The notes below the pieces were generated by a model that searched no databases, was not told the origin of the DNA, and was given only the letters and a program-made list of their open reading frames with translations. A stretch of DNA of 43,002 nucleotides from Rhodobacter sp. (GTDB lineage Bacteria; Pseudomonadota; Alphaproteobacteria; Rhodobacterales; Rhodobacteraceae), in contig PNJK01000026.1 of assembly GCA_013821825.1 (NCBI GenBank), positions 1 to 43,002 of the forward strand, given 5' to 3'. A program made the translations under genes and the position numbers. Positions 1-43,002 of the stretch are shown piece after piece. Each line of letters opens with the position of its first letter. The first letter of the stretch is position 1.

Positions 1-508
1 CATGCTGAAAGAGGACGAGGCGGTGGTCTGGCGCGGCCCGATGATCATGGGGGCCTTGCAGCAGCTTTTGGGACAGGTGGCCTGGGGCAATCTTGATGTC
101 CTGATCATCGACCTGCCGCCGGGGACGGGGGATATTCAACTGACCCTTTGCCAGCGCACGCATCTGACCGGGGCGCTGGTGGTCTCGACGCCTCAGGACG
201 TGGCTTTGCTCGATGCACGGAAGGCGCTGGACATGTTCCAGAAGCTGAAGACTCCGGTGCTGGGGCTGATCGAGAACATGTCGACCTTCTGCTGCCCGAA
301 CTGCGGCCATGTGACCCCGATCTTCGGGCATGGCGGGGTGAAGGCCGAGGCGGAGAAGCTGGACCTGCCATTCCTGGGCGAGTTGCCCCTGGCGCTGGAT
401 GTGCGCTTGGCGGGCGACAGCGGGACGCCGATCGCGGCGACCGCGAGCCCGCTTGCCGCGCCCTACCTCGCGCTGGCCGAAAGGCTGATTGCGGGCGGGA
501 TGGGCTGA
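1..508 (+). CDS. mrp: Mrp/ApbC-family P-loop ATPase, Fe-S cluster carrier (5' end outside window)
   Basis: Only the C-terminal part (about 168 residues) is present; the frame is open at the left edge, so the Walker A region lies upstream of the window. Visible family hallmarks are the switch/Walker-B segment LPPGTGDIQLTL, the stretch VVSTPQDVALLDARKA, the IENMS segment, and a CPNCG motif whose two cysteines form the bridging Fe-S site in Mrp/NBP35 dimers. The family binds and transfers [4Fe-4S] clusters in the cytoplasm. The first ATG at base 2 is internal, not a start, because the conserved sequence begins upstream. The gene ends at a TGA, and a degraded methyltransferase follows about 100 bp later on the same strand. 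The family assignment is secure; the specific client proteins cannot be read from sequence. Confidence 0.93.
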   Translation, partial: MLKEDEAVVWRGPMIMGALQQLLGQVAWGNLDVLIIDLPPGTGDIQLTLCQRTHLTGALVVSTPQDVALLDARKALDMFQKLKTPVLGLIENMSTFCCPNCGHVTPIFGHGGVKAEAEKLDLPFLGELPLALDVRLAGDSGTPIAATASPLAAPYLALAERLIAGGMG

Positions 509-604
509 CGCCGGCATTTCGTCGGTTCGGTGCCGAAAGCCTTTGCGTCTGCGTGACAAAACTGGTCCGGTTTCCCCTTGGTCAATCGAAGGGGAGCGGC
601 GTGC

Positions 605-1395
605 ATGGCAATGGACACACCAGGAACCGGGACGGCCCCGGCAAACGGCCCGTTGTGGGGTGCTGCGGCGCGCGATTGGGCCACGATCCAGGAGGGCCAG
701 TTCCGGCCCGGGTATGAGGCCGTGTAGGCCTATTGCGGTGTTGGACCGGGAACCGCTTTCCTCGATGCCGGGTGCGGGGCGGGGATGGCGGCGTCGCGCG
801 GCGCGGTCGTTTCAGGCTTTGACGCTGCCGAAGCCCTCCTCGAAATCGCGCGCGAGCGGGTGCCCGGCGGCGATTTCCGCACCGCCGACCTTGAGGCGAT
901 GCCGTTTGGCGATGCCGTCTTCGACGTCGTGACCGGCTTCAATGCGTTTCAGTTCGCGGGCGATCCGGTCCGCGCCCTGTCCGAGGCGCGCAGGGTGACG
1001 AGGCCGGGGGCAGGGTCGTGGTCATGACCTGGGGCGACCCCGAAGGAATGGAGGCGGCCGCCATCGTGGGCACGCTGCGGCCCCTGTTGCCGCCACCCCC
1101 GCCGGGGGCCGCAGGGCCCTTTGCGCTGTCGGACAAGGCCAAGCTGCGCGGCTTTGCCGAAGCGGCGGGCTTCATGCCGGAAGACATGGTCGATGTCGAA
1201 AGTGGCTGGCGGTATCCTGACGAGGCCACGGCGGTGCGGGGCCTCGGCTCGTCGGGCGTGGCGGCGCGGGCCAAGCGGCTGGTCGGGGCCGAAGCCGTGG
1301 ATGCGGCGTATCGCGCGGCGTTGGCCCCGTTCAGGCAGGCGGACGGGTCGTTCCGGATCGGTGCGTCCTGCAGGTTTCTCGTCGCACGCGCCTGA
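605..1395 (+). pseudogene. SAM-dependent methyltransferase pseudogene (stop, small deletion and frameshift)
   Basis: Joined across lesions, the frames read as a class I methyltransferase. The start is ATG 605. There is an LDAGCGAG SAM-binding motif I around 758-785, followed by an acidic SGFD strand end, a DFRTADLEAMPFGDAVFDVV segment and a PGGRVVVMTWGDPEG strand. Three lesions are visible. An in-frame TAG sits at 725-727. Motif I appears to lack a few residues between GCGAG and RGAVVSGFD compared with the family. A -1 frameshift near 1010-1014 lies in a run of five Gs; one more G would restore the frame into the reading frame that runs to the TGA at 1395. The three pieces together would give a protein of about 260 residues, normal for the family. 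Homopolymer miscalling could explain the frameshift but not the stop codon. Confidence 0.8.
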
Positions 1396-1632
1396 GCGGA
1401 TCCTGGGCGCACGGCGGCTTCGGACACTTGCACAAAGAGCGGGTGAATTGCGGCACAATCCGGCCGCCTCCGGGCAGGTGCCTGCCGCGCCGACGGGGGA
1501 GTTTAGGCTGCGGAACCCTTGCGAGCGTCAAGCGCGAAAGGCATGACGGGCGCTTGATCATCCGCACCTGTGCCTGCGGCTGCCGTGCGTGCGGCCCGCA
1601 AAGACCCGACCGGCGCAATTCGAATCACTTGG

Positions 1633-1649
1633 CATGGGAAATCATGGGT
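1633..1649 (+). promoter_or_regulatory. Possible second MraZ site (two TGGG boxes, 10-bp period)
   Basis: On the plus strand TGGGA (1635-1639) and TGGGT (1645-1649) are 10 bp apart, the spacing of MraZ boxes. The 12-mer CATGGGAAATCA at 1633-1644 is identical to a piece of the main operator read on the opposite strand (complement of 1916-1927). With only two boxes in the opposite orientation, this is weaker than the main site. It could be a distal MraZ site or chance. Confidence 0.4.
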
Positions 1650-1699
1650 TCGGCTTGATTCCGGGCCGATGAAGCTGCATTTCTGCGCGGGATGGCGTG

Positions 1700-1718
1700 G
1701 GAAGCGGGCCCCGCTTCC
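1700..1718. other. Stem-loop, 8-bp perfect stem
   Basis: GGAAGCGG (1700-1707), the loop GCC, then CCGCTTCC (1711-1718) form a perfect hairpin followed by TTAAG rather than a T-run. It could be a weak terminator isolating the mraZ promoter region from upstream transcription. There is no further evidence for a function. Confidence 0.35.
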
Positions 1719-1901
1719 TTAAGAGCCGACAGCGTCAGCCAATTTTATTTATCTTGGTGAGGTGCAGGGCAATCACGAAAGGAACACAACATCTTGCGTA
1801 TTGATGCGCTGCCTTCTCCTAGAGTTTGCCCCAACGGGCTGGATTTTGGCTACAAGATGCTGGGTTTCCGACCCGCCAGAAACAAGATATCGAAGGTTGA
1901 T

Positions 1902-1936
1902 CCCCAATATTTCCCTTGATTTCCCATGCTATCCCA
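1902..1936 (-). promoter_or_regulatory. MraZ operator: four tandem boxes, 10-bp period
   Basis: Read on the minus strand, four boxes follow at exact 10-bp intervals: TGGGA (1936-1932), TGGGA (1926-1922), AGGGA (1916-1912) and TGGGG (1906-1902). MraZ autorepresses the dcw operon by binding TGGG-type direct repeats separated by 5 bp, which is this arrangement. Unusual points are the opposite strand relative to mraZ and the distance of about 275 bp from its start. A plausible -35 (TTGATT, 1916-1921) lies within the array, so bound MraZ would block a promoter firing toward mraZ; the matching -10 is weak. Confidence 0.75.
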
Positions 1937-2211
1937 TTCATCAATATCTCACGACGATGCGATGGGCAGTGATAGGCAGGGGCGGCCTTAAGACCCCGAA
2001 CACAGGCGATAGGCAGCTTCATACAGGCAGCTCCATTTCATCGGACGACAGAGATCCGGCGCGCGAGCGAGCAGACATCTCCCCCAGGTGGCATGCGTAG
2101 CTGGACAACCAGCGATGGGACAGCGGCGGATCGGGTAGTGGCAGCAACCCGGTCCGCCATTTTCATTTCATCGCACAGGGTTGGTGTTGGTTTTGAGAAG
2201 GCCGCGAGGCG

Positions 2212-2721
2212 ATGGCAGAGGCGTTCAGAGGCGAGTTCTACCAGAAGGTAGATGCCAAGGCTCGGGTGTCGATCCCGGCCGCCTTCCGCCGCATCCTGGA
2301 AGCCGATGATCCGCCAAGCAGCGATTCCCCCCGGCCGCGCGTCTACATGATCTATGGCGGGGCCAGCCGGAACTTCGTGGAATGCTATACCAAGGCGGGC
2401 GCCGATGCGCTGGCCGATGAGATCAGCCTGATGGACGAAGGCTCGGACGAGCGGGAACAGGTGGAATTCGACCTGCTGTCCTGCTCGGTCATGGTCGAGG
2501 TCGAGCCGGATGGCCGCATTGTCCTGCCGCCCCGCGTGCGCGAGAAGATCGGGCTGGCCGGGGCCGATTTCTCCGGCGACGAGGCGGCGTTTCAGGGTCG
2601 CAACAACCGGTTCCGCATCTATCGCCGCGACATCTATGACAGCGCCGTGGCCCAACGCCCGAATGCGGGTGTCGATGCGCTGGCGCTGCTTGGGCGCGCC
2701 AAGAAGGAGCGTGGAATGTGA
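2212..2721 (+). CDS. mraZ: MraZ, transcriptional regulator of the dcw cluster
   Basis: This 169-residue protein has two AbrB/SpoVT-like repeats. The first contains [13 protein letters not shown] (about residues 14-26) and the second contains [14 protein letters not shown] (about 102-115); these are the DNA-contacting segments of the family. MraZ forms ring-shaped oligomers and represses its own operon through TGGG direct repeats, which are present upstream at 1902-1936. It is the first gene of the cluster, and its TGA shares one base with the rsmH ATG. The length is a little above the usual 145-155 residues because of an insertion after the first repeat (residues 30-42), common in alphaproteobacteria. 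The start ATG 2212 puts the conserved [12 protein letters not shown] segment at the N-terminus. Confidence 0.96.
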
Positions 2722-3722
2722 TGCTTTCCCGCGACGTGCTGCCCGCGCGAGACCCCCATATTCCGGTTCTTCTGCAACCGCTGCTGGCTAGCGTGGCTCC
2801 CGTGCGGGGCCTTTGGCTTGACGGCACCTTGGGTGCGGGCGGCTATGCGCGCGGCTTGCTGGAGGCCGGGGCGGACGGCGTGATCGGCATCGACCGTGAT
2901 CCTCTGGCGCTGCAGCTGGCCGCTGGCTGGGCCGCGCCTTATGGTGGCAGGGTGCGGCTGGTGCAGGGCAATTTTTCCGATCTGGACACGCTGGCGGGCG
3001 AACCGCTGGACGGCGTGGTGCTGGATCTGGGCGTATCCTCGATGCAGCTGGATCAGGCGGAGCGCGGGTTTTCCTTCATGAAGGACGGCCCGCTCGACAT
3101 GCGGATGAGCCAGTCCGGCGACAGTGCCGCCGATCTGGTGAATACGGCTGAGGAAGGCGTACTGGCCGATATCCTTTTCCACTTCGGCGAGGAACGCGCC
3201 TCGCGCCGGATCGCGCATGCGATCGTGGCGGCGCGCGCGGTGGAGCCGATCACGACGACCGCGCGACTGGCCGAAATTGTCGCGCGCTGTCTGCCGCGCC
3301 CGAAGCCCGGGCAAAGCCATCCCGCGACCCGCAGTTTCCAGGCGATCCGCATCGCGGTGAACACCGAGTTCAGCGAACTGGCCGAGGGTCTCGCGGCTGC
3401 CGAACGGGCGCTGAAGCCCGGCGGGCTGTTGGCCGTCGTGACCTTTCATTCCCTGGAAGACCGGATCGTGAAGCGCTTCTTTCAGCTGGCCTCCGGGCAG
3501 GAGGCCAATGCCAACCGCTATGCCCCGGCCCGCAGCGATGTGACCGCGCGGTTTGAACTGGTGACCCGCCGCGCGGTGGGTCCAGACGAGGCGGAACTTG
3601 CAGCTAATCCACGTAGCCGCTCGGCCAAGCTGCGGGTGGCAAGGCGGACGGCCGCCCCTTATATGGCGCTTGACCCTGCCGATCTTGGCGTGCCGCAAAT
3701 CGTGAAGAAAGGACGCCGCTGA
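2721..3722 (+). CDS. rsmH: 16S rRNA (cytosine1402-N4)-methyltransferase RsmH
   Basis: RsmH methylates N4 of C1402 in the ribosomal P site using SAM. The protein has 333 residues, usual for the family. It opens with [10 protein letters not shown], followed by the SAM-binding [16 protein letters not shown] segment, the GIDRDP strand end, [18 protein letters not shown], and the C-terminal [14 protein letters not shown] signature. The ATG at 2721 overlaps the mraZ stop by one base (TGATG); a GTG at 2718 is possible but less likely. It is translationally coupled to mraZ and followed one base later by ftsL, the canonical dcw order. Confidence 0.97.
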
Positions 3723-3723
3723 C

Positions 3724-4077
3724 ATGCGACCGGTGCTTTTTGTCCTCACTTTTCTTGCGGTGATTGCGCTGGGCTTCTGGGCCTACCGCGAGAACTATGC
3801 GACCCAGGCCGCCCTGAAAGAAGTCGAGGTGTTGCAGCGCCAGATCGCCGGATTGCGGGAAGGGCTGTTCCTGCAACGCGCGGAATGGGCCTATCTCAAC
3901 CGCCCCGACCGGCTGCGAAATCTGGCCACCGCCAATTTCGACCGGCTTGGCCTCTTGCCGATGGAACCCGGCCAGTTCGGCACCCCCGGTCTGGTGGCCT
4001 ATCCCCAAAGCGATCTTCCCGAAGTTGACTTGCCAGTGGATATTCAGGGCGTCGATCCCACGGGGGAGGGTCTTTAG
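3724..4077 (+). CDS. ftsL: Cell division protein FtsL
   Basis: This 117-residue bitopic membrane protein has one N-terminal transmembrane segment (about residues 3-20, PVLFVLTFLAVIALGFWAY). A heptad-like periplasmic coiled coil follows (about 30-60, EVEVLQRQIAGLREGL), then the conserved LNRPDRLRNLA and GLLPMEPGQF parts. FtsL joins FtsB and FtsQ to activate FtsWI at the septum. Primary sequence conservation in this family is low, so the call rests mostly on position between rsmH and ftsI, size and topology. Its start is 1 bp after rsmH and its stop abuts the ftsI ATG. Confidence 0.9.
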   Translation: MRPVLFVLTFLAVIALGFWAYRENYATQAALKEVEVLQRQIAGLREGLFLQRAEWAYLNRPDRLRNLATANFDRLGLLPMEPGQFGTPGLVAYPQSDLPEVDLPVDIQGVDPTGEGL

Positions 4078-5862
4078 ATGCGCACCCCCCTTCGCCCACT
4101 GGCCCGCATCCTTCAGGCCCGCCAGGACGGCATGAACCCCGACACGATCGAAAAGGAAAACCTGCGTCTGCGCCACGAGGCGACGCGCGAACGCACCCGG
4201 GCGCGGGCCGAACTCCGGCTTCTGATCCTGTGTGCGGGCTTTGTGCTTGCCCTCGGGGCCATTGGCGGACGCATGGCCCTGTTGGCCGCAACCGAACCGG
4301 TGGAGTCTCGCGCCTCGGCTCCGGGGGTCGAGATCATCGCGCAGCGCGCCGACATCACTGACCGGAATGGCCGAATCCTTGCCACCAACATGACCACTTA
4401 TGCGCTTTACGCGCATCCGAAGTTGATGGTCGATCCAAAGGGCGTTGCGGAAAAGCTGGCCGCGATCTTCCCCGAGCTTGACGCGAAAGCGCTGGAGCGC
4501 CGCTTTACCGACGGGCGCAGTTTTGTCTGGATTCGCAAGGTCCTGTCGCCGGAACAGATGCAATTGGTGCACGAAATCGGCGACCCAGGCCTGCTCTTCG
4601 GTCCGCGCGAGATGCGGCTTTACCCGAACGGCACTCTGGCGGCGCATGTGCTGGGCGGCGCCTCGTTCGGGGCCGAGGGCGTGCAATCGGCAGAAGTGAT
4701 CGGGACGGCGGGGATCGAAAAGGCCATGGACGCGCGGTTGCGCGATCCCTCGCAGGGGGGCAAACCGCTGGTGCTGTCGATTGATCTGTCGATTCAGGCG
4801 ACCGTCGAAGAGGTGCTCTACGCCGGAATGACGATGCTGAACGCCAGGGGCGCGGCGGCGATCCTGATGGATGTGCGCACGGGTGAAATCGTGGCGCTGG
4901 CATCGCTGCCGACCTTTGACCCGAATGACCGGCTTGCCCCGGCGACCACGGGCGATCCGGGAGACAGCCCGCTGTTCAATCGCGCGGTGCAAGGGGTTTA
5001 CGAACTTGGGTCAACTTTCAAGATCTTCGCGGTGGCGCAGGCGCTGGAGCTTGGTCTGGCCACGCCCGAGACGCTGTTCGATGTGACGCCACCGCTGCGG
5101 TTGGGAAGGTTCAAGATCAACGAGTTCGAGGGTAAGAATTATGGCCCGTTGGCGTCGGTGAGCGACATCATCAAGAAGTCCTCCAACGTCGGAACCGGGC
5201 GGATCGCGCTGCTTATTGGCGGGTTGCGACAGCAGGCTTTCCTCAAGGAGCTGGGACTGCTTGATATCTCGCCGGTGGAACTGGTCGAGGCCAAGGTTGG
5301 CAGGCCGCTGATCCCGAAGAAATGGGCCGACATCGTGACCGTGACCGCCGCCTACGGTCAGGGCATCTCTTCCAGCTCGCTCAACCTTGCGGCGGCTTAT
5401 GCGACGATTGCGAACGGTGGAATCAAGGTGACGCCGACGCTGTTGAAACGCGAGACACCGATGCTTGGCCCGCGCGTGATCAGCGAGAAGACCGCGCGCC
5501 AGTCGATCGACATGCTGCGCCTTGTGGTCACCGACGGCACGGCGAGCCTTGGCGAGGTGCCGGGCTATGAGGTTGCGGGCAAGACTGGCACGGCCGACAA
5601 GCCGAAGAAGACGGGCGGTTATTACGACAACAAGGTGATCAACACCTTCGCCTCGATCTTCCCGGCCTCGAACCCGCAATATGTGCTGATCGTGACCCTG
5701 GACGAACCCGAGGACACCACGCTTTCCGAAGTCCGGCGCACGGCAGGCTGGACGGCGGTTCCGGTTGCCGCCGAGATCATCCGTCGCGTCGCGCCCCTGA
5801 TGGGCCTGCGGCCCAGGCTTGAACCCCCCGCACCTGATGCGGTAACAGCCGCCAGCAACTGA
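4078..5862 (+). CDS. ftsI: Penicillin-binding protein 3 / FtsI, septal peptidoglycan transpeptidase
   Basis: FtsI cross-links septal peptidoglycan together with FtsW. The 594-residue protein has a charged cytoplasmic N-terminus, one membrane segment (about residues 49-70), a PBP dimerisation domain and a C-terminal transpeptidase domain. The active-site motifs are intact: STFK with the nucleophile Ser312 and Lys315, SSN at 368-370 and KTG at 502-504. The ATG immediately follows the ftsL stop. The N-terminal cytoplasmic tail is somewhat long; Met19 is a possible alternative start, but the ftsL junction favours 4078. murE follows after 11 bp. Confidence 0.96.
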   Translation: MRTPLRPLARILQARQDGMNPDTIEKENLRLRHEATRERTRARAELRLLILCAGFVLALGAIGGRMALLAATEPVESRASAPGVEIIAQRADITDRNGRILATNMTTYALYAHPKLMVDPKGVAEKLAAIFPELDAKALERRFTDGRSFVWIRKVLSPEQMQLVHEIGDPGLLFGPREMRLYPNGTLAAHVLGGASFGAEGVQSAEVIGTAGIEKAMDARLRDPSQGGKPLVLSIDLSIQATVEEVLYAGMTMLNARGAAAILMDVRTGEIVALASLPTFDPNDRLAPATTGDPGDSPLFNRAVQGVYELGSTFKIFAVAQALELGLATPETLFDVTPPLRLGRFKINEFEGKNYGPLASVSDIIKKSSNVGTGRIALLIGGLRQQAFLKELGLLDISPVELVEAKVGRPLIPKKWADIVTVTAAYGQGISSSSLNLAAAYATIANGGIKVTPTLLKRETPMLGPRVISEKTARQSIDMLRLVVTDGTASLGEVPGYEVAGKTGTADKPKKTGGYYDNKVINTFASIFPASNPQYVLIVTLDEPEDTTLSEVRRTAGWTAVPVAAEIIRRVAPLMGLRPRLEPPAPDAVTAASN

Positions 5863-5873
5863 CGGGGTAGGAC

Positions 5874-7352
5874 ATGACGGCGCGTGTGATACGGCTATCG
5901 GACCTCGGGCTTACCGCCCGGGCCGGTCGGGACCCGGCATTGTCCGGGCTGACCGCCGACAGCCGGGCGGTAAGGGCCGGGATGCTGTTCGCGGCGCTGC
6001 CCGGCACCGCCACCCATGGCGCCCGGTTCATTCCTGCAGCCCTTGACCTTGGTGCCATCGCGATCCTGACCGATGCCGAAGGTGCCCGGCTGGCGGCCGA
6101 ATTGCTGGGCGACAGCGATACAGCACTTGTCGTGGCCGAAGACCCCCGGGCGGCGCTGGCCTGTGCGGCAGCGCTGTGGTTCGGCGCCCAGCCCGAGACG
6201 ATGGTTGCCGTCACCGGCACCAATGGCAAGACCTCGGTCGCAAGCTTTACCCGGCAGATCTGGGCGGCGCTTGGTCATGCCGCGATCAACATCGGCACCA
6301 CCGGGATCGAGGGTGCCTGGACGGCTCCGTCCAGCCACACCACACCTGACGCGATCACCTTGCAGCGCATGCTGGCGGCGGCGGCGACCGACGGGGTGAC
6401 CCATGCCGCGATGGAGGCCTCCAGCCACGGCATCGACCAGCGCCGGATGGACGGGGTGCGTCTCAAGGCGGCCGGTTTCACCAACCTGACGCAGGATCAT
6501 CTGGACTATCACGGCACGATGCAGGCGTATTTCGACGCCAAGGCGCAGCTGTTCACCCGGATCTTGCCGGATGACGGGTTTGCGGTGGTCAACCTGAATG
6601 GCGCGAAAGGTCCCGAGATGGCGGCGCTGGCTTGCAGCCGGGGACTGCGCGCCCTCACCATCGGCCATGGCGAGGCTGACCTGCATATCGCGGGCCAGCG
6701 CTTCGATGCGCGCGGGCAGGACCTGCGGCTGGTCTGGAAGGGCCAGCCGCATCAGGTGCGGCTGAACCTGATCGGCGGCTTTCAGGCGGAAAACGTCGCC
6801 GTTGCCGCGGGGCTTGCCATCGCCTCGGGTTCTGACCCGGCTGCGGTCCTTGCCGTCCTGCCACTGCTTTCGGGCGTGCGGGGCCGGATGCAACTGGCCG
6901 CCACGCGCAGGAATGGTGCTGCGGTCTATGTCGATTATGCCCATACGCCGGACGCCATCGAGACCGCGCTCCGGGCGCTCAGGCCGCACGTGATGGGCCG
7001 GATCATCATCGTCTTCGGTGCCGGCGGCGACCGGGATCGCGGCAAGCGCCCGCTGATGGGTGCGGCGGCGAAGGCGCACGCCGATGTCCTCTATGTCACC
7101 GACGACAATCCGCGGACCGAGGACCCCGGCCTGATCCGCAAGTCGGTGCTCGCCGCCTGCCCCGAGGCGAACGAGGTTGCTGACCGGGCCGAGGCGATCC
7201 TGCGCGGCGTCGATGCGCTGTTGCCCGGCGACGCGCTTTTGGTCGCGGGCAAGGGGCACGAGACGGGCCAGATCATCGGCACCGACGTCTACCCGTTCGA
7301 CGACGTGGAACAGGCCAGTGTCGCGGTGGCCGCGCTGGACGGGGTGATCTGA
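5874..7352 (+). CDS. murE: UDP-MurNAc-L-Ala-D-Glu:meso-diaminopimelate ligase MurE
   Basis: MurE adds the third residue of the peptidoglycan stem peptide in the cytoplasm, using ATP. In the 492-residue protein I see the Mur ligase N-domain, the ATP-binding VTGTNGKTSVASF P-loop (about residues 112-124), the HTTPDA and EASSHGIDQ segments and the C-terminal VDYAHTPDAIE region. The DNPR motif (in TDDNPRTEDP) contacts meso-diaminopimelate and separates mDAP-adding enzymes from lysine-adding ones, so the organism should have mDAP-type peptidoglycan. The TGA overlaps the murF ATG by one base. It lies in the conserved dcw order. Confidence 0.97.
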   Translation: MTARVIRLSDLGLTARAGRDPALSGLTADSRAVRAGMLFAALPGTATHGARFIPAALDLGAIAILTDAEGARLAAELLGDSDTALVVAEDPRAALACAAALWFGAQPETMVAVTGTNGKTSVASFTRQIWAALGHAAINIGTTGIEGAWTAPSSHTTPDAITLQRMLAAAATDGVTHAAMEASSHGIDQRRMDGVRLKAAGFTNLTQDHLDYHGTMQAYFDAKAQLFTRILPDDGFAVVNLNGAKGPEMAALACSRGLRALTIGHGEADLHIAGQRFDARGQDLRLVWKGQPHQVRLNLIGGFQAENVAVAAGLAIASGSDPAAVLAVLPLLSGVRGRMQLAATRRNGAAVYVDYAHTPDAIETALRALRPHVMGRIIIVFGAGGDRDRGKRPLMGAAAKAHADVLYVTDDNPRTEDPGLIRKSVLAACPEANEVADRAEAILRGVDALLPGDALLVAGKGHETGQIIGTDVYPFDDVEQASVAVAALDGVI

Positions 7353-8791
7353 TGGCGCTCTGGACCGCAACCGAAGCTCAGGCCGCGACCGGCGGGCGGT
7401 TGACCGGGGACTGGCGGGCGAACGGCGTGTCGATCGACACCCGGACGCTGCAACCCGGTGACCTTTTCGTGGCGCTGAAGGATGTCCGTGACGGGCATGA
7501 CTTCGTGGCTGCCGCACTGGAGAAAGGCGCTGCGGCTGCCCTTGTCTCGCGCATCCCCGAGGGCGTATCCGACACCGCGCCGCTGCTGCTGGTGCCAGAC
7601 GTGCTGCGGGCGCTCGAGGCGCTTGGCGCGGCTGCGCGGGCCCGGACCGCGGCGCAGGTCGTCGGGGTGACGGGGTCGGTCGGCAAGACCTCGACCAAGG
7701 AGATGCTGCGCGCCATCCTGTCGGGGCAGGGGGCCACCCATGCGGCCGAGGCGTCCTACAACAACCACTGGGGCGTGCCGCTCACGCTGGCGCGGATGCC
7801 CCGGGACACCCGCTTTGCGGTGATCGAGATCGGAATGAACCACCCCGGCGAGATCGCTCCGCTGGCCCGGCTGGCCCGGCTGGACGTGGCGATGATCACC
7901 ACGGTCGCCCCGGCGCATCTGGAGGCTTTCGAGAGTGTCGAGGCCATTGCGCATGAAAAGGCTGCGATCTTCGACGGGCTTCGTCCTGGGGGCACGGCGG
8001 TCTTCAATGCCGATATCGACACCACCCCGATCCTGCGCGCCAAGGCGCTGTCCGTCGGGGCCAAAGCGCTGTCCTTCGGGGCGGCGCCTGGGGCCGATTG
8101 GCGGCTGGTCGAGGCCCGGCTGACCGAAGAGACAATGGTCGTGCGCGCCACCCACGGGTCCGCGCCCTTCCTGTTCAAGGTCGCCACTCCCGGCCGCCAC
8201 TTCGCAGTGAACGCGCTGGGCGCATTGGCCGTGGCAGCGGCGCTGGGTGCCGATCCGACGATTGCCGCGCATGATCTTGGCCGCTGGACCCCGCCCGCAG
8301 GCCGGGGCCAGCGCGAGCGGATCACGATGGATATCGTCGAGGAGACTTTCTTCGACCTGATCGACGATGCGTTCAACGCCAACCCCGCCTCGATGGCGGC
8401 GGCGCTTGACGTCCTGATCGCGGCGACCCCGACCGACGGGATTGGTCGCGTCGGCGGCGGCCGCCGGATTGCCATCCTGGGCGACATGCTGGAACTGGGC
8501 CCGACCGAGGCCGCGTTGCACGCGGCCATCGCGCGCCACCCGGGCCTTGCCGCCCTGCATGTGATCCACTGCGTCGGACCCCGGATGCGGGCGCTTTACG
8601 ACGCCCTCCCACGCAACCAGCGCGGGGAGTGGACGGCTTCGGCGCAAGACCTTGCCCCGCGCGCCCGCGGCCTGATCGATGCGGGCGATGTCGTCCTCGC
8701 CAAGGGCTCCAAGGGCTCGAAAGTCAGCCTCATCGTTGACGTTCTGCGAAAAATGGGGCAGGCGGCAGCGCTGAAAGAAGGGACCGCGTAG
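7352..8791 (+). CDS. murF: UDP-MurNAc-tripeptide:D-Ala-D-Ala ligase MurF
   Basis: MurF adds D-Ala-D-Ala to the UDP-MurNAc tripeptide, completing the pentapeptide. The 479-residue protein carries the Mur ligase ATP loop VTGSVGKTSTKEML (about residues 107-120), the EASYNNHWGVPLTL segment, EIGMNHPGEI, and the central-domain DDAFNANPASMAAAL motif. All three Mur ligase domains are present and the length is normal. The ATG overlaps the murE stop by one base and the stop directly abuts the mraY ATG, so murE-murF-mraY are almost certainly cotranslated. Confidence 0.97.
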   Translation: MALWTATEAQAATGGRLTGDWRANGVSIDTRTLQPGDLFVALKDVRDGHDFVAAALEKGAAAALVSRIPEGVSDTAPLLLVPDVLRALEALGAAARARTAAQVVGVTGSVGKTSTKEMLRAILSGQGATHAAEASYNNHWGVPLTLARMPRDTRFAVIEIGMNHPGEIAPLARLARLDVAMITTVAPAHLEAFESVEAIAHEKAAIFDGLRPGGTAVFNADIDTTPILRAKALSVGAKALSFGAAPGADWRLVEARLTEETMVVRATHGSAPFLFKVATPGRHFAVNALGALAVAAALGADPTIAAHDLGRWTPPAGRGQRERITMDIVEETFFDLIDDAFNANPASMAAALDVLIAATPTDGIGRVGGGRRIAILGDMLELGPTEAALHAAIARHPGLAALHVIHCVGPRMRALYDALPRNQRGEWTASAQDLAPRARGLIDAGDVVLAKGSKGSKVSLIVDVLRKMGQAAALKEGTA

Positions 8792-9874
8792 ATGTTTTTC
8801 TGGCTGACCGAGTTTTCTGATGGCGGGGGGTTCTTCAACCTCTTCACCTACATCACCTTCCGTGCCGGCGGGGCTTTTGCCACGGCGCTGATCTTTGGAT
8901 TCATCTTTGGCCGCCCGCTGATCGACCTGCTGCGCAGGAAACAGGGCAAGGGCCAGCCGATCCGCGATGATGGGCCGCAAAGCCATCTTGCCAAGGCGGG
9001 GACCCCGACCATGGGCGGCATTCTTATCCTGTCGGCGCTGATCGTGTCCACGCTACTTTGGGCGCGGCTGGACAATCCCTTTGTCTGGATCGTGCTGCTG
9101 GTCACCATTGCATTCGGTCTCATCGGCTTTGCCGACGACTATGCCAAGATCACCAAGCAGAACACCAAGGGCGTCTCCTCCCGCATCCGCATGGGGCTTG
9201 GCCTGCTGATTGCCGGGCTTGCGACCTATGCCGCCTCGATGTTTCACCCCGCCGCGCTTGCCAACCAGTTGGCATTTCCGCTTTTCAAGGATCTGCTGTT
9301 GAACCTCGGCATCTTCTTCGTGCCATTCGGGATGATCGTCATCGTCGGCTCGGCCAATGCCGTTAACCTCACTGACGGGCTGGATGGTCTGGCCATCATG
9401 CCGGTGATGATCGCAGCAGGTGCATTCGGGATCATTGCCTACGTCGTCGGCTCGTCTGCCATCGCGAATGACCTTGGCGTCCATCCTGTCCCCGGCACCG
9501 CCGAGCTTCTGGTCTTTAGCGCCGGCATCTTCGGTGCCGGCCTCGGGTTCCTTTGGTACAATGCCCCCCCGGCCGCCGTCTTCATGGGCGACACCGGATC
9601 GCTTGCCCTTGGCGGGGCGCTTGGGGCCATCGCCGTCAGCACCAAGCACGAGATCGTGCTGGCCATCGTCGGCGGGCTGTTTGTCCTCGAGGCGCTGAGC
9701 GTTATCATCCAGGTCCTCTACTACAAGCGGACCAAGAAGCGGGTTTTCCTGATGGCCCCGATCCACCACCATTTCGAAAAGAAGGGCTGGGCGGAACCGC
9801 AGATTGTGATCCGGTTCTGGATCATCAGCCTGATTCTGGCGATGATCGGTCTTGCGACGCTGAAAGTGCGCTGA
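8792..9874 (+). CDS. mraY: Phospho-MurNAc-pentapeptide transferase MraY (lipid I synthase)
   Basis: MraY transfers phospho-MurNAc-pentapeptide to undecaprenyl phosphate on the inner membrane face. This 360-residue polytopic protein has about ten hydrophobic segments. Its signature sites are the early [10 protein letters not shown] stretch, the FADDYAK aspartate pair, [28 protein letters not shown] and the [11 protein letters not shown] loop. It begins immediately after the murF stop. It ends in a short non-coding stretch before the ChaC-like gene; in related genomes murD and ftsW normally continue the cluster. Confidence 0.97.
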
Positions 9875-9957
9875 CGGGGCTGGCATCCAGACGGCGTCTT
9901 GCAGCGGAGAGCCGATCCGGCCTAGGCTTGCCCGTCGCCGCGATCAGGGTCTGGCCC

Positions 9958-10656
9958 ATGCACCGAAAGATGAGCCTGACGGCAGAGTTTGCGGCCCGCG
10001 TGCCGCGCTACGATGGCCCGCCGCTCGCCATGGGTGGCGGGCGCGAGATGGCGGATGAGGACGACCACGCGGCGGTCTTTGCCCGCCTGATGGCTACCCG
10101 GCCCGCCGACGGGCAGGTCTGGCTCTTTGCCTATGGCTCGCTGATCTGGAAGCCGAACTTCGCCCATGTCGTCGAGACGGTTGCCCATGTCCATGGCTGG
10201 CACCGCGCCTTCTGCCTGGGCTGGATGCAGTCCTTCCGGGGCTGCCCCGACCGGCCCGGCCTGATGATGGCGCTGGATCGGGGCGGGTCATGCCGGGGTG
10301 TTGCCTTCCGGTTGTCCGAGGGGCGGCTGGAGGAGAACCTGATGCCGATCATCCGGCGAGAGCTGCTGTTCAAGGTCAGCGGAATGGAGGCGCGGTGGCT
10401 TGGCGGTCATACGGCCGAAGGACCGCGCGTCATGCTGGGCTTTCCGGTTTGCCGCAGTGCTCCGGATTATGTCAGCGGCCTGACGGAAGACCGGATCGTG
10501 GCAGCGCTTGCGACCTCGGCCGGTCCGCAGGGCACGATGGCCGAATACCTCGCCTCGACCGTCGAGCATCTGGAGGCACGCTCCATCCATGACCGGTATC
10601 TCTGGCGGATGCAGCTGCTGGTCGCCGACCGGATCGCGGCGCTTTATCCCGCTTGA
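9958..10656 (+). CDS. chaC: ChaC-like glutathione-specific gamma-glutamylcyclotransferase
   Basis: ChaC enzymes cleave glutathione to 5-oxoproline and Cys-Gly in the cytoplasm. The 232-residue protein has the LFAYGSLIWKPNF motif (about residues 57-69), matching the substrate-loop signature (V/L)FGYGSLIWKP of the family, then RAFCLGWMQSFRGCPDRPGLMMALDRGG and RGVAFRL, all in family order. The start ATG 9958 is chosen because upstream sequence in this frame overlaps mraY and has no family similarity. It sits between mraY and murD on the dcw strand, an unusual cargo for this cluster; co-expression with wall genes is inferred, not shown. Confidence 0.85.
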   Translation: MHRKMSLTAEFAARVPRYDGPPLAMGGGREMADEDDHAAVFARLMATRPADGQVWLFAYGSLIWKPNFAHVVETVAHVHGWHRAFCLGWMQSFRGCPDRPGLMMALDRGGSCRGVAFRLSEGRLEENLMPIIRRELLFKVSGMEARWLGGHTAEGPRVMLGFPVCRSAPDYVSGLTEDRIVAALATSAGPQGTMAEYLASTVEHLEARSIHDRYLWRMQLLVADRIAALYPA

Positions 10657-10806
10657 ACGCCGACGAGCCGGCGCATCCGGGACACCGGCAGCACGGCGCC
10701 GAGACCAGGGCGAGATCCGAGACCGCCCCGATGGTCCGGGCCGACCCCCTTTCCCTTTGCCCCATCCTCCCCTATCCCTGCTCTGGATGCGTCGAGAGGA
10801 TAGATC

Positions 10807-12207
10807 ATGATCCCGGTGAAGGGCTACAAGGGCCAGAAGGTCGCCGTTCTGGGTCTTGGACGGTCCGGGCTTGCCACGGCTGCGGCCTTGCAAGCCGGTG
10901 GTGCAGAGTCGCTGTTGTGGGACGACAGCCCCGAGTCCCGCGCCAAGGCGGAGGCCGAGGGATTCATCCTTGCCGACCTGACCCGCTCAAGCGCCTTTGA
11001 CGGTGTCGCCGCACTGATAACCTCGCCCGGGATTCCGCATCTGTATCCGGTGCCGAATCCGATCATCGCGCGGGCTTTGGCCGCCGGCATCCCGGTCGAC
11101 AATGATATCGGGCTGTTTTTCCAAAGTGCGGCCTCGGCCGAATGGACCGAATACGAGACCCCGCCCAAGGTGATCGCGGTCACCGGATCGAACGGCAAGT
11201 CGACCACGACGGCACTGATCCATCATATTCTGCAGGTCGCGGGTCGCCCGACGCAAATGGCGGGCAACATCGGCACCGGCGTGCTGAGCATCGAACCGCC
11301 GCTGGACGGCGAGGTGGTGGTGCTGGAACTGTCCTCTTACCAGACCGAACTTGCCCGGGCGCTGACCCCGGATGTCGCGGTCTTCACCAACCTGTCCCCC
11401 GACCATCTTGACCGGCACGGCGGCATGGGGGGGTATTTCGCGGCAAAGGCGCGGCTTTTTACACTCGGCGGGCCGGACCGTGCGATCATCGGGGTGGACG
11501 AGGTCGAGGGGCGGTTCCTGGCAGGGCAATTGGCGCAAGGGGCGGCGGATGACAGGGTGATCCGCATCTCCTCGGGGCAGAAGCTGGAAGGGTTCGGCTG
11601 GTCGGTCTTTGCCCGCAAGGGGTTTCTGGCCGAGTGGCGGCGGGGCAAGCAGGTGGCCTCGATCGACCTGCGCGCTGTGTCGGGCCTTCCCGGCGCGCAC
11701 AACCACCAGAACGCCTGTGCCGCCTATGCGGCCTGCCGGTCGCTGGGGCTGGCGCCAAAGCTGATCGAGGGCGCGCTGCACAGCTTTGCCGGGCTGCCGC
11801 ACCGGAGCCAACTGGTTGGCGAAAAGGGCGGGGTCAGGTTCGTCAATGACTCGAAGGCCACCAACGTGGACAGCGCGGCCAAGGCCTTGCAGGCCTTCCC
11901 GAAGATCCGCTGGATCGCCGGTGGTCTGGGCAAGGACGGCGGGATTGCCGGGCTGGCGCCCTGGCTGTCTACGGTGGTGAAAGCCTATCTGATCGGCCAT
12001 TCAGCCCGGGACTTCGCGCTGCAGCTTGGCGACACGCCGCATGAGATCTGCGAGACGATGGATCGGGCCGTGGCGCGGGCTGCGGCGGAGGCGGAGGCAG
12101 GGGACGTGGTCCTGCTGGCTCCGGCGGCGGCAAGTTTCGACCAGTACCCGAACTTCGAGAAGCGGGGCGAGGATTTCGCCGCGCAGGTCAAGGCGATCAT
12201 CGGCTGA
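10807..12207 (+). CDS. murD: UDP-MurNAc-L-alanine:D-glutamate ligase MurD
   Basis: MurD adds D-Glu to UDP-MurNAc-L-Ala. The 466-residue protein has an N-terminal Rossmann-like UMP-binding region ([14 protein letters not shown]), the ATP loop [14 protein letters not shown] (about residues 126-139), the [10 protein letters not shown] and [13 protein letters not shown] segments and the C-terminal FVNDSKATN motif. A good Shine-Dalgarno site (GAGAGGA) lies 6 bp before ATG 10807, so it may also be translated independently after the 150-bp gap from chaC. It is the last dcw gene in the window: the next gene is on the opposite strand and belongs to sugar metabolism, and ftsW is not downstream. Confidence 0.97.
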
Positions 12208-12281
12208 CCCGCGCCCCAGCGGCGGCCTTCAGGCAGAGCGGCTTGCGCCGCACGCCCTCGTCCCGCCCCTGGTGCGGGATT

Positions 12282-13337
12282 TCAGACCTGAAGCAGCTTT
12301 CCAGCCTCGGCAGCCGAGGCTTCGGCGCGGTCGAGCAGGTGCTGCAGGACCGCCCCCCGGGCGAAGTCGGGGTCGGCAGGACCTTCGCCCCGGATCGCCG
12401 CGATGAAGCGCTGGTAGTTGGTGGGCACGGGCGGGCAGTCCACATCATGCCAGGTGCCGGTCAGGATATCCTCGCCAAGGCAGGCGCGCAGACGGCTGAT
12501 GCCTTGCTCATAGCTGACCTCCAAACCGCCGGTCAGGCCGTAAAGCCTGAGCCGAAGGTCGTTCAGCTGCCCGGTGGCAAAACGGGTCGCGCCCACCGTC
12601 CCCAAGGCCCCGTTTTCCAGCACCACCTGCATCGTGGCGCTGTCATTTGCGTCCAGCACATAGTCGCCGATCCGCCCGCCGGGGGCCTTGTCGAAGGTGG
12701 TCAGCAGGCAGGACACTTCGGTGGCCGAAAGCCCCGCCACATAGGTCGCGAAGTCGAGAATGTGGATGCCGACATCGCCGAGCACGCCTTTGGAGCCATG
12801 AGCGGTCGAGAGCCGCCAGAGCCATTGGCTTTCCTTGTCCCAATGGCCCCAGGCGGGTTGGGTCAGCCAGCTTTGCAGGTAGGAGGCCTCGAAATGGCGG
12901 ACCGCTCCGATCGCGCCCTCGCGCATCATCTGCGCCGCCTTCTGCATCGCGGGGACGTTGCGATAGGTGAGGTTGACCATGTTGACGACGCCAGCCTGCG
13001 CGGCGGCCGTGGCCATGGCATCAGCGTCGGCAGCGTTGGTTGCCAGGGGCTTTTCGCACAGGACATGCTTGCCTGCCGCAAGGAAGGGCATCGTGGTCGC
13101 GTGGTGGGCGGCGTCGGGGGTGACGTTGGTCACGGCGTCAAACTTCCCCCAGGCGAGGGCGTCCTGAATCGAGGCGAAGCCTTGCGGGATGGCGTGGGCT
13201 TCCTGAAAAGCGGCAAGCGGTTCCGCCCGGGTGTCGATGCCCGCGACAAGGCTGACGCCGGGGATGGCACCGAAGCCTTCGGCATGGTTTTTCGCCATGC
13301 CGCCGGTGCCGAGGATGAGAAGACGGACGGGCTGCAT
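12282..13337 (-). CDS. thuB: Gfo/Idh/MocA-family oxidoreductase, ThuB-like
   Basis: This 351-residue NAD(P)-dependent sugar dehydrogenase has an N-terminal Rossmann motif (LILGTGGMAKNHA, residues 7-19), the CEKPLA motif whose lysine is catalytic in the family, and an HILDF segment in the C-terminal substrate domain. In rhizobia thuA and thuB form the 3' end of the trehalose operon thuEFGKAB, where ThuB oxidises the disaccharide at C3. Here the start shares one base with the stop of a ThuA-domain gene, and transporter remnants lie upstream on the same strand, reproducing that order. The substrate is inferred from this context; sucrose, maltose or another glycoside is possible. Confidence 0.85.
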   Translation of the reverse strand: MQPVRLLILGTGGMAKNHAEGFGAIPGVSLVAGIDTRAEPLAAFQEAHAIPQGFASIQDALAWGKFDAVTNVTPDAAHHATTMPFLAAGKHVLCEKPLATNAADADAMATAAAQAGVVNMVNLTYRNVPAMQKAAQMMREGAIGAVRHFEASYLQSWLTQPAWGHWDKESQWLWRLSTAHGSKGVLGDVGIHILDFATYVAGLSATEVSCLLTTFDKAPGGRIGDYVLDANDSATMQVVLENGALGTVGATRFATGQLNDLRLRLYGLTGGLEVSYEQGISRLRACLGEDILTGTWHDVDCPPVPTNYQRFIAAIRGEGPADPDFARGAVLQHLLDRAEASAAEAGKLLQV

Positions 13338-14122
13338 CAGCGGTATCCTGCCTCTCCGTCATGGTGGAGGCGGGGGCCGCGCTCCGCGATCTTCTCCAGC
13401 GCCTTGGCCACCGGAGTGTTCGGCGCGTCGTTCGGGTTGGCGATCCGGGCCTCGGGGTTGTGCGCCCAGCGGACGGCGTTCGCGATCACCTTCTGCACCA
13501 TTGGCTGGTGGTAGGTGGGATAGGTTTCATGCCCCGGCCGGAAGTAGAAGATGTTGCCCGCGCCGCGTTTGTAGGTCAGGCCAGAGCGGAAGACCTCGCC
13601 ACCCGCGAACCAGCTGACGAAGACGGTCTCCAGCGGTTCGGGCACGCCGAAGGGCTCGCCGTACATTTCCTCGTGCTCGATCTCGAAATGGTCGGGGATG
13701 CCGCGTGCAATGGGGTGCTGGCGACTGGTGACCCAAAGGCGTTCACGCTCGCCCGCCTCGCGCCAGGTGAGGTTGCAGGGCGCACCCATCAGGCGCTTGA
13801 AGGGTTTGGCGAAATGGGCGGAGTGCAGGAATATGATCCCCATTCCGCCCCAGACGGCATTGCAGACGCGCTCGACCACGTCGTCGGCCACGTCGCCATG
13901 GGCTGCGTGGCCCCACCAGATCAGCACATCGGTCGCGGCCAGCTTTGCCGCCGTCATCCCGTGTTCAGGGTCTTGCAGGGTTGCGGTGCTGGCCTTGATC
14001 CCGGTCTCATTGCTCAGGAACTCGGCAATCGTGCCGTGCATGGTCTTCGGGTAGACCTGTGCCACAACCTTGTTCTTGTGCTCGTGGACATTTTCGCCCC
14101 ACACGGTGACGCGGATCGTCAT
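13337..14122 (-). CDS. thuA: ThuA-domain (trehalose utilisation) protein
   Basis: The 261-residue protein is ThuA-like throughout (class I glutamine-amidotransferase-like fold). Typical stretches are the N-terminal VTVWGENVHEHKN, DVLIWWGHAAHGDV, the IIFLHSAHFAKPF strand-turn with a histidine, and HEEMYGEPFGVP. ThuA partners ThuB in metabolism of 3-keto disaccharides. The gene precedes thuB in one transcript with a one-base overlap. Upstream lies the remnant of the transporter ATPase, so the operon promoter and importer look lost while both enzymes remain intact. The family is certain; the reaction is inferred from rhizobial homologues. Confidence 0.88.
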   Translation of the reverse strand: MTIRVTVWGENVHEHKNKVVAQVYPKTMHGTIAEFLSNETGIKASTATLQDPEHGMTAAKLAATDVLIWWGHAAHGDVADDVVERVCNAVWGGMGIIFLHSAHFAKPFKRLMGAPCNLTWREAGERERLWVTSRQHPIARGIPDHFEIEHEEMYGEPFGVPEPLETVFVSWFAGGEVFRSGLTYKRGAGNIFYFRPGHETYPTYHQPMVQKVIANAVRWAHNPEARIANPNDAPNTPVAKALEKIAERGPRLHHDGEAGYR

Positions 14123-14164
14123 GGGTAGTCTCCTTCTTGTGCGCGGTCTGGCGCGGGTCTTCGG

Positions 14165-14757
14165 TCAGCGGATTGGGCTGCCATCTGCATCGAAACGGTG
14201 CAGGTGACCGGGCAGGGGTGCAAGGGAAACCTGCGTGCCGACAGGGATATTGGCCTTGCCGGGGCGGCGGACGATCACGGGTTCATCGCTGCCGATTTCG
14301 ACAAAGAGGTAATGGTCCGAGCCGAGGTCTTCGACGTGCGGGACTTCGCCTTGCCACGGGCCCCCGTCACGCACCTCCAAGTGTTCGGACCGGATGCCAA
14401 GGGTGGTGTACCCATGCGCCGTGGCGAAAGCCCCGGTCAGAAGGTTCATCTTCGGGCTGCCGACAAAGCCGGCGGCGAAGAGCGAATTGGGGTGCTCAAA
14501 AAGCTCCGCGGGTGAGCCGGCCTGTTCCGGCTTGCCGTCTCGCAGGACGGCGATACGGTCGGCCAGAGGCATCGCCTCGACCTGGTCATGGGTCACGCAG
14601 ATCATCGTCACCTCTTTCATCGCATGGTAGAGCTTGACGGTCTCCACCCTTGTCTGCACGCGGAGCGCGTCGTCAAGGTTCGATAGCGGCTCGTCGAAGA
14701 GAAACCCGCTCGGGTCGCGCACGATGGCGCGGCCGATGGCCACACACTGGCGCTGGT
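14165..14757 (-). pseudogene. ThuK-like sugar ABC transporter ATPase, 5'-truncated remnant
   Basis: Only the back half of a MalK/UgpC-type ATPase remains. Reading starts inside the ABC signature region (QRQCVAIGRAIVRDP; normally LSGGQRQRVAIGRAI) and continues through Walker B FLFDEPLSNLD, the switch CVTHDQVEAM and a C-terminal TOBE-like region. Walker A and roughly the first 130 residues are missing. At about 14757-14765 the sequence switches, in another frame, to a permease fragment: the apparent product of one deletion spanning the permease 3' end and the ATPase 5' end. Further oddities are Cys for Arg after QRQ and an extra Asp in the D-loop (SNLDDAL). It cannot encode a working ATPase. 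Confidence 0.85.
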
Positions 14758-15324
14758 CATAGCGGAGAGAAACGCGTTCCAGGCTCCGATGAAAGCCAGA
14801 AGGCCGGTGGTGACCAAGGCGGGCCAGAGAAGCGGCAGGAAGATCTTGGCGATGATGACCCAAGGGGTGGCGCCATCGACGATGGCGGCTTTCTCGATTT
14901 CCACCGGCAGGTCGCGCATGAATATGGTCAGGACCCGGACCGTGAAGGGCAGGGTGAAGATCACGTAGGACATGATCATCGCCCAAGGGGTGTTGAAGAA
15001 GCCGAGGAAGCGGACAAACTTTAACATGCCGGCAAGTACGGCGATCTGCGGGAACATCGAGACGGCAAGGAAAAGCGCGGAGACCACTATCGTCGTTGCG
15101 ATGAAGATCGAATTGCCGATGGAGCGCACGAAGTCGCGGCCGCTCACGACCGCCTCATAGTTGCCAAGGCTGAACGACTTCGGCCAGCAGTTGACCTTGA
15201 AATGCTCGGTCCCCGCCGCGAAGGCGGTGATGATCGCGTCGTTGAACGGGAAGACAGCGAAGACGAGGATCGCCACGACCAGCGCGCAAAAACCGATTTT
15301 GGTGAGGGTTTTCTGGATGGTCAT
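14758..15324 (-). pseudogene. ThuG-like sugar ABC permease, 3'-truncated remnant with internal deletion
   Basis: From ATG 15324 (with upstream GGAGGG) this encodes the N-terminal part of a MalG-type permease. It keeps the first membrane segment, NYEAVVSG, NSIFIATT, LAVSMFPQIAVLAGM, the EAA-loop segment EKAAIVDGATPW and LLAFIGAWNAFL. It then stops matching at about 14760, where the ATPase remnant begins. About 60 C-terminal residues are lost. Between NSIFIATTIVV and LAVSMFPQ some 25 residues of the usual second membrane span and loop also seem missing in frame. The left end of an IS remnant lies 35 bp upstream of the start, where the binding-protein and first permease genes would be expected. 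Confidence 0.8.
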
Positions 15325-15390
15325 CTCTGGCCCTCCCCGGAAAAGGTCGACCTTGCCAGGGTCAGGACCCATTGATCTTGCCTTTGCGGC

Positions 15391-15867
15391 ATGAACACCA
15401 AACTGCATGCCGTCACAGATGCCGACGGCCGCCCGATCCGGTTCTTCATGACCGTGGGTCAAGTCAGCGATTACACAGGTGCAGCGGCCCTGCTGGGCTG
15501 CTTGCCAAAGGCGGAATGGCTGTTGGCCGACCGGGGCTACGATGCCGACTGGTTCAGAGAAGCGTTGAAAGACAAGGGGATAAAGCCTTGCATCCCGGGC
15601 CGGAAATCTCGCGCCAAGCCCGTCAAGCACGACAATCATCGCTTCAAACGCCGCAGCAGGATCGAGATCACCTTCGGGCGTCTGAAGGACTGGCCAATCA
15701 CCGGGAAAACCGCTTCGCAAGTCAATCGATCCACTGGATCGATTGCTTTTGCTCGCTGCCGGACTGTTTTCTGATCCTCCTCACAGGTTGCCACACGCTA
15801 CGACCGATGTCCCAAGGCCAACCTCTCAGCCGTCGCCCTCGCCGCAACCGTCATGTTCTGGCTATGA
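15391..15867 (+). pseudogene. IS5/IS427-type transposase fragment, interrupted
   Basis: The readable part, TKLHAVTDADGRPIRFFMTVGQVSDY, then EWLLADRGYDADWFREAL and GRKSRAKPVKHD, and RRSRIEITFGRLKDW, is the C-terminal DDE half of an IS427-type transposase; the catalytic Asp in LADRGYD and the Glu in RIEITFGRLKDW are kept. After KDW (15691-15693) about 90 bp of unrelated sequence with a TGA intervene. The transposase then resumes with VATRYDRCPKANLSAVALAATVMFWL and its natural stop at 15867. The first catalytic Asp and the N-terminal ORF are absent. Confidence 0.8.
15694..15783. repeat. About 90-bp insert with a perfect palindrome inside the transposase
   Basis: This stretch separates KDW from VATRYDR in the transposase frame. 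It contains an 11-bp perfect inverted repeat, CAATCGATCCA (15723-15733) and TGGATCGATTG (15735-15745), with a one-base centre. A compact palindromic insert of this size resembles a REP-like or MITE-like element. Copies elsewhere in the genome would settle this; none is in the window. Confidence 0.5.
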
Positions 15868-16039
15868 AACGAGAACGAGTCCTGACCCCAGATTGAAGAG
15901 ACCGAGTTGCGCTCGATGAAGCTGTAGCTGCCGACACGCTGAAGGCTTGGCAGGGGGTGCCGTCGATGGCACCGACAAGGCAGTCGGCCAAAGGCTCCCA
16001 ACTGTCGCGAAGCGGGGCTTTGGTCACTGTGAGAGCAGG

Positions 16040-16590
16040 AAGGATCCGCCGATGGCCCCGGGCTGCAAAATGGGCGGTCAAATCCGGCACAAGCTGTTGA
16101 TTCGCATTATAAAAATACCGATAGTCGGGGGTCTCTGCTGTGCGGCCATGCACCACGAAGGCCAGCCTCGCCTTGCGCAGGAAATCGATCCGCGGATCGT
16201 TTTCGAGCGGGTCGATCAGAACGAACCCGTCGCGCATCGCTTTGCCGATCAGCTTTTGATAGACCGGCAGCACGGGCTCGTTTTCCCAGTGATATGCCGG
16301 ACGAACGGCATTGCGCGCCCCGAGAATTGCGCAGAAAGCCTTGCGACCACTTCAAGAAAGATTCCGTCCTGGCCGATATTGCGGCGCTGCGGCACCACCA
16401 TTCCCACCATGACCGATCGCCCCGAGACCAGTTTCCGGGTCGAGACATTGGGGTGGTAGTTCATCGACCGGACCACCTCCTTCACCCGGAGGCGGGTTTC
16501 CTCGTTCACGTCGGAATGATCGTTCAGGGCCCGGCTGACCTGTGTGATCGACAGGACCAGCGACCGGGCGATGTGTTTCAGCGTTGCCAT
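16040..16590 (-). pseudogene. LacI-family regulator (ThuR-like), frameshifted and truncated
   Basis: From ATG 16590 the sequence gives a LacI helix-turn-helix (LSITQVSRALNDHSDVNEETRLRVKEV, residues about 13-39), the hinge region MNYHPN and the start of the effector domain (VGMVVPQRRN). The frame breaks near 16285-16300. The continuation, PVLPVYQKLIGKAMRDGFVLIDPLENDPRIDFL and FVVHGRTAETPDY through TAHFAARGHRRIL, lies in another minus-strand frame down to about 16040. The remaining 130 or so residues are absent, and the sequence between 16040 and the IS edge at 15889 has no LacI similarity I recognise. Its place at the head of the thu remnant fits thuR, the LacI-type regulator in rhizobia. Confidence 0.8.
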
Positions 16591-16695
16591 GGCTCGTCAC
16601 CCCAAGAGCCTATTTCCGAAACATCTCGGAGAAGAAATCGACCACCAAATCCAAGCGGGCTTGCCTGCTGCCGGCTTCGGGACAATGCTTGCCGC

Positions 16696-17058
16696 ATGAC
16701 GTCTGAAGCCACCTTGCGCTTGCGCCTGCTTTTTGGGGACCAACTGGTCCTTGGTCCCGGCAAGGCCGAGCTGCTGGTCCGCATCCGCGACACCGGATCG
16801 ATTTCCGCCGCAGGGCGGGCCATGGGCATGAGCTACAAGCGCGCCTGGTTGCTTGTGGAAGAGATGAACACCGCCTTCAAGCTGCCGCTTGTGCATAGCG
16901 CACGGGGCGGGGCCGGTGGCGGTGGGGCCGCCCTGACCGAAACGGGCATCACCGTGCTGGGGGCCTACCAGTCGATGCTGGCGGCGACCGCGGTTGCCTG
17001 TGCGGCGGATATCGCGCTCATTGCCGGGTTGCTGGCGGATATGGCCGAAGGGAAATAA
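16696..17058 (+). CDS. modE: ModE-like single-domain winged-helix regulator of molybdate transport
   Basis: The 120-residue protein matches the N-terminal DNA-binding domain of ModE: LLVRIRDTGSISAAGRAMGMSYKRAWLLVEEMN is the family helix-turn-helix, followed by the conserved HSARGGAGGGGAALTETG wing. The C-terminal tandem Mop domain that binds molybdate in E. coli ModE is absent, a known short form whose sensing mode differs or is unknown. It is 58 bp upstream of modA on the same strand, and a palindrome in the gap (17087-17106) is a likely target. The start ATG 16696 is chosen because the family begins here; the open frame upstream overlaps the LacI remnant. Confidence 0.85.
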   Translation: MTSEATLRLRLLFGDQLVLGPGKAELLVRIRDTGSISAAGRAMGMSYKRAWLLVEEMNTAFKLPLVHSARGGAGGGGAALTETGITVLGAYQSMLAATAVACAADIALIAGLLADMAEGK

Positions 17059-17086
17059 CGCTTGCCAGTGGCCGCCGCCCTGTCCG

Positions 17087-17106
17087 ATATGTTTGGCGAG
17101 ACATAT
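17087..17106. promoter_or_regulatory. ModE-box-like inverted repeat before modA
   Basis: ATATGT (17087-17092), an 8-bp spacer, then ACATAT (17101-17106) form a perfect 6-bp inverted repeat ending 10 bp before the modA ATG. Known ModE boxes are AT-rich inverted repeats of the TATAT type with a 6-8 bp spacer. It is an unusually AT-rich dyad for this GC-rich DNA. Binding this close to the start would block transcription or initiation of modABC when molybdate is plentiful. The assignment rests on form and position only. Confidence 0.55.
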
Positions 17107-17116
17107 TGAGGTCGTC

Positions 17117-17869
17117 ATGCCCCTGCTGCGGATCGCGTTGCTAACCCTGCTGCTGGCTGCGCCAGCCCGTGCGGCCGAGGTCACGGTTTTTGCCGCTGCC
17201 AGCCTGAAGACCGCGCTGGACCAGATTGCCGCCGACTGGCAGGCGGCGTCGGGTCAGGATGTCGTCGTCTCTTACGGAGGAAGCGCCGCACTTGCCCGGC
17301 AGATCATCCAGGCGGCGCCGGTGGATATCTACATCTCGGCCGCGCCGGAGTGGATGGATGCGGTCGAGGCGGCAGGTCTGTTGCAGGGCGGCACCCGGAC
17401 GGATCTGCTCGGAAACCGGCTGGTGCTGGTGGCGCATGGGCCGGGCCGGGTACCGGTCAGTCTGGATGAAACGCTCAATCTGGCAGCGCTGCTGGAGGGG
17501 GGGAGGCTGGCAATGGGGTTGGTCGATGCCGTCCCCGCCGGACAATACGGGAAGGCGGCACTGGTCAGTCTTGGCCTTTGGGACGGCGTAAAGGACCGCA
17601 CGGCGCAGTCAGAAAATGTCCGCATCGCGCTGCAGCTGGTGGCGCTGGGTGAGGCACCCCTGGGGATCGTCTACGCCTCTGACGCCGTGGCCGAACCAAG
17701 GGTCAGTGTGATCGCCACCTTTCCCGAAACCAGCTATCCGCCGATCCGCTATCCCGCTGCGCTGCTTTCCGACAACGTCGCTGCCGTAGCCTTTTTCGCC
17801 TACCTTTCGTCACCAGATACCCGCAAGGTGTTCGCAAGGCAGGGCTTTCTGCCCCTGGGCGCGCCGTGA
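17117..17869 (+). CDS. modA: Molybdate ABC transporter periplasmic binding protein ModA
   Basis: ModA captures molybdate/tungstate in the periplasm. The 250-residue protein has a Sec signal peptide (residues 1-19, ending PARAAE). Its mature N-terminus EVTVFAAASLKTALDQIA carries the oxyanion-binding serine of the family, and SYGGSAALARQI, PVDIYISA and the GLVDAVPAGQYGKAAL hinge follow. The last is the VPAGxY motif of ModA. The stop overlaps the modB GTG by 4 bp. The order modE-modA-modB-modC makes the substrate call firm. The start ATG 17117 immediately precedes the signal peptide. Confidence 0.95.
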   Translation: MPLLRIALLTLLLAAPARAAEVTVFAAASLKTALDQIAADWQAASGQDVVVSYGGSAALARQIIQAAPVDIYISAAPEWMDAVEAAGLLQGGTRTDLLGNRLVLVAHGPGRVPVSLDETLNLAALLEGGRLAMGLVDAVPAGQYGKAALVSLGLWDGVKDRTAQSENVRIALQLVALGEAPLGIVYASDAVAEPRVSVIATFPETSYPPIRYPAALLSDNVAAVAFFAYLSSPDTRKVFARQGFLPLGAP

Positions 17870-18564
17870 GCGACTGGCTTTCTCCGGAGGAATGGCAGGC
17901 GGTCGCCCTGTCGCTGCGCGTGTCGCTGGTGGCGACGGTGCTAAGTCTGCCCCTTGGCATTCTGGCCGCCGTGGCGCTGGCCCGCTGGACCTTTCCCGGC
18001 AAGGCAGTCTTGAACCTGCTGGTTCACCTGCCGCTGATCCTGCCGCCGGTGGTCACGGGCTATCTGCTCTTGCTGACCTTTGGCCGGATGGGACCCGTCG
18101 GCGGGCTGTTGCACGACTGGTTCGGCATCACGCTGGCCTTTCGCTGGACCGGCGCCGCGCTGGCCGCTGCAGTGATGGCGTTTCCGCTGATGGTCCGGGC
18201 CATCCGCCTCGCGGTCGAGGCGGTGGACCCGAAGCTGGAAGAGGCTGCCTCGACCCTTGGGGCCTCTCGGTTCATGGTGTTCCTCACGGTGACGCTGCCA
18301 TTGATCCTGCCGGGGGTGATTGCCGGCGCGATCCTGGCCTTCGCCAAAGCGATGGGAGAGTTCGGCGCGACCATCACGTTCGTTGCCAACATCCCCGGCG
18401 AGACGCAGACTTTGCCCTCGGCGATCTATGCCTTCCTGCAGGAGCCAGGGGGCGACGCCTCGGCTTTCCGCCTGGTCGTGATTTCGATCGTGCTGGCGAT
18501 GGCGGCGCTGGTCCTTTCGGAATGGCTGGCGCGACGGGTGGCCGTGCGGGGGGGCGACCGATGA
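17866..18564 (+). CDS. modB: Molybdate ABC transporter permease ModB
   Basis: This inner-membrane permease has 232 residues and about five or six membrane spans. It carries LPLILPPVVTGYLLL, typical of ModB, and the cytoplasmic EAA loop LEEAASTLGASRFMVFLTVTLPLILPGVIAG that docks on ModC. The segment AKAMGEFGATITFVANIPGETQTLP is diagnostic for the molybdate subfamily. A GTG start overlaps the modA stop (GTGA), indicating translational coupling. The stop overlaps the modC ATG by 4 bp (ATGA). Confidence 0.95.
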   Translation: MSDWLSPEEWQAVALSLRVSLVATVLSLPLGILAAVALARWTFPGKAVLNLLVHLPLILPPVVTGYLLLLTFGRMGPVGGLLHDWFGITLAFRWTGAALAAAVMAFPLMVRAIRLAVEAVDPKLEEAASTLGASRFMVFLTVTLPLILPGVIAGAILAFAKAMGEFGATITFVANIPGETQTLPSAIYAFLQEPGGDASAFRLVVISIVLAMAALVLSEWLARRVAVRGGDR

Positions 18565-19643
18565 GCCTTTCTCTGCGCATCGACCACCGGTTTCCGGGGT
18601 TTCATCTGGACCTTGGCTTCACCGCGCCGCCGGGGTTGACCTGCCTGTTCGGGCGGTCGGGGTCGGGCAAGACCACGGTGATCAACGCGGTGGCGGGCCT
18701 GTTGCGGCCCGACCATGCCGAGATTTTGCTGGATGGCGTTGCGTTGCAGCATCTGCCGCCGCATCGGCGACGGGTCGGCTATGTCTTTCAGGATGCGCGG
18801 TTGTTCCCGCACATGACGGTGGAACGGAATCTGACCTACGCAGCCCGGGTCCGGCGGCGGCAGGCTGACGGTTTCGACCGGATCGTGGATCTGCTGGGGA
18901 TCGGTGCGCTGCTGTCGCGCCGGCCGGCAACCTTGTCGGGGGGAGAAAAGCAAAGGGTCGCCATCGGCCGGGCGCTGCTGTCGGACCCGCAACTGCTGTT
19001 GATGGACGAACCGCTGGCCGCGCTGGACGAGGCGCGCAAGACCGAGGTTCTGCCCTATATCGAGGCGCTGCGCGACCAGACGGGACTGCCGATCCTTTAC
19101 GTCAGCCATTCCCTGCCCGAGGTGGCGCGGCTGGCCACCACCATCGCGGTGATCGAGGGTGGGCGTCTGGCCGCCTTCGGGCCAGCTGCCGACCTTCTGT
19201 CGGACCCGGCAAAGGCTCCGCTGCTGGGCCTGCGCGACGCGGGCGCCATTCTGACCGCCCGGATCGCCGCGCATGAGGCGGATGGGCTGACCCGGCTTGA
19301 TACGGTAGGCGGGCCAGTCTGGCTTCCGCGCTGCGCCGGGGCTCCGGGGCAATCGGTGCGCATCCGCATCACCGCGCAGGACGTGATCCTGTCACGCAAC
19401 CGCCCCGAGGGGCTTTCGGCGCTGAATATCCTGCGCGCCACTGTGACCGAACTGCTGGAAGGCCAGGGGCCTGGGACGCTGGTCCGGCTTGACCTTGGCG
19501 GACAGCATATTCTGGCCAGGGTTACGCGACGGTCGGCCTTGGCGCTGGATCTTGCGCCCGGGGCGGCGGTGCATGCCATCCTGAAGTCGGTCGCGGTTTC
19601 GCAGGGGGATGTGGGAACCCTGGGCGGCCCCACCCAAGGTTGA
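18561..19643 (+). CDS. modC: Molybdate ABC transporter ATPase ModC
   Basis: This 360-residue ATPase energises ModB. It has Walker A GRSGSGKTT (residues 32-40), Q-loop YVFQDARLFPH, signature LSGGEKQRVAIGRAL, Walker B LLLMDEP and the H-loop histidine in YVSHSLPE. The C-terminal Mop domain, GLSALNILRATVTELL onward to about residue 350, is characteristic of ModC and may sense intracellular molybdate. This could compensate for the missing Mop domain in the neighbouring ModE, although that is speculation. It is the last gene of the mod operon. I see no strong terminator after it. Confidence 0.95.
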   Translation: MSLSLRIDHRFPGFHLDLGFTAPPGLTCLFGRSGSGKTTVINAVAGLLRPDHAEILLDGVALQHLPPHRRRVGYVFQDARLFPHMTVERNLTYAARVRRRQADGFDRIVDLLGIGALLSRRPATLSGGEKQRVAIGRALLSDPQLLLMDEPLAALDEARKTEVLPYIEALRDQTGLPILYVSHSLPEVARLATTIAVIEGGRLAAFGPAADLLSDPAKAPLLGLRDAGAILTARIAAHEADGLTRLDTVGGPVWLPRCAGAPGQSVRIRITAQDVILSRNRPEGLSALNILRATVTELLEGQGPGTLVRLDLGGQHILARVTRRSALALDLAPGAAVHAILKSVAVSQGDVGTLGGPTQG

Positions 19644-19946
19644 ATCCGGGCGAATCGTCCCTTGCGGTTCTTTGTCCGCGCCCGGCACAAGGATTTCGGA
19701 ACGTGGGAAAAACCGGCCAAGACCTGCTTCCCGCGCTCCAAGGCTGGATGCGCGCATTGCCTCGTTGACAGGGCCACGGGATTGCAGAGTAAGCTTGCCC
19801 CGCAAGTGCAGCTTCGGCCGGTTGACGCACCCTTGTTGCAGGGTTGGATCACCCGTGAACCGGAAGCCGACCCATTTTGCGTGACTGAACCAGAAGAAGC
19901 GGGGCCAGCCCGTGCCTCTGATCCGATGAAACCAGGGAGACCAAAT
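19644..19946. other. 303-bp intergenic region between modC and the polyamine-type operon
   Basis: It holds no supportable gene, although one frame stays open through it. A TTGACA hexamer (19765-19770) followed after 17 bp by AGTAAG is the only promoter-like pair I noticed and is weak at the -10. A GGGAGA Shine-Dalgarno sequence sits just before the GTG start of the downstream binding-protein gene. No strong hairpin or terminator was seen after modC. Confidence 0.4.
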
Positions 19947-21074
19947 GTGAAAAACACCACCTCCGCCTTTACCCGCCGCCGGTTCCTGCAAGGGTCCGCC
20001 GCCGGGGCAGGCATTCTTGCCGCACCGGCCATCATCTCGTCCAAGGCGCTTGCCTCGTCGGGCGAGCTGAACTTCGTCGGCTGGGCCGGCTATCCGCTGT
20101 TCACCGAAAAAGTGTTCGCGACCTTCGAAGGCGCGACCGGCATCAAGGTGAACTTCAAGGAACTTCCCGATCAGGACACTATGTTCGGTGAAGCCAAGGT
20201 TGCGATGGAAGCTGGCGGCATCGACCTGATCGAGCCGACGATCGACCGCGTCGGCGCCTGGGATTCAAATGGCCTCCTGGGCGCGTTCGATGAATCGAAG
20301 CTGGCGATGGACAACTATCTGCCCGGTCTGGCTGACGGCGCTGCTGGGGTACGGTCGCGTCCCGGCGGCGTGCTGAAGTATGTGCCGTCCGTCTGGGGCA
20401 CCGAGTCGCTGGTCGTGAACACGGCCGAGGCGAAGCTATCGACGCCGCCCTCGCTGGGCGACCTGTTCAGCCCCGACAACTCGGCCACCTTGCGTCCGCA
20501 TTCGGCACTGGCCGCGATGGGCCGTTGGCTGGATGCCACGGGCCAGCTGCCGCGTCCGTGGATGGATGGCTACACCGACATGGGCGCCATGGTCGAGCTT
20601 TGGGACATCGCGCTGGCCAAGGCCGTCGAGATGAAGGGCAACGTCGTCCAGTGGTGGTCAGGCGAGAACGAGGCCAACGCGGGCTTCACCGCAAACGGCG
20701 CAACCATCGGCCTGGTCTGGGATTCGACCGGCTTCAACCTGCGCAACGACGGCTATGCCTATATCGCGCCGGTCGAGGGCGCGATTGCCTGGCACCAGGG
20801 CTTTGTCATCACGAAGAATGCCGCCAACGTCGATGAGGCGCATGAGTTCGTGAAGTGGGTATCCTCGCCCGAGGGAGCCGCGCTTTGGGCGACCGCCTTC
20901 TCTGCCAACCCGGTTGGCAAGGGCGCTTCCGACTTTATGGATCCGGAAGTGTCGGCCTTCTACAACGGCACCTTCAACGACGAAGCGCTTTCGAAGCTGT
21001 GGTGGTGGCCGGACCAGTCGGCCGAGTTCCTGGCAAAGCGCGCCGAGTACGCCGACAAGTACAAGGCAGCCTGA
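19947..21074 (+). CDS. ABC transporter periplasmic binding protein, PotD/spermidine-putrescine type
   Basis: The 375-residue protein has a twin-arginine signal (RRRFLQG at about residues 10-16, then a hydrophobic stretch ending near KALASSG). The mature part begins ELNFVGWAGYPLFTEKVFATFEGATGIKV, as in PotD-like proteins. Segments such as WGTESLVVNT and FVKWVSSPEGAALWA fit the family. The chosen start is GTG 19947, which has GGGAGA 6 bp upstream; ATG 19926 in the same frame has no ribosome site. An ATPase and two permeases follow on the same strand, giving a complete importer. The ligand is not determined; this family also takes opines, amino acids and other cations. Confidence 0.88.
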   Translation: MKNTTSAFTRRRFLQGSAAGAGILAAPAIISSKALASSGELNFVGWAGYPLFTEKVFATFEGATGIKVNFKELPDQDTMFGEAKVAMEAGGIDLIEPTIDRVGAWDSNGLLGAFDESKLAMDNYLPGLADGAAGVRSRPGGVLKYVPSVWGTESLVVNTAEAKLSTPPSLGDLFSPDNSATLRPHSALAAMGRWLDATGQLPRPWMDGYTDMGAMVELWDIALAKAVEMKGNVVQWWSGENEANAGFTANGATIGLVWDSTGFNLRNDGYAYIAPVEGAIAWHQGFVITKNAANVDEAHEFVKWVSSPEGAALWATAFSANPVGKGASDFMDPEVSAFYNGTFNDEALSKLWWWPDQSAEFLAKRAEYADKYKAA

Positions 21075-21095
21075 TTGCCACAGAAGTGACTGGAC

Positions 21096-21129
21096 GCCGG
21101 GCCCCAAAGGGTCCGGCGTGCCATTTTTC
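21096..21129 (+). terminator. Intrinsic terminator/attenuator after the binding-protein gene
   Basis: CGCCGGGCCC (21096-21105), the loop CAAA and GGGTCCGGCG (21110-21119) form a 10-bp stem (one G-T pair), followed by TGCCA and TTTTT (21125-21129). Being 22 bp after the binding-protein stop and upstream of the ATPase, it probably limits read-through so that the binding protein is made in excess over the membrane components. A role in mRNA 3' end stability is also possible. Confidence 0.75.
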
Positions 21130-21246
21130 CGGCAGTGTCGCTCTGGACCGAACCACGGGCTGCAGCTGGCGATACCCATTGCACGGGCGGACTCGCCTGT
21201 TGGCCTGAAAGAAGACGACGGCATACCATCAAGGGGACCACGTGGC

Positions 21247-22329
21247 ATGAGCGCCGGAATTGACCTAGAAAACGTCTGCTGCGATTTCGGCACCTTCCGG
21301 GCGGTCGACAATGCCAATGTCTCGATCAAGCCGGGCGAGTTCTTTTCGTTCCTCGGGCCATCGGGCTGCGGCAAGACGACGATCCTGCGCATGGTCTCGG
21401 GCTTTATCGAGCCGACCGAGGGCGTGATCCGCATCGGCGGCAAGGATGTGAAGGGGCAGCGCCCGAACCAGCGTCCGACGGCACTGATCTTCCAGAACCT
21501 GGCGCTGTTTCCGCTTATGCCGATCTGGGAAAACATCTCGTTCGGGCTGGAGGTGCGGGGCGTCGACAAGGCCACCCGCCGCGCCAAGGCCGAGGAGCTG
21601 CTGAAGCTGGTGGACCTGCCGGGGGCGGGCGACAAGATGGTCAGCCAGTTGTCCGGCGGCCAGAAGCAGCGGGTCGCGATTGCGCGGGCGCTGGCGGTCG
21701 AGCCGTCGGTGATGCTGCTGGACGAACCCCTGTCGGCGCTGGACCTGAAGCTGCGCCAGCACATGCGGGCGGAACTGCGCGCCATCCAGAGGCGGACCGG
21801 CGTGACCTTCATCTACATCACCCACGACCAGGGCGAGGCCTTGGCGATGTCGGATCGCGTGGGTGTCATGTCGCAAGGCCGTATCCAGCAGATCGCCGAC
21901 CCGCGCGAAATCTACAACAATCCGGTAAACGGCTTCGTCGCAAGCTTCGTGGGCGAGAACAACATCTTCGAGGGCGAGGTGCAGACCGCAGCGTCGGGCA
22001 TGGCCAGCTTCTCCACTCCGCATGGCACCTTCCGTGCCCGGCTTGGCGACCTCGGCGACAAGAAACATGCAAAGCTTTATGTCCGGCCCGAGCATACGCT
22101 GCTCTCCACGGCGGCGACGGTGGAAAACGCCGTGCTGGTCACAATCGGTGACGTGTCCTTCGAGGGCAATTTCATCGCTGTCCACGCCTCCACCGAAAGC
22201 GGCGCGCATCTGACTTCGGAAATCCGCAATGACGGGTCGGCCACCGTGCCCGAGAAGGGCGCACGGATGTTCATGTCCTTTGATCCGGCACGGGCCTCGA
22301 TCCTGCCCGACGCGAATGTGAGGGCCTGA
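21247..22329 (+). CDS. potA: ABC transporter ATPase, PotA type
   Basis: The 360-residue protein has Walker A LGPSGCGKTT (about residues 36-45), Q-loop IFQNLALFPLM, signature LSGGQKQRVAIARAL, Walker B VMLLDEP, D-loop SALD and H-loop YITHDQGEAL. A C-terminal TOBE regulatory region runs from about residue 240. It lies between the binding-protein gene and two permease genes, 4 bp ahead of the first permease. The start ATG 21247 follows GGGGACC and matches family N-termini (IDLENVCCDFGTFRAVDN); the longer upstream open frame is not conserved. The symbol is by family only, since the substrate is unknown. Confidence 0.88.
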   Translation: MSAGIDLENVCCDFGTFRAVDNANVSIKPGEFFSFLGPSGCGKTTILRMVSGFIEPTEGVIRIGGKDVKGQRPNQRPTALIFQNLALFPLMPIWENISFGLEVRGVDKATRRAKAEELLKLVDLPGAGDKMVSQLSGGQKQRVAIARALAVEPSVMLLDEPLSALDLKLRQHMRAELRAIQRRTGVTFIYITHDQGEALAMSDRVGVMSQGRIQQIADPREIYNNPVNGFVASFVGENNIFEGEVQTAASGMASFSTPHGTFRARLGDLGDKKHAKLYVRPEHTLLSTAATVENAVLVTIGDVSFEGNFIAVHASTESGAHLTSEIRNDGSATVPEKGARMFMSFDPARASILPDANVRA

Positions 22330-22333
22330 TCCG

Positions 22334-23260
22334 ATGCAGGACATGCTGCGCCGATATGGGTTCGGGCTGACGCTGGCCATGTGCCTGCTGGTGACTTTCT
22401 GGCTTGTGGTGCTGGTGATCGTGCCGAACATCACGCTGTTCGAGCAAAGCTTCCGCCCCTATCTTCCGGTGGTCGAGATCGGCGGACCTCGTGACACTTA
22501 CAGTTTCGCGAATTACCTGAAGGTCTTCGATGGCAACGTCGATAAAAGCCTGTTCGGGATCAGTTTTTCCATTCCGGTGCACGTCTATACCTTCGGGCTG
22601 ACGATCTTCTATTCGATGCTGGTGACGCTGATCTGCTTCGCGATGGCCTACCCGCTGGCCTATTACATGGCCAAGATCGTCAATCCCCGGTCGCTGCCGA
22701 CTTTGATCCTTCTGCTCTTCATCCCGCTTTGGGTGTCCGAGGTGCTGCGCGCCTTTGCCTGGTGGATCATCCTTGCGTTCAAGGGGCCGCTCAATGCCCT
22801 GCTGATGGGGTTGGGCCTGATCGAGGATCCGATCCGCTGGACCAATATGGGCTATACCGGCGTCGTGGTCGGGCTGATCTACACCTACGTCCTTTTCATG
22901 CTGTTCCCGATCTACAACGGGGTGCAGTCGCTGGATACCAACCAGATCGAGGCCGCCGAGGATCTGGGCGCGCCGTGGTGGAAGATCCACTGGCGCATCG
23001 TGCTGCCGCATTCCAAACCCGGCATCGCCTCCGGCTCGGTCATGGTGTTCATGCTGTCCGCAGGCTCGCTTCTGGTGCCGTCGATCCTTGGGTCCACCAC
23101 ATCGCAATGGTTCACCCAGACGATTGACCAGTGGTTCAAGGACGCGCTCGACTGGAACACCGCCAGCGCCTACGCCTTCCTTCTGCTTCTGCTTTGCACA
23201 GTCTTCGTGTCGGTCGCGATGTGGCTGTTCAAGGTGAAGCTGTCCGATATCGCGAAATAG
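22334..23260 (+). CDS. potB: ABC transporter permease, PotB type
   Basis: The 308-residue inner-membrane protein has about six membrane spans. The first is at about residues 12-34, followed by a sizeable periplasmic loop (35-95). The EAA loop (IEAAEDLGAPWWKIHWRIVLPHSKPGIASG, about 210-240) contacts the ATPase. The segment GSLLVPSILG is typical of PotB-like permeases. It starts 4 bp after the ATPase stop and is followed 12 bp later by the second permease, preceded by a clear GGGGGAGGGAGG ribosome site. Substrate specificity is not visible. Confidence 0.88.
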   Translation: MQDMLRRYGFGLTLAMCLLVTFWLVVLVIVPNITLFEQSFRPYLPVVEIGGPRDTYSFANYLKVFDGNVDKSLFGISFSIPVHVYTFGLTIFYSMLVTLICFAMAYPLAYYMAKIVNPRSLPTLILLLFIPLWVSEVLRAFAWWIILAFKGPLNALLMGLGLIEDPIRWTNMGYTGVVVGLIYTYVLFMLFPIYNGVQSLDTNQIEAAEDLGAPWWKIHWRIVLPHSKPGIASGSVMVFMLSAGSLLVPSILGSTTSQWFTQTIDQWFKDALDWNTASAYAFLLLLLCTVFVSVAMWLFKVKLSDIAK

Positions 23261-23272
23261 GGGGAGGGAGGC

Positions 23273-24142
23273 ATGCACAAGTTCCGCCAGAACCTCGCGC
23301 ATCTCTATACGGTGCTGTTCGTTCTTTACTTGCTGACCCCATTGGTCGTGATGTCAGGCGCCGCGTTCAACGACAGCAAGCTGCCGTCGATCGTGCCGTG
23401 GAAGGGCTGGACCTTGATGTGGTTCGGCGAGATGATCTCGGACCAGCGGATGATGCTGGCCTTTGCGAACACGCTTTGGGTTGCGGTGGCGGTCGCAGGG
23501 ATCTCGATCATCGTCGGCACTGCCAGCGCCATCCTGATCAACTCGGTCTCGGGACGGGCGCGGACGGCGCTTTACGGCATGATGATCTCGACCATCCTGA
23601 TCCCGGGCGTGGTCATCGGCATCTCGACCATGATCATGTGGACCAAGCTGGGCGGCGCGCTGTTTGGCCCCGAAGGCAAGCCATGGCCGTTCATTCCGGG
23701 GCTCCACCTCAGCATTCTTGGGCAGGTCAGCTATATCGCCGCGATGGTGATGCTGCTGGTTCTGGCCCGGCTGCAAAGCTTTGACGCAGGGCTGGAGGAG
23801 GCGGCGCTGGACCTTGGCGCCAGCCATGCGCAGGTGATGCGCCGGATCCTGCTGCCGCATCTTTATCCGGCGATCGGCGCGGGTGGCGCGGTTGCGTTCT
23901 TCCAGTCGATCGAGAACTTCAACGTGACGCAGTTCACCCGGGGCGGGGCGGATACGCTGACGGTCTATGTCTTCTCCAAAGTCCGGTCTGGGATCACGCC
24001 GACGATCAACGCGCTGGCCTTCCTGCTGATCTGCGTTACGCTGGTTCTTGCGATCATCTATGAGGTCAACCGCCGCCGCCGGGCCCGGATCGAGGCCGCG
24101 CGCCAAGCCGAGGCTCGCCGCGCGGAAGAGGCGCTGCTCTAG
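23273..24142 (+). CDS. potC: ABC transporter permease, PotC type
   Basis: The 289-residue protein has about six membrane spans and the EAA loop LEEAALDLGASHAQVMRRILLPHLYPAIGAG (about residues 175-205). The FFQSIENFNVTQFTRGG segment is characteristic of PotC-like permeases. A very strong Shine-Dalgarno sequence precedes the ATG. After the last membrane span comes an unusually charged cytoplasmic tail rich in Arg, Glu and Ala (about 265-289), likely a short helix. It closes the four-gene transporter operon, and the next gene converges from the other strand. Confidence 0.88.
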   Translation: MHKFRQNLAHLYTVLFVLYLLTPLVVMSGAAFNDSKLPSIVPWKGWTLMWFGEMISDQRMMLAFANTLWVAVAVAGISIIVGTASAILINSVSGRARTALYGMMISTILIPGVVIGISTMIMWTKLGGALFGPEGKPWPFIPGLHLSILGQVSYIAAMVMLLVLARLQSFDAGLEEAALDLGASHAQVMRRILLPHLYPAIGAGGAVAFFQSIENFNVTQFTRGGADTLTVYVFSKVRSGITPTINALAFLLICVTLVLAIIYEVNRRRRARIEAARQAEARRAEEALL

Positions 24143-24157
24143 GGGCGCTGCGTCAGG

Positions 24158-24182
24158 GGTGGGCGATCAAAGCCCGCCCACC
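24158..24182. terminator. Possible bidirectional terminator hairpin between convergent genes
   Basis: GGTGGGCG (24158-24165), a 9-nt loop and CGCCCACC (24175-24182) form a perfect 8-bp stem at the junction of the convergent potC-like and hydrolase genes, overlapping the 3' end of the latter. There is no T-run on either side, so the terminator role is tentative. Confidence 0.35.
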
Positions 24183-24967
24183 AGTACCTCGCACAGGGGC
24201 GAGGCCGGGTGTTCCAGCGCGTCGATCACGTCGAAATGGTGCTTTTCCGGGGCAGCGGTCCAGGCGCAATCCCATTCCTCTGCCAGGACGCGGGCCTGCC
24301 ACAGGAAGGCGGGGCGTTCCGCAGCCCCCACCCAGACATGTGCCGCCACGCCGGGCCGCAGCGCCAGCCGCGCCGGGCTTTCCGCCGCCGCTTCGGCTGG
24401 GTCGATCCCGAGGATGGCGTTCATACTGGTTGCCAGCAGCGGTCCCAGTTCCGTGAGGGGCGAGATTGGCACCACGCGGCTGATCTGCAAGGCCTGATCC
24501 GCGCAGCCCATCCGCGCCGCCAGATGACCGCCTGCGGAATGGCCCGTCACCACGATCGGCCCGGTCCCAAGGCTGGCAGCCCAGTCGCAGACCTTGGCGA
24601 TCTCAACTGTCATCGCGGTGATGCGCGCCTCGGGGGCCAGAGTGTAAGAGGGCATGACCACCCGGAACCCCCGCGCCAGAGGACCGGCGGCAAGGTGTGA
24701 CCAGAAGCTGCGGTCAAACGCCTTCCAGTAGCCGCCATGGATAAAGATGACCGTCCCGCAGGGATCGCTTTCGGGGAGGAACAGGTCGAGCCGCTGACGG
24801 TCGCCCGGTCCATAGGCCACCCCCTGCTGCAGGCGGGGGCCCTGCCCGGCCCGGAATGCCGCGGCCTTTGCCGCCCATCTGTCCGGAAAGTCGGCCCCGC
24901 CGGGTATGAAATCGCCATTGGCGTAGTCCCGGTCGGGGTCGGGCCAGCGATAGGGTGGGCGCGTCAC
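24167..24967 (-). CDS. Alpha/beta hydrolase (esterase/kynurenine formamidase-like)
   Basis: The roughly 266-residue hydrolase has an oxyanion-hole HGGYW motif, the nucleophile elbow GHSAGGH (catalytic Ser) and a C-terminal HHFDV histidine, as in kynurenine-formamidase-like and carboxylesterase-like enzymes. Two starts are possible. GTG 24967 overlaps the stop of the upstream uxaA-type gene in GTGA fashion and follows GGGGCGG; it is taken here. ATG 24988 would add seven residues. Coupling to the dehydratase suggests a role in the same sugar pathway, such as opening a lactone or ester, but the family is too broad to say. No tryptophan-degradation genes are nearby, which argues against a kynurenine role. 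Confidence 0.8.
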   Translation of the reverse strand: MTRPPYRWPDPDRDYANGDFIPGGADFPDRWAAKAAAFRAGQGPRLQQGVAYGPGDRQRLDLFLPESDPCGTVIFIHGGYWKAFDRSFWSHLAAGPLARGFRVVMPSYTLAPEARITAMTVEIAKVCDWAASLGTGPIVVTGHSAGGHLAARMGCADQALQISRVVPISPLTELGPLLATSMNAILGIDPAEAAAESPARLALRPGVAAHVWVGAAERPAFLWQARVLAEEWDCAWTAAPEKHHFDVIDALEHPASPLCEVLVGGL

Positions 24968-26475
24968 ATCACCGCCCCGATCTGCCATGGCACGAACTCG
25001 GCCCCGCCAAAGCCCAGTTCCTCGGACAAGGTCTGCTCACCACTGGCAACGGCGATTATCTTTTCAAGGATCTCCTCGCCCTTGGCTGCGATGCTGGTAC
25101 CATCAAGAATGTCACCGCAGTTGATGTCCATGTCCTCTTTCATCCGGCCATACATTTCAGAGTTGGTGGCCAGCTTGATGCAAGGCGAGGGCTTGTAGCC
25201 CGACACCGACCCGCGGCCAGTTGTGAAGACGATCAGCGTCGCCCCGCTTGCGATCTGGCCGGTCACAGAGCAAGGGTCATAGCCGGGGCTGTCCATGTAG
25301 ACGAAGCCGGGCGTGGTGATCGGTTCGGCGAATTTGTAGACCCCGGCCAAGGGGGCGGTGCCGCCCTTGGCGACCGCGCCGAGGGATTTTTCGAGGATCG
25401 TGGTCAAGCCGCCGCGCTTGTTGCCGGGGCTGGGGTTGTTGTCCATCTCGCCTTCGTTGCGGGCGGTGTAATCCTCCCACCAGCGGATGCGCTCCAGCAG
25501 GCGCTCGCCCACTTCCGCGCTGACCGCGCGACGGGTCAGCAGGTGTTCGGCACCGTAGATCTCGGGCGTTTCGGACAGGATCGTCGTGCCCCCCATCCGC
25601 ACCAGAAGGTCGCTGGCATGGCCAAGGGCCGGGTTGGCGGTGATTCCGGAGTATCCATCCGAGCCGCCGCATTGCAGCCCGACCACCAGCTTCGACACCG
25701 GGGCAGGGGCGCGGACCGCCTGTCCTGCAACTCTCGCCATCCCGCGCAGCACTTTCAGCGCGTGCTCGATGGTGGCGCGGGTGCCGCCTTCGCCCTGAAT
25801 GGTCATGTAGCGAAAGTTCCCGTCCGGGCGCAGGCGGCCCTGGCCGACAAGGTCGGGGACCTGCATCACCTCACAGCCCAGACCGACCAGAAGGATGCCG
25901 CCGAAGTTGGGGTTGCGGGCATAGCCCTTCAGCGTGCGCATCAGGGTGTCGTAGCCTTCGTTCACCCCCGACATGCCGCAGCCGGTCGAATGGACGATGG
26001 GGACCACGCCATCAAGTCCCGGCGTGGCAAGGATTTCCGGATCCTTTTCGGCCGCCTCGGCGATGAAGCGCGCGACAGAGCCCGAGCAGTTCACGCTGGT
26101 CAGGATGCCGAGGTAATTCCGGGTTCCCACCGACCCATCCGCGCGGTGAAACCCCATGAAGCTGCGCGGTTCAAGCGGTGGCAGAGGCCGGCTTTCGGAA
26201 CCGATCGCATAGTCGCTGGAATGCGGACCCATACCAAGGTTGTGGCTGTGGACATGCCCGCCGGCAGGCACGTCCTCGGTCGCCTGGCCGATGATCTGGC
26301 CATAACGGATGACCTGCTCGCCCTTGGCTATTGCATGCAGTGCAATCTTGTGGCCTCGTGGCACGGCGGTGGGAAGCGGCACGTTCAATTCCGCCACGAT
26401 GCTGCCTGCCGACAGGTCCTGCAAGGCGATCACCACATTGTCGGCCAAGTGCAGCCGGATCACCCCTTCAGCCAT
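24964..26475 (-). CDS. uxaA: UxaA-family (altronate/galactarate-type) dehydratase
   Basis: The 503-residue protein has an N-terminal SAF domain (residues 1-80, ending DVPAGGHVHSHNLG) and the large UxaA catalytic domain. The latter carries GFHRADGSVGTRNYLGIL, HSTGCGMSG, VGLGCE, LQCGGSDGYSGITANPALG and CGDILDG. The family dehydrates D-altronate or related aldonates/aldarates to 2-keto-3-deoxy acids using a divalent metal. It is transcribed divergently from the GntR regulator, with a shared operator in the 46-bp gap, and is coupled to the downstream alpha/beta hydrolase. No uronate isomerase or UxaB is in the window, so the aldonate may come from another route. Confidence 0.9.
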   Translation of the reverse strand: MAEGVIRLHLADNVVIALQDLSAGSIVAELNVPLPTAVPRGHKIALHAIAKGEQVIRYGQIIGQATEDVPAGGHVHSHNLGMGPHSSDYAIGSESRPLPPLEPRSFMGFHRADGSVGTRNYLGILTSVNCSGSVARFIAEAAEKDPEILATPGLDGVVPIVHSTGCGMSGVNEGYDTLMRTLKGYARNPNFGGILLVGLGCEVMQVPDLVGQGRLRPDGNFRYMTIQGEGGTRATIEHALKVLRGMARVAGQAVRAPAPVSKLVVGLQCGGSDGYSGITANPALGHASDLLVRMGGTTILSETPEIYGAEHLLTRRAVSAEVGERLLERIRWWEDYTARNEGEMDNNPSPGNKRGGLTTILEKSLGAVAKGGTAPLAGVYKFAEPITTPGFVYMDSPGYDPCSVTGQIASGATLIVFTTGRGSVSGYKPSPCIKLATNSEMYGRMKEDMDINCGDILDGTSIAAKGEEILEKIIAVASGEQTLSEELGFGGAEFVPWQIGAVM

Positions 26476-26508
26476 GTCACCCCTTCCTTGACAGCGCGAC
26501 CTACTCGC

Positions 26509-26524
26509 CTAACATGTTAGCATG
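26509..26524 (+). promoter_or_regulatory. GntR-type operator, copy A (uxaA / gntR intergenic)
   Basis: CTAACATGTTAGCATG contains the perfect 12-bp palindrome CTAACATGTTAG (26509-26520) and overlaps the ATG of the GntR gene at 26522. The same element, CTAACATGYTAGYATG, recurs at 30337, 37077 (minus) and 40305. FCD-type GntR regulators typically bind short palindromes of this size. The position fits control of uxaA and autoregulation. Confidence 0.75.
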
Positions 26525-27253
26525 TTACAACCAGCAGCCCCCGCCAAACAAGAGCCCTCCGCAGCCGAACGCCTGCGCCCGCTGTCCGCGTATTCGGGAT
26601 CGCTGGGCCAAAGGGTCTATCAGACCCTGCGGCACGCCATACTGTCGCTTGCCTATCGCCCCGGCGAGATCCTGCGCAAGCCCGAGATCTGCGAAGCACT
26701 TGGGGTCAGCCGCAGCCCGGTAGCCGATGCCGTCGCCCGCCTGCAGGCGGAAGGTCTGGTCGACGTGGTGCCGCAGGCCGGAACCTTCGTCGCCCGCTTT
26801 TCGATGCAGGAAATCCGCGAGGGCGCTTTCCTGCGTGAGGCGATCGAGGTGGCGGCCATCGAACGGGTCGCCGCGATCATCACCGATGAGCAGTTGCAGA
26901 TGCTGCGCCGCAACCTGACCGTCCAGGCGGCGCTGGTGGGCGACGGCGACATCCCCGGCTTCTACGCGATGGATGCAGCGCTGCATGAACTGCTTCTGTC
27001 CTTTACCGGCTTTCCCCGACTGGCCCAGGTTTCAGAGACGGCCTGGCTGCACGTCAACCGCGCCCGCCAGCTGATTCTTCCGGTCCCGGGTCGGGTTCAG
27101 GCGACTCTGGCCGAACACAACACCATCCTTGCCGCGCTGGAGGCCCACGATCCCGCCGCCGCACGCAAGGCCGTGCAGGCGCATCTGCGCCAGCTTGTCA
27201 CCTATCTTGAACCGTTGGAGCGGGACCGCCCCGATCTTTTCAATCCTGCCTGA
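26522..27253 (+). CDS. GntR-family transcriptional regulator, FCD (FadR-like) domain
   Basis: In this 243-residue regulator the winged helix-turn-helix spans about residues 25-95 (RVYQTLRHAILSLAYRPGEIL, LGVSRSPVADAVARLQAEGLV, GTFVARF). A helical FCD effector domain follows, with conserved segments FLREAIEVAAIERVA, MDAALHELLL and EHNTILAALEAHDPAAARKAVQAHL; its Asp/His residues commonly bind a metal and a sugar acid. It is divergent from uxaA. ATG 26522 lies inside operator A with no Shine-Dalgarno sequence ahead, so the mRNA may be leaderless, or the operator may occlude initiation. No alternative start before the conserved region was seen. It probably represses the operons bearing the four operators. 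Confidence 0.9.
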   Translation: MLQPAAPAKQEPSAAERLRPLSAYSGSLGQRVYQTLRHAILSLAYRPGEILRKPEICEALGVSRSPVADAVARLQAEGLVDVVPQAGTFVARFSMQEIREGAFLREAIEVAAIERVAAIITDEQLQMLRRNLTVQAALVGDGDIPGFYAMDAALHELLLSFTGFPRLAQVSETAWLHVNRARQLILPVPGRVQATLAEHNTILAALEAHDPAAARKAVQAHLRQLVTYLEPLERDRPDLFNPA

Positions 27254-27259
27254 GGTGAT

Positions 27260-28225
27260 ATGTCCCGCCCAAATCGCCTGCGCTATGCCGCGCGTCTGAA
27301 CGCCTTCAAGGTGAAGGGCGGCACGGTGGCCGACATGATCGCGGGGGCGGGCCGGGTCGGAGGTCTCTCTGCCGCCGACCTGAACTATCCCGATCACTTC
27401 GCCGCGCATGACCCGGGCACCTTGTCGGGGCTGCTGACGGATCAGGGCCTGGCGCTGAACGGTCTGGCAATGCGCTATTACACCGAGGACGGCTTCCGGC
27501 TGGGCGCTTTCACCCACCCCGATCCCGCCACCCGCCGGGCTGCAATCGATCTGACCAGACGCGGAATTGATGCCTGCGCCGCGATGGGCGGCAGCCAGAT
27601 GACGCTGTGGATGGGGCAGGACGGGTTCGACTACAGTTTTCAGGCGGACTACGCGCGGATGTGGGACAACACGGTAGCCGCCATTGCCGAAGTTGCCGAC
27701 CACAATCCCACCATCGACATCGCCGTGGAATACAAGCCGAACGAGCCCCGGGCCCACGCCTTGATGCCCGACTTGGCCACGACGCTGCTTGCACTGGATG
27801 AGGTCGCGCGCCCGAACACCGGTGTCACGCTGGATTTCGCCCACATGCTTTATGCCGGAGAGATGCCGGCGAAGGCGGCCATGCTTGCCGCCCGGAAAAG
27901 CCGGATCCTCGGTCTTCACCTCAATGACGGCTATGGCAAGCGCGACGACGGGTTGATCGCGGGCAGCGTCCACCCGGTGCAGACCGTCGAGCTTCTGGTC
28001 GCCATGGCGCGGTCCGGCTATGCTGGGGTGATCTATTTCGACACCTTCCCCGATCACTCCGGCATTGATCCGGTGGCGGAAGCACGGGCGAATATCCGGC
28101 TGACCGACCGGATGCTGGATCTGGCGCATCGTCTGGCCGACGACCCGGCGCTAGCGGCGGCGCAAAGCCGACAGGATGCCGTAGCGGCGACCGCTCTGGT
28201 GATGGCCGCGTTGCTTGGTGAGTGA
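27260..28225 (+). CDS. Xylose isomerase-like TIM-barrel sugar isomerase/epimerase
   Basis: The 321-residue protein belongs to the AP-endonuclease family 2 / xylose isomerase-like TIM barrel. Metal-ligand-type segments at strand ends include AVEYKPNEPRAH (Glu), TLDFAHMLYAGEMP (Asp, His), GLHLNDGYGKRDDG (His, Asp) and IYFDTFPDHSG (Asp). Enzymes of this fold isomerise or epimerise ketoses, keto-acids or inositol derivatives (for example IolE, IolI, IolO, RhaI). It starts 6 bp after the GntR stop behind GAGGTGAT, so the two genes are one transcript. The exact substrate is unknown. Confidence 0.85.
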   Translation: MSRPNRLRYAARLNAFKVKGGTVADMIAGAGRVGGLSAADLNYPDHFAAHDPGTLSGLLTDQGLALNGLAMRYYTEDGFRLGAFTHPDPATRRAAIDLTRRGIDACAAMGGSQMTLWMGQDGFDYSFQADYARMWDNTVAAIAEVADHNPTIDIAVEYKPNEPRAHALMPDLATTLLALDEVARPNTGVTLDFAHMLYAGEMPAKAAMLAARKSRILGLHLNDGYGKRDDGLIAGSVHPVQTVELLVAMARSGYAGVIYFDTFPDHSGIDPVAEARANIRLTDRMLDLAHRLADDPALAAAQSRQDAVAATALVMAALLGE

Positions 28226-28359
28226 GGCGCCGCAAACCCACCGATCCCTGGCCCTTGTCAGATGCATGCCGTCGTCTACCATCTGCCGCGCAAACAGCCT
28301 TGAAGACCCGTCGCCCATGTCCCGAACCTGCCAACACCGTCTCAGACTAAGCTGCCCAG

Positions 28360-29292
28360 ATGCCGGCTAAGCCCGTTCTTCTGTGCGCCGGCTCGCTGCA
28401 TCACGATGTAATCGTCGAAGCCCCGGCACTTCCACGCGTCGACCAGACCCTGACCGGCACCGCCGTTCGCTATGCCTTTGGCGGCAAGGGTGGCAACCAG
28501 GCCGCCGCCGCCGCCCGTGCCGGGGCCGAGGTGCATATGGCCGCAGCTGTCGGATCCGATGACCATGCCATGAAGCTGCGTTCGGCGCTCGACGCCGCGG
28601 GCGTGCTCCGTTCGGCGGTGCAGACCCACCCCGGCGCTTCTGGCATGTCCGTTGCGATCTCTCTGCCCGACGGGGCTTATGGTGCGGTCATCGTATCGGG
28701 GGCCAACCTCTTGCTGCGTCCAGAGGCGGTCCGGTTTCCCCATGACTGCGCGCTGCTTCTGCTGCAAAACGAGATTGCCGAGACGGCGAACCTTGAGCTT
28801 GCCCGGCGGGCACGCGCTGCGGGCGTGCGGACGATCCTGAACGCGGCTCCGGCGCGCAATGTGGTGCCAGAGCTTCTGGCCCTGACCGATGTGCTGGTGG
28901 TCAACCGGGGCGAGGCCGCCGATCTCTTGGGCCGCCCGGAAGCAGGGATCGACGCCACCCGCGCCGCCGAGGATCTGGCGGCACTGGGTCCGCATGCGGT
29001 CATCGTGACGCTTGGTGCCGAGGGGCTGGTCATCACCCATCAGGGCCGCCTGACCTTGCAGCCCGCCCCCCGGGTAAAGGTGGTTTCCAGCCATGGCGCG
29101 GGTGACGCCTTCATCGGTGCGCTTGCCGCCGAATGGGCAAGGGGTGAGGGGCTCGAAGCCGCCGCTGCCTTCGGTCAGGCCGCCGCCAGCCTGCATGTCA
29201 GCAGTCCGATCGATCAGCGCCCGATGATCGACGAGGCCGCGATCCGTGTCCATCGTTGGGCCGACCCGTCGCGATCCGGGCGCCCGGCCTAG
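28360..29292 (+). CDS. PfkB-family carbohydrate kinase (ribokinase-like)
   Basis: This 310-residue kinase has the N-terminal glycine signature AFGGKGGNQAAAAARAGAEV (about residues 43-62) that binds the sugar. VVNRGEAADLLG follows, and the C-terminal GAGDAFIGAL motif (about 246-255) carries the catalytic Asp and anion hole. It phosphorylates a sugar hydroxyl with ATP in the cytoplasm. A 134-bp gap separates it from the isomerase, and its 3' end overlaps the convergent aldo/keto reductase gene by 4 bp. The Shine-Dalgarno sequence is weak. It is distantly similar to the second ribokinase at 41909, so the region has two PfkB kinases plus one FGGY kinase. Confidence 0.88.
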   Translation: MPAKPVLLCAGSLHHDVIVEAPALPRVDQTLTGTAVRYAFGGKGGNQAAAAARAGAEVHMAAAVGSDDHAMKLRSALDAAGVLRSAVQTHPGASGMSVAISLPDGAYGAVIVSGANLLLRPEAVRFPHDCALLLLQNEIAETANLELARRARAAGVRTILNAAPARNVVPELLALTDVLVVNRGEAADLLGRPEAGIDATRAAEDLAALGPHAVIVTLGAEGLVITHQGRLTLQPAPRVKVVSSHGAGDAFIGALAAEWARGEGLEAAAAFGQAAASLHVSSPIDQRPMIDEAAIRVHRWADPSRSGRPA

Positions 29293-30320
29293 AGGCCGCA
29301 AGCCGCAGAGCCAGCCTGCGGGATCAGCCCTTCGTTCGCCAACGCCTGCCACAAGGCGTCAGGAATGCGCGTGGCGGCGGCGCGGATGTTGCTGTCCATC
29401 TCGGCCAGGCCCTGACCGCCTGGGATCACACTGACCACGGCAGGGTGGCGCAGCGGATACTGAAACGCCGCATCGACCAGCCGCACCCCGTGCCTTTCGC
29501 AGACCGCTTGCAGGCGTTCTGCCCGCCTCAGGACCGCTTCTGGAGCCGGGGCATAGTTGAAATGCGCCCCCTGCCGTGGCCCGGTGGCAAGGATGCCGCT
29601 GTTGTAGGGGCCACCGATCACCACGCCCACGCCACTGGCCGCCGCACGGTCCATGAAGCCCGCTGCGGCCTGCTCCAGCAGCGTATAGCGTCCGGCCAGA
29701 AGGAATACATCGAACGCGCCCCGTTGCATCAGCCAGTCGCAGGGTTCCCATTCATTCACTCCGGCACCAAAGGCCGCAATGACCCCTTCGTCGCGCAACC
29801 GGTCAAGCGCGCGGTAGCCTCCGGCCATGAACTCGGCCAGACGTTCGGCCTTGGCCATTTCGGACCCATGGGTGAAGATGTCGAGGTCGTGGACAAAAAG
29901 CACATCGATCCGGTCCAGCCCCAGCCGTTCAAGCGAGGCCTCGAGGCTGCGAAGCACGCCGTCATGGCTGTAATCGAACTTCTCACGGCGCGAGGGCACG
30001 TCGATCCACTTGCCCGCCCCATCGCCCTGGCCGGGCGGTGCCACGGACAGAAGTCGCCCGACCTTGGTCGAAAGGACGTAATCCCCCCGGGGCTTGCCGC
30101 GCAGGAAATGGTTGATCCGGGTCTCCGACAGGCCCAGCCCGTAAAGCGGCGCGGTGTCGAAGTACCGCACGCCCGCCGCCCAGGCCGCCGCAAGCACCGC
30201 TTGCGCTTCGTCCTCGGTGACGGCTTTGAAGAGGTTGCCCAAGGGTGCAGCCCCGAAGCCCAGTTCGGTAAACCGCAGCGCTTTTCCTTTGCGTGTCGTC
30301 AGGGTCCTGATCTTCTGCAT
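29289..30320 (-). CDS. Aldo/keto reductase, L-fucose/D-threo-aldose 1-dehydrogenase type
   Basis: The 343-residue NAD(P)-dependent oxidoreductase has catalytic residues Asp55 and Tyr60 (YFDTAPLYG), Lys86 (LSTKVG) and His144 (FVHD), as in AKR enzymes. The overall pattern (FTELGFGAAPLGNLF, GLGLSETR, VIGGPYNSGIL) matches the subfamily that includes L-fucose dehydrogenase, D-threo-aldose 1-dehydrogenase and pyridoxal 4-dehydrogenase. These oxidise an aldopyranose at C1 to a lactone. The start ATG 30320 follows GGAGGG; ATG 30335 upstream is less well placed. Operator B lies just upstream, shared with the divergent btpA-like operon. Confidence 0.87.
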   Translation of the reverse strand: MQKIRTLTTRKGKALRFTELGFGAAPLGNLFKAVTEDEAQAVLAAAWAAGVRYFDTAPLYGLGLSETRINHFLRGKPRGDYVLSTKVGRLLSVAPPGQGDGAGKWIDVPSRREKFDYSHDGVLRSLEASLERLGLDRIDVLFVHDLDIFTHGSEMAKAERLAEFMAGGYRALDRLRDEGVIAAFGAGVNEWEPCDWLMQRGAFDVFLLAGRYTLLEQAAAGFMDRAAASGVGVVIGGPYNSGILATGPRQGAHFNYAPAPEAVLRRAERLQAVCERHGVRLVDAAFQYPLRHPAVVSVIPGGQGLAEMDSNIRAAATRIPDALWQALANEGLIPQAGSAACGL

Positions 30321-30336
30321 GCCGCCCTCCACCAAC

Positions 30337-30352
30337 CTGACATGCTAGTATG
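30337..30352 (+). promoter_or_regulatory. GntR-type operator, copy B (aldo/keto reductase / btpA intergenic)
   Basis: CTGACATGCTAGTATG matches the consensus CTAACATGYTAGYATG except for one G. It lies in the 90-bp gap between divergent genes, 17 bp from the aldo/keto reductase start and about 60 bp before the btpA-like start, a position that could control both promoters. Confidence 0.7.
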
Positions 30353-30410
30353 CAACGGGCTTCCCGGCCACCCGCTTTCGCGTTAGCCTTCGCGGCAGAG
30401 GGAGAGTGCC

Positions 30411-31235
30411 ATGACACGTTTCGAGCAGGTCTTCGGGAAGAAGAAACCCGTCATCGCCATGGTCCATCTGGGCGCGATGCCCGGCACGCCGCTGCATGAC
30501 GCGGCAGGCGGAGTGGAGGCGATCGTGACAGCTGCCGCCGCGGACCTTGCTGCCCTGCAGGCTGCTGGCGTCGATGCGGTGATGTTCGGGAACGAAAACG
30601 ACCGGCCCTACGAGCTGAAGGTGGATGCCGCCTCGACTGCGACCATGGCCTATGTCATCGGCCGGTTGCGCGACCGGATCAGCGTGCCGTTCGGGGTCAA
30701 CGTCCTTTGGGACCCGATGGCCACCATGGCCCTTGCCGCCGCCACCGGGGCCGCATTCGTGCGCGAGATCTTCACCGGCACCTATGCCAGCGACATGGGC
30801 CTTTGGGCGCCCGATGCCGGGGCGGCCCGCCGCTATGGCACGCGGATCGGGGCGGGTGGGGTTGCCACGCTTTACAACGTCTCAGCCGAATTCGCGGGCT
30901 CGCTTGACCCGCGCCCGTTGCCGGACCGGGCCCGCAGCGCGGTGTTTTCATCGATCCCGGACGCGGTGCTGGTGTCGGGTGCGATCACCGGCGAAGCCGC
31001 GCGGATGGAGGATCTTGAGGCGGTAAAGCGCGTCCTGCCCGACATCCCCGTCCTGGCGAACACCGGTGTCAAGCATGCCACCGTGGCCGATGTGCTGCGC
31101 GTTGCCGACGGTTGTATCGTCGGATCGGCGCTGAAGCTGGGTGGCGACACCTGGGCGGCGGTCGATCCTGATCGTGCCAAGGATTTCATGGACCGGGTCC
31201 GGGCGGCCCGCAAGGCGACCGGGGGCGGCGCATGA
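30411..31235 (+). CDS. BtpA/SgcQ-family TIM-barrel protein
   Basis: This 274-residue member of the BtpA family (cyanobacterial BtpA, E. coli SgcQ) has PVIAMVHLGAMPGTPLHD near the N-terminus. MFGNENDRPYELKVD, FGVNVLWDPMATMALAAATGAAFVREIFTGTYASDMGLW and VLANTGVKHATVADVL follow, ending in DGCIVGSALK, which resembles a phosphate-binding TIM-barrel end. The biochemical role is poorly defined: the cyanobacterial protein affects photosystem I accumulation, whereas SgcQ lies in a sugar operon. Here it leads a tight operon with an M42-type enzyme, an FGGY kinase and a creatininase-family hydrolase, so a catabolic role is likely. Its stop overlaps the next ATG by 4 bp. Operator B is upstream. Confidence 0.85.
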   Translation: MTRFEQVFGKKKPVIAMVHLGAMPGTPLHDAAGGVEAIVTAAAADLAALQAAGVDAVMFGNENDRPYELKVDAASTATMAYVIGRLRDRISVPFGVNVLWDPMATMALAAATGAAFVREIFTGTYASDMGLWAPDAGAARRYGTRIGAGGVATLYNVSAEFAGSLDPRPLPDRARSAVFSSIPDAVLVSGAITGEAARMEDLEAVKRVLPDIPVLANTGVKHATVADVLRVADGCIVGSALKLGGDTWAAVDPDRAKDFMDRVRAARKATGGGA

Positions 31236-32314
31236 TCCGCGACGTCCTCACCGAACTGATGCTGATCCCCGGCCTTTCCGGCCACGAGGGACGGGTAGCC
31301 AAAGCCATCGCCGCGCATCTGGACCGGCTTGGCCTTGCCTACCGGTCCGACCGGCTGGGAAACCTGATGACCACGATCCCCGGCGATCCGGCGCTGCCGC
31401 CGGTCATGGTCTTTACCCATATGGACCAGCTTGGCTTCGTTGTCCGCAAGGTCGAGGCCTCGGGTCTGATCCGGCTGGAACGGCTTGGAGGCGTCCCCGA
31501 ACGCGCGCTGCCGGCACAGGCGGTGCTGCTGTGCACCGAAACCGCCGATATCCCCGGCGTCATCGCCAACAAGTCCCACCACGCGACGGGGCCGGAGGAG
31601 AAATACAAGGTCCTGCCCTACGTCGAGCTTTACGTCGATGCCGGCTTTGGATCGGCGGAAGCGGCGCACGCCGCAGGCATCCGGATCGGCACGCCGGTGA
31701 CCTATCTTCCAAGGGTGCTGCCGTTGCAGGGCAGCAGGCTCGCCGGCACCTCGGTCGATGACCGGGCGGGTTGCGCGGTGCTGCTGGCTCTCGCCGCTAC
31801 CCGCCGGGGGCGCGAGGGGCCTACCCTGCATCTGGTCTGGTCGGTGCAGGAAGAGTTCAACCTGCGCGGCGTCCTGCCTGCCGCCACCGTTTTGCAACCC
31901 GACATCGCGCTTCAGATCGATCTTCTGCTGGCCTGCGATACGCCCGACATGGCCACCCGGGGCGAGGTCACCCTGGGCGGCGGTCCGGGCATTTCGCTTT
32001 ACTCCTTCCACGGACGCGGGACGTTGAACGGGGTGATCCCACATCCTGCTCTGGTGCGGCTGGCCGAAGACGCGGCTGGAACCGGGGGGCTGCCCCTGCA
32101 ACGGTCGGCACATACGGGGGCGCTGACCGACCTCAGCTATATCCAGTTCATGGGGCCTGAAGGTGTCGCCTGCCTCGATGTCGGCTTTCCGATGCGCTAT
32201 TCCCATTCGGCGCTTGAGGTGGTGGACACCAACGACCTTGACGGGCTGGCGCGGCTTCTTGACCTGATGCTGGACGGGATCGACGCCAATCTGAACCTGA
32301 CGCGGTCGCCATGA
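31232..32314 (+). CDS. M42-family metallohydrolase (SgcX/FrvX-like)
   Basis: The 360-residue protein has the M42 dinuclear-metal aminopeptidase fold. Likely metal and catalytic residues are present: His63 and Asp65 (THMDQLGF), bridging Asp176 (SVDDRAGCAVLL), Glu207/Glu208 (VQEEFNLRG), Asp230 (LQIDLLL) and His325 (RYSHSALEV). Family members in sugar operons, such as SgcX and FrvX in E. coli, are annotated as aminopeptidases, but their real substrates are unclear and may be small amides or glycosides. It overlaps the BtpA-like gene and the FGGY kinase gene by 4 bp each, implying equimolar translation. BtpA-M42 adjacency also occurs as sgcQ-sgcX. Confidence 0.87.
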   Translation: MIRDVLTELMLIPGLSGHEGRVAKAIAAHLDRLGLAYRSDRLGNLMTTIPGDPALPPVMVFTHMDQLGFVVRKVEASGLIRLERLGGVPERALPAQAVLLCTETADIPGVIANKSHHATGPEEKYKVLPYVELYVDAGFGSAEAAHAAGIRIGTPVTYLPRVLPLQGSRLAGTSVDDRAGCAVLLALAATRRGREGPTLHLVWSVQEEFNLRGVLPAATVLQPDIALQIDLLLACDTPDMATRGEVTLGGGPGISLYSFHGRGTLNGVIPHPALVRLAEDAAGTGGLPLQRSAHTGALTDLSYIQFMGPEGVACLDVGFPMRYSHSALEVVDTNDLDGLARLLDLMLDGIDANLNLTRSP

Positions 32315-33783
32315 CCTACACCCTTGGCATCGACATCGGCACGTTTGAAACCAAGGGCGCGCTGGTTGCCCATGACGGCAGCATAGCCGCCATTGCCTCA
32401 CGCCCGCACAAGATGATCGTGCCGTGCCCCGGCTGGGCGGAACACCGCGCCGACGAGGATTGGTGGGGCGATTTCGTCCATGTGACGAAGGCGCTTCTGG
32501 CGCAATCCGGGATTGACCCCAAGGATATAGCTGCGGTTGCGGCCAGCGCCATCGGTCCTTGCATGCTGCCGGTGGATGGCGCGGGCGCACCCCTGATGAA
32601 CGGGGTTCTTTACGGTGTCGACACCCGCGCAACGGCCCAGATCGCCGCGCTGAATGCGGCCATCGGCGAGGACGTGATCCTGACGCACTGCGGCAATGCA
32701 CTGACCTCGCAATCGGTTGGGCCGAAGATCCTGTGGCTGAAGGAGGCGCGCCCGGATCTCTTTGCCCGGACGGCCAAAGTCCTGACCTCGACCAGCTATC
32801 TGACCTGGAAGCTGACCGGGGAATACGTCATCGACCATTACACCGCGGCCAACTTCTCGCCGCTTTACGACGTGGGCACGCAGGGCTGGACCGCGGACCT
32901 TGCCGACATCCTGCCGATTGACCGGCTGCCGCGCCTGATGTGGTCGACGGAAATCGCAGGCCGGATCACGGCGCGGGCCGCGCGGGAAACCGGCCTAGCC
33001 GAAGGCACCCCCGTCACCTGCGGCACCATCGACGCGGCGGCTGAGGCGGTCAGTGTCGGCGTCCAGTCTCCGGGCGAGATGATGCTGATGTACGGCTCGA
33101 CCGTCTTCATCATCCAGGTCACTGCCACCCCGGTGCGCGACCCGCGCCTGTGGTATGCGCCTTGGCTGTTTCCCGGCCTGCACGCCTCGATGGCGGGACT
33201 TGCCACGTCCGGGACGCTCACGCGCTGGTTTCGCGACCAACTGGCGCGTGACAGCGATTTCGCGACCTTGGCGGCAGAGGCCGCCGCCAGCCCGAAGGGG
33301 GCCAAGGGACTGATCTGCCTTCCCTATTTCTCGGGTGAGCGGACGCCGATCCATGACCCCTTCGCCAAGGGCGCCTTCTTCGGGCTTGACCTGACCCATA
33401 CCCGCGCCGACCTCTTTCGCGCCGTGCTGGAGGGAATTGCCATGGGAACCGCGCATGTCTTCGACACCTACCGTGAGCTTGCAGCCGCCCCGACGAGGGT
33501 GCTGGCCGTGGGGGGCGGCACGCAGAACGCGGTCTGGCTGCAGGCGACCTCGGACCTTGCGGGAACCCCGCAGAGCGTTTGCGGAAAGACCATGGGGGCA
33601 AGCTATGGCGATGCCTTCCTTGCGGCGGTGGCGATCGGCGCTGCACGCCCCGAGGATATCACGAGATGGAACCCGGTCGCCCGGACCGTAACGCCCGAGG
33701 CGGTTCCGGCCTATGACCGGCAATACCCGCTGTGGAAACGGCTTTACCTGCAGACCCGCGACATTGCCGAAGGGCTGGCCTGA
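32311..33783 (+). CDS. FGGY-family carbohydrate kinase (xylulokinase-like)
   Basis: This 490-residue sugar kinase has the N-terminal phosphate-binding hairpin LGIDIGTFETKGALV. A GTIDAAAEAVSVGV segment (about residues 236-249) carries the catalytic Asp, and the C-terminal ATPase motif VLAVGGGTQNAVWLQATSDLAG is present. FGGY kinases phosphorylate ketoses, alditols or carbohydrate acids at a terminal hydroxyl. Substrate residues cannot be assigned from sequence alone. It overlaps the M42 gene by 4 bp and its TGA shares one base with the creatininase-family ATG. The region thus has three distinct sugar kinases. Confidence 0.9.
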   Translation: MTYTLGIDIGTFETKGALVAHDGSIAAIASRPHKMIVPCPGWAEHRADEDWWGDFVHVTKALLAQSGIDPKDIAAVAASAIGPCMLPVDGAGAPLMNGVLYGVDTRATAQIAALNAAIGEDVILTHCGNALTSQSVGPKILWLKEARPDLFARTAKVLTSTSYLTWKLTGEYVIDHYTAANFSPLYDVGTQGWTADLADILPIDRLPRLMWSTEIAGRITARAARETGLAEGTPVTCGTIDAAAEAVSVGVQSPGEMMLMYGSTVFIIQVTATPVRDPRLWYAPWLFPGLHASMAGLATSGTLTRWFRDQLARDSDFATLAAEAAASPKGAKGLICLPYFSGERTPIHDPFAKGAFFGLDLTHTRADLFRAVLEGIAMGTAHVFDTYRELAAAPTRVLAVGGGTQNAVWLQATSDLAGTPQSVCGKTMGASYGDAFLAAVAIGAARPEDITRWNPVARTVTPEAVPAYDRQYPLWKRLYLQTRDIAEGLA

Positions 33784-34514
33784 TGCGATTTGAGCGGATG
33801 CGCCCGGTGGAGTTGCGTGCCGCGCAGGCGGCAGGGGTGCCCTTCGTGCTGCCGATCGGGGTGATGGAATACCATGGCGAGCATCTGCCCTCGGGGGTCG
33901 ACCTTCTGGCTGTGACCGGCGTGCTGGAGCGGTTGGGGGATGAGGTGGTGATCCTGCCAGCCTTCGCCTACGGCGCGGCCAGCCATGCGGTCGCCGGGCC
34001 TGAGGGGACCGGGACGCTGCATGTCGAGGCCTCGGCGATCCTGCCGATGGTCGAAGGCCTGTTTGCGGCACTGCTGGCGGGGGGCTTTCGCAACATCCAT
34101 GGCGTGATCCACCACCAGACCGAGAATTTCGCCCAAGGCATGCCGACCGATTTGACTTTCCGGCTGGCGGCGCGCAACGCGATCTTCCGGCATCTGGAGG
34201 CGACGCGCGGCCCCGGCTGGTGGGGAAGCCGCGAGATGGCGGATTACTATGCGCTTCACGCGGCGGCAGAGGACCCGTTCAACTGGATTCAGGTTCATCC
34301 GCTGTTTCCGAAAGGCGCAGAGTTTCCGTTCGACCATGCTGGGGTCGGAGAGACCGCGCTGATGCTGGCGCTGGCGCCCGAGACGGTGGCGATGGAGCAG
34401 GCGCTGGAAGGCGGGCACTGGTTCACCGAGACGGCCTCTCAGGCGACGGCAGAGCTTGGTGAGCGGGGGGTGGCAATTGCGCTGCGGCACCTGCGGGGGG
34501 TGCTGAGACTTTGA
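33783..34514 (+). CDS. Creatininase-family metallohydrolase, possibly cyclitol/diketo-sugar hydrolase
   Basis: The 243-residue protein has the creatininase signature PIGVMEYHGEHLPSGVD, supplying metal ligands Glu29, His31 and Asp40, and a DHAGVGETALMLAL segment with a further His/Glu. The usual NGHGGN motif is replaced by IHHQTENFAQGMPTDL, and NWIQVHPLFP follows. This departs from true creatininases and from MftE/FAPy deformylases. The family also includes 3-dehydro-scyllo-inosose hydrolase, which opens a diketo-cyclitol ring; with sugar kinases and an altronate-type dehydratase around, a carbocycle or keto-sugar substrate is the more likely option. This is inference. The start is coupled to the FGGY stop. 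Confidence 0.85.
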   Translation: MRFERMRPVELRAAQAAGVPFVLPIGVMEYHGEHLPSGVDLLAVTGVLERLGDEVVILPAFAYGAASHAVAGPEGTGTLHVEASAILPMVEGLFAALLAGGFRNIHGVIHHQTENFAQGMPTDLTFRLAARNAIFRHLEATRGPGWWGSREMADYYALHAAAEDPFNWIQVHPLFPKGAEFPFDHAGVGETALMLALAPETVAMEQALEGGHWFTETASQATAELGERGVAIALRHLRGVLRL

Positions 34515-35008
34515 AAGGGTGGTGGGTTTGCACCCAGCCCGCGATCCGGGCCCGATAGCTCGGCCAGGTCCATCACGCCCTTTTTCAGGATGAAGCAGCC
34601 ATAGGGCCCGCTATCGGCAGTGCGGAAGACAGTGAAAGCGCGTTTGGCGGCGTCGTAGCAGGCGAACCGCTCCAGGCTTTGCATAGTCACCGCGCGGCCC
34701 TCTGCGCTGTCTGCGACAGCTTGCATTCGGGCGAAGTTCGGCCGTTCGGCCGTGGGTTCGCCCACAACCTGCATCCGGCTGATCGGGGCGGGGACAAAGC
34801 TGTCCAGCGACATCAGGGTCAGGATTGCCCTTGCGGACGTCGGGATGTCGCAGCCGGCCATGTCGATCAGCCGGCCGTAAGTGGTATCGGTCGCGATGGT
34901 CGCGGCGGGGCGGTTCACATCGCAGATCACCAGATCGTCGCCGTGGCCCATCAGCTTCAGGCCTTGGACAATCTCGGCCGAAAGACCTTGGTCAATGCCC
35001 TTCAGCAT
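34439..35008 (-). CDS. RbsD/FucU-family sugar mutarotase (copy 1), C-terminally extended
   Basis: The conserved core (MLKGIDQGLSAEIVQGLKLMGHGDDLVICDVN, YDAAKRAFTVFRTADSGPYGCFILKKGV) is an RbsD/FucU mutarotase, which interconverts sugar anomers or ring forms. It is homologous to copy 2 at 41455. The family normally ends within a few residues of KKGV; here the frame continues about 47 further low-complexity residues. It overlaps the convergent creatininase-family gene by 76 bp, so the natural stop appears lost or the 3' end rearranged. The core is complete and probably functional. The start ATG 35008 is chosen by family; the permease operon on the same strand ends 35 bp upstream. Confidence 0.8.
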   Translation of the reverse strand: MLKGIDQGLSAEIVQGLKLMGHGDDLVICDVNRPAATIATDTTYGRLIDMAGCDIPTSARAILTLMSLDSFVPAPISRMQVVGEPTAERPNFARMQAVADSAEGRAVTMQSLERFACYDAAKRAFTVFRTADSGPYGCFILKKGVMDLAELSGPDRGLGANPPPFQSLSTPRRCRSAIATPRSPSSAVA

Positions 35009-35043
35009 ATGCTGCCCGGCGCAAGCTGGGCAATCAGCCCATC

Positions 35044-35979
35044 CTACTTCACCGCCCCTGCGGCCATGCCTTTGATGATGAACCGCTCCAGCACCACGCC
35101 GATCACGACCAGAGGCAAGATCGCCGCCGCCGACAGCGCGGCCATCGACCACCAGCTGATCCCCTGACTGCCGGTCTGGCTGGCGACCATGACCGGCAGC
35201 GTATTGGCATAGGTCGAAGTCAGGAGCGCCGCGAAGAAATACTCGTTCCAGGTCAATACCAGCGACAGGATGAACGCCGCCACCATGCCGGGAAGGGCGA
35301 TCGGCAGGATGATGGTGAAGAACGCGCCCCAGACGCCAAGACCGTCGACCATCGCGGCCTCTTCCAGTTCAGTGGGGATGCCGGCGAACTGGTCGCGCAT
35401 GATCCAGCTGACGATCGGCAGCACGGTCAGCGTGTAAAGCAGGATCAGCCCGATCCTGGTGTCCAGCAGGGCCAGCTCCTTGTAAAGCACCAGGAATGGC
35501 AGCGCCAGCACGACCGGCGGCAGGATCAGCTGCGACAGGAAGAAGAACGAGATGTCGTCGTTCTTCATGTAGCCGAACTTGTAGGAAAAGCGCGACAGCC
35601 CGTAGGCCGCCAGCGACCCAAGGATCACCGCCAGCGTGGACGAGGCCAGCGCGGCGATGCTGGAATTGATGAAGCGCTTGACGAATTCGTCCCGCACGGT
35701 CGACTCCGCGCCGATCGTGTCGGGCGAAAGGCCGAGCGAGCGCCAGCCCAGCCATTTCGGCTGATAGTCGACCCAGGGCACCAGGTTCCCCTGCATCACG
35801 TTCGGGGCCATCTTGAAGCTGGTGGTGATGGTCCAGTAGATCGGAAACAGGCAGATGATCGTCCAGAGGATCAGGACGCCATACACCACCAGCCGGTTTG
35901 CGAACCACTTGGCGCGAAAGCCGCGGTCCGTCTCGCCGTCCTTGAAGATCGCCGTTTCGGTCATTTCTGGCCCGGTCAT
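35044..35979 (-). CDS. Carbohydrate ABC transporter permease, MalG type
   Basis: The 311-residue permease has six membrane spans; the first is at about residues 25-45 (VVYGVLILWTIICLFPIYW). The EAA-loop segment is IPTELEEAAMVDGLGVWGAFFTIILPIALPGM (about 205-235), with LTWNEYFFAALLTS after it, typical of MalG-like second permeases. The start ATG 35979 overlaps the stop of the upstream permease gene (ATGA), giving tight coupling. The RbsD/FucU gene follows downstream on the same strand after 35 bp. With the binding protein at 38465 and ATPase at 40390 it makes one carbohydrate importer. Confidence 0.92.
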   Translation of the reverse strand: MTGPEMTETAIFKDGETDRGFRAKWFANRLVVYGVLILWTIICLFPIYWTITTSFKMAPNVMQGNLVPWVDYQPKWLGWRSLGLSPDTIGAESTVRDEFVKRFINSSIAALASSTLAVILGSLAAYGLSRFSYKFGYMKNDDISFFFLSQLILPPVVLALPFLVLYKELALLDTRIGLILLYTLTVLPIVSWIMRDQFAGIPTELEEAAMVDGLGVWGAFFTIILPIALPGMVAAFILSLVLTWNEYFFAALLTSTYANTLPVMVASQTGSQGISWWSMAALSAAAILPLVVIGVVLERFIIKGMAAGAVK

Positions 35980-37079
35980 GTTCGCGGCGCCGTCCAGCGC
36001 GCGGCGAGTTTCATCAGGATGGTCATCGCGATGACGATGATCACCAGGTAGACCATCGCCAGCATGGTCCCGTAGCCCACGTTCGACCGATCGCGGTATT
36101 CGCGGAAGATGAAGCTGGTGACGGTGTCGGTCGCCCCGCCTGGCCCGCCCGATGTGACGTTGATTACTATGTCGGCCAGTTTCAGCTTGAAGATGATGCG
36201 GATCAGGATCGCCGTGATCGACACCGGCAGCATTAGCGGGAAAGTCACCTCCCAGAAGGATTTCCACCCGGTGGCGCCATCAACGCGACTGGCCTCGGTC
36301 AGTTCCTTCGGGATCGCCTGCAGCCCGGCCAGAAGCATGATCATCATGAAGGGGATGAAGGTCCAGGCGTCCATCAGCATGATGGTGATCTTGGCAACCT
36401 CGGGCGAGCCGAAGAAGGATGGGTTTTCCCAGCCCAGCAAGCGGGCCAGACGCGCAAGCGGGCCGAACCGTGCCTCGAGCATCGACTTGCCGATCATCCA
36501 GCTGACGGCCACGGGCGACAGCATCAGGGGCAGAAGGAACGCCACCCGGAAGAATTTCCGCGCCCGGATCTGGCCGGCAAGCAGCAGCGCCAACCCGAAG
36601 GCGACGGCATATTCGACAATGATGGCGGCGGTGTACCAGACCATGTTGCCCATGGCGTTCCAGTAGAATGGGTCAGTCCACATCTGGCGCAGGTTGGCCA
36701 GCCCGTTGAGCTGGCGTCCGTCGGGGCTGGACAGGTTCCAGTCGGAAAACGCGATCACAAGGCCGAAAAGCAGCGGGAACACGGTCAGAGAAACGACGAA
36801 CAGCGCGGCGGGCAGCACGAAAAGCGTGCGCTTGCCGTGTTCGCCGCGGATCACGACCTGCGCCCAGCACAGGCAGATGGCCCAAAAGGAATAAGCGAAA
36901 AGCGTGGGTCGCCAGGTGGAAAACCCGAAGTCGCGCCAGTCCATAATCTGCGCCACCTGGGCCAGGGCGACCAGCGCCAAGACCGCTGCCGACCCCCAGA
37001 TGAGGGTCTTGCCGAACCGGATCCGGCCAGCAGATATGTCGTCCGAGGTGACGACGTGAAGTTGGTCATTTCCACTCAT
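35976..37079 (-). CDS. Carbohydrate ABC transporter permease, MalF type
   Basis: The 367-residue permease has two extra N-terminal membrane spans (about residues 26-45 and 58-77) before the standard six, and the EAA loop IPKELTEASRVDGATGWKSFWEVTFPLMLPV. It is the first gene of the permease transcript and is coupled to the MalG-type gene by a 4-bp overlap. Its ATG at 37079 is the last ATG of operator C read on the minus strand, so the operator touches the start codon and no Shine-Dalgarno sequence is visible. The cognate binding-protein gene lies 1.4 kb upstream, behind its own terminator, rather than adjacent as usual. Confidence 0.9.
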   Translation of the reverse strand: MSGNDQLHVVTSDDISAGRIRFGKTLIWGSAAVLALVALAQVAQIMDWRDFGFSTWRPTLFAYSFWAICLCWAQVVIRGEHGKRTLFVLPAALFVVSLTVFPLLFGLVIAFSDWNLSSPDGRQLNGLANLRQMWTDPFYWNAMGNMVWYTAAIIVEYAVAFGLALLLAGQIRARKFFRVAFLLPLMLSPVAVSWMIGKSMLEARFGPLARLARLLGWENPSFFGSPEVAKITIMLMDAWTFIPFMMIMLLAGLQAIPKELTEASRVDGATGWKSFWEVTFPLMLPVSITAILIRIIFKLKLADIVINVTSGGPGGATDTVTSFIFREYRDRSNVGYGTMLAMVYLVIIVIAMTILMKLAARWTAPRT

Positions 37080-37092
37080 ACTAGCATGTTAG
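37077..37092 (-). promoter_or_regulatory. GntR-type operator, copy C (permease start)
   Basis: Read on the minus strand this is CTAACATGCTAGTATG, a full match to the shared element, and its final ATG is the start codon of the MalF-type permease (37079-37077). The arrangement mirrors copy A, where the element's final ATG is the start of the GntR gene. Confidence 0.75.
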
Positions 37093-38384
37093 CTTGGCAT
37101 CCCCTGTCTGGGAAGGGGATTTCGGGCAGTGGAAGTCGTCAGGATCATTGGAGAGGGCGCGCGGGACAAGTGCAAAAGCCGGCTCTGAATTCGGCGCGGA
37201 TGTGGGGTGAGGCATCTGGCCTGCAATCCGCCGCGATTCTGGAAATGCATTTAACTGCAGTGGCCTGCACGAAAGGGCCTGATGCGGCGCCGTCAATAGG
37301 TAGGCCTACTGTTACAGCGACGATGCGGGCACGGAGGAGAGTTCCGTGTCCAGCTATCCCGACAGGGTCTGGGCGACCAGTCTGACCCTTCGGGAAGCTG
37401 AAGAAGTCCAAAGCTGCCTGATAGACGGCACGCGCTGATAGCCCTGATCGCGCGCCTGCTGGTTGCCGTTTCCACCCCTTTGCCTGGTTGAGCGGGAAAG
37501 CAGGTACAGCGCAAAGATGTGGCTTGTCGCATAGCCGGCTGTCGGCGTTCCGCTGTTCCTGACGGTCGTCGCTGTTGGGCAAAGCGTTCGGGGGCGGGAT
37601 GGCCTTGGTCGGGCTGCCAGAGGCGAAGACCGCGAAGGTGGCCTTTGTCCTCGGTTGGGGCCACCACGCCGCCACTTCGCAGGATACGCCCGTCGACATG
37701 GGGCGAGCGCCGATTTCTTCGACCAAGGCACGACGGACTCGAGGGCTTCTTCGACGCATTCAGCAACGGGATGAGACATGACGACCCCTAGCACGCGGCT
37801 TTATCCAGACCGGCCCCGGCCAAGCGCGTTGTAGCGGCGCTTGCGGCCAATAGTGACGACGAGGCGGCCATCGACCTCATCTCCTGCGAAGGCGAAGGGT
37901 CGGCTGATGACCGCATGTGCCGGGCGTTGCGGTCGGGCACAGGCTTTTGGTGGTTCCGGCGCCCATTGCGCCGATGGGCTCCGCGCAGCGCGATGAGGGG
38001 CGTGAGCGCTGCCCCCGCGCCGGACGTGGGCGCCAAGGATGAAGACTGCCACGTGCGCGAACAGCCGCAGATCGCGGCCCGGGGCAATCTCCTGCCCGGC
38101 GCCAGCTTCTTCATGGCGAAGCCGCACCGGTCCCTCGGTCGTGGCCTCGTCCTTGGGCAGAACCCCTTGCTGCAGTGCAAGACCCGGATGTCGGCGATTG
38201 CGGGTGGCGGGCACAAGTGATGGTGCTCTGGCCGGTCCGGCTGGTATCGGCGCGAAAGGAACACAGCTTGGCGATCAAGGGGGGCTTCCTTTTCCCGTCG
38301 CTGTTCGGACTCCCGACGGTGTTCCGTGACTGGCCGTCGCGCGATTTGATGACCAGGCTCTGACCCATGCGCGGGGTCGGCAAG
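37093..38384. other. About 1.3-kb region without a recognisable gene
   Basis: Between the permease operator and the terminator of the binding-protein gene I find only short overlapping open frames on both strands (for example 37801-38214 minus, 137 codons; 37145-37759 minus, 204 codons). None has family similarity I can name, a good ribosome site or a consistent codon pattern. The expected operon layout would have the permeases directly after the binding protein, so this segment looks like inserted and decayed DNA. I did not find terminal inverted repeats. Confidence 0.5.
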
Positions 38385-38414
38385 GAAAACGGCGCGCGGT
38401 GTTCCGCGCGCCGT
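38385..38414 (-). terminator. Strong intrinsic terminator of the binding-protein gene
   Basis: ACGGCGCGCGG (38389-38399), the loop TGTT and CCGCGCGCCGT (38404-38414) form a perfect 11-bp stem. On the minus strand it is followed by TTTT (complement of 38386-38389), about 50 bp after the stop of the binding-protein gene. The plus side also carries a short T-rich tail, so it may work in both directions. It separates the binding-protein transcript from the permeases. Confidence 0.8.
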
Positions 38415-38464
38415 TTGTGCGTTTTGCAGTCGGCTGGGCCGTCTGGCCCAGCCAAAGAACAGGC

Positions 38465-40096
38465 TCACATCCCGAGCGAGGCCTTGTACAGCGCGATCTG
38501 GCTGTCCCGTCCGATCTGGTCGGTGATCTTTTCCCACGCTGCGGCAATGGCATCGGCGGTTTCCTGGGCCGATGCATACTGGCCGGCAAAGCCCTTGGCG
38601 AGTTCGTCCTCGGCTACCGAGTAATACTGGAAGATGCCGGGGATGCGCGGTTCGATCGCGGCGTTGGGGTGGTTGTAGCTGTCGCGGTTCGAGCCGAGGT
38701 AGTCCTCGATGAAGGCCCGGTCATAGCCCGCCGCTTCCCACTCCTCGAACTGGAAGTGCGAGTTGCGATAGGGCTGGAAGCCCGAGGGATAGGCCGCCAT
38801 CCACAGCGAGATGTCCTTGCCGCCGAGATGCGCCGCCGCCGACCAGGCCGCCTTGCGCTTTTTCTCGTCGCCCGAGACGCGGTTGGTGACATAGACGCCC
38901 CAGCCGAGATAGGCGAGGTTCGGGGCGAAGTTCTCGGTCTCTTCCCAGGCGCCGGCAGCGTGGTTGTAGACGCGCTTCGCACCGGGGTTGATGTCGAAGC
39001 CCACCACGTCGCCCACCACCGAGGTGTCCGAGGTGCGCGCGTTCGAGCCCACGTCGCCCCACCAGGTCAGCGCGGCACCGGTGCCGGCAAGGAACTGGCT
39101 GAAGGCGGTGGTGCCGGGGTCGGCGTTGATCTGGTCGGCCGGATAGGCCTCGGCCTTGATCAGGTCCATCACGTCCTGGATCGCCTGCACCCAGCCCGGG
39201 TTGTTGACCCGCGGCTTCATCGTGTCGGGATCGAAGAGGAAGGCCGGGTCGGACGGGTGCTTGACGTAAGCCGTGGCGCGGTCTTCCAGGAAGTAGAAGC
39301 CAAAGCCGCCCCAGCCCTTCAGCGGGTCGAGGAAGCCGTAGGCGGGCAGGCCGGTCAGCGGGTCGGTCTTGCCCTTCAGCGCCACCGACATCGCGTTCAC
39401 GTCCTCCCAGAGTCGTGGCATCTCGGCCCCGCCGATGCCGCCTTCGTCGAAATAGTCCTTGCGATAGGCGAGCGTATGGGTGTCGCCGTCGATGGTGATC
39501 CGGTAGGACTTGCCTTCCCAGGTGCCGACCGGCGGTTGCAGGTAGGCCACCAGGTCGTCGGCCTCGATCTGGGTTTTCACCCAGTCGGGCATCTCGTCCA
39601 AGAGGCCCTTGCCTGCGGTGTCGCCCTCGAAGGGCGCGCCCATCTCGATGATGTCGAAGTCGACGGTGCCGGTGGCGATCGACTGCTGCAGGCGCGGGTT
39701 GTAGTCGGCCTGGGCAAGGTCGATCCAGTTGATCTTGGCCCCGGTATAGGCCTCCCACGGCTTCAGGAAGCCACGGAAGAGGACGTTGTGCAGGTTCTGG
39801 TTGTTCAGACCCATGAAGGTCAGTTCGACGCCCGCAAACTCGCCCTCGGCGACGTTGGCCTTGGTCGGACCAAGGACCATTTCGCCGACCTTCTGCCAAT
39901 CGGCATCGGTGGGCGAACCCGCGCCGACGCCGGGGATCTTCAGGATCTCGGCACGGATGTTGCCATGCGCTTCGGCCAGTGCCGGCTTCACCGTCATCGG
40001 CAGGACGGCCATCGCCGACAGGGCGGTCGCGCCCTGCAGCATGCGGCGGCGGTTCATCGTGGCCTGCACCATTGCGTTGTATACTTCGAGTCTCAC
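38465..40096 (-). CDS. Carbohydrate ABC transporter periplasmic binding protein
   Basis: The 543-residue extracellular solute-binding protein (family 1-like) is larger than the usual 400-450 residues. An N-terminal Arg-rich leader (NRRRMLQGATALSAMAVLPMTV, residues 15-36) with twin arginines suggests Tat or Sec export, with cleavage near ALAEAHG. The mature part has typical segments: LHNVLFRGFLKPWEAYTGAKINWIDL, LTWWGDVGSNAR and KAAWSAAAHLGGKDISLWMA. The GTG 40096 start is selected because AGGGAGGA lies 6 bp upstream. It is divergent from the ATPase gene; operator D is in the shared 293-bp gap. The ligand is unknown, presumably the sugar or cyclitol that the neighbouring enzymes degrade. Confidence 0.9.
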   Translation of the reverse strand: MRLEVYNAMVQATMNRRRMLQGATALSAMAVLPMTVKPALAEAHGNIRAEILKIPGVGAGSPTDADWQKVGEMVLGPTKANVAEGEFAGVELTFMGLNNQNLHNVLFRGFLKPWEAYTGAKINWIDLAQADYNPRLQQSIATGTVDFDIIEMGAPFEGDTAGKGLLDEMPDWVKTQIEADDLVAYLQPPVGTWEGKSYRITIDGDTHTLAYRKDYFDEGGIGGAEMPRLWEDVNAMSVALKGKTDPLTGLPAYGFLDPLKGWGGFGFYFLEDRATAYVKHPSDPAFLFDPDTMKPRVNNPGWVQAIQDVMDLIKAEAYPADQINADPGTTAFSQFLAGTGAALTWWGDVGSNARTSDTSVVGDVVGFDINPGAKRVYNHAAGAWEETENFAPNLAYLGWGVYVTNRVSGDEKKRKAAWSAAAHLGGKDISLWMAAYPSGFQPYRNSHFQFEEWEAAGYDRAFIEDYLGSNRDSYNHPNAAIEPRIPGIFQYYSVAEDELAKGFAGQYASAQETADAIAAAWEKITDQIGRDSQIALYKASLGM

Positions 40097-40304
40097 GTTC
40101 AGTCCTCCCTGTCGAGCGACCCTTCAGGCATGGCGCGTCGTCGCGCTTCCCGGGTCTTTGCTTGTTGCATCAAATGACAATTCGACGCGGCCGCAGAGCA
40201 CCGCACCTTGGGTGACAGCAGGCCGAAAACGCGGGGCCTCCCCTCCCACAGCGACAACCTTCCCTGATGACAGCTTGGCAAGGGCAGGGGGGCCTGTCAA
40301 GATT

Positions 40305-40320
40305 CTAACATGTTAGTATG
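40305..40320 (+). promoter_or_regulatory. GntR-type operator, copy D (binding protein / ATPase intergenic)
   Basis: CTAACATGTTAGTATG contains the same perfect 12-bp palindrome as copy A and lies in the 293-bp gap between the divergent binding-protein and ATPase genes, 70 bp before the ATPase start. The rest of the gap shows nothing else I can support beyond the two ribosome-binding regions. Confidence 0.75.
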
Positions 40321-40389
40321 ATCAGCCGATGGACAGGCTCGTGCAGGGCCGCTAGCCTTGAGCCGTGAAACGGGGAAGAGGAAGGGCCG

Positions 40390-41442
40390 ATGGCCGGGGT
40401 TACAATCCGCGATCTGAAGAAGTTCTACGGCAAGGTGCAGGTGGTCCACGGCCTTGACCTGGATATCGCGGATGGCGAGTTTGTCGTGCTGGTCGGGCCT
40501 TCGGGTTGTGGCAAATCCACGCTTCTGCGAATGATCGCCGGGCTGGAAGAGGTTACCTCGGGCGATGTCCGGATTGGCGAGAGGCGGGTCAACAACCTGC
40601 CCCCGTCCGAGCGTGACATTGCGATGGTGTTCCAGAACTACGCGCTTTACCCGCACAAGACCGTGGGCGCGAACATGGGCTTTGCGCTGAAGATGCGGGG
40701 GATGGACAAGGCCGCGATTGCCGAAAAGGTGGCCCGCGCGGCCGGGATCCTCGGCCTGACGCCCTACCTTGACCGCTATCCTCGCGCCCTGTCCGGCGGC
40801 CAGCGCCAGCGCGTCGCGATGGGCCGCGCCATCGTGCGCGATCCAAAGGTGTTCCTGTTCGACGAGCCGCTCTCGAACCTCGACGCCAAGCTGCGAGTCC
40901 AGATGCGGACCGAAATCCGCGAACTGCACCTGCGGCTGAAGACGACGACGGTCTATGTCACCCATGACCAGATTGAGGCGATGACCATGGCCGACAAGAT
41001 CGTGGTCATGCAGGGCGGCCGGATCGAACAGGTCGGCGCTCCGCTGGAGCTTTACGACAGCCCGGTGAACACCTTCGTCGCCGGCTTCATCGGCAGCCCG
41101 GCGATGAACATGATGCCGGGAGTGGTGCGCGACGGCGCCGTTGTGCTGGGCGACGACACCCGGTTGCCATTGCCGCCGGGACTAAGTGTCGATGCAGGCC
41201 GCGAGGTGATCTACGGCGTGCGGCCGGAACATCTTGCCGTCGGGGCCGAAGGGCTGACCGGTACGGTCGCGGTGGTGGAACCCACCGGGTCGGAAACCCA
41301 TGTCGTACTGCGCGCGACCGGGCGCGAGGTGGTGGCGATGTTCCGCGACCGGGTGCCGTTCCGGCCGGGCGACCAGCTGACCTTTGCGCCGGACGTGGAA
41401 AAGGTGCATCTCTTCGACAAGGCGACCGGCGCGCGGATCTGA
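40390..41442 (+). CDS. Carbohydrate ABC transporter ATPase, UgpC/MsmX/MalK type
   Basis: The 350-residue protein has Walker A GPSGCGKST (about residues 37-45), Q-loop VFQNYALYPHKTV, signature LSGGQRQRVAMGRAI, Walker B FLFDEP, D-loop SNLD and H-loop YVTHDQIEAM. A C-terminal TOBE/MalK regulatory region runs from about residue 235 (GSPAMNMMPG onward, with YGVRPEHLAVG). It energises the permeases at 35044-37079, which have no other ATPase nearby. It is followed after 12 bp by a mutarotase and then a ribokinase in one operon. It is intact where the thu locus ATPase is broken. Exchange between systems is known for this type but not shown here. Confidence 0.93.
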   Translation: MAGVTIRDLKKFYGKVQVVHGLDLDIADGEFVVLVGPSGCGKSTLLRMIAGLEEVTSGDVRIGERRVNNLPPSERDIAMVFQNYALYPHKTVGANMGFALKMRGMDKAAIAEKVARAAGILGLTPYLDRYPRALSGGQRQRVAMGRAIVRDPKVFLFDEPLSNLDAKLRVQMRTEIRELHLRLKTTTVYVTHDQIEAMTMADKIVVMQGGRIEQVGAPLELYDSPVNTFVAGFIGSPAMNMMPGVVRDGAVVLGDDTRLPLPPGLSVDAGREVIYGVRPEHLAVGAEGLTGTVAVVEPTGSETHVVLRATGREVVAMFRDRVPFRPGDQLTFAPDVEKVHLFDKATGARI

Positions 41443-41454
41443 CGGAGGAACGAC

Positions 41455-41907
41455 ATGCTGAAAGGGATCGACAACCGGCTGAACGCCGAGGTGCTCGCCA
41501 CCTTGCGGGCCATGGGGCATGGCGATGTGCTGATCGTGGCGGATACCAACTTTCCGTCCGACTCAGTGGCGCGGGCGACAGTGACGGGCAAGCTTCTGCG
41601 GATGGAAAACCTGACCTGCGCCGAGGCGGTGAGTGCGATCCTGTCGGTCCTGCCGCTGGACACCTTCGTCGACGATTTTGCCGGCCGGATGGAGGTGGTG
41701 GGCAAGCCCGACGCCATCCCGCCGGTGCAGGCCGAGGTGCAGGCCGAGATTGACCGCGCCGAAGGTCGACCGCGTCCGATGGTCGGTGTGGAACGCTTCG
41801 CCTTCTATGACCTCGCGCGGCAGTCCTATGCCGTGATCCAGACGGGAGAGCGGCGGTTCTATGGGTGCTTCATGTTCCGCAAGGGCGTGATCCCGCCGGA
41901 GGAATAG
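41455..41907 (+). CDS. RbsD/FucU-family sugar mutarotase (copy 2)
   Basis: The 150-residue protein is of normal length: MLKGIDNRLNAEVLATLRAMGHGDVLIVADTNFP, then the lid region MVGVERFAFYDLARQSYAVIQTGERRFYGCFMFRKGVIPPEE, matching the FucU/RbsD fold with the catalytic His of the GHGD motif. It interconverts anomers of a free sugar before kinase or dehydrogenase action. A GGAGGAACGAC ribosome site precedes the ATG. It is directly followed (1-bp gap) by a ribokinase, as in rbsD-rbsK operons. Copy 1 at 34439 differs in sequence throughout, so this is a divergent paralogue rather than a recent duplicate. Confidence 0.92.
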   Translation: MLKGIDNRLNAEVLATLRAMGHGDVLIVADTNFPSDSVARATVTGKLLRMENLTCAEAVSAILSVLPLDTFVDDFAGRMEVVGKPDAIPPVQAEVQAEIDRAEGRPRPMVGVERFAFYDLARQSYAVIQTGERRFYGCFMFRKGVIPPEE

Positions 41908-41908
41908 G

Positions 41909-42835
41909 ATGAAGCCCATCGTCATCCTTGGAATTTTTGTGGCCGACACCGCCTATCGCGCCGAACGTCAGCCGAAAATGGGCGAGACCATCCTTGGCAC
42001 GTCTTTCGTGCTGGGTCCGGGCGGGAAAGGCTCGAACCAGTCGGTCGCCGCCGCGATGGCCAGCGCCGGCGGGCAGGTGCATTTCATCACCCGGCTTGGA
42101 CGCGATGCCTTTGCCGATATCGCACAGGCAACCTGGGCCCGCGCGGGCGTGGTGCCGGAAGTGACCGAAGACAGCGAAAGCTACACCGGGGCGGCCTATA
42201 TCTTCATCGAGAACGCCACGGGGAACAACGCGATCATCGTGGCGCCGGGGGCGGCAGGGCGGGTTTCCGTCGCCGATGTGGAGGCGAAGCGGGCCCTGAT
42301 CGAAGGGGCATCCGTCTTCGTCACCCAGTTGGAACAGCCGATCCCGGCCGCAAGACGCGGGCTGGAAATCGCCCGTGCCGCCGGGGTGCGGACGATCCTG
42401 AACCCCGCGCCCGCGGCCCCGATCGACGATGCCATGCTGGCCTTGTGCGACTACGTCACGCCGAACGAATCCGAGGCCGAGGCGCTGACCGGGTTGCCGG
42501 TTACCACCGTTGCCGAGGCGGAAGCTGCGGCAGACTCGCTCTTGGCCAAGGGCGTCGGGGCCGTGGTCATCACGCTGGGCGGAAACGGGGCGCTTTATCG
42601 CGACGGGACGCGGAGCGTGCATGTGCCGGTAATCAGCGCCGGGCCGGTGGTGGAAACCACCGGGGCTGGCGACGCCTTCAACGGCGGTTTTGCCGTGGCG
42701 CTCAGCGAAGGCCGCGACGTGGTGGAAGCCGTGCGCTTCGGCTGCGCGACAGCCGGCATCTCGGTCACCCGTCCGGGCACGGCCCCGGCGATGCCGGCCC
42801 GGCCGGAAATCGAGGCGCTTCTGGCGCGATCCTGA
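41909..42835 (+). CDS. rbsK: Ribokinase-like PfkB carbohydrate kinase
   Basis: This 308-residue kinase has the N-terminal GGKGSNQSVAAAMASAGGQV sugar-binding glycine motif (about residues 36-55), NPAPAAPI, TPNESEAEALTG, and the C-terminal TGAGDAFNGGFAVAL motif with the catalytic Asp. This is the classical ribokinase pattern, including the NPAP and NExEA segments. It begins 1 bp after the mutarotase stop, forming a transporter ATPase-mutarotase-kinase operon. D-ribose or another aldopentose is plausible, but the transporter is of the MalFGK type rather than RbsABC, so ribose itself is not certain. It is intact, with no obvious terminator after it. Confidence 0.9.
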   Translation: MKPIVILGIFVADTAYRAERQPKMGETILGTSFVLGPGGKGSNQSVAAAMASAGGQVHFITRLGRDAFADIAQATWARAGVVPEVTEDSESYTGAAYIFIENATGNNAIIVAPGAAGRVSVADVEAKRALIEGASVFVTQLEQPIPAARRGLEIARAAGVRTILNPAPAAPIDDAMLALCDYVTPNESEAEALTGLPVTTVAEAEAAADSLLAKGVGAVVITLGGNGALYRDGTRSVHVPVISAGPVVETTGAGDAFNGGFAVALSEGRDVVEAVRFGCATAGISVTRPGTAPAMPARPEIEALLARS

Positions 42836-42850
42836 GCCTGCGCATCCCGT

Positions 42851-42879
42851 CTGTCATGACGCTGTTACAAAACTGACGC
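42851..42879 (+). promoter_or_regulatory. Pho box (PhoB-type direct repeats)
   Basis: Three 7-bp repeats with an exact 11-bp period, CTGTCAT (42851-42857), CTGTTAC (42862-42868) and CTGACGC (42873-42879), separated by 4-bp AT-containing spacers, match the PhoB-binding consensus CTGTCAT-N4-CTGTNAN. The site lies about 85 bp upstream of a start at 42964, so the next gene is probably induced by phosphate starvation. Confidence 0.7.
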
Positions 42880-42963
42880 ATGTAGGTCACCATCCCGGCC
42901 TATCGCGGCAGGGAGGGTGCAGCGGTCAGACCGCAGCGCGCCCGAAACTCCGGAGCGAACCTG

Positions 42964-43002
42964 ATGGACGACGTGCGAACAGCTGGCCAGGGAATATCGG
43001 AC
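42964..43002 (+). CDS. 5' end of an unidentified gene (continues beyond window)
   Basis: ATG 42964 is preceded by CGGAG at a normal distance and opens a frame of 13 codons (MDDVRTAGQGISD) to the window edge. Too little is present to identify it. The upstream Pho box suggests a phosphate, phosphonate or glycerol-phosphate acquisition role. No signal peptide is evident in the visible part. Confidence 0.35.
   Translation, partial: MDDVRTAGQGISD

Follow-up and report, generated by a model that had tools for sequence, protein, structure and literature searches.

The window analysed here, the whole 43,002-nucleotide stretch of a Rhodobacter sp. contig (PNJK01000026.1), carries a conserved core of genes encoding a BtpA/SgcQ family protein, an M42 metallohydrolase and an FGGY carbohydrate kinase, with a creatininase-family gene as accessory (Table 1). 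We give a probability of about one half to the reading that this BtpA-M42-FGGY(-creatininase) run forms an operon within a single catabolic regulon that acts on a two-part substrate and has the GntR protein of the locus as its presumed regulator. The ABC importer would take up a carbohydrate or sugar conjugate. One part, an aldose of L-fucose/L-galactose/D-arabinose configuration, would undergo mutarotation by FucU and oxidation by the aldo-keto reductase (AKR), then lactone opening (a lactonase family is found in relatives) and dehydration by the UxaA-type enzyme. The other part would be phosphorylated by the FGGY kinase and have its C-N (amide-type) bond cut by the M42 hydrolase, and BtpA would convert the sugar phosphate, most likely as a lyase or epimerase through which an unusual ketose phosphate enters central metabolism. 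We infer the substrate, the chemistry of all these steps and their order from sequence and gene context.

The gene set offers a way into the functions of two poorly understood families, BtpA/SgcQ and its M42 partner. As the locus ties both to a specific importer, kinase and putative operator, one could look for the substrate by screening ligands of the importer or by inducing an operator reporter, and the answer could then be transferred to the sgc operon of Escherichia coli.

Table 1. Genes and putative operator sites of the locus, in order of position in the window
Feature	Coordinates	Strand	Evidence or location
UxaA/GarD-superfamily sugar-acid dehydratase	24964..26475	-	GD_AH_C 337 bits; putative operator at divergent promoter
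Putative operator ACATGTTAGCATGT	26512..26525		between UxaA and GntR genes
GntR-FCD regulator, presumed locus regulator	26522..27253	+	FCD 92 bits, GntR 65 bits
Xylose-isomerase-like TIM-barrel sugar isomerase (TIMiso)	27260..28225	+	AP_endonuc_2; best PDB match 3ktc, E 4.6e-51
PfkB kinase 1 (PfkB1)	28360..29292	+	PfkB 158 bits
Aldo-keto reductase (AKR)	29289..30335	-	nearest solved relatives L-galactose dehydrogenases; 8scc, E 1.1e-29
Putative operator ACATGCTAGTATGC	30340..30353		between AKR and BtpA genes
BtpA/SgcQ family protein	30411..31235	+	274 aa; PF03437 244 bits
M42 metallohydrolase, groups with SgcX	31232..32314	+	360 aa; PF05343 216 bits
FGGY carbohydrate kinase, specificity unassigned	32311..33783	+	490 aa; FGGY_N 154 bits, FGGY_C 102 bits
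Creatininase-family hydrolase (accessory)	33783..34514	+	243 aa; PF02633 95 bits
FucU1, RbsD/FucU mutarotase family	34439..35008	-	PF05025 92 bits
ABC permease 2 (MalG type)	35044..35979	-	family match
ABC permease 1 (MalF type)	35976..37079	-	family match
Putative operator ACATGCTAGTATGA	37076..37089	-	5' end of permease 1
Long solute-binding protein (SBP_bac_1)	38465..40096	-	Foldseek best matches are carbohydrate-binding proteins
Putative operator ACATGTTAGTATGA	40308..40321		between SBP and ABC ATPase genes
ABC ATPase (UgpC subfamily)	40390..41442	+	NF008653 505 bits, cut-off 432
FucU2 mutarotase family	41455..41907	+	L-fucose mutarotase model 73 bits, cut-off 141
PfkB kinase 2, ribokinase-like	41909..42835	+	288 bits, cut-off 300

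A conserved core with an accessory creatininase

Each of the four open reading frames of the run is intact with a single terminal stop, and all four proteins scored well over their Pfam cut-offs in profile searches. The coordinates confirm the overlaps of 4, 4 and 1 bp given in the original prediction, and the ABC importer that it named is present in the window with binding protein, permeases and ATPase. It had also presented the module as a candidate undescribed one, a view that orthologues never occurring together would have refuted. The literature searches run gave no description of a BtpA-FGGY or BtpA-M42 module, and orthologues do co-occur: the 292 Rhodobacterales genomes contain 71 M42 genes of full length, and 30 of these come immediately after BtpA (in one case after a 5' fragment of it). 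This adjacency, together with gene order and sequence kept across many genera, argues that the module is real and not a chance assembly.

Gene content was compared in 68 M42 loci, namely those Type I loci that have 7 kb or more on either side, out of 81 distinct ones (86 with repeats); genes outside the fetched stretch or under the identity thresholds were scored as missing. FGGY was missing in two of the 68 and BtpA in one, counts that are biased because similarity to BtpA or FGGY was how the loci were collected. In 13 loci no AKR reached 45% identity (among them L104, which has an AKR at 42%), so the oxidative branch is separable from the module. TIMiso was found in 54 loci and a fuconolactonase-family amidohydrolase in 36. 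The creatininase gene occurred in just 21, mostly together with FucU1 (18/21), whose gene overlaps it convergently by its 3' end in the window. The idea that the four genes form a natural unit was therefore rejected.

The creatininase-family protein falls within the Pfam superfamily and below the equivalog cut-offs (TIGR04448, 75 bits of 235; MftE, 41 of 172; IolN, 30 of 245), and its motifs E-HG-D, HHQ-E and FDHAG-GET are conserved among 31 sequences. It was commoner where the lactonase is missing (13/21 vs 7/34, p 0.0035, at the 45% identity threshold; 9/15 vs 11/40, p 0.033, at a looser one), an association that is weak because the loci are related to each other. Given this kinship, a role as replacement lactonase was left as a weak candidate.

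A palindrome shared by the promoters of the locus

A 14-bp palindrome, ACATGYTAGYATGW, precedes the dehydratase/GntR, aldo-keto reductase/BtpA, permease and binding-protein/ATPase units. With at most one mismatch, it is found at these four places only in the 4.0-Mb draft genome, and a reversed control pattern gave one match in the same search. The site thus lies at each promoter and is rare elsewhere, as expected of a single GntR regulon. At up to two mismatches, 115 sites were found in the 86 Type I loci, and the 81 distinct loci held 103, a density of 67 per Mb; the 40 control stretches had 2, or 2.6 per Mb. At this tolerance the site was present in 41 of the 81 distinct loci and lacking in 40, so the module also occurs outside the regulon. 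Because the site at the permease unit overlaps the longest-ORF start of permease 1, the true start of this gene may be further downstream.

The GntR protein presumably binds this palindrome. Since the palindrome is shared by four window promoters and by related loci, the operon appears to belong to a GntR regulon that also takes in the ABC importer, the isomerase and a kinase, along with a non-phosphorylative route of the L-fucose/L-galactose/D-arabinose type. The operator-bearing units cover some 14 to 16 window genes, a much wider set than the four-gene unit first proposed, and the earlier pathway sketch, partly supported, lacked the oxidative route under the common operator. A sigma-70 scan gave 4 promoter-like sites (1.6 expected), a terminator scan 9 terminator-like sites (9.4 expected) and an Rfam search no match.

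The BtpA and M42 families and their partners

BtpA scored over both family cut-offs (30 bits for PF03437; 247 bits against 153 for TIGR00259). Its AF2 model (pLDDT 95.7) has DHPS, TrpA, ThiE, KDPGal aldolase and ribulose-5-P epimerase as Foldseek neighbours, with TM-scores of about 0.6 that denote superfamily resemblance only. The model is consistent with a phosphate-binding TIM-barrel-like protein; reading the reaction itself from these neighbours was dropped, since the scores reach no further than the superfamily. In an alignment of 107 sequences, H19, N61 and R168 are invariant and R118, D184 and K242 conserved at 0.99, and the conserved polar residues are seen in every BtpA clade sampled. 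Members of the family occur in E. coli, cyanobacteria, Thermus, Thermotoga and archaea among the control genomes.

To describe the neighbours of BtpA, 62 loci were used, made up of 32 of 49 typed order-level matches, 17 class-level and 13 phylum-level ones. The class-level sample had 19 matches over the cut-off, of which G572 was left out. G000 is outside the count; L184 occurs in both samples and was counted once. In 52 of the 62 loci, as opposed to none of 40 controls, BtpA has a sugar kinase or PTS gene at a distance of up to 5 kb. The other 10 loci include L048 and L082, scored as misses at 5 kb with an FGGY gene further along their gene run, and no gene annotated within 8 kb of a haloarchaeal BtpA codes for a sugar kinase. 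A C-N hydrolase lies beside BtpA in 39 of 62 loci against 2 of 40 controls, a count biased upward because the queries were drawn from BtpA loci; those that recur belong to unrelated families (M42, M20, TenA, amidase, creatininase). These counts fit the earlier suggestion of a pathway in which a sugar is phosphorylated and an amide-like bond hydrolysed. As a generality for BtpA, however, amide hydrolysis was rejected, because in 12 of the 16 loci that have BtpA and FGGY but lack M42, no C-N hydrolase lies closer than 5 kb.

Which kinase accompanies BtpA tends to depend on the clade of the latter, with FGGY in the main clade, PfkB in clade B and PTS with SgcQ, a general rule that can be tested across the family. 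Type II BtpA-FGGY operons (rhizobia, Shinella, Labrenzia, Salipiger, Thermus) share BtpA, FGGY and an ABC sugar importer with the window, but have DeoR and SDR in place of GntR and AKR, sometimes a HAD phosphatase, and no M42 in the regions shown. In the barest of them (L181, L184, L160 and L183) the SDR, ABC, BtpA and FGGY genes form one run with gaps too small for a sizeable gene, so that BtpA is the sole enzyme besides dehydrogenase and kinase. Extra enzymes possible in Type II loci are the HAD phosphatase, an isomerase-like protein and a gamma-glutamyltransferase-family gene. Operons of clade B (Rhizobium tumorigenes, Pantoea, Shinella) also have BtpA, a kinase of the PfkB type and a C-N hydrolase, but M20 or TenA stands in place of M42, and they have an rbs-type ABC importer, a phosphotriesterase-related protein and a GATase1-like protein.

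The operon sgcXBCQAER of E. coli K-12 also places BtpA and M42 members beside a sugar-phosphorylating system (SgcQ is 47% identical to BtpA, SgcX 37% to M42), as had been noted, yet sgcB and sgcC separate sgcX from sgcQ. It uses a PTS where the window locus has FGGY and an ABC importer, encodes the SgcE epimerase and a different regulator, and lacks AKR, UxaA, FucU and creatininase among its annotated genes. SgcQ falls outside the FGGY-linked BtpA clade in the tree, and the window locus is no sgc-type operon, with no PTS or SgcE-like epimerase among the window genes identified. The biochemistry of sgc was rightly called unsettled: a passage of a July 2026 paper (PMC13343008) still lists the operon without assigned function.

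The M42 protein clearly belongs to its family (Pfam cut-off 23 bits) and scores below the cut-off of every NCBIfam M42 model matched; the FGGY kinase is likewise under all matched NCBIfam cut-offs, the best being XylB (289 bits vs 380). M42 metallopeptidases have aminopeptidase activity and form dodecameric TET assemblies, and their conserved motif positions have metal-binding or catalytic roles. In 63 aligned M42 sequences, H63, D65, D176, E207, E208 and H325 are present in all, D177 in 59 and D236 in 62. As these motif residues are common to FrvX and YpdE, and NCBIfam includes a photosystem I biogenesis BtpA equivalog, M42 could be no more than a common aminopeptidase, with BtpA helping in assembly or acting like a chaperone, as the name of the cyanobacterial protein suggests; the operon would then reflect just co-expression. 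We consider this quite unlikely: BtpA reaches 158 bits where that equivalog (NF045918) has a cut-off of 400, its polar residues are conserved throughout the sampled clades, and module M42 proteins form a clade with SgcX (support 0.999) apart from FrvX, YpdE and two other Rhodobacterales M42, the only four outside M42 proteins in the tree. The placement of SgcX as sister to the module proteins or nested among them has a support of just 0.35. A broader and more tentative view, to which we give odds well short of even, is that BtpA/SgcQ proteins are widespread phosphate-binding TIM-barrel enzymes acting on the product of the partner kinase or PTS, and that a dedicated M42 subfamily (here and in sgc), not a housekeeping peptidase, would cut the C-N bond of a sugar conjugate. 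If true, bacteria would have an undescribed route for sugar amides or other nitrogen-linked sugars, joined in the present regulon to a pathway of the L-fucose type by a common regulator.

The proposed L-fucose-type branch and other routes considered

Under the same operator as the BtpA operon, the window holds two candidate genes of the oxidative route, AKR and UxaA; relatives add a fuconolactonase family, an enolase-type dehydratase, SDR and FAH. The UxaA-superfamily dehydratase scores below the galactarate dehydratase cut-off. In a related locus, the matches to the fuconolactonase family NF052480 (217 of 400 bits) and the 2,4-didehydro-3-deoxy-L-rhamnonate hydrolase family (439 of 500 bits) are below the curated cut-offs. 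The genome of the window has no close lactonase homolog (best 33%) and carries a 70% identical FAH homolog on another contig. According to passages of PMC6336799, the UxaA superfamily includes D-arabinonate dehydratase, and L-fuconate and L-galactonate dehydratases in it have been proposed from context. The non-phosphorylative L-fucose/D-arabinose/L-galactose pathway comprises an aldose dehydrogenase, a lactonase, a dehydratase, a KDF dehydrogenase and an FAH or aldolase. It resembles the present locus in its AKR dehydrogenase and, counting related loci, in the fuconolactonase-family amidohydrolase, a UxaA or enolase-type dehydratase, SDR and FAH, but uses none of BtpA, M42 and FGGY in those passages (PMC6336799).

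The shared operator would also fit a single sugar with two branches, in which an L-fucose-type aldose passes through TIMiso, FGGY (as FucK) and a BtpA-catalysed split (as FucA analogue) in parallel with the AKR route, M42 and creatininase performing side reactions. FucU, isomerase, FGGY kinase and BtpA resemble the E. coli fuc set, which we take to be their parallel, and TIMiso is frequent in the loci, as given above. TIMiso, however, sits with PfkB1 and not with FGGY, homologs of the two occur together without FGGY or BtpA in Limimaricola and R. leguminosarum (the latter as an importer-FucU-isomerase-kinase set that also lacks M42), and the tight BtpA-M42 pairing is left unexplained. This makes the one-sugar model unlikely, and we favor the two-part substrate, although the R. 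leguminosarum set counts against that reading as well. In Paracoccus, the TIMiso/PfkB1 homologs have an FGGY kinase about 7 kb away.

The best PDB match of TIMiso, 3ktc, is presumably an apiose isomerase. A D-apiose-type pathway would have TIMiso as apiose isomerase and FGGY as apulose kinase, finished by a transketolase or by BtpA. The isomerase-like protein, FGGY and, in L138, a split transketolase beside BtpA are present as judged by family only, and a passage of PMC13001218 uses aplK with aptA/aptB as apiose-cluster markers. Against this, TIMiso and FGGY are not adjacent, TIMiso being paired with PfkB1, and transketolase was noticed in L138-type loci only, so that we regard this pathway as improbable and the least likely of those considered. 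The alpha/beta hydrolase encoded at 24167-24988 scored over the cut-off of a hormone-sensitive-lipase model, and this hydrolase was found in 6 of 15 AKR loci without lactonase and in 1 of 40 with it.

Four overlapping genes in a composite locus

Contig C26, whose 43,002 bp the window comprises in full, is part of a draft genome of 4.0 Mb. The original prediction placed here four overlapping genes for BtpA, M42, FGGY and creatininase-type proteins, and this description held: all are intact ORFs overlapping by 4, 4 and 1 bp, and their superfamily memberships are all clear. Of the four, only BtpA scored above the curated threshold of an NCBIfam model, the subfamily-level TIGR00259, and this match leaves its function unfixed. 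The catabolic module is real and conserved, and no description of it was found in the literature searched.

Features of the locus (window positions unless stated; UxaA to AKR lie upstream and FucU1 to the second PfkB downstream of the four-gene operon)
Feature	Position	Remark
PotABC-type ABC transporter	21190-24142	just upstream
Alpha/beta hydrolase	24167-24988	adjoins UxaA
UxaA-type dehydratase		
GntR-FCD regulator		putative
TIMiso		xylose-isomerase-like sugar isomerase
PfkB kinase		
AKR		aldo-keto reductase, divergent
FucU1	34439-35008	FucU mutarotase, convergent
Two ABC permeases		
Long binding protein		
ATPase		
Second FucU (FucU2)		
Second PfkB		
Operator sites	26512, 30340, 37076, 40308	promoters
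Genes directly before BtpA	3231-9982 of locus L138	

The 3' ends of the FucU1 and creatininase genes overlap by 76 bp, and the FucU1 reading frame extends about 44 residues beyond its Pfam match. Among the compared loci, the PotABC-type transporter adjoins the module in close relatives only, and the operator-pattern scan found no operator at it. The alpha/beta hydrolase scores over the cut-off of the hormone-sensitive-lipase model; its type occurs in 6/15 AKR loci without the fuconolactonase-family amidohydrolase (lactonase) vs 1/40 with it. The predicted structure of the binding protein (pLDDT 78.6) matched carbohydrate-binding proteins, one sorbitol-named and several oligosaccharide-binding among the best; these matches would suit import of a carbohydrate or glycoside and name no specific ligand.

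Related loci carrying a module-type M42 (Type I; 86 collected, 81 distinct) were compared for their content. In the 68 of the 81 that are flanked on each side by 7 kb or more, presence, counted as lower bounds under identity thresholds, was BtpA 67, FGGY 66, permease 57, AKR 55, TIMiso 54, binding protein 52, FucU2 37, lactonase 36, UxaA 26, creatininase 21 and an SIS/HxlB-like protein 13. Across 292 Rhodobacterales genomes, full-length M42 was found in 68, BtpA in 43 and both in 34; 30 of the 71 full-length M42 genes lie directly behind BtpA, which in one case is a fragment.

Four loci on AG-/AH- named records, which we take to be marine single-cell genomes (L138, L142, L144 and L150), have BtpA-M42-FGGY with permeases, binding protein, FucU, TIMiso and kinases, and gave zero matches to AKR, lactonase, UxaA and creatininase. 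Rhizobium leguminosarum has orthologs of the importer, FucU1 and TIMiso, together with PfkB, in a region without BtpA, M42 or FGGY. Because both arrangements exist, the pieces of the locus are separable sub-modules that here share one operator. The L138 genes before BtpA encode a glycerol-3-phosphate dehydrogenase, a DeoC-family aldolase, a 786-aa aldehyde dehydrogenase, FucU and a split transketolase; L150 has ORFs similar in size and start, and in L144 the transketolase is absent between FucU and BtpA.

The BtpA-M42 pair can survive loss of the FGGY kinase, as in L107, L109 and L131, where it stands with an importer and PfkB kinases and FGGY gave zero matches. Intact BtpA is missing from the Type I loci L178 (9529-9753) and L174, which have a 5' fragment only, or none; both genomes have BtpA at another place. 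One alphaproteobacterial-looking Type I locus (L105) sits in a contig that is assigned to a flavobacterial MAG (Ca. Arcticimaribacter), possibly by misbinning.

A shared operator

A palindrome is located in the AKR/BtpA intergenic region, and the same 14-mer stands at four window promoters. With the pattern ACATGYTAGYATGW and at most one mismatch, those four places are the sole matches in the draft genome, where the reversed control pattern matched once. At up to two mismatches, 115 sites were found in the 86 Type I loci vs 2 in 40 control stretches drawn from genomes of the same samples, the loci sharing kinship and the sites not being independent. The 81 distinct loci hold 103 such sites (67 per Mb): 41 of these loci carry one or more (35 carry one between AKR and BtpA), the remaining 40 carry none at this threshold, and the operator is therefore confined to part of the family. 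Gene linkage and the common operator are computed results, and the regulation we infer is that the module is apparently co-regulated, with GntR as its presumed regulator since the site often adjoins the GntR gene.

The company of BtpA and M42

Type II loci, which lack M42 and combine BtpA and FGGY with an SDR, DeoR and an ABC importer, occur in rhizobia, Shinella, Labrenzia, Salipiger and Thermus. In a separate BtpA clade (clade B) the partner is mostly PfkB, and that of SgcQ, the BtpA of the E. coli sgc operon, is a PTS. In an even class-level sample, FGGY lay within 6 kb of BtpA in 13 of the 18 matches examined (of 19, genome G000 included) and only PfkB in one; two of the four misses come from contigs 6.0 and 4.2 kb long. 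In the phylum sample, FGGY, PfkB or PTS was near BtpA in 14/15. Within 5 kb, one of the three was present at 52/62 BtpA loci vs 0/40 control stretches. A sugar-phosphorylating step is thus the company that BtpA keeps, and the best general clue to it.

Reduced to a minimum, the Type II operons L181, L184, L160 and L183 have a dehydrogenase, a kinase and BtpA as their only enzymes; at other Type II loci a HAD phosphatase, an isomerase-like protein or a gamma-glutamyltransferase-family gene is present as well. Since BtpA is the sole further enzyme in those four operons, the sugar phosphate is most likely its substrate. Its predicted structure (pLDDT 95.7) is nearest DHPS, TrpA, ThiE, KDPGal aldolase and ribulose-5-phosphate epimerase, proteins of the phosphate-binding TIM-barrel type. 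Six residues (H19, N61, G95, G130, R168, G219) never vary among 107 sequences of the sampled clades, and R118, D184 and K242 hardly ever do.

In M42, six of eight checked motif positions are identical in 63/63 aligned sequences, and the other two in 59/63 and 62/63. Module M42 and SgcX, the sgc M42, form one group (support 0.999) against FrvX, YpdE and two other Rhodobacterales M42, these four being the only outside sequences, and support for SgcX as sister of module M42 was just 0.35. On the BtpA side, in contrast, SgcQ falls outside the FGGY-linked clade. An overlapping M20 hydrolase or TenA gene lies directly 3' of BtpA in clade B, and some Type II loci have an amidase or gamma-glutamyltransferase-family gene. 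The suggestion that an amide-like intermediate is hydrolyzed was supported in part for this module and sgc: with a query set derived from BtpA loci, a C-N hydrolase (M42, M20, TenA, amidase or creatininase family) lay within 5 kb at 39/62 loci vs 2/40 controls, and at 14/37 loci without M42 (p 5e-4). Of the BtpA-FGGY loci without M42, 12/16 have none within 5 kb.

The clade B operons L218, L219 and L222 combine an rbs-type ABC transporter, a phosphotriesterase-related protein, a GATase1-like protein, PfkB, BtpA and an M20 hydrolase or TenA, apparently an uncharacterised catabolic cluster of its own kind.

A probable L-fucose-type route beside the module

The original prediction left unmentioned a probable second pathway in the same locus. 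The AKR is similar to plant L-galactose dehydrogenases. In related loci it is followed by a protein nearest L-fucono-1,5-lactonase (217/400 bits), and nearby lie one nearest 2,4-didehydro-3-deoxy-L-rhamnonate hydrolase (439/500 bits), both below the curated cut-offs, an SDR and an enolase-superfamily dehydratase. According to PMC6336799, D-arabinonate is the substrate of one UxaA-superfamily dehydratase, and gene context led to the proposal that others of that superfamily act on L-fuconate and L-galactonate. Because of these similarities, half the locus seems to encode an L-fucose-type route of the non-phosphorylative kind. The chemistry we infer is that, most likely, FGGY would phosphorylate a sugar, BtpA would act on the sugar phosphate and M42 would cleave a C-N bond of the imported compound, these steps running alongside that route.

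On another contig of the same genome (C8, locus L171), an HxlB-like SIS protein adjoins a lactonase-family amidohydrolase (31%); the former shares 56% identity with the SIS protein of the 13/68 relatives' loci.
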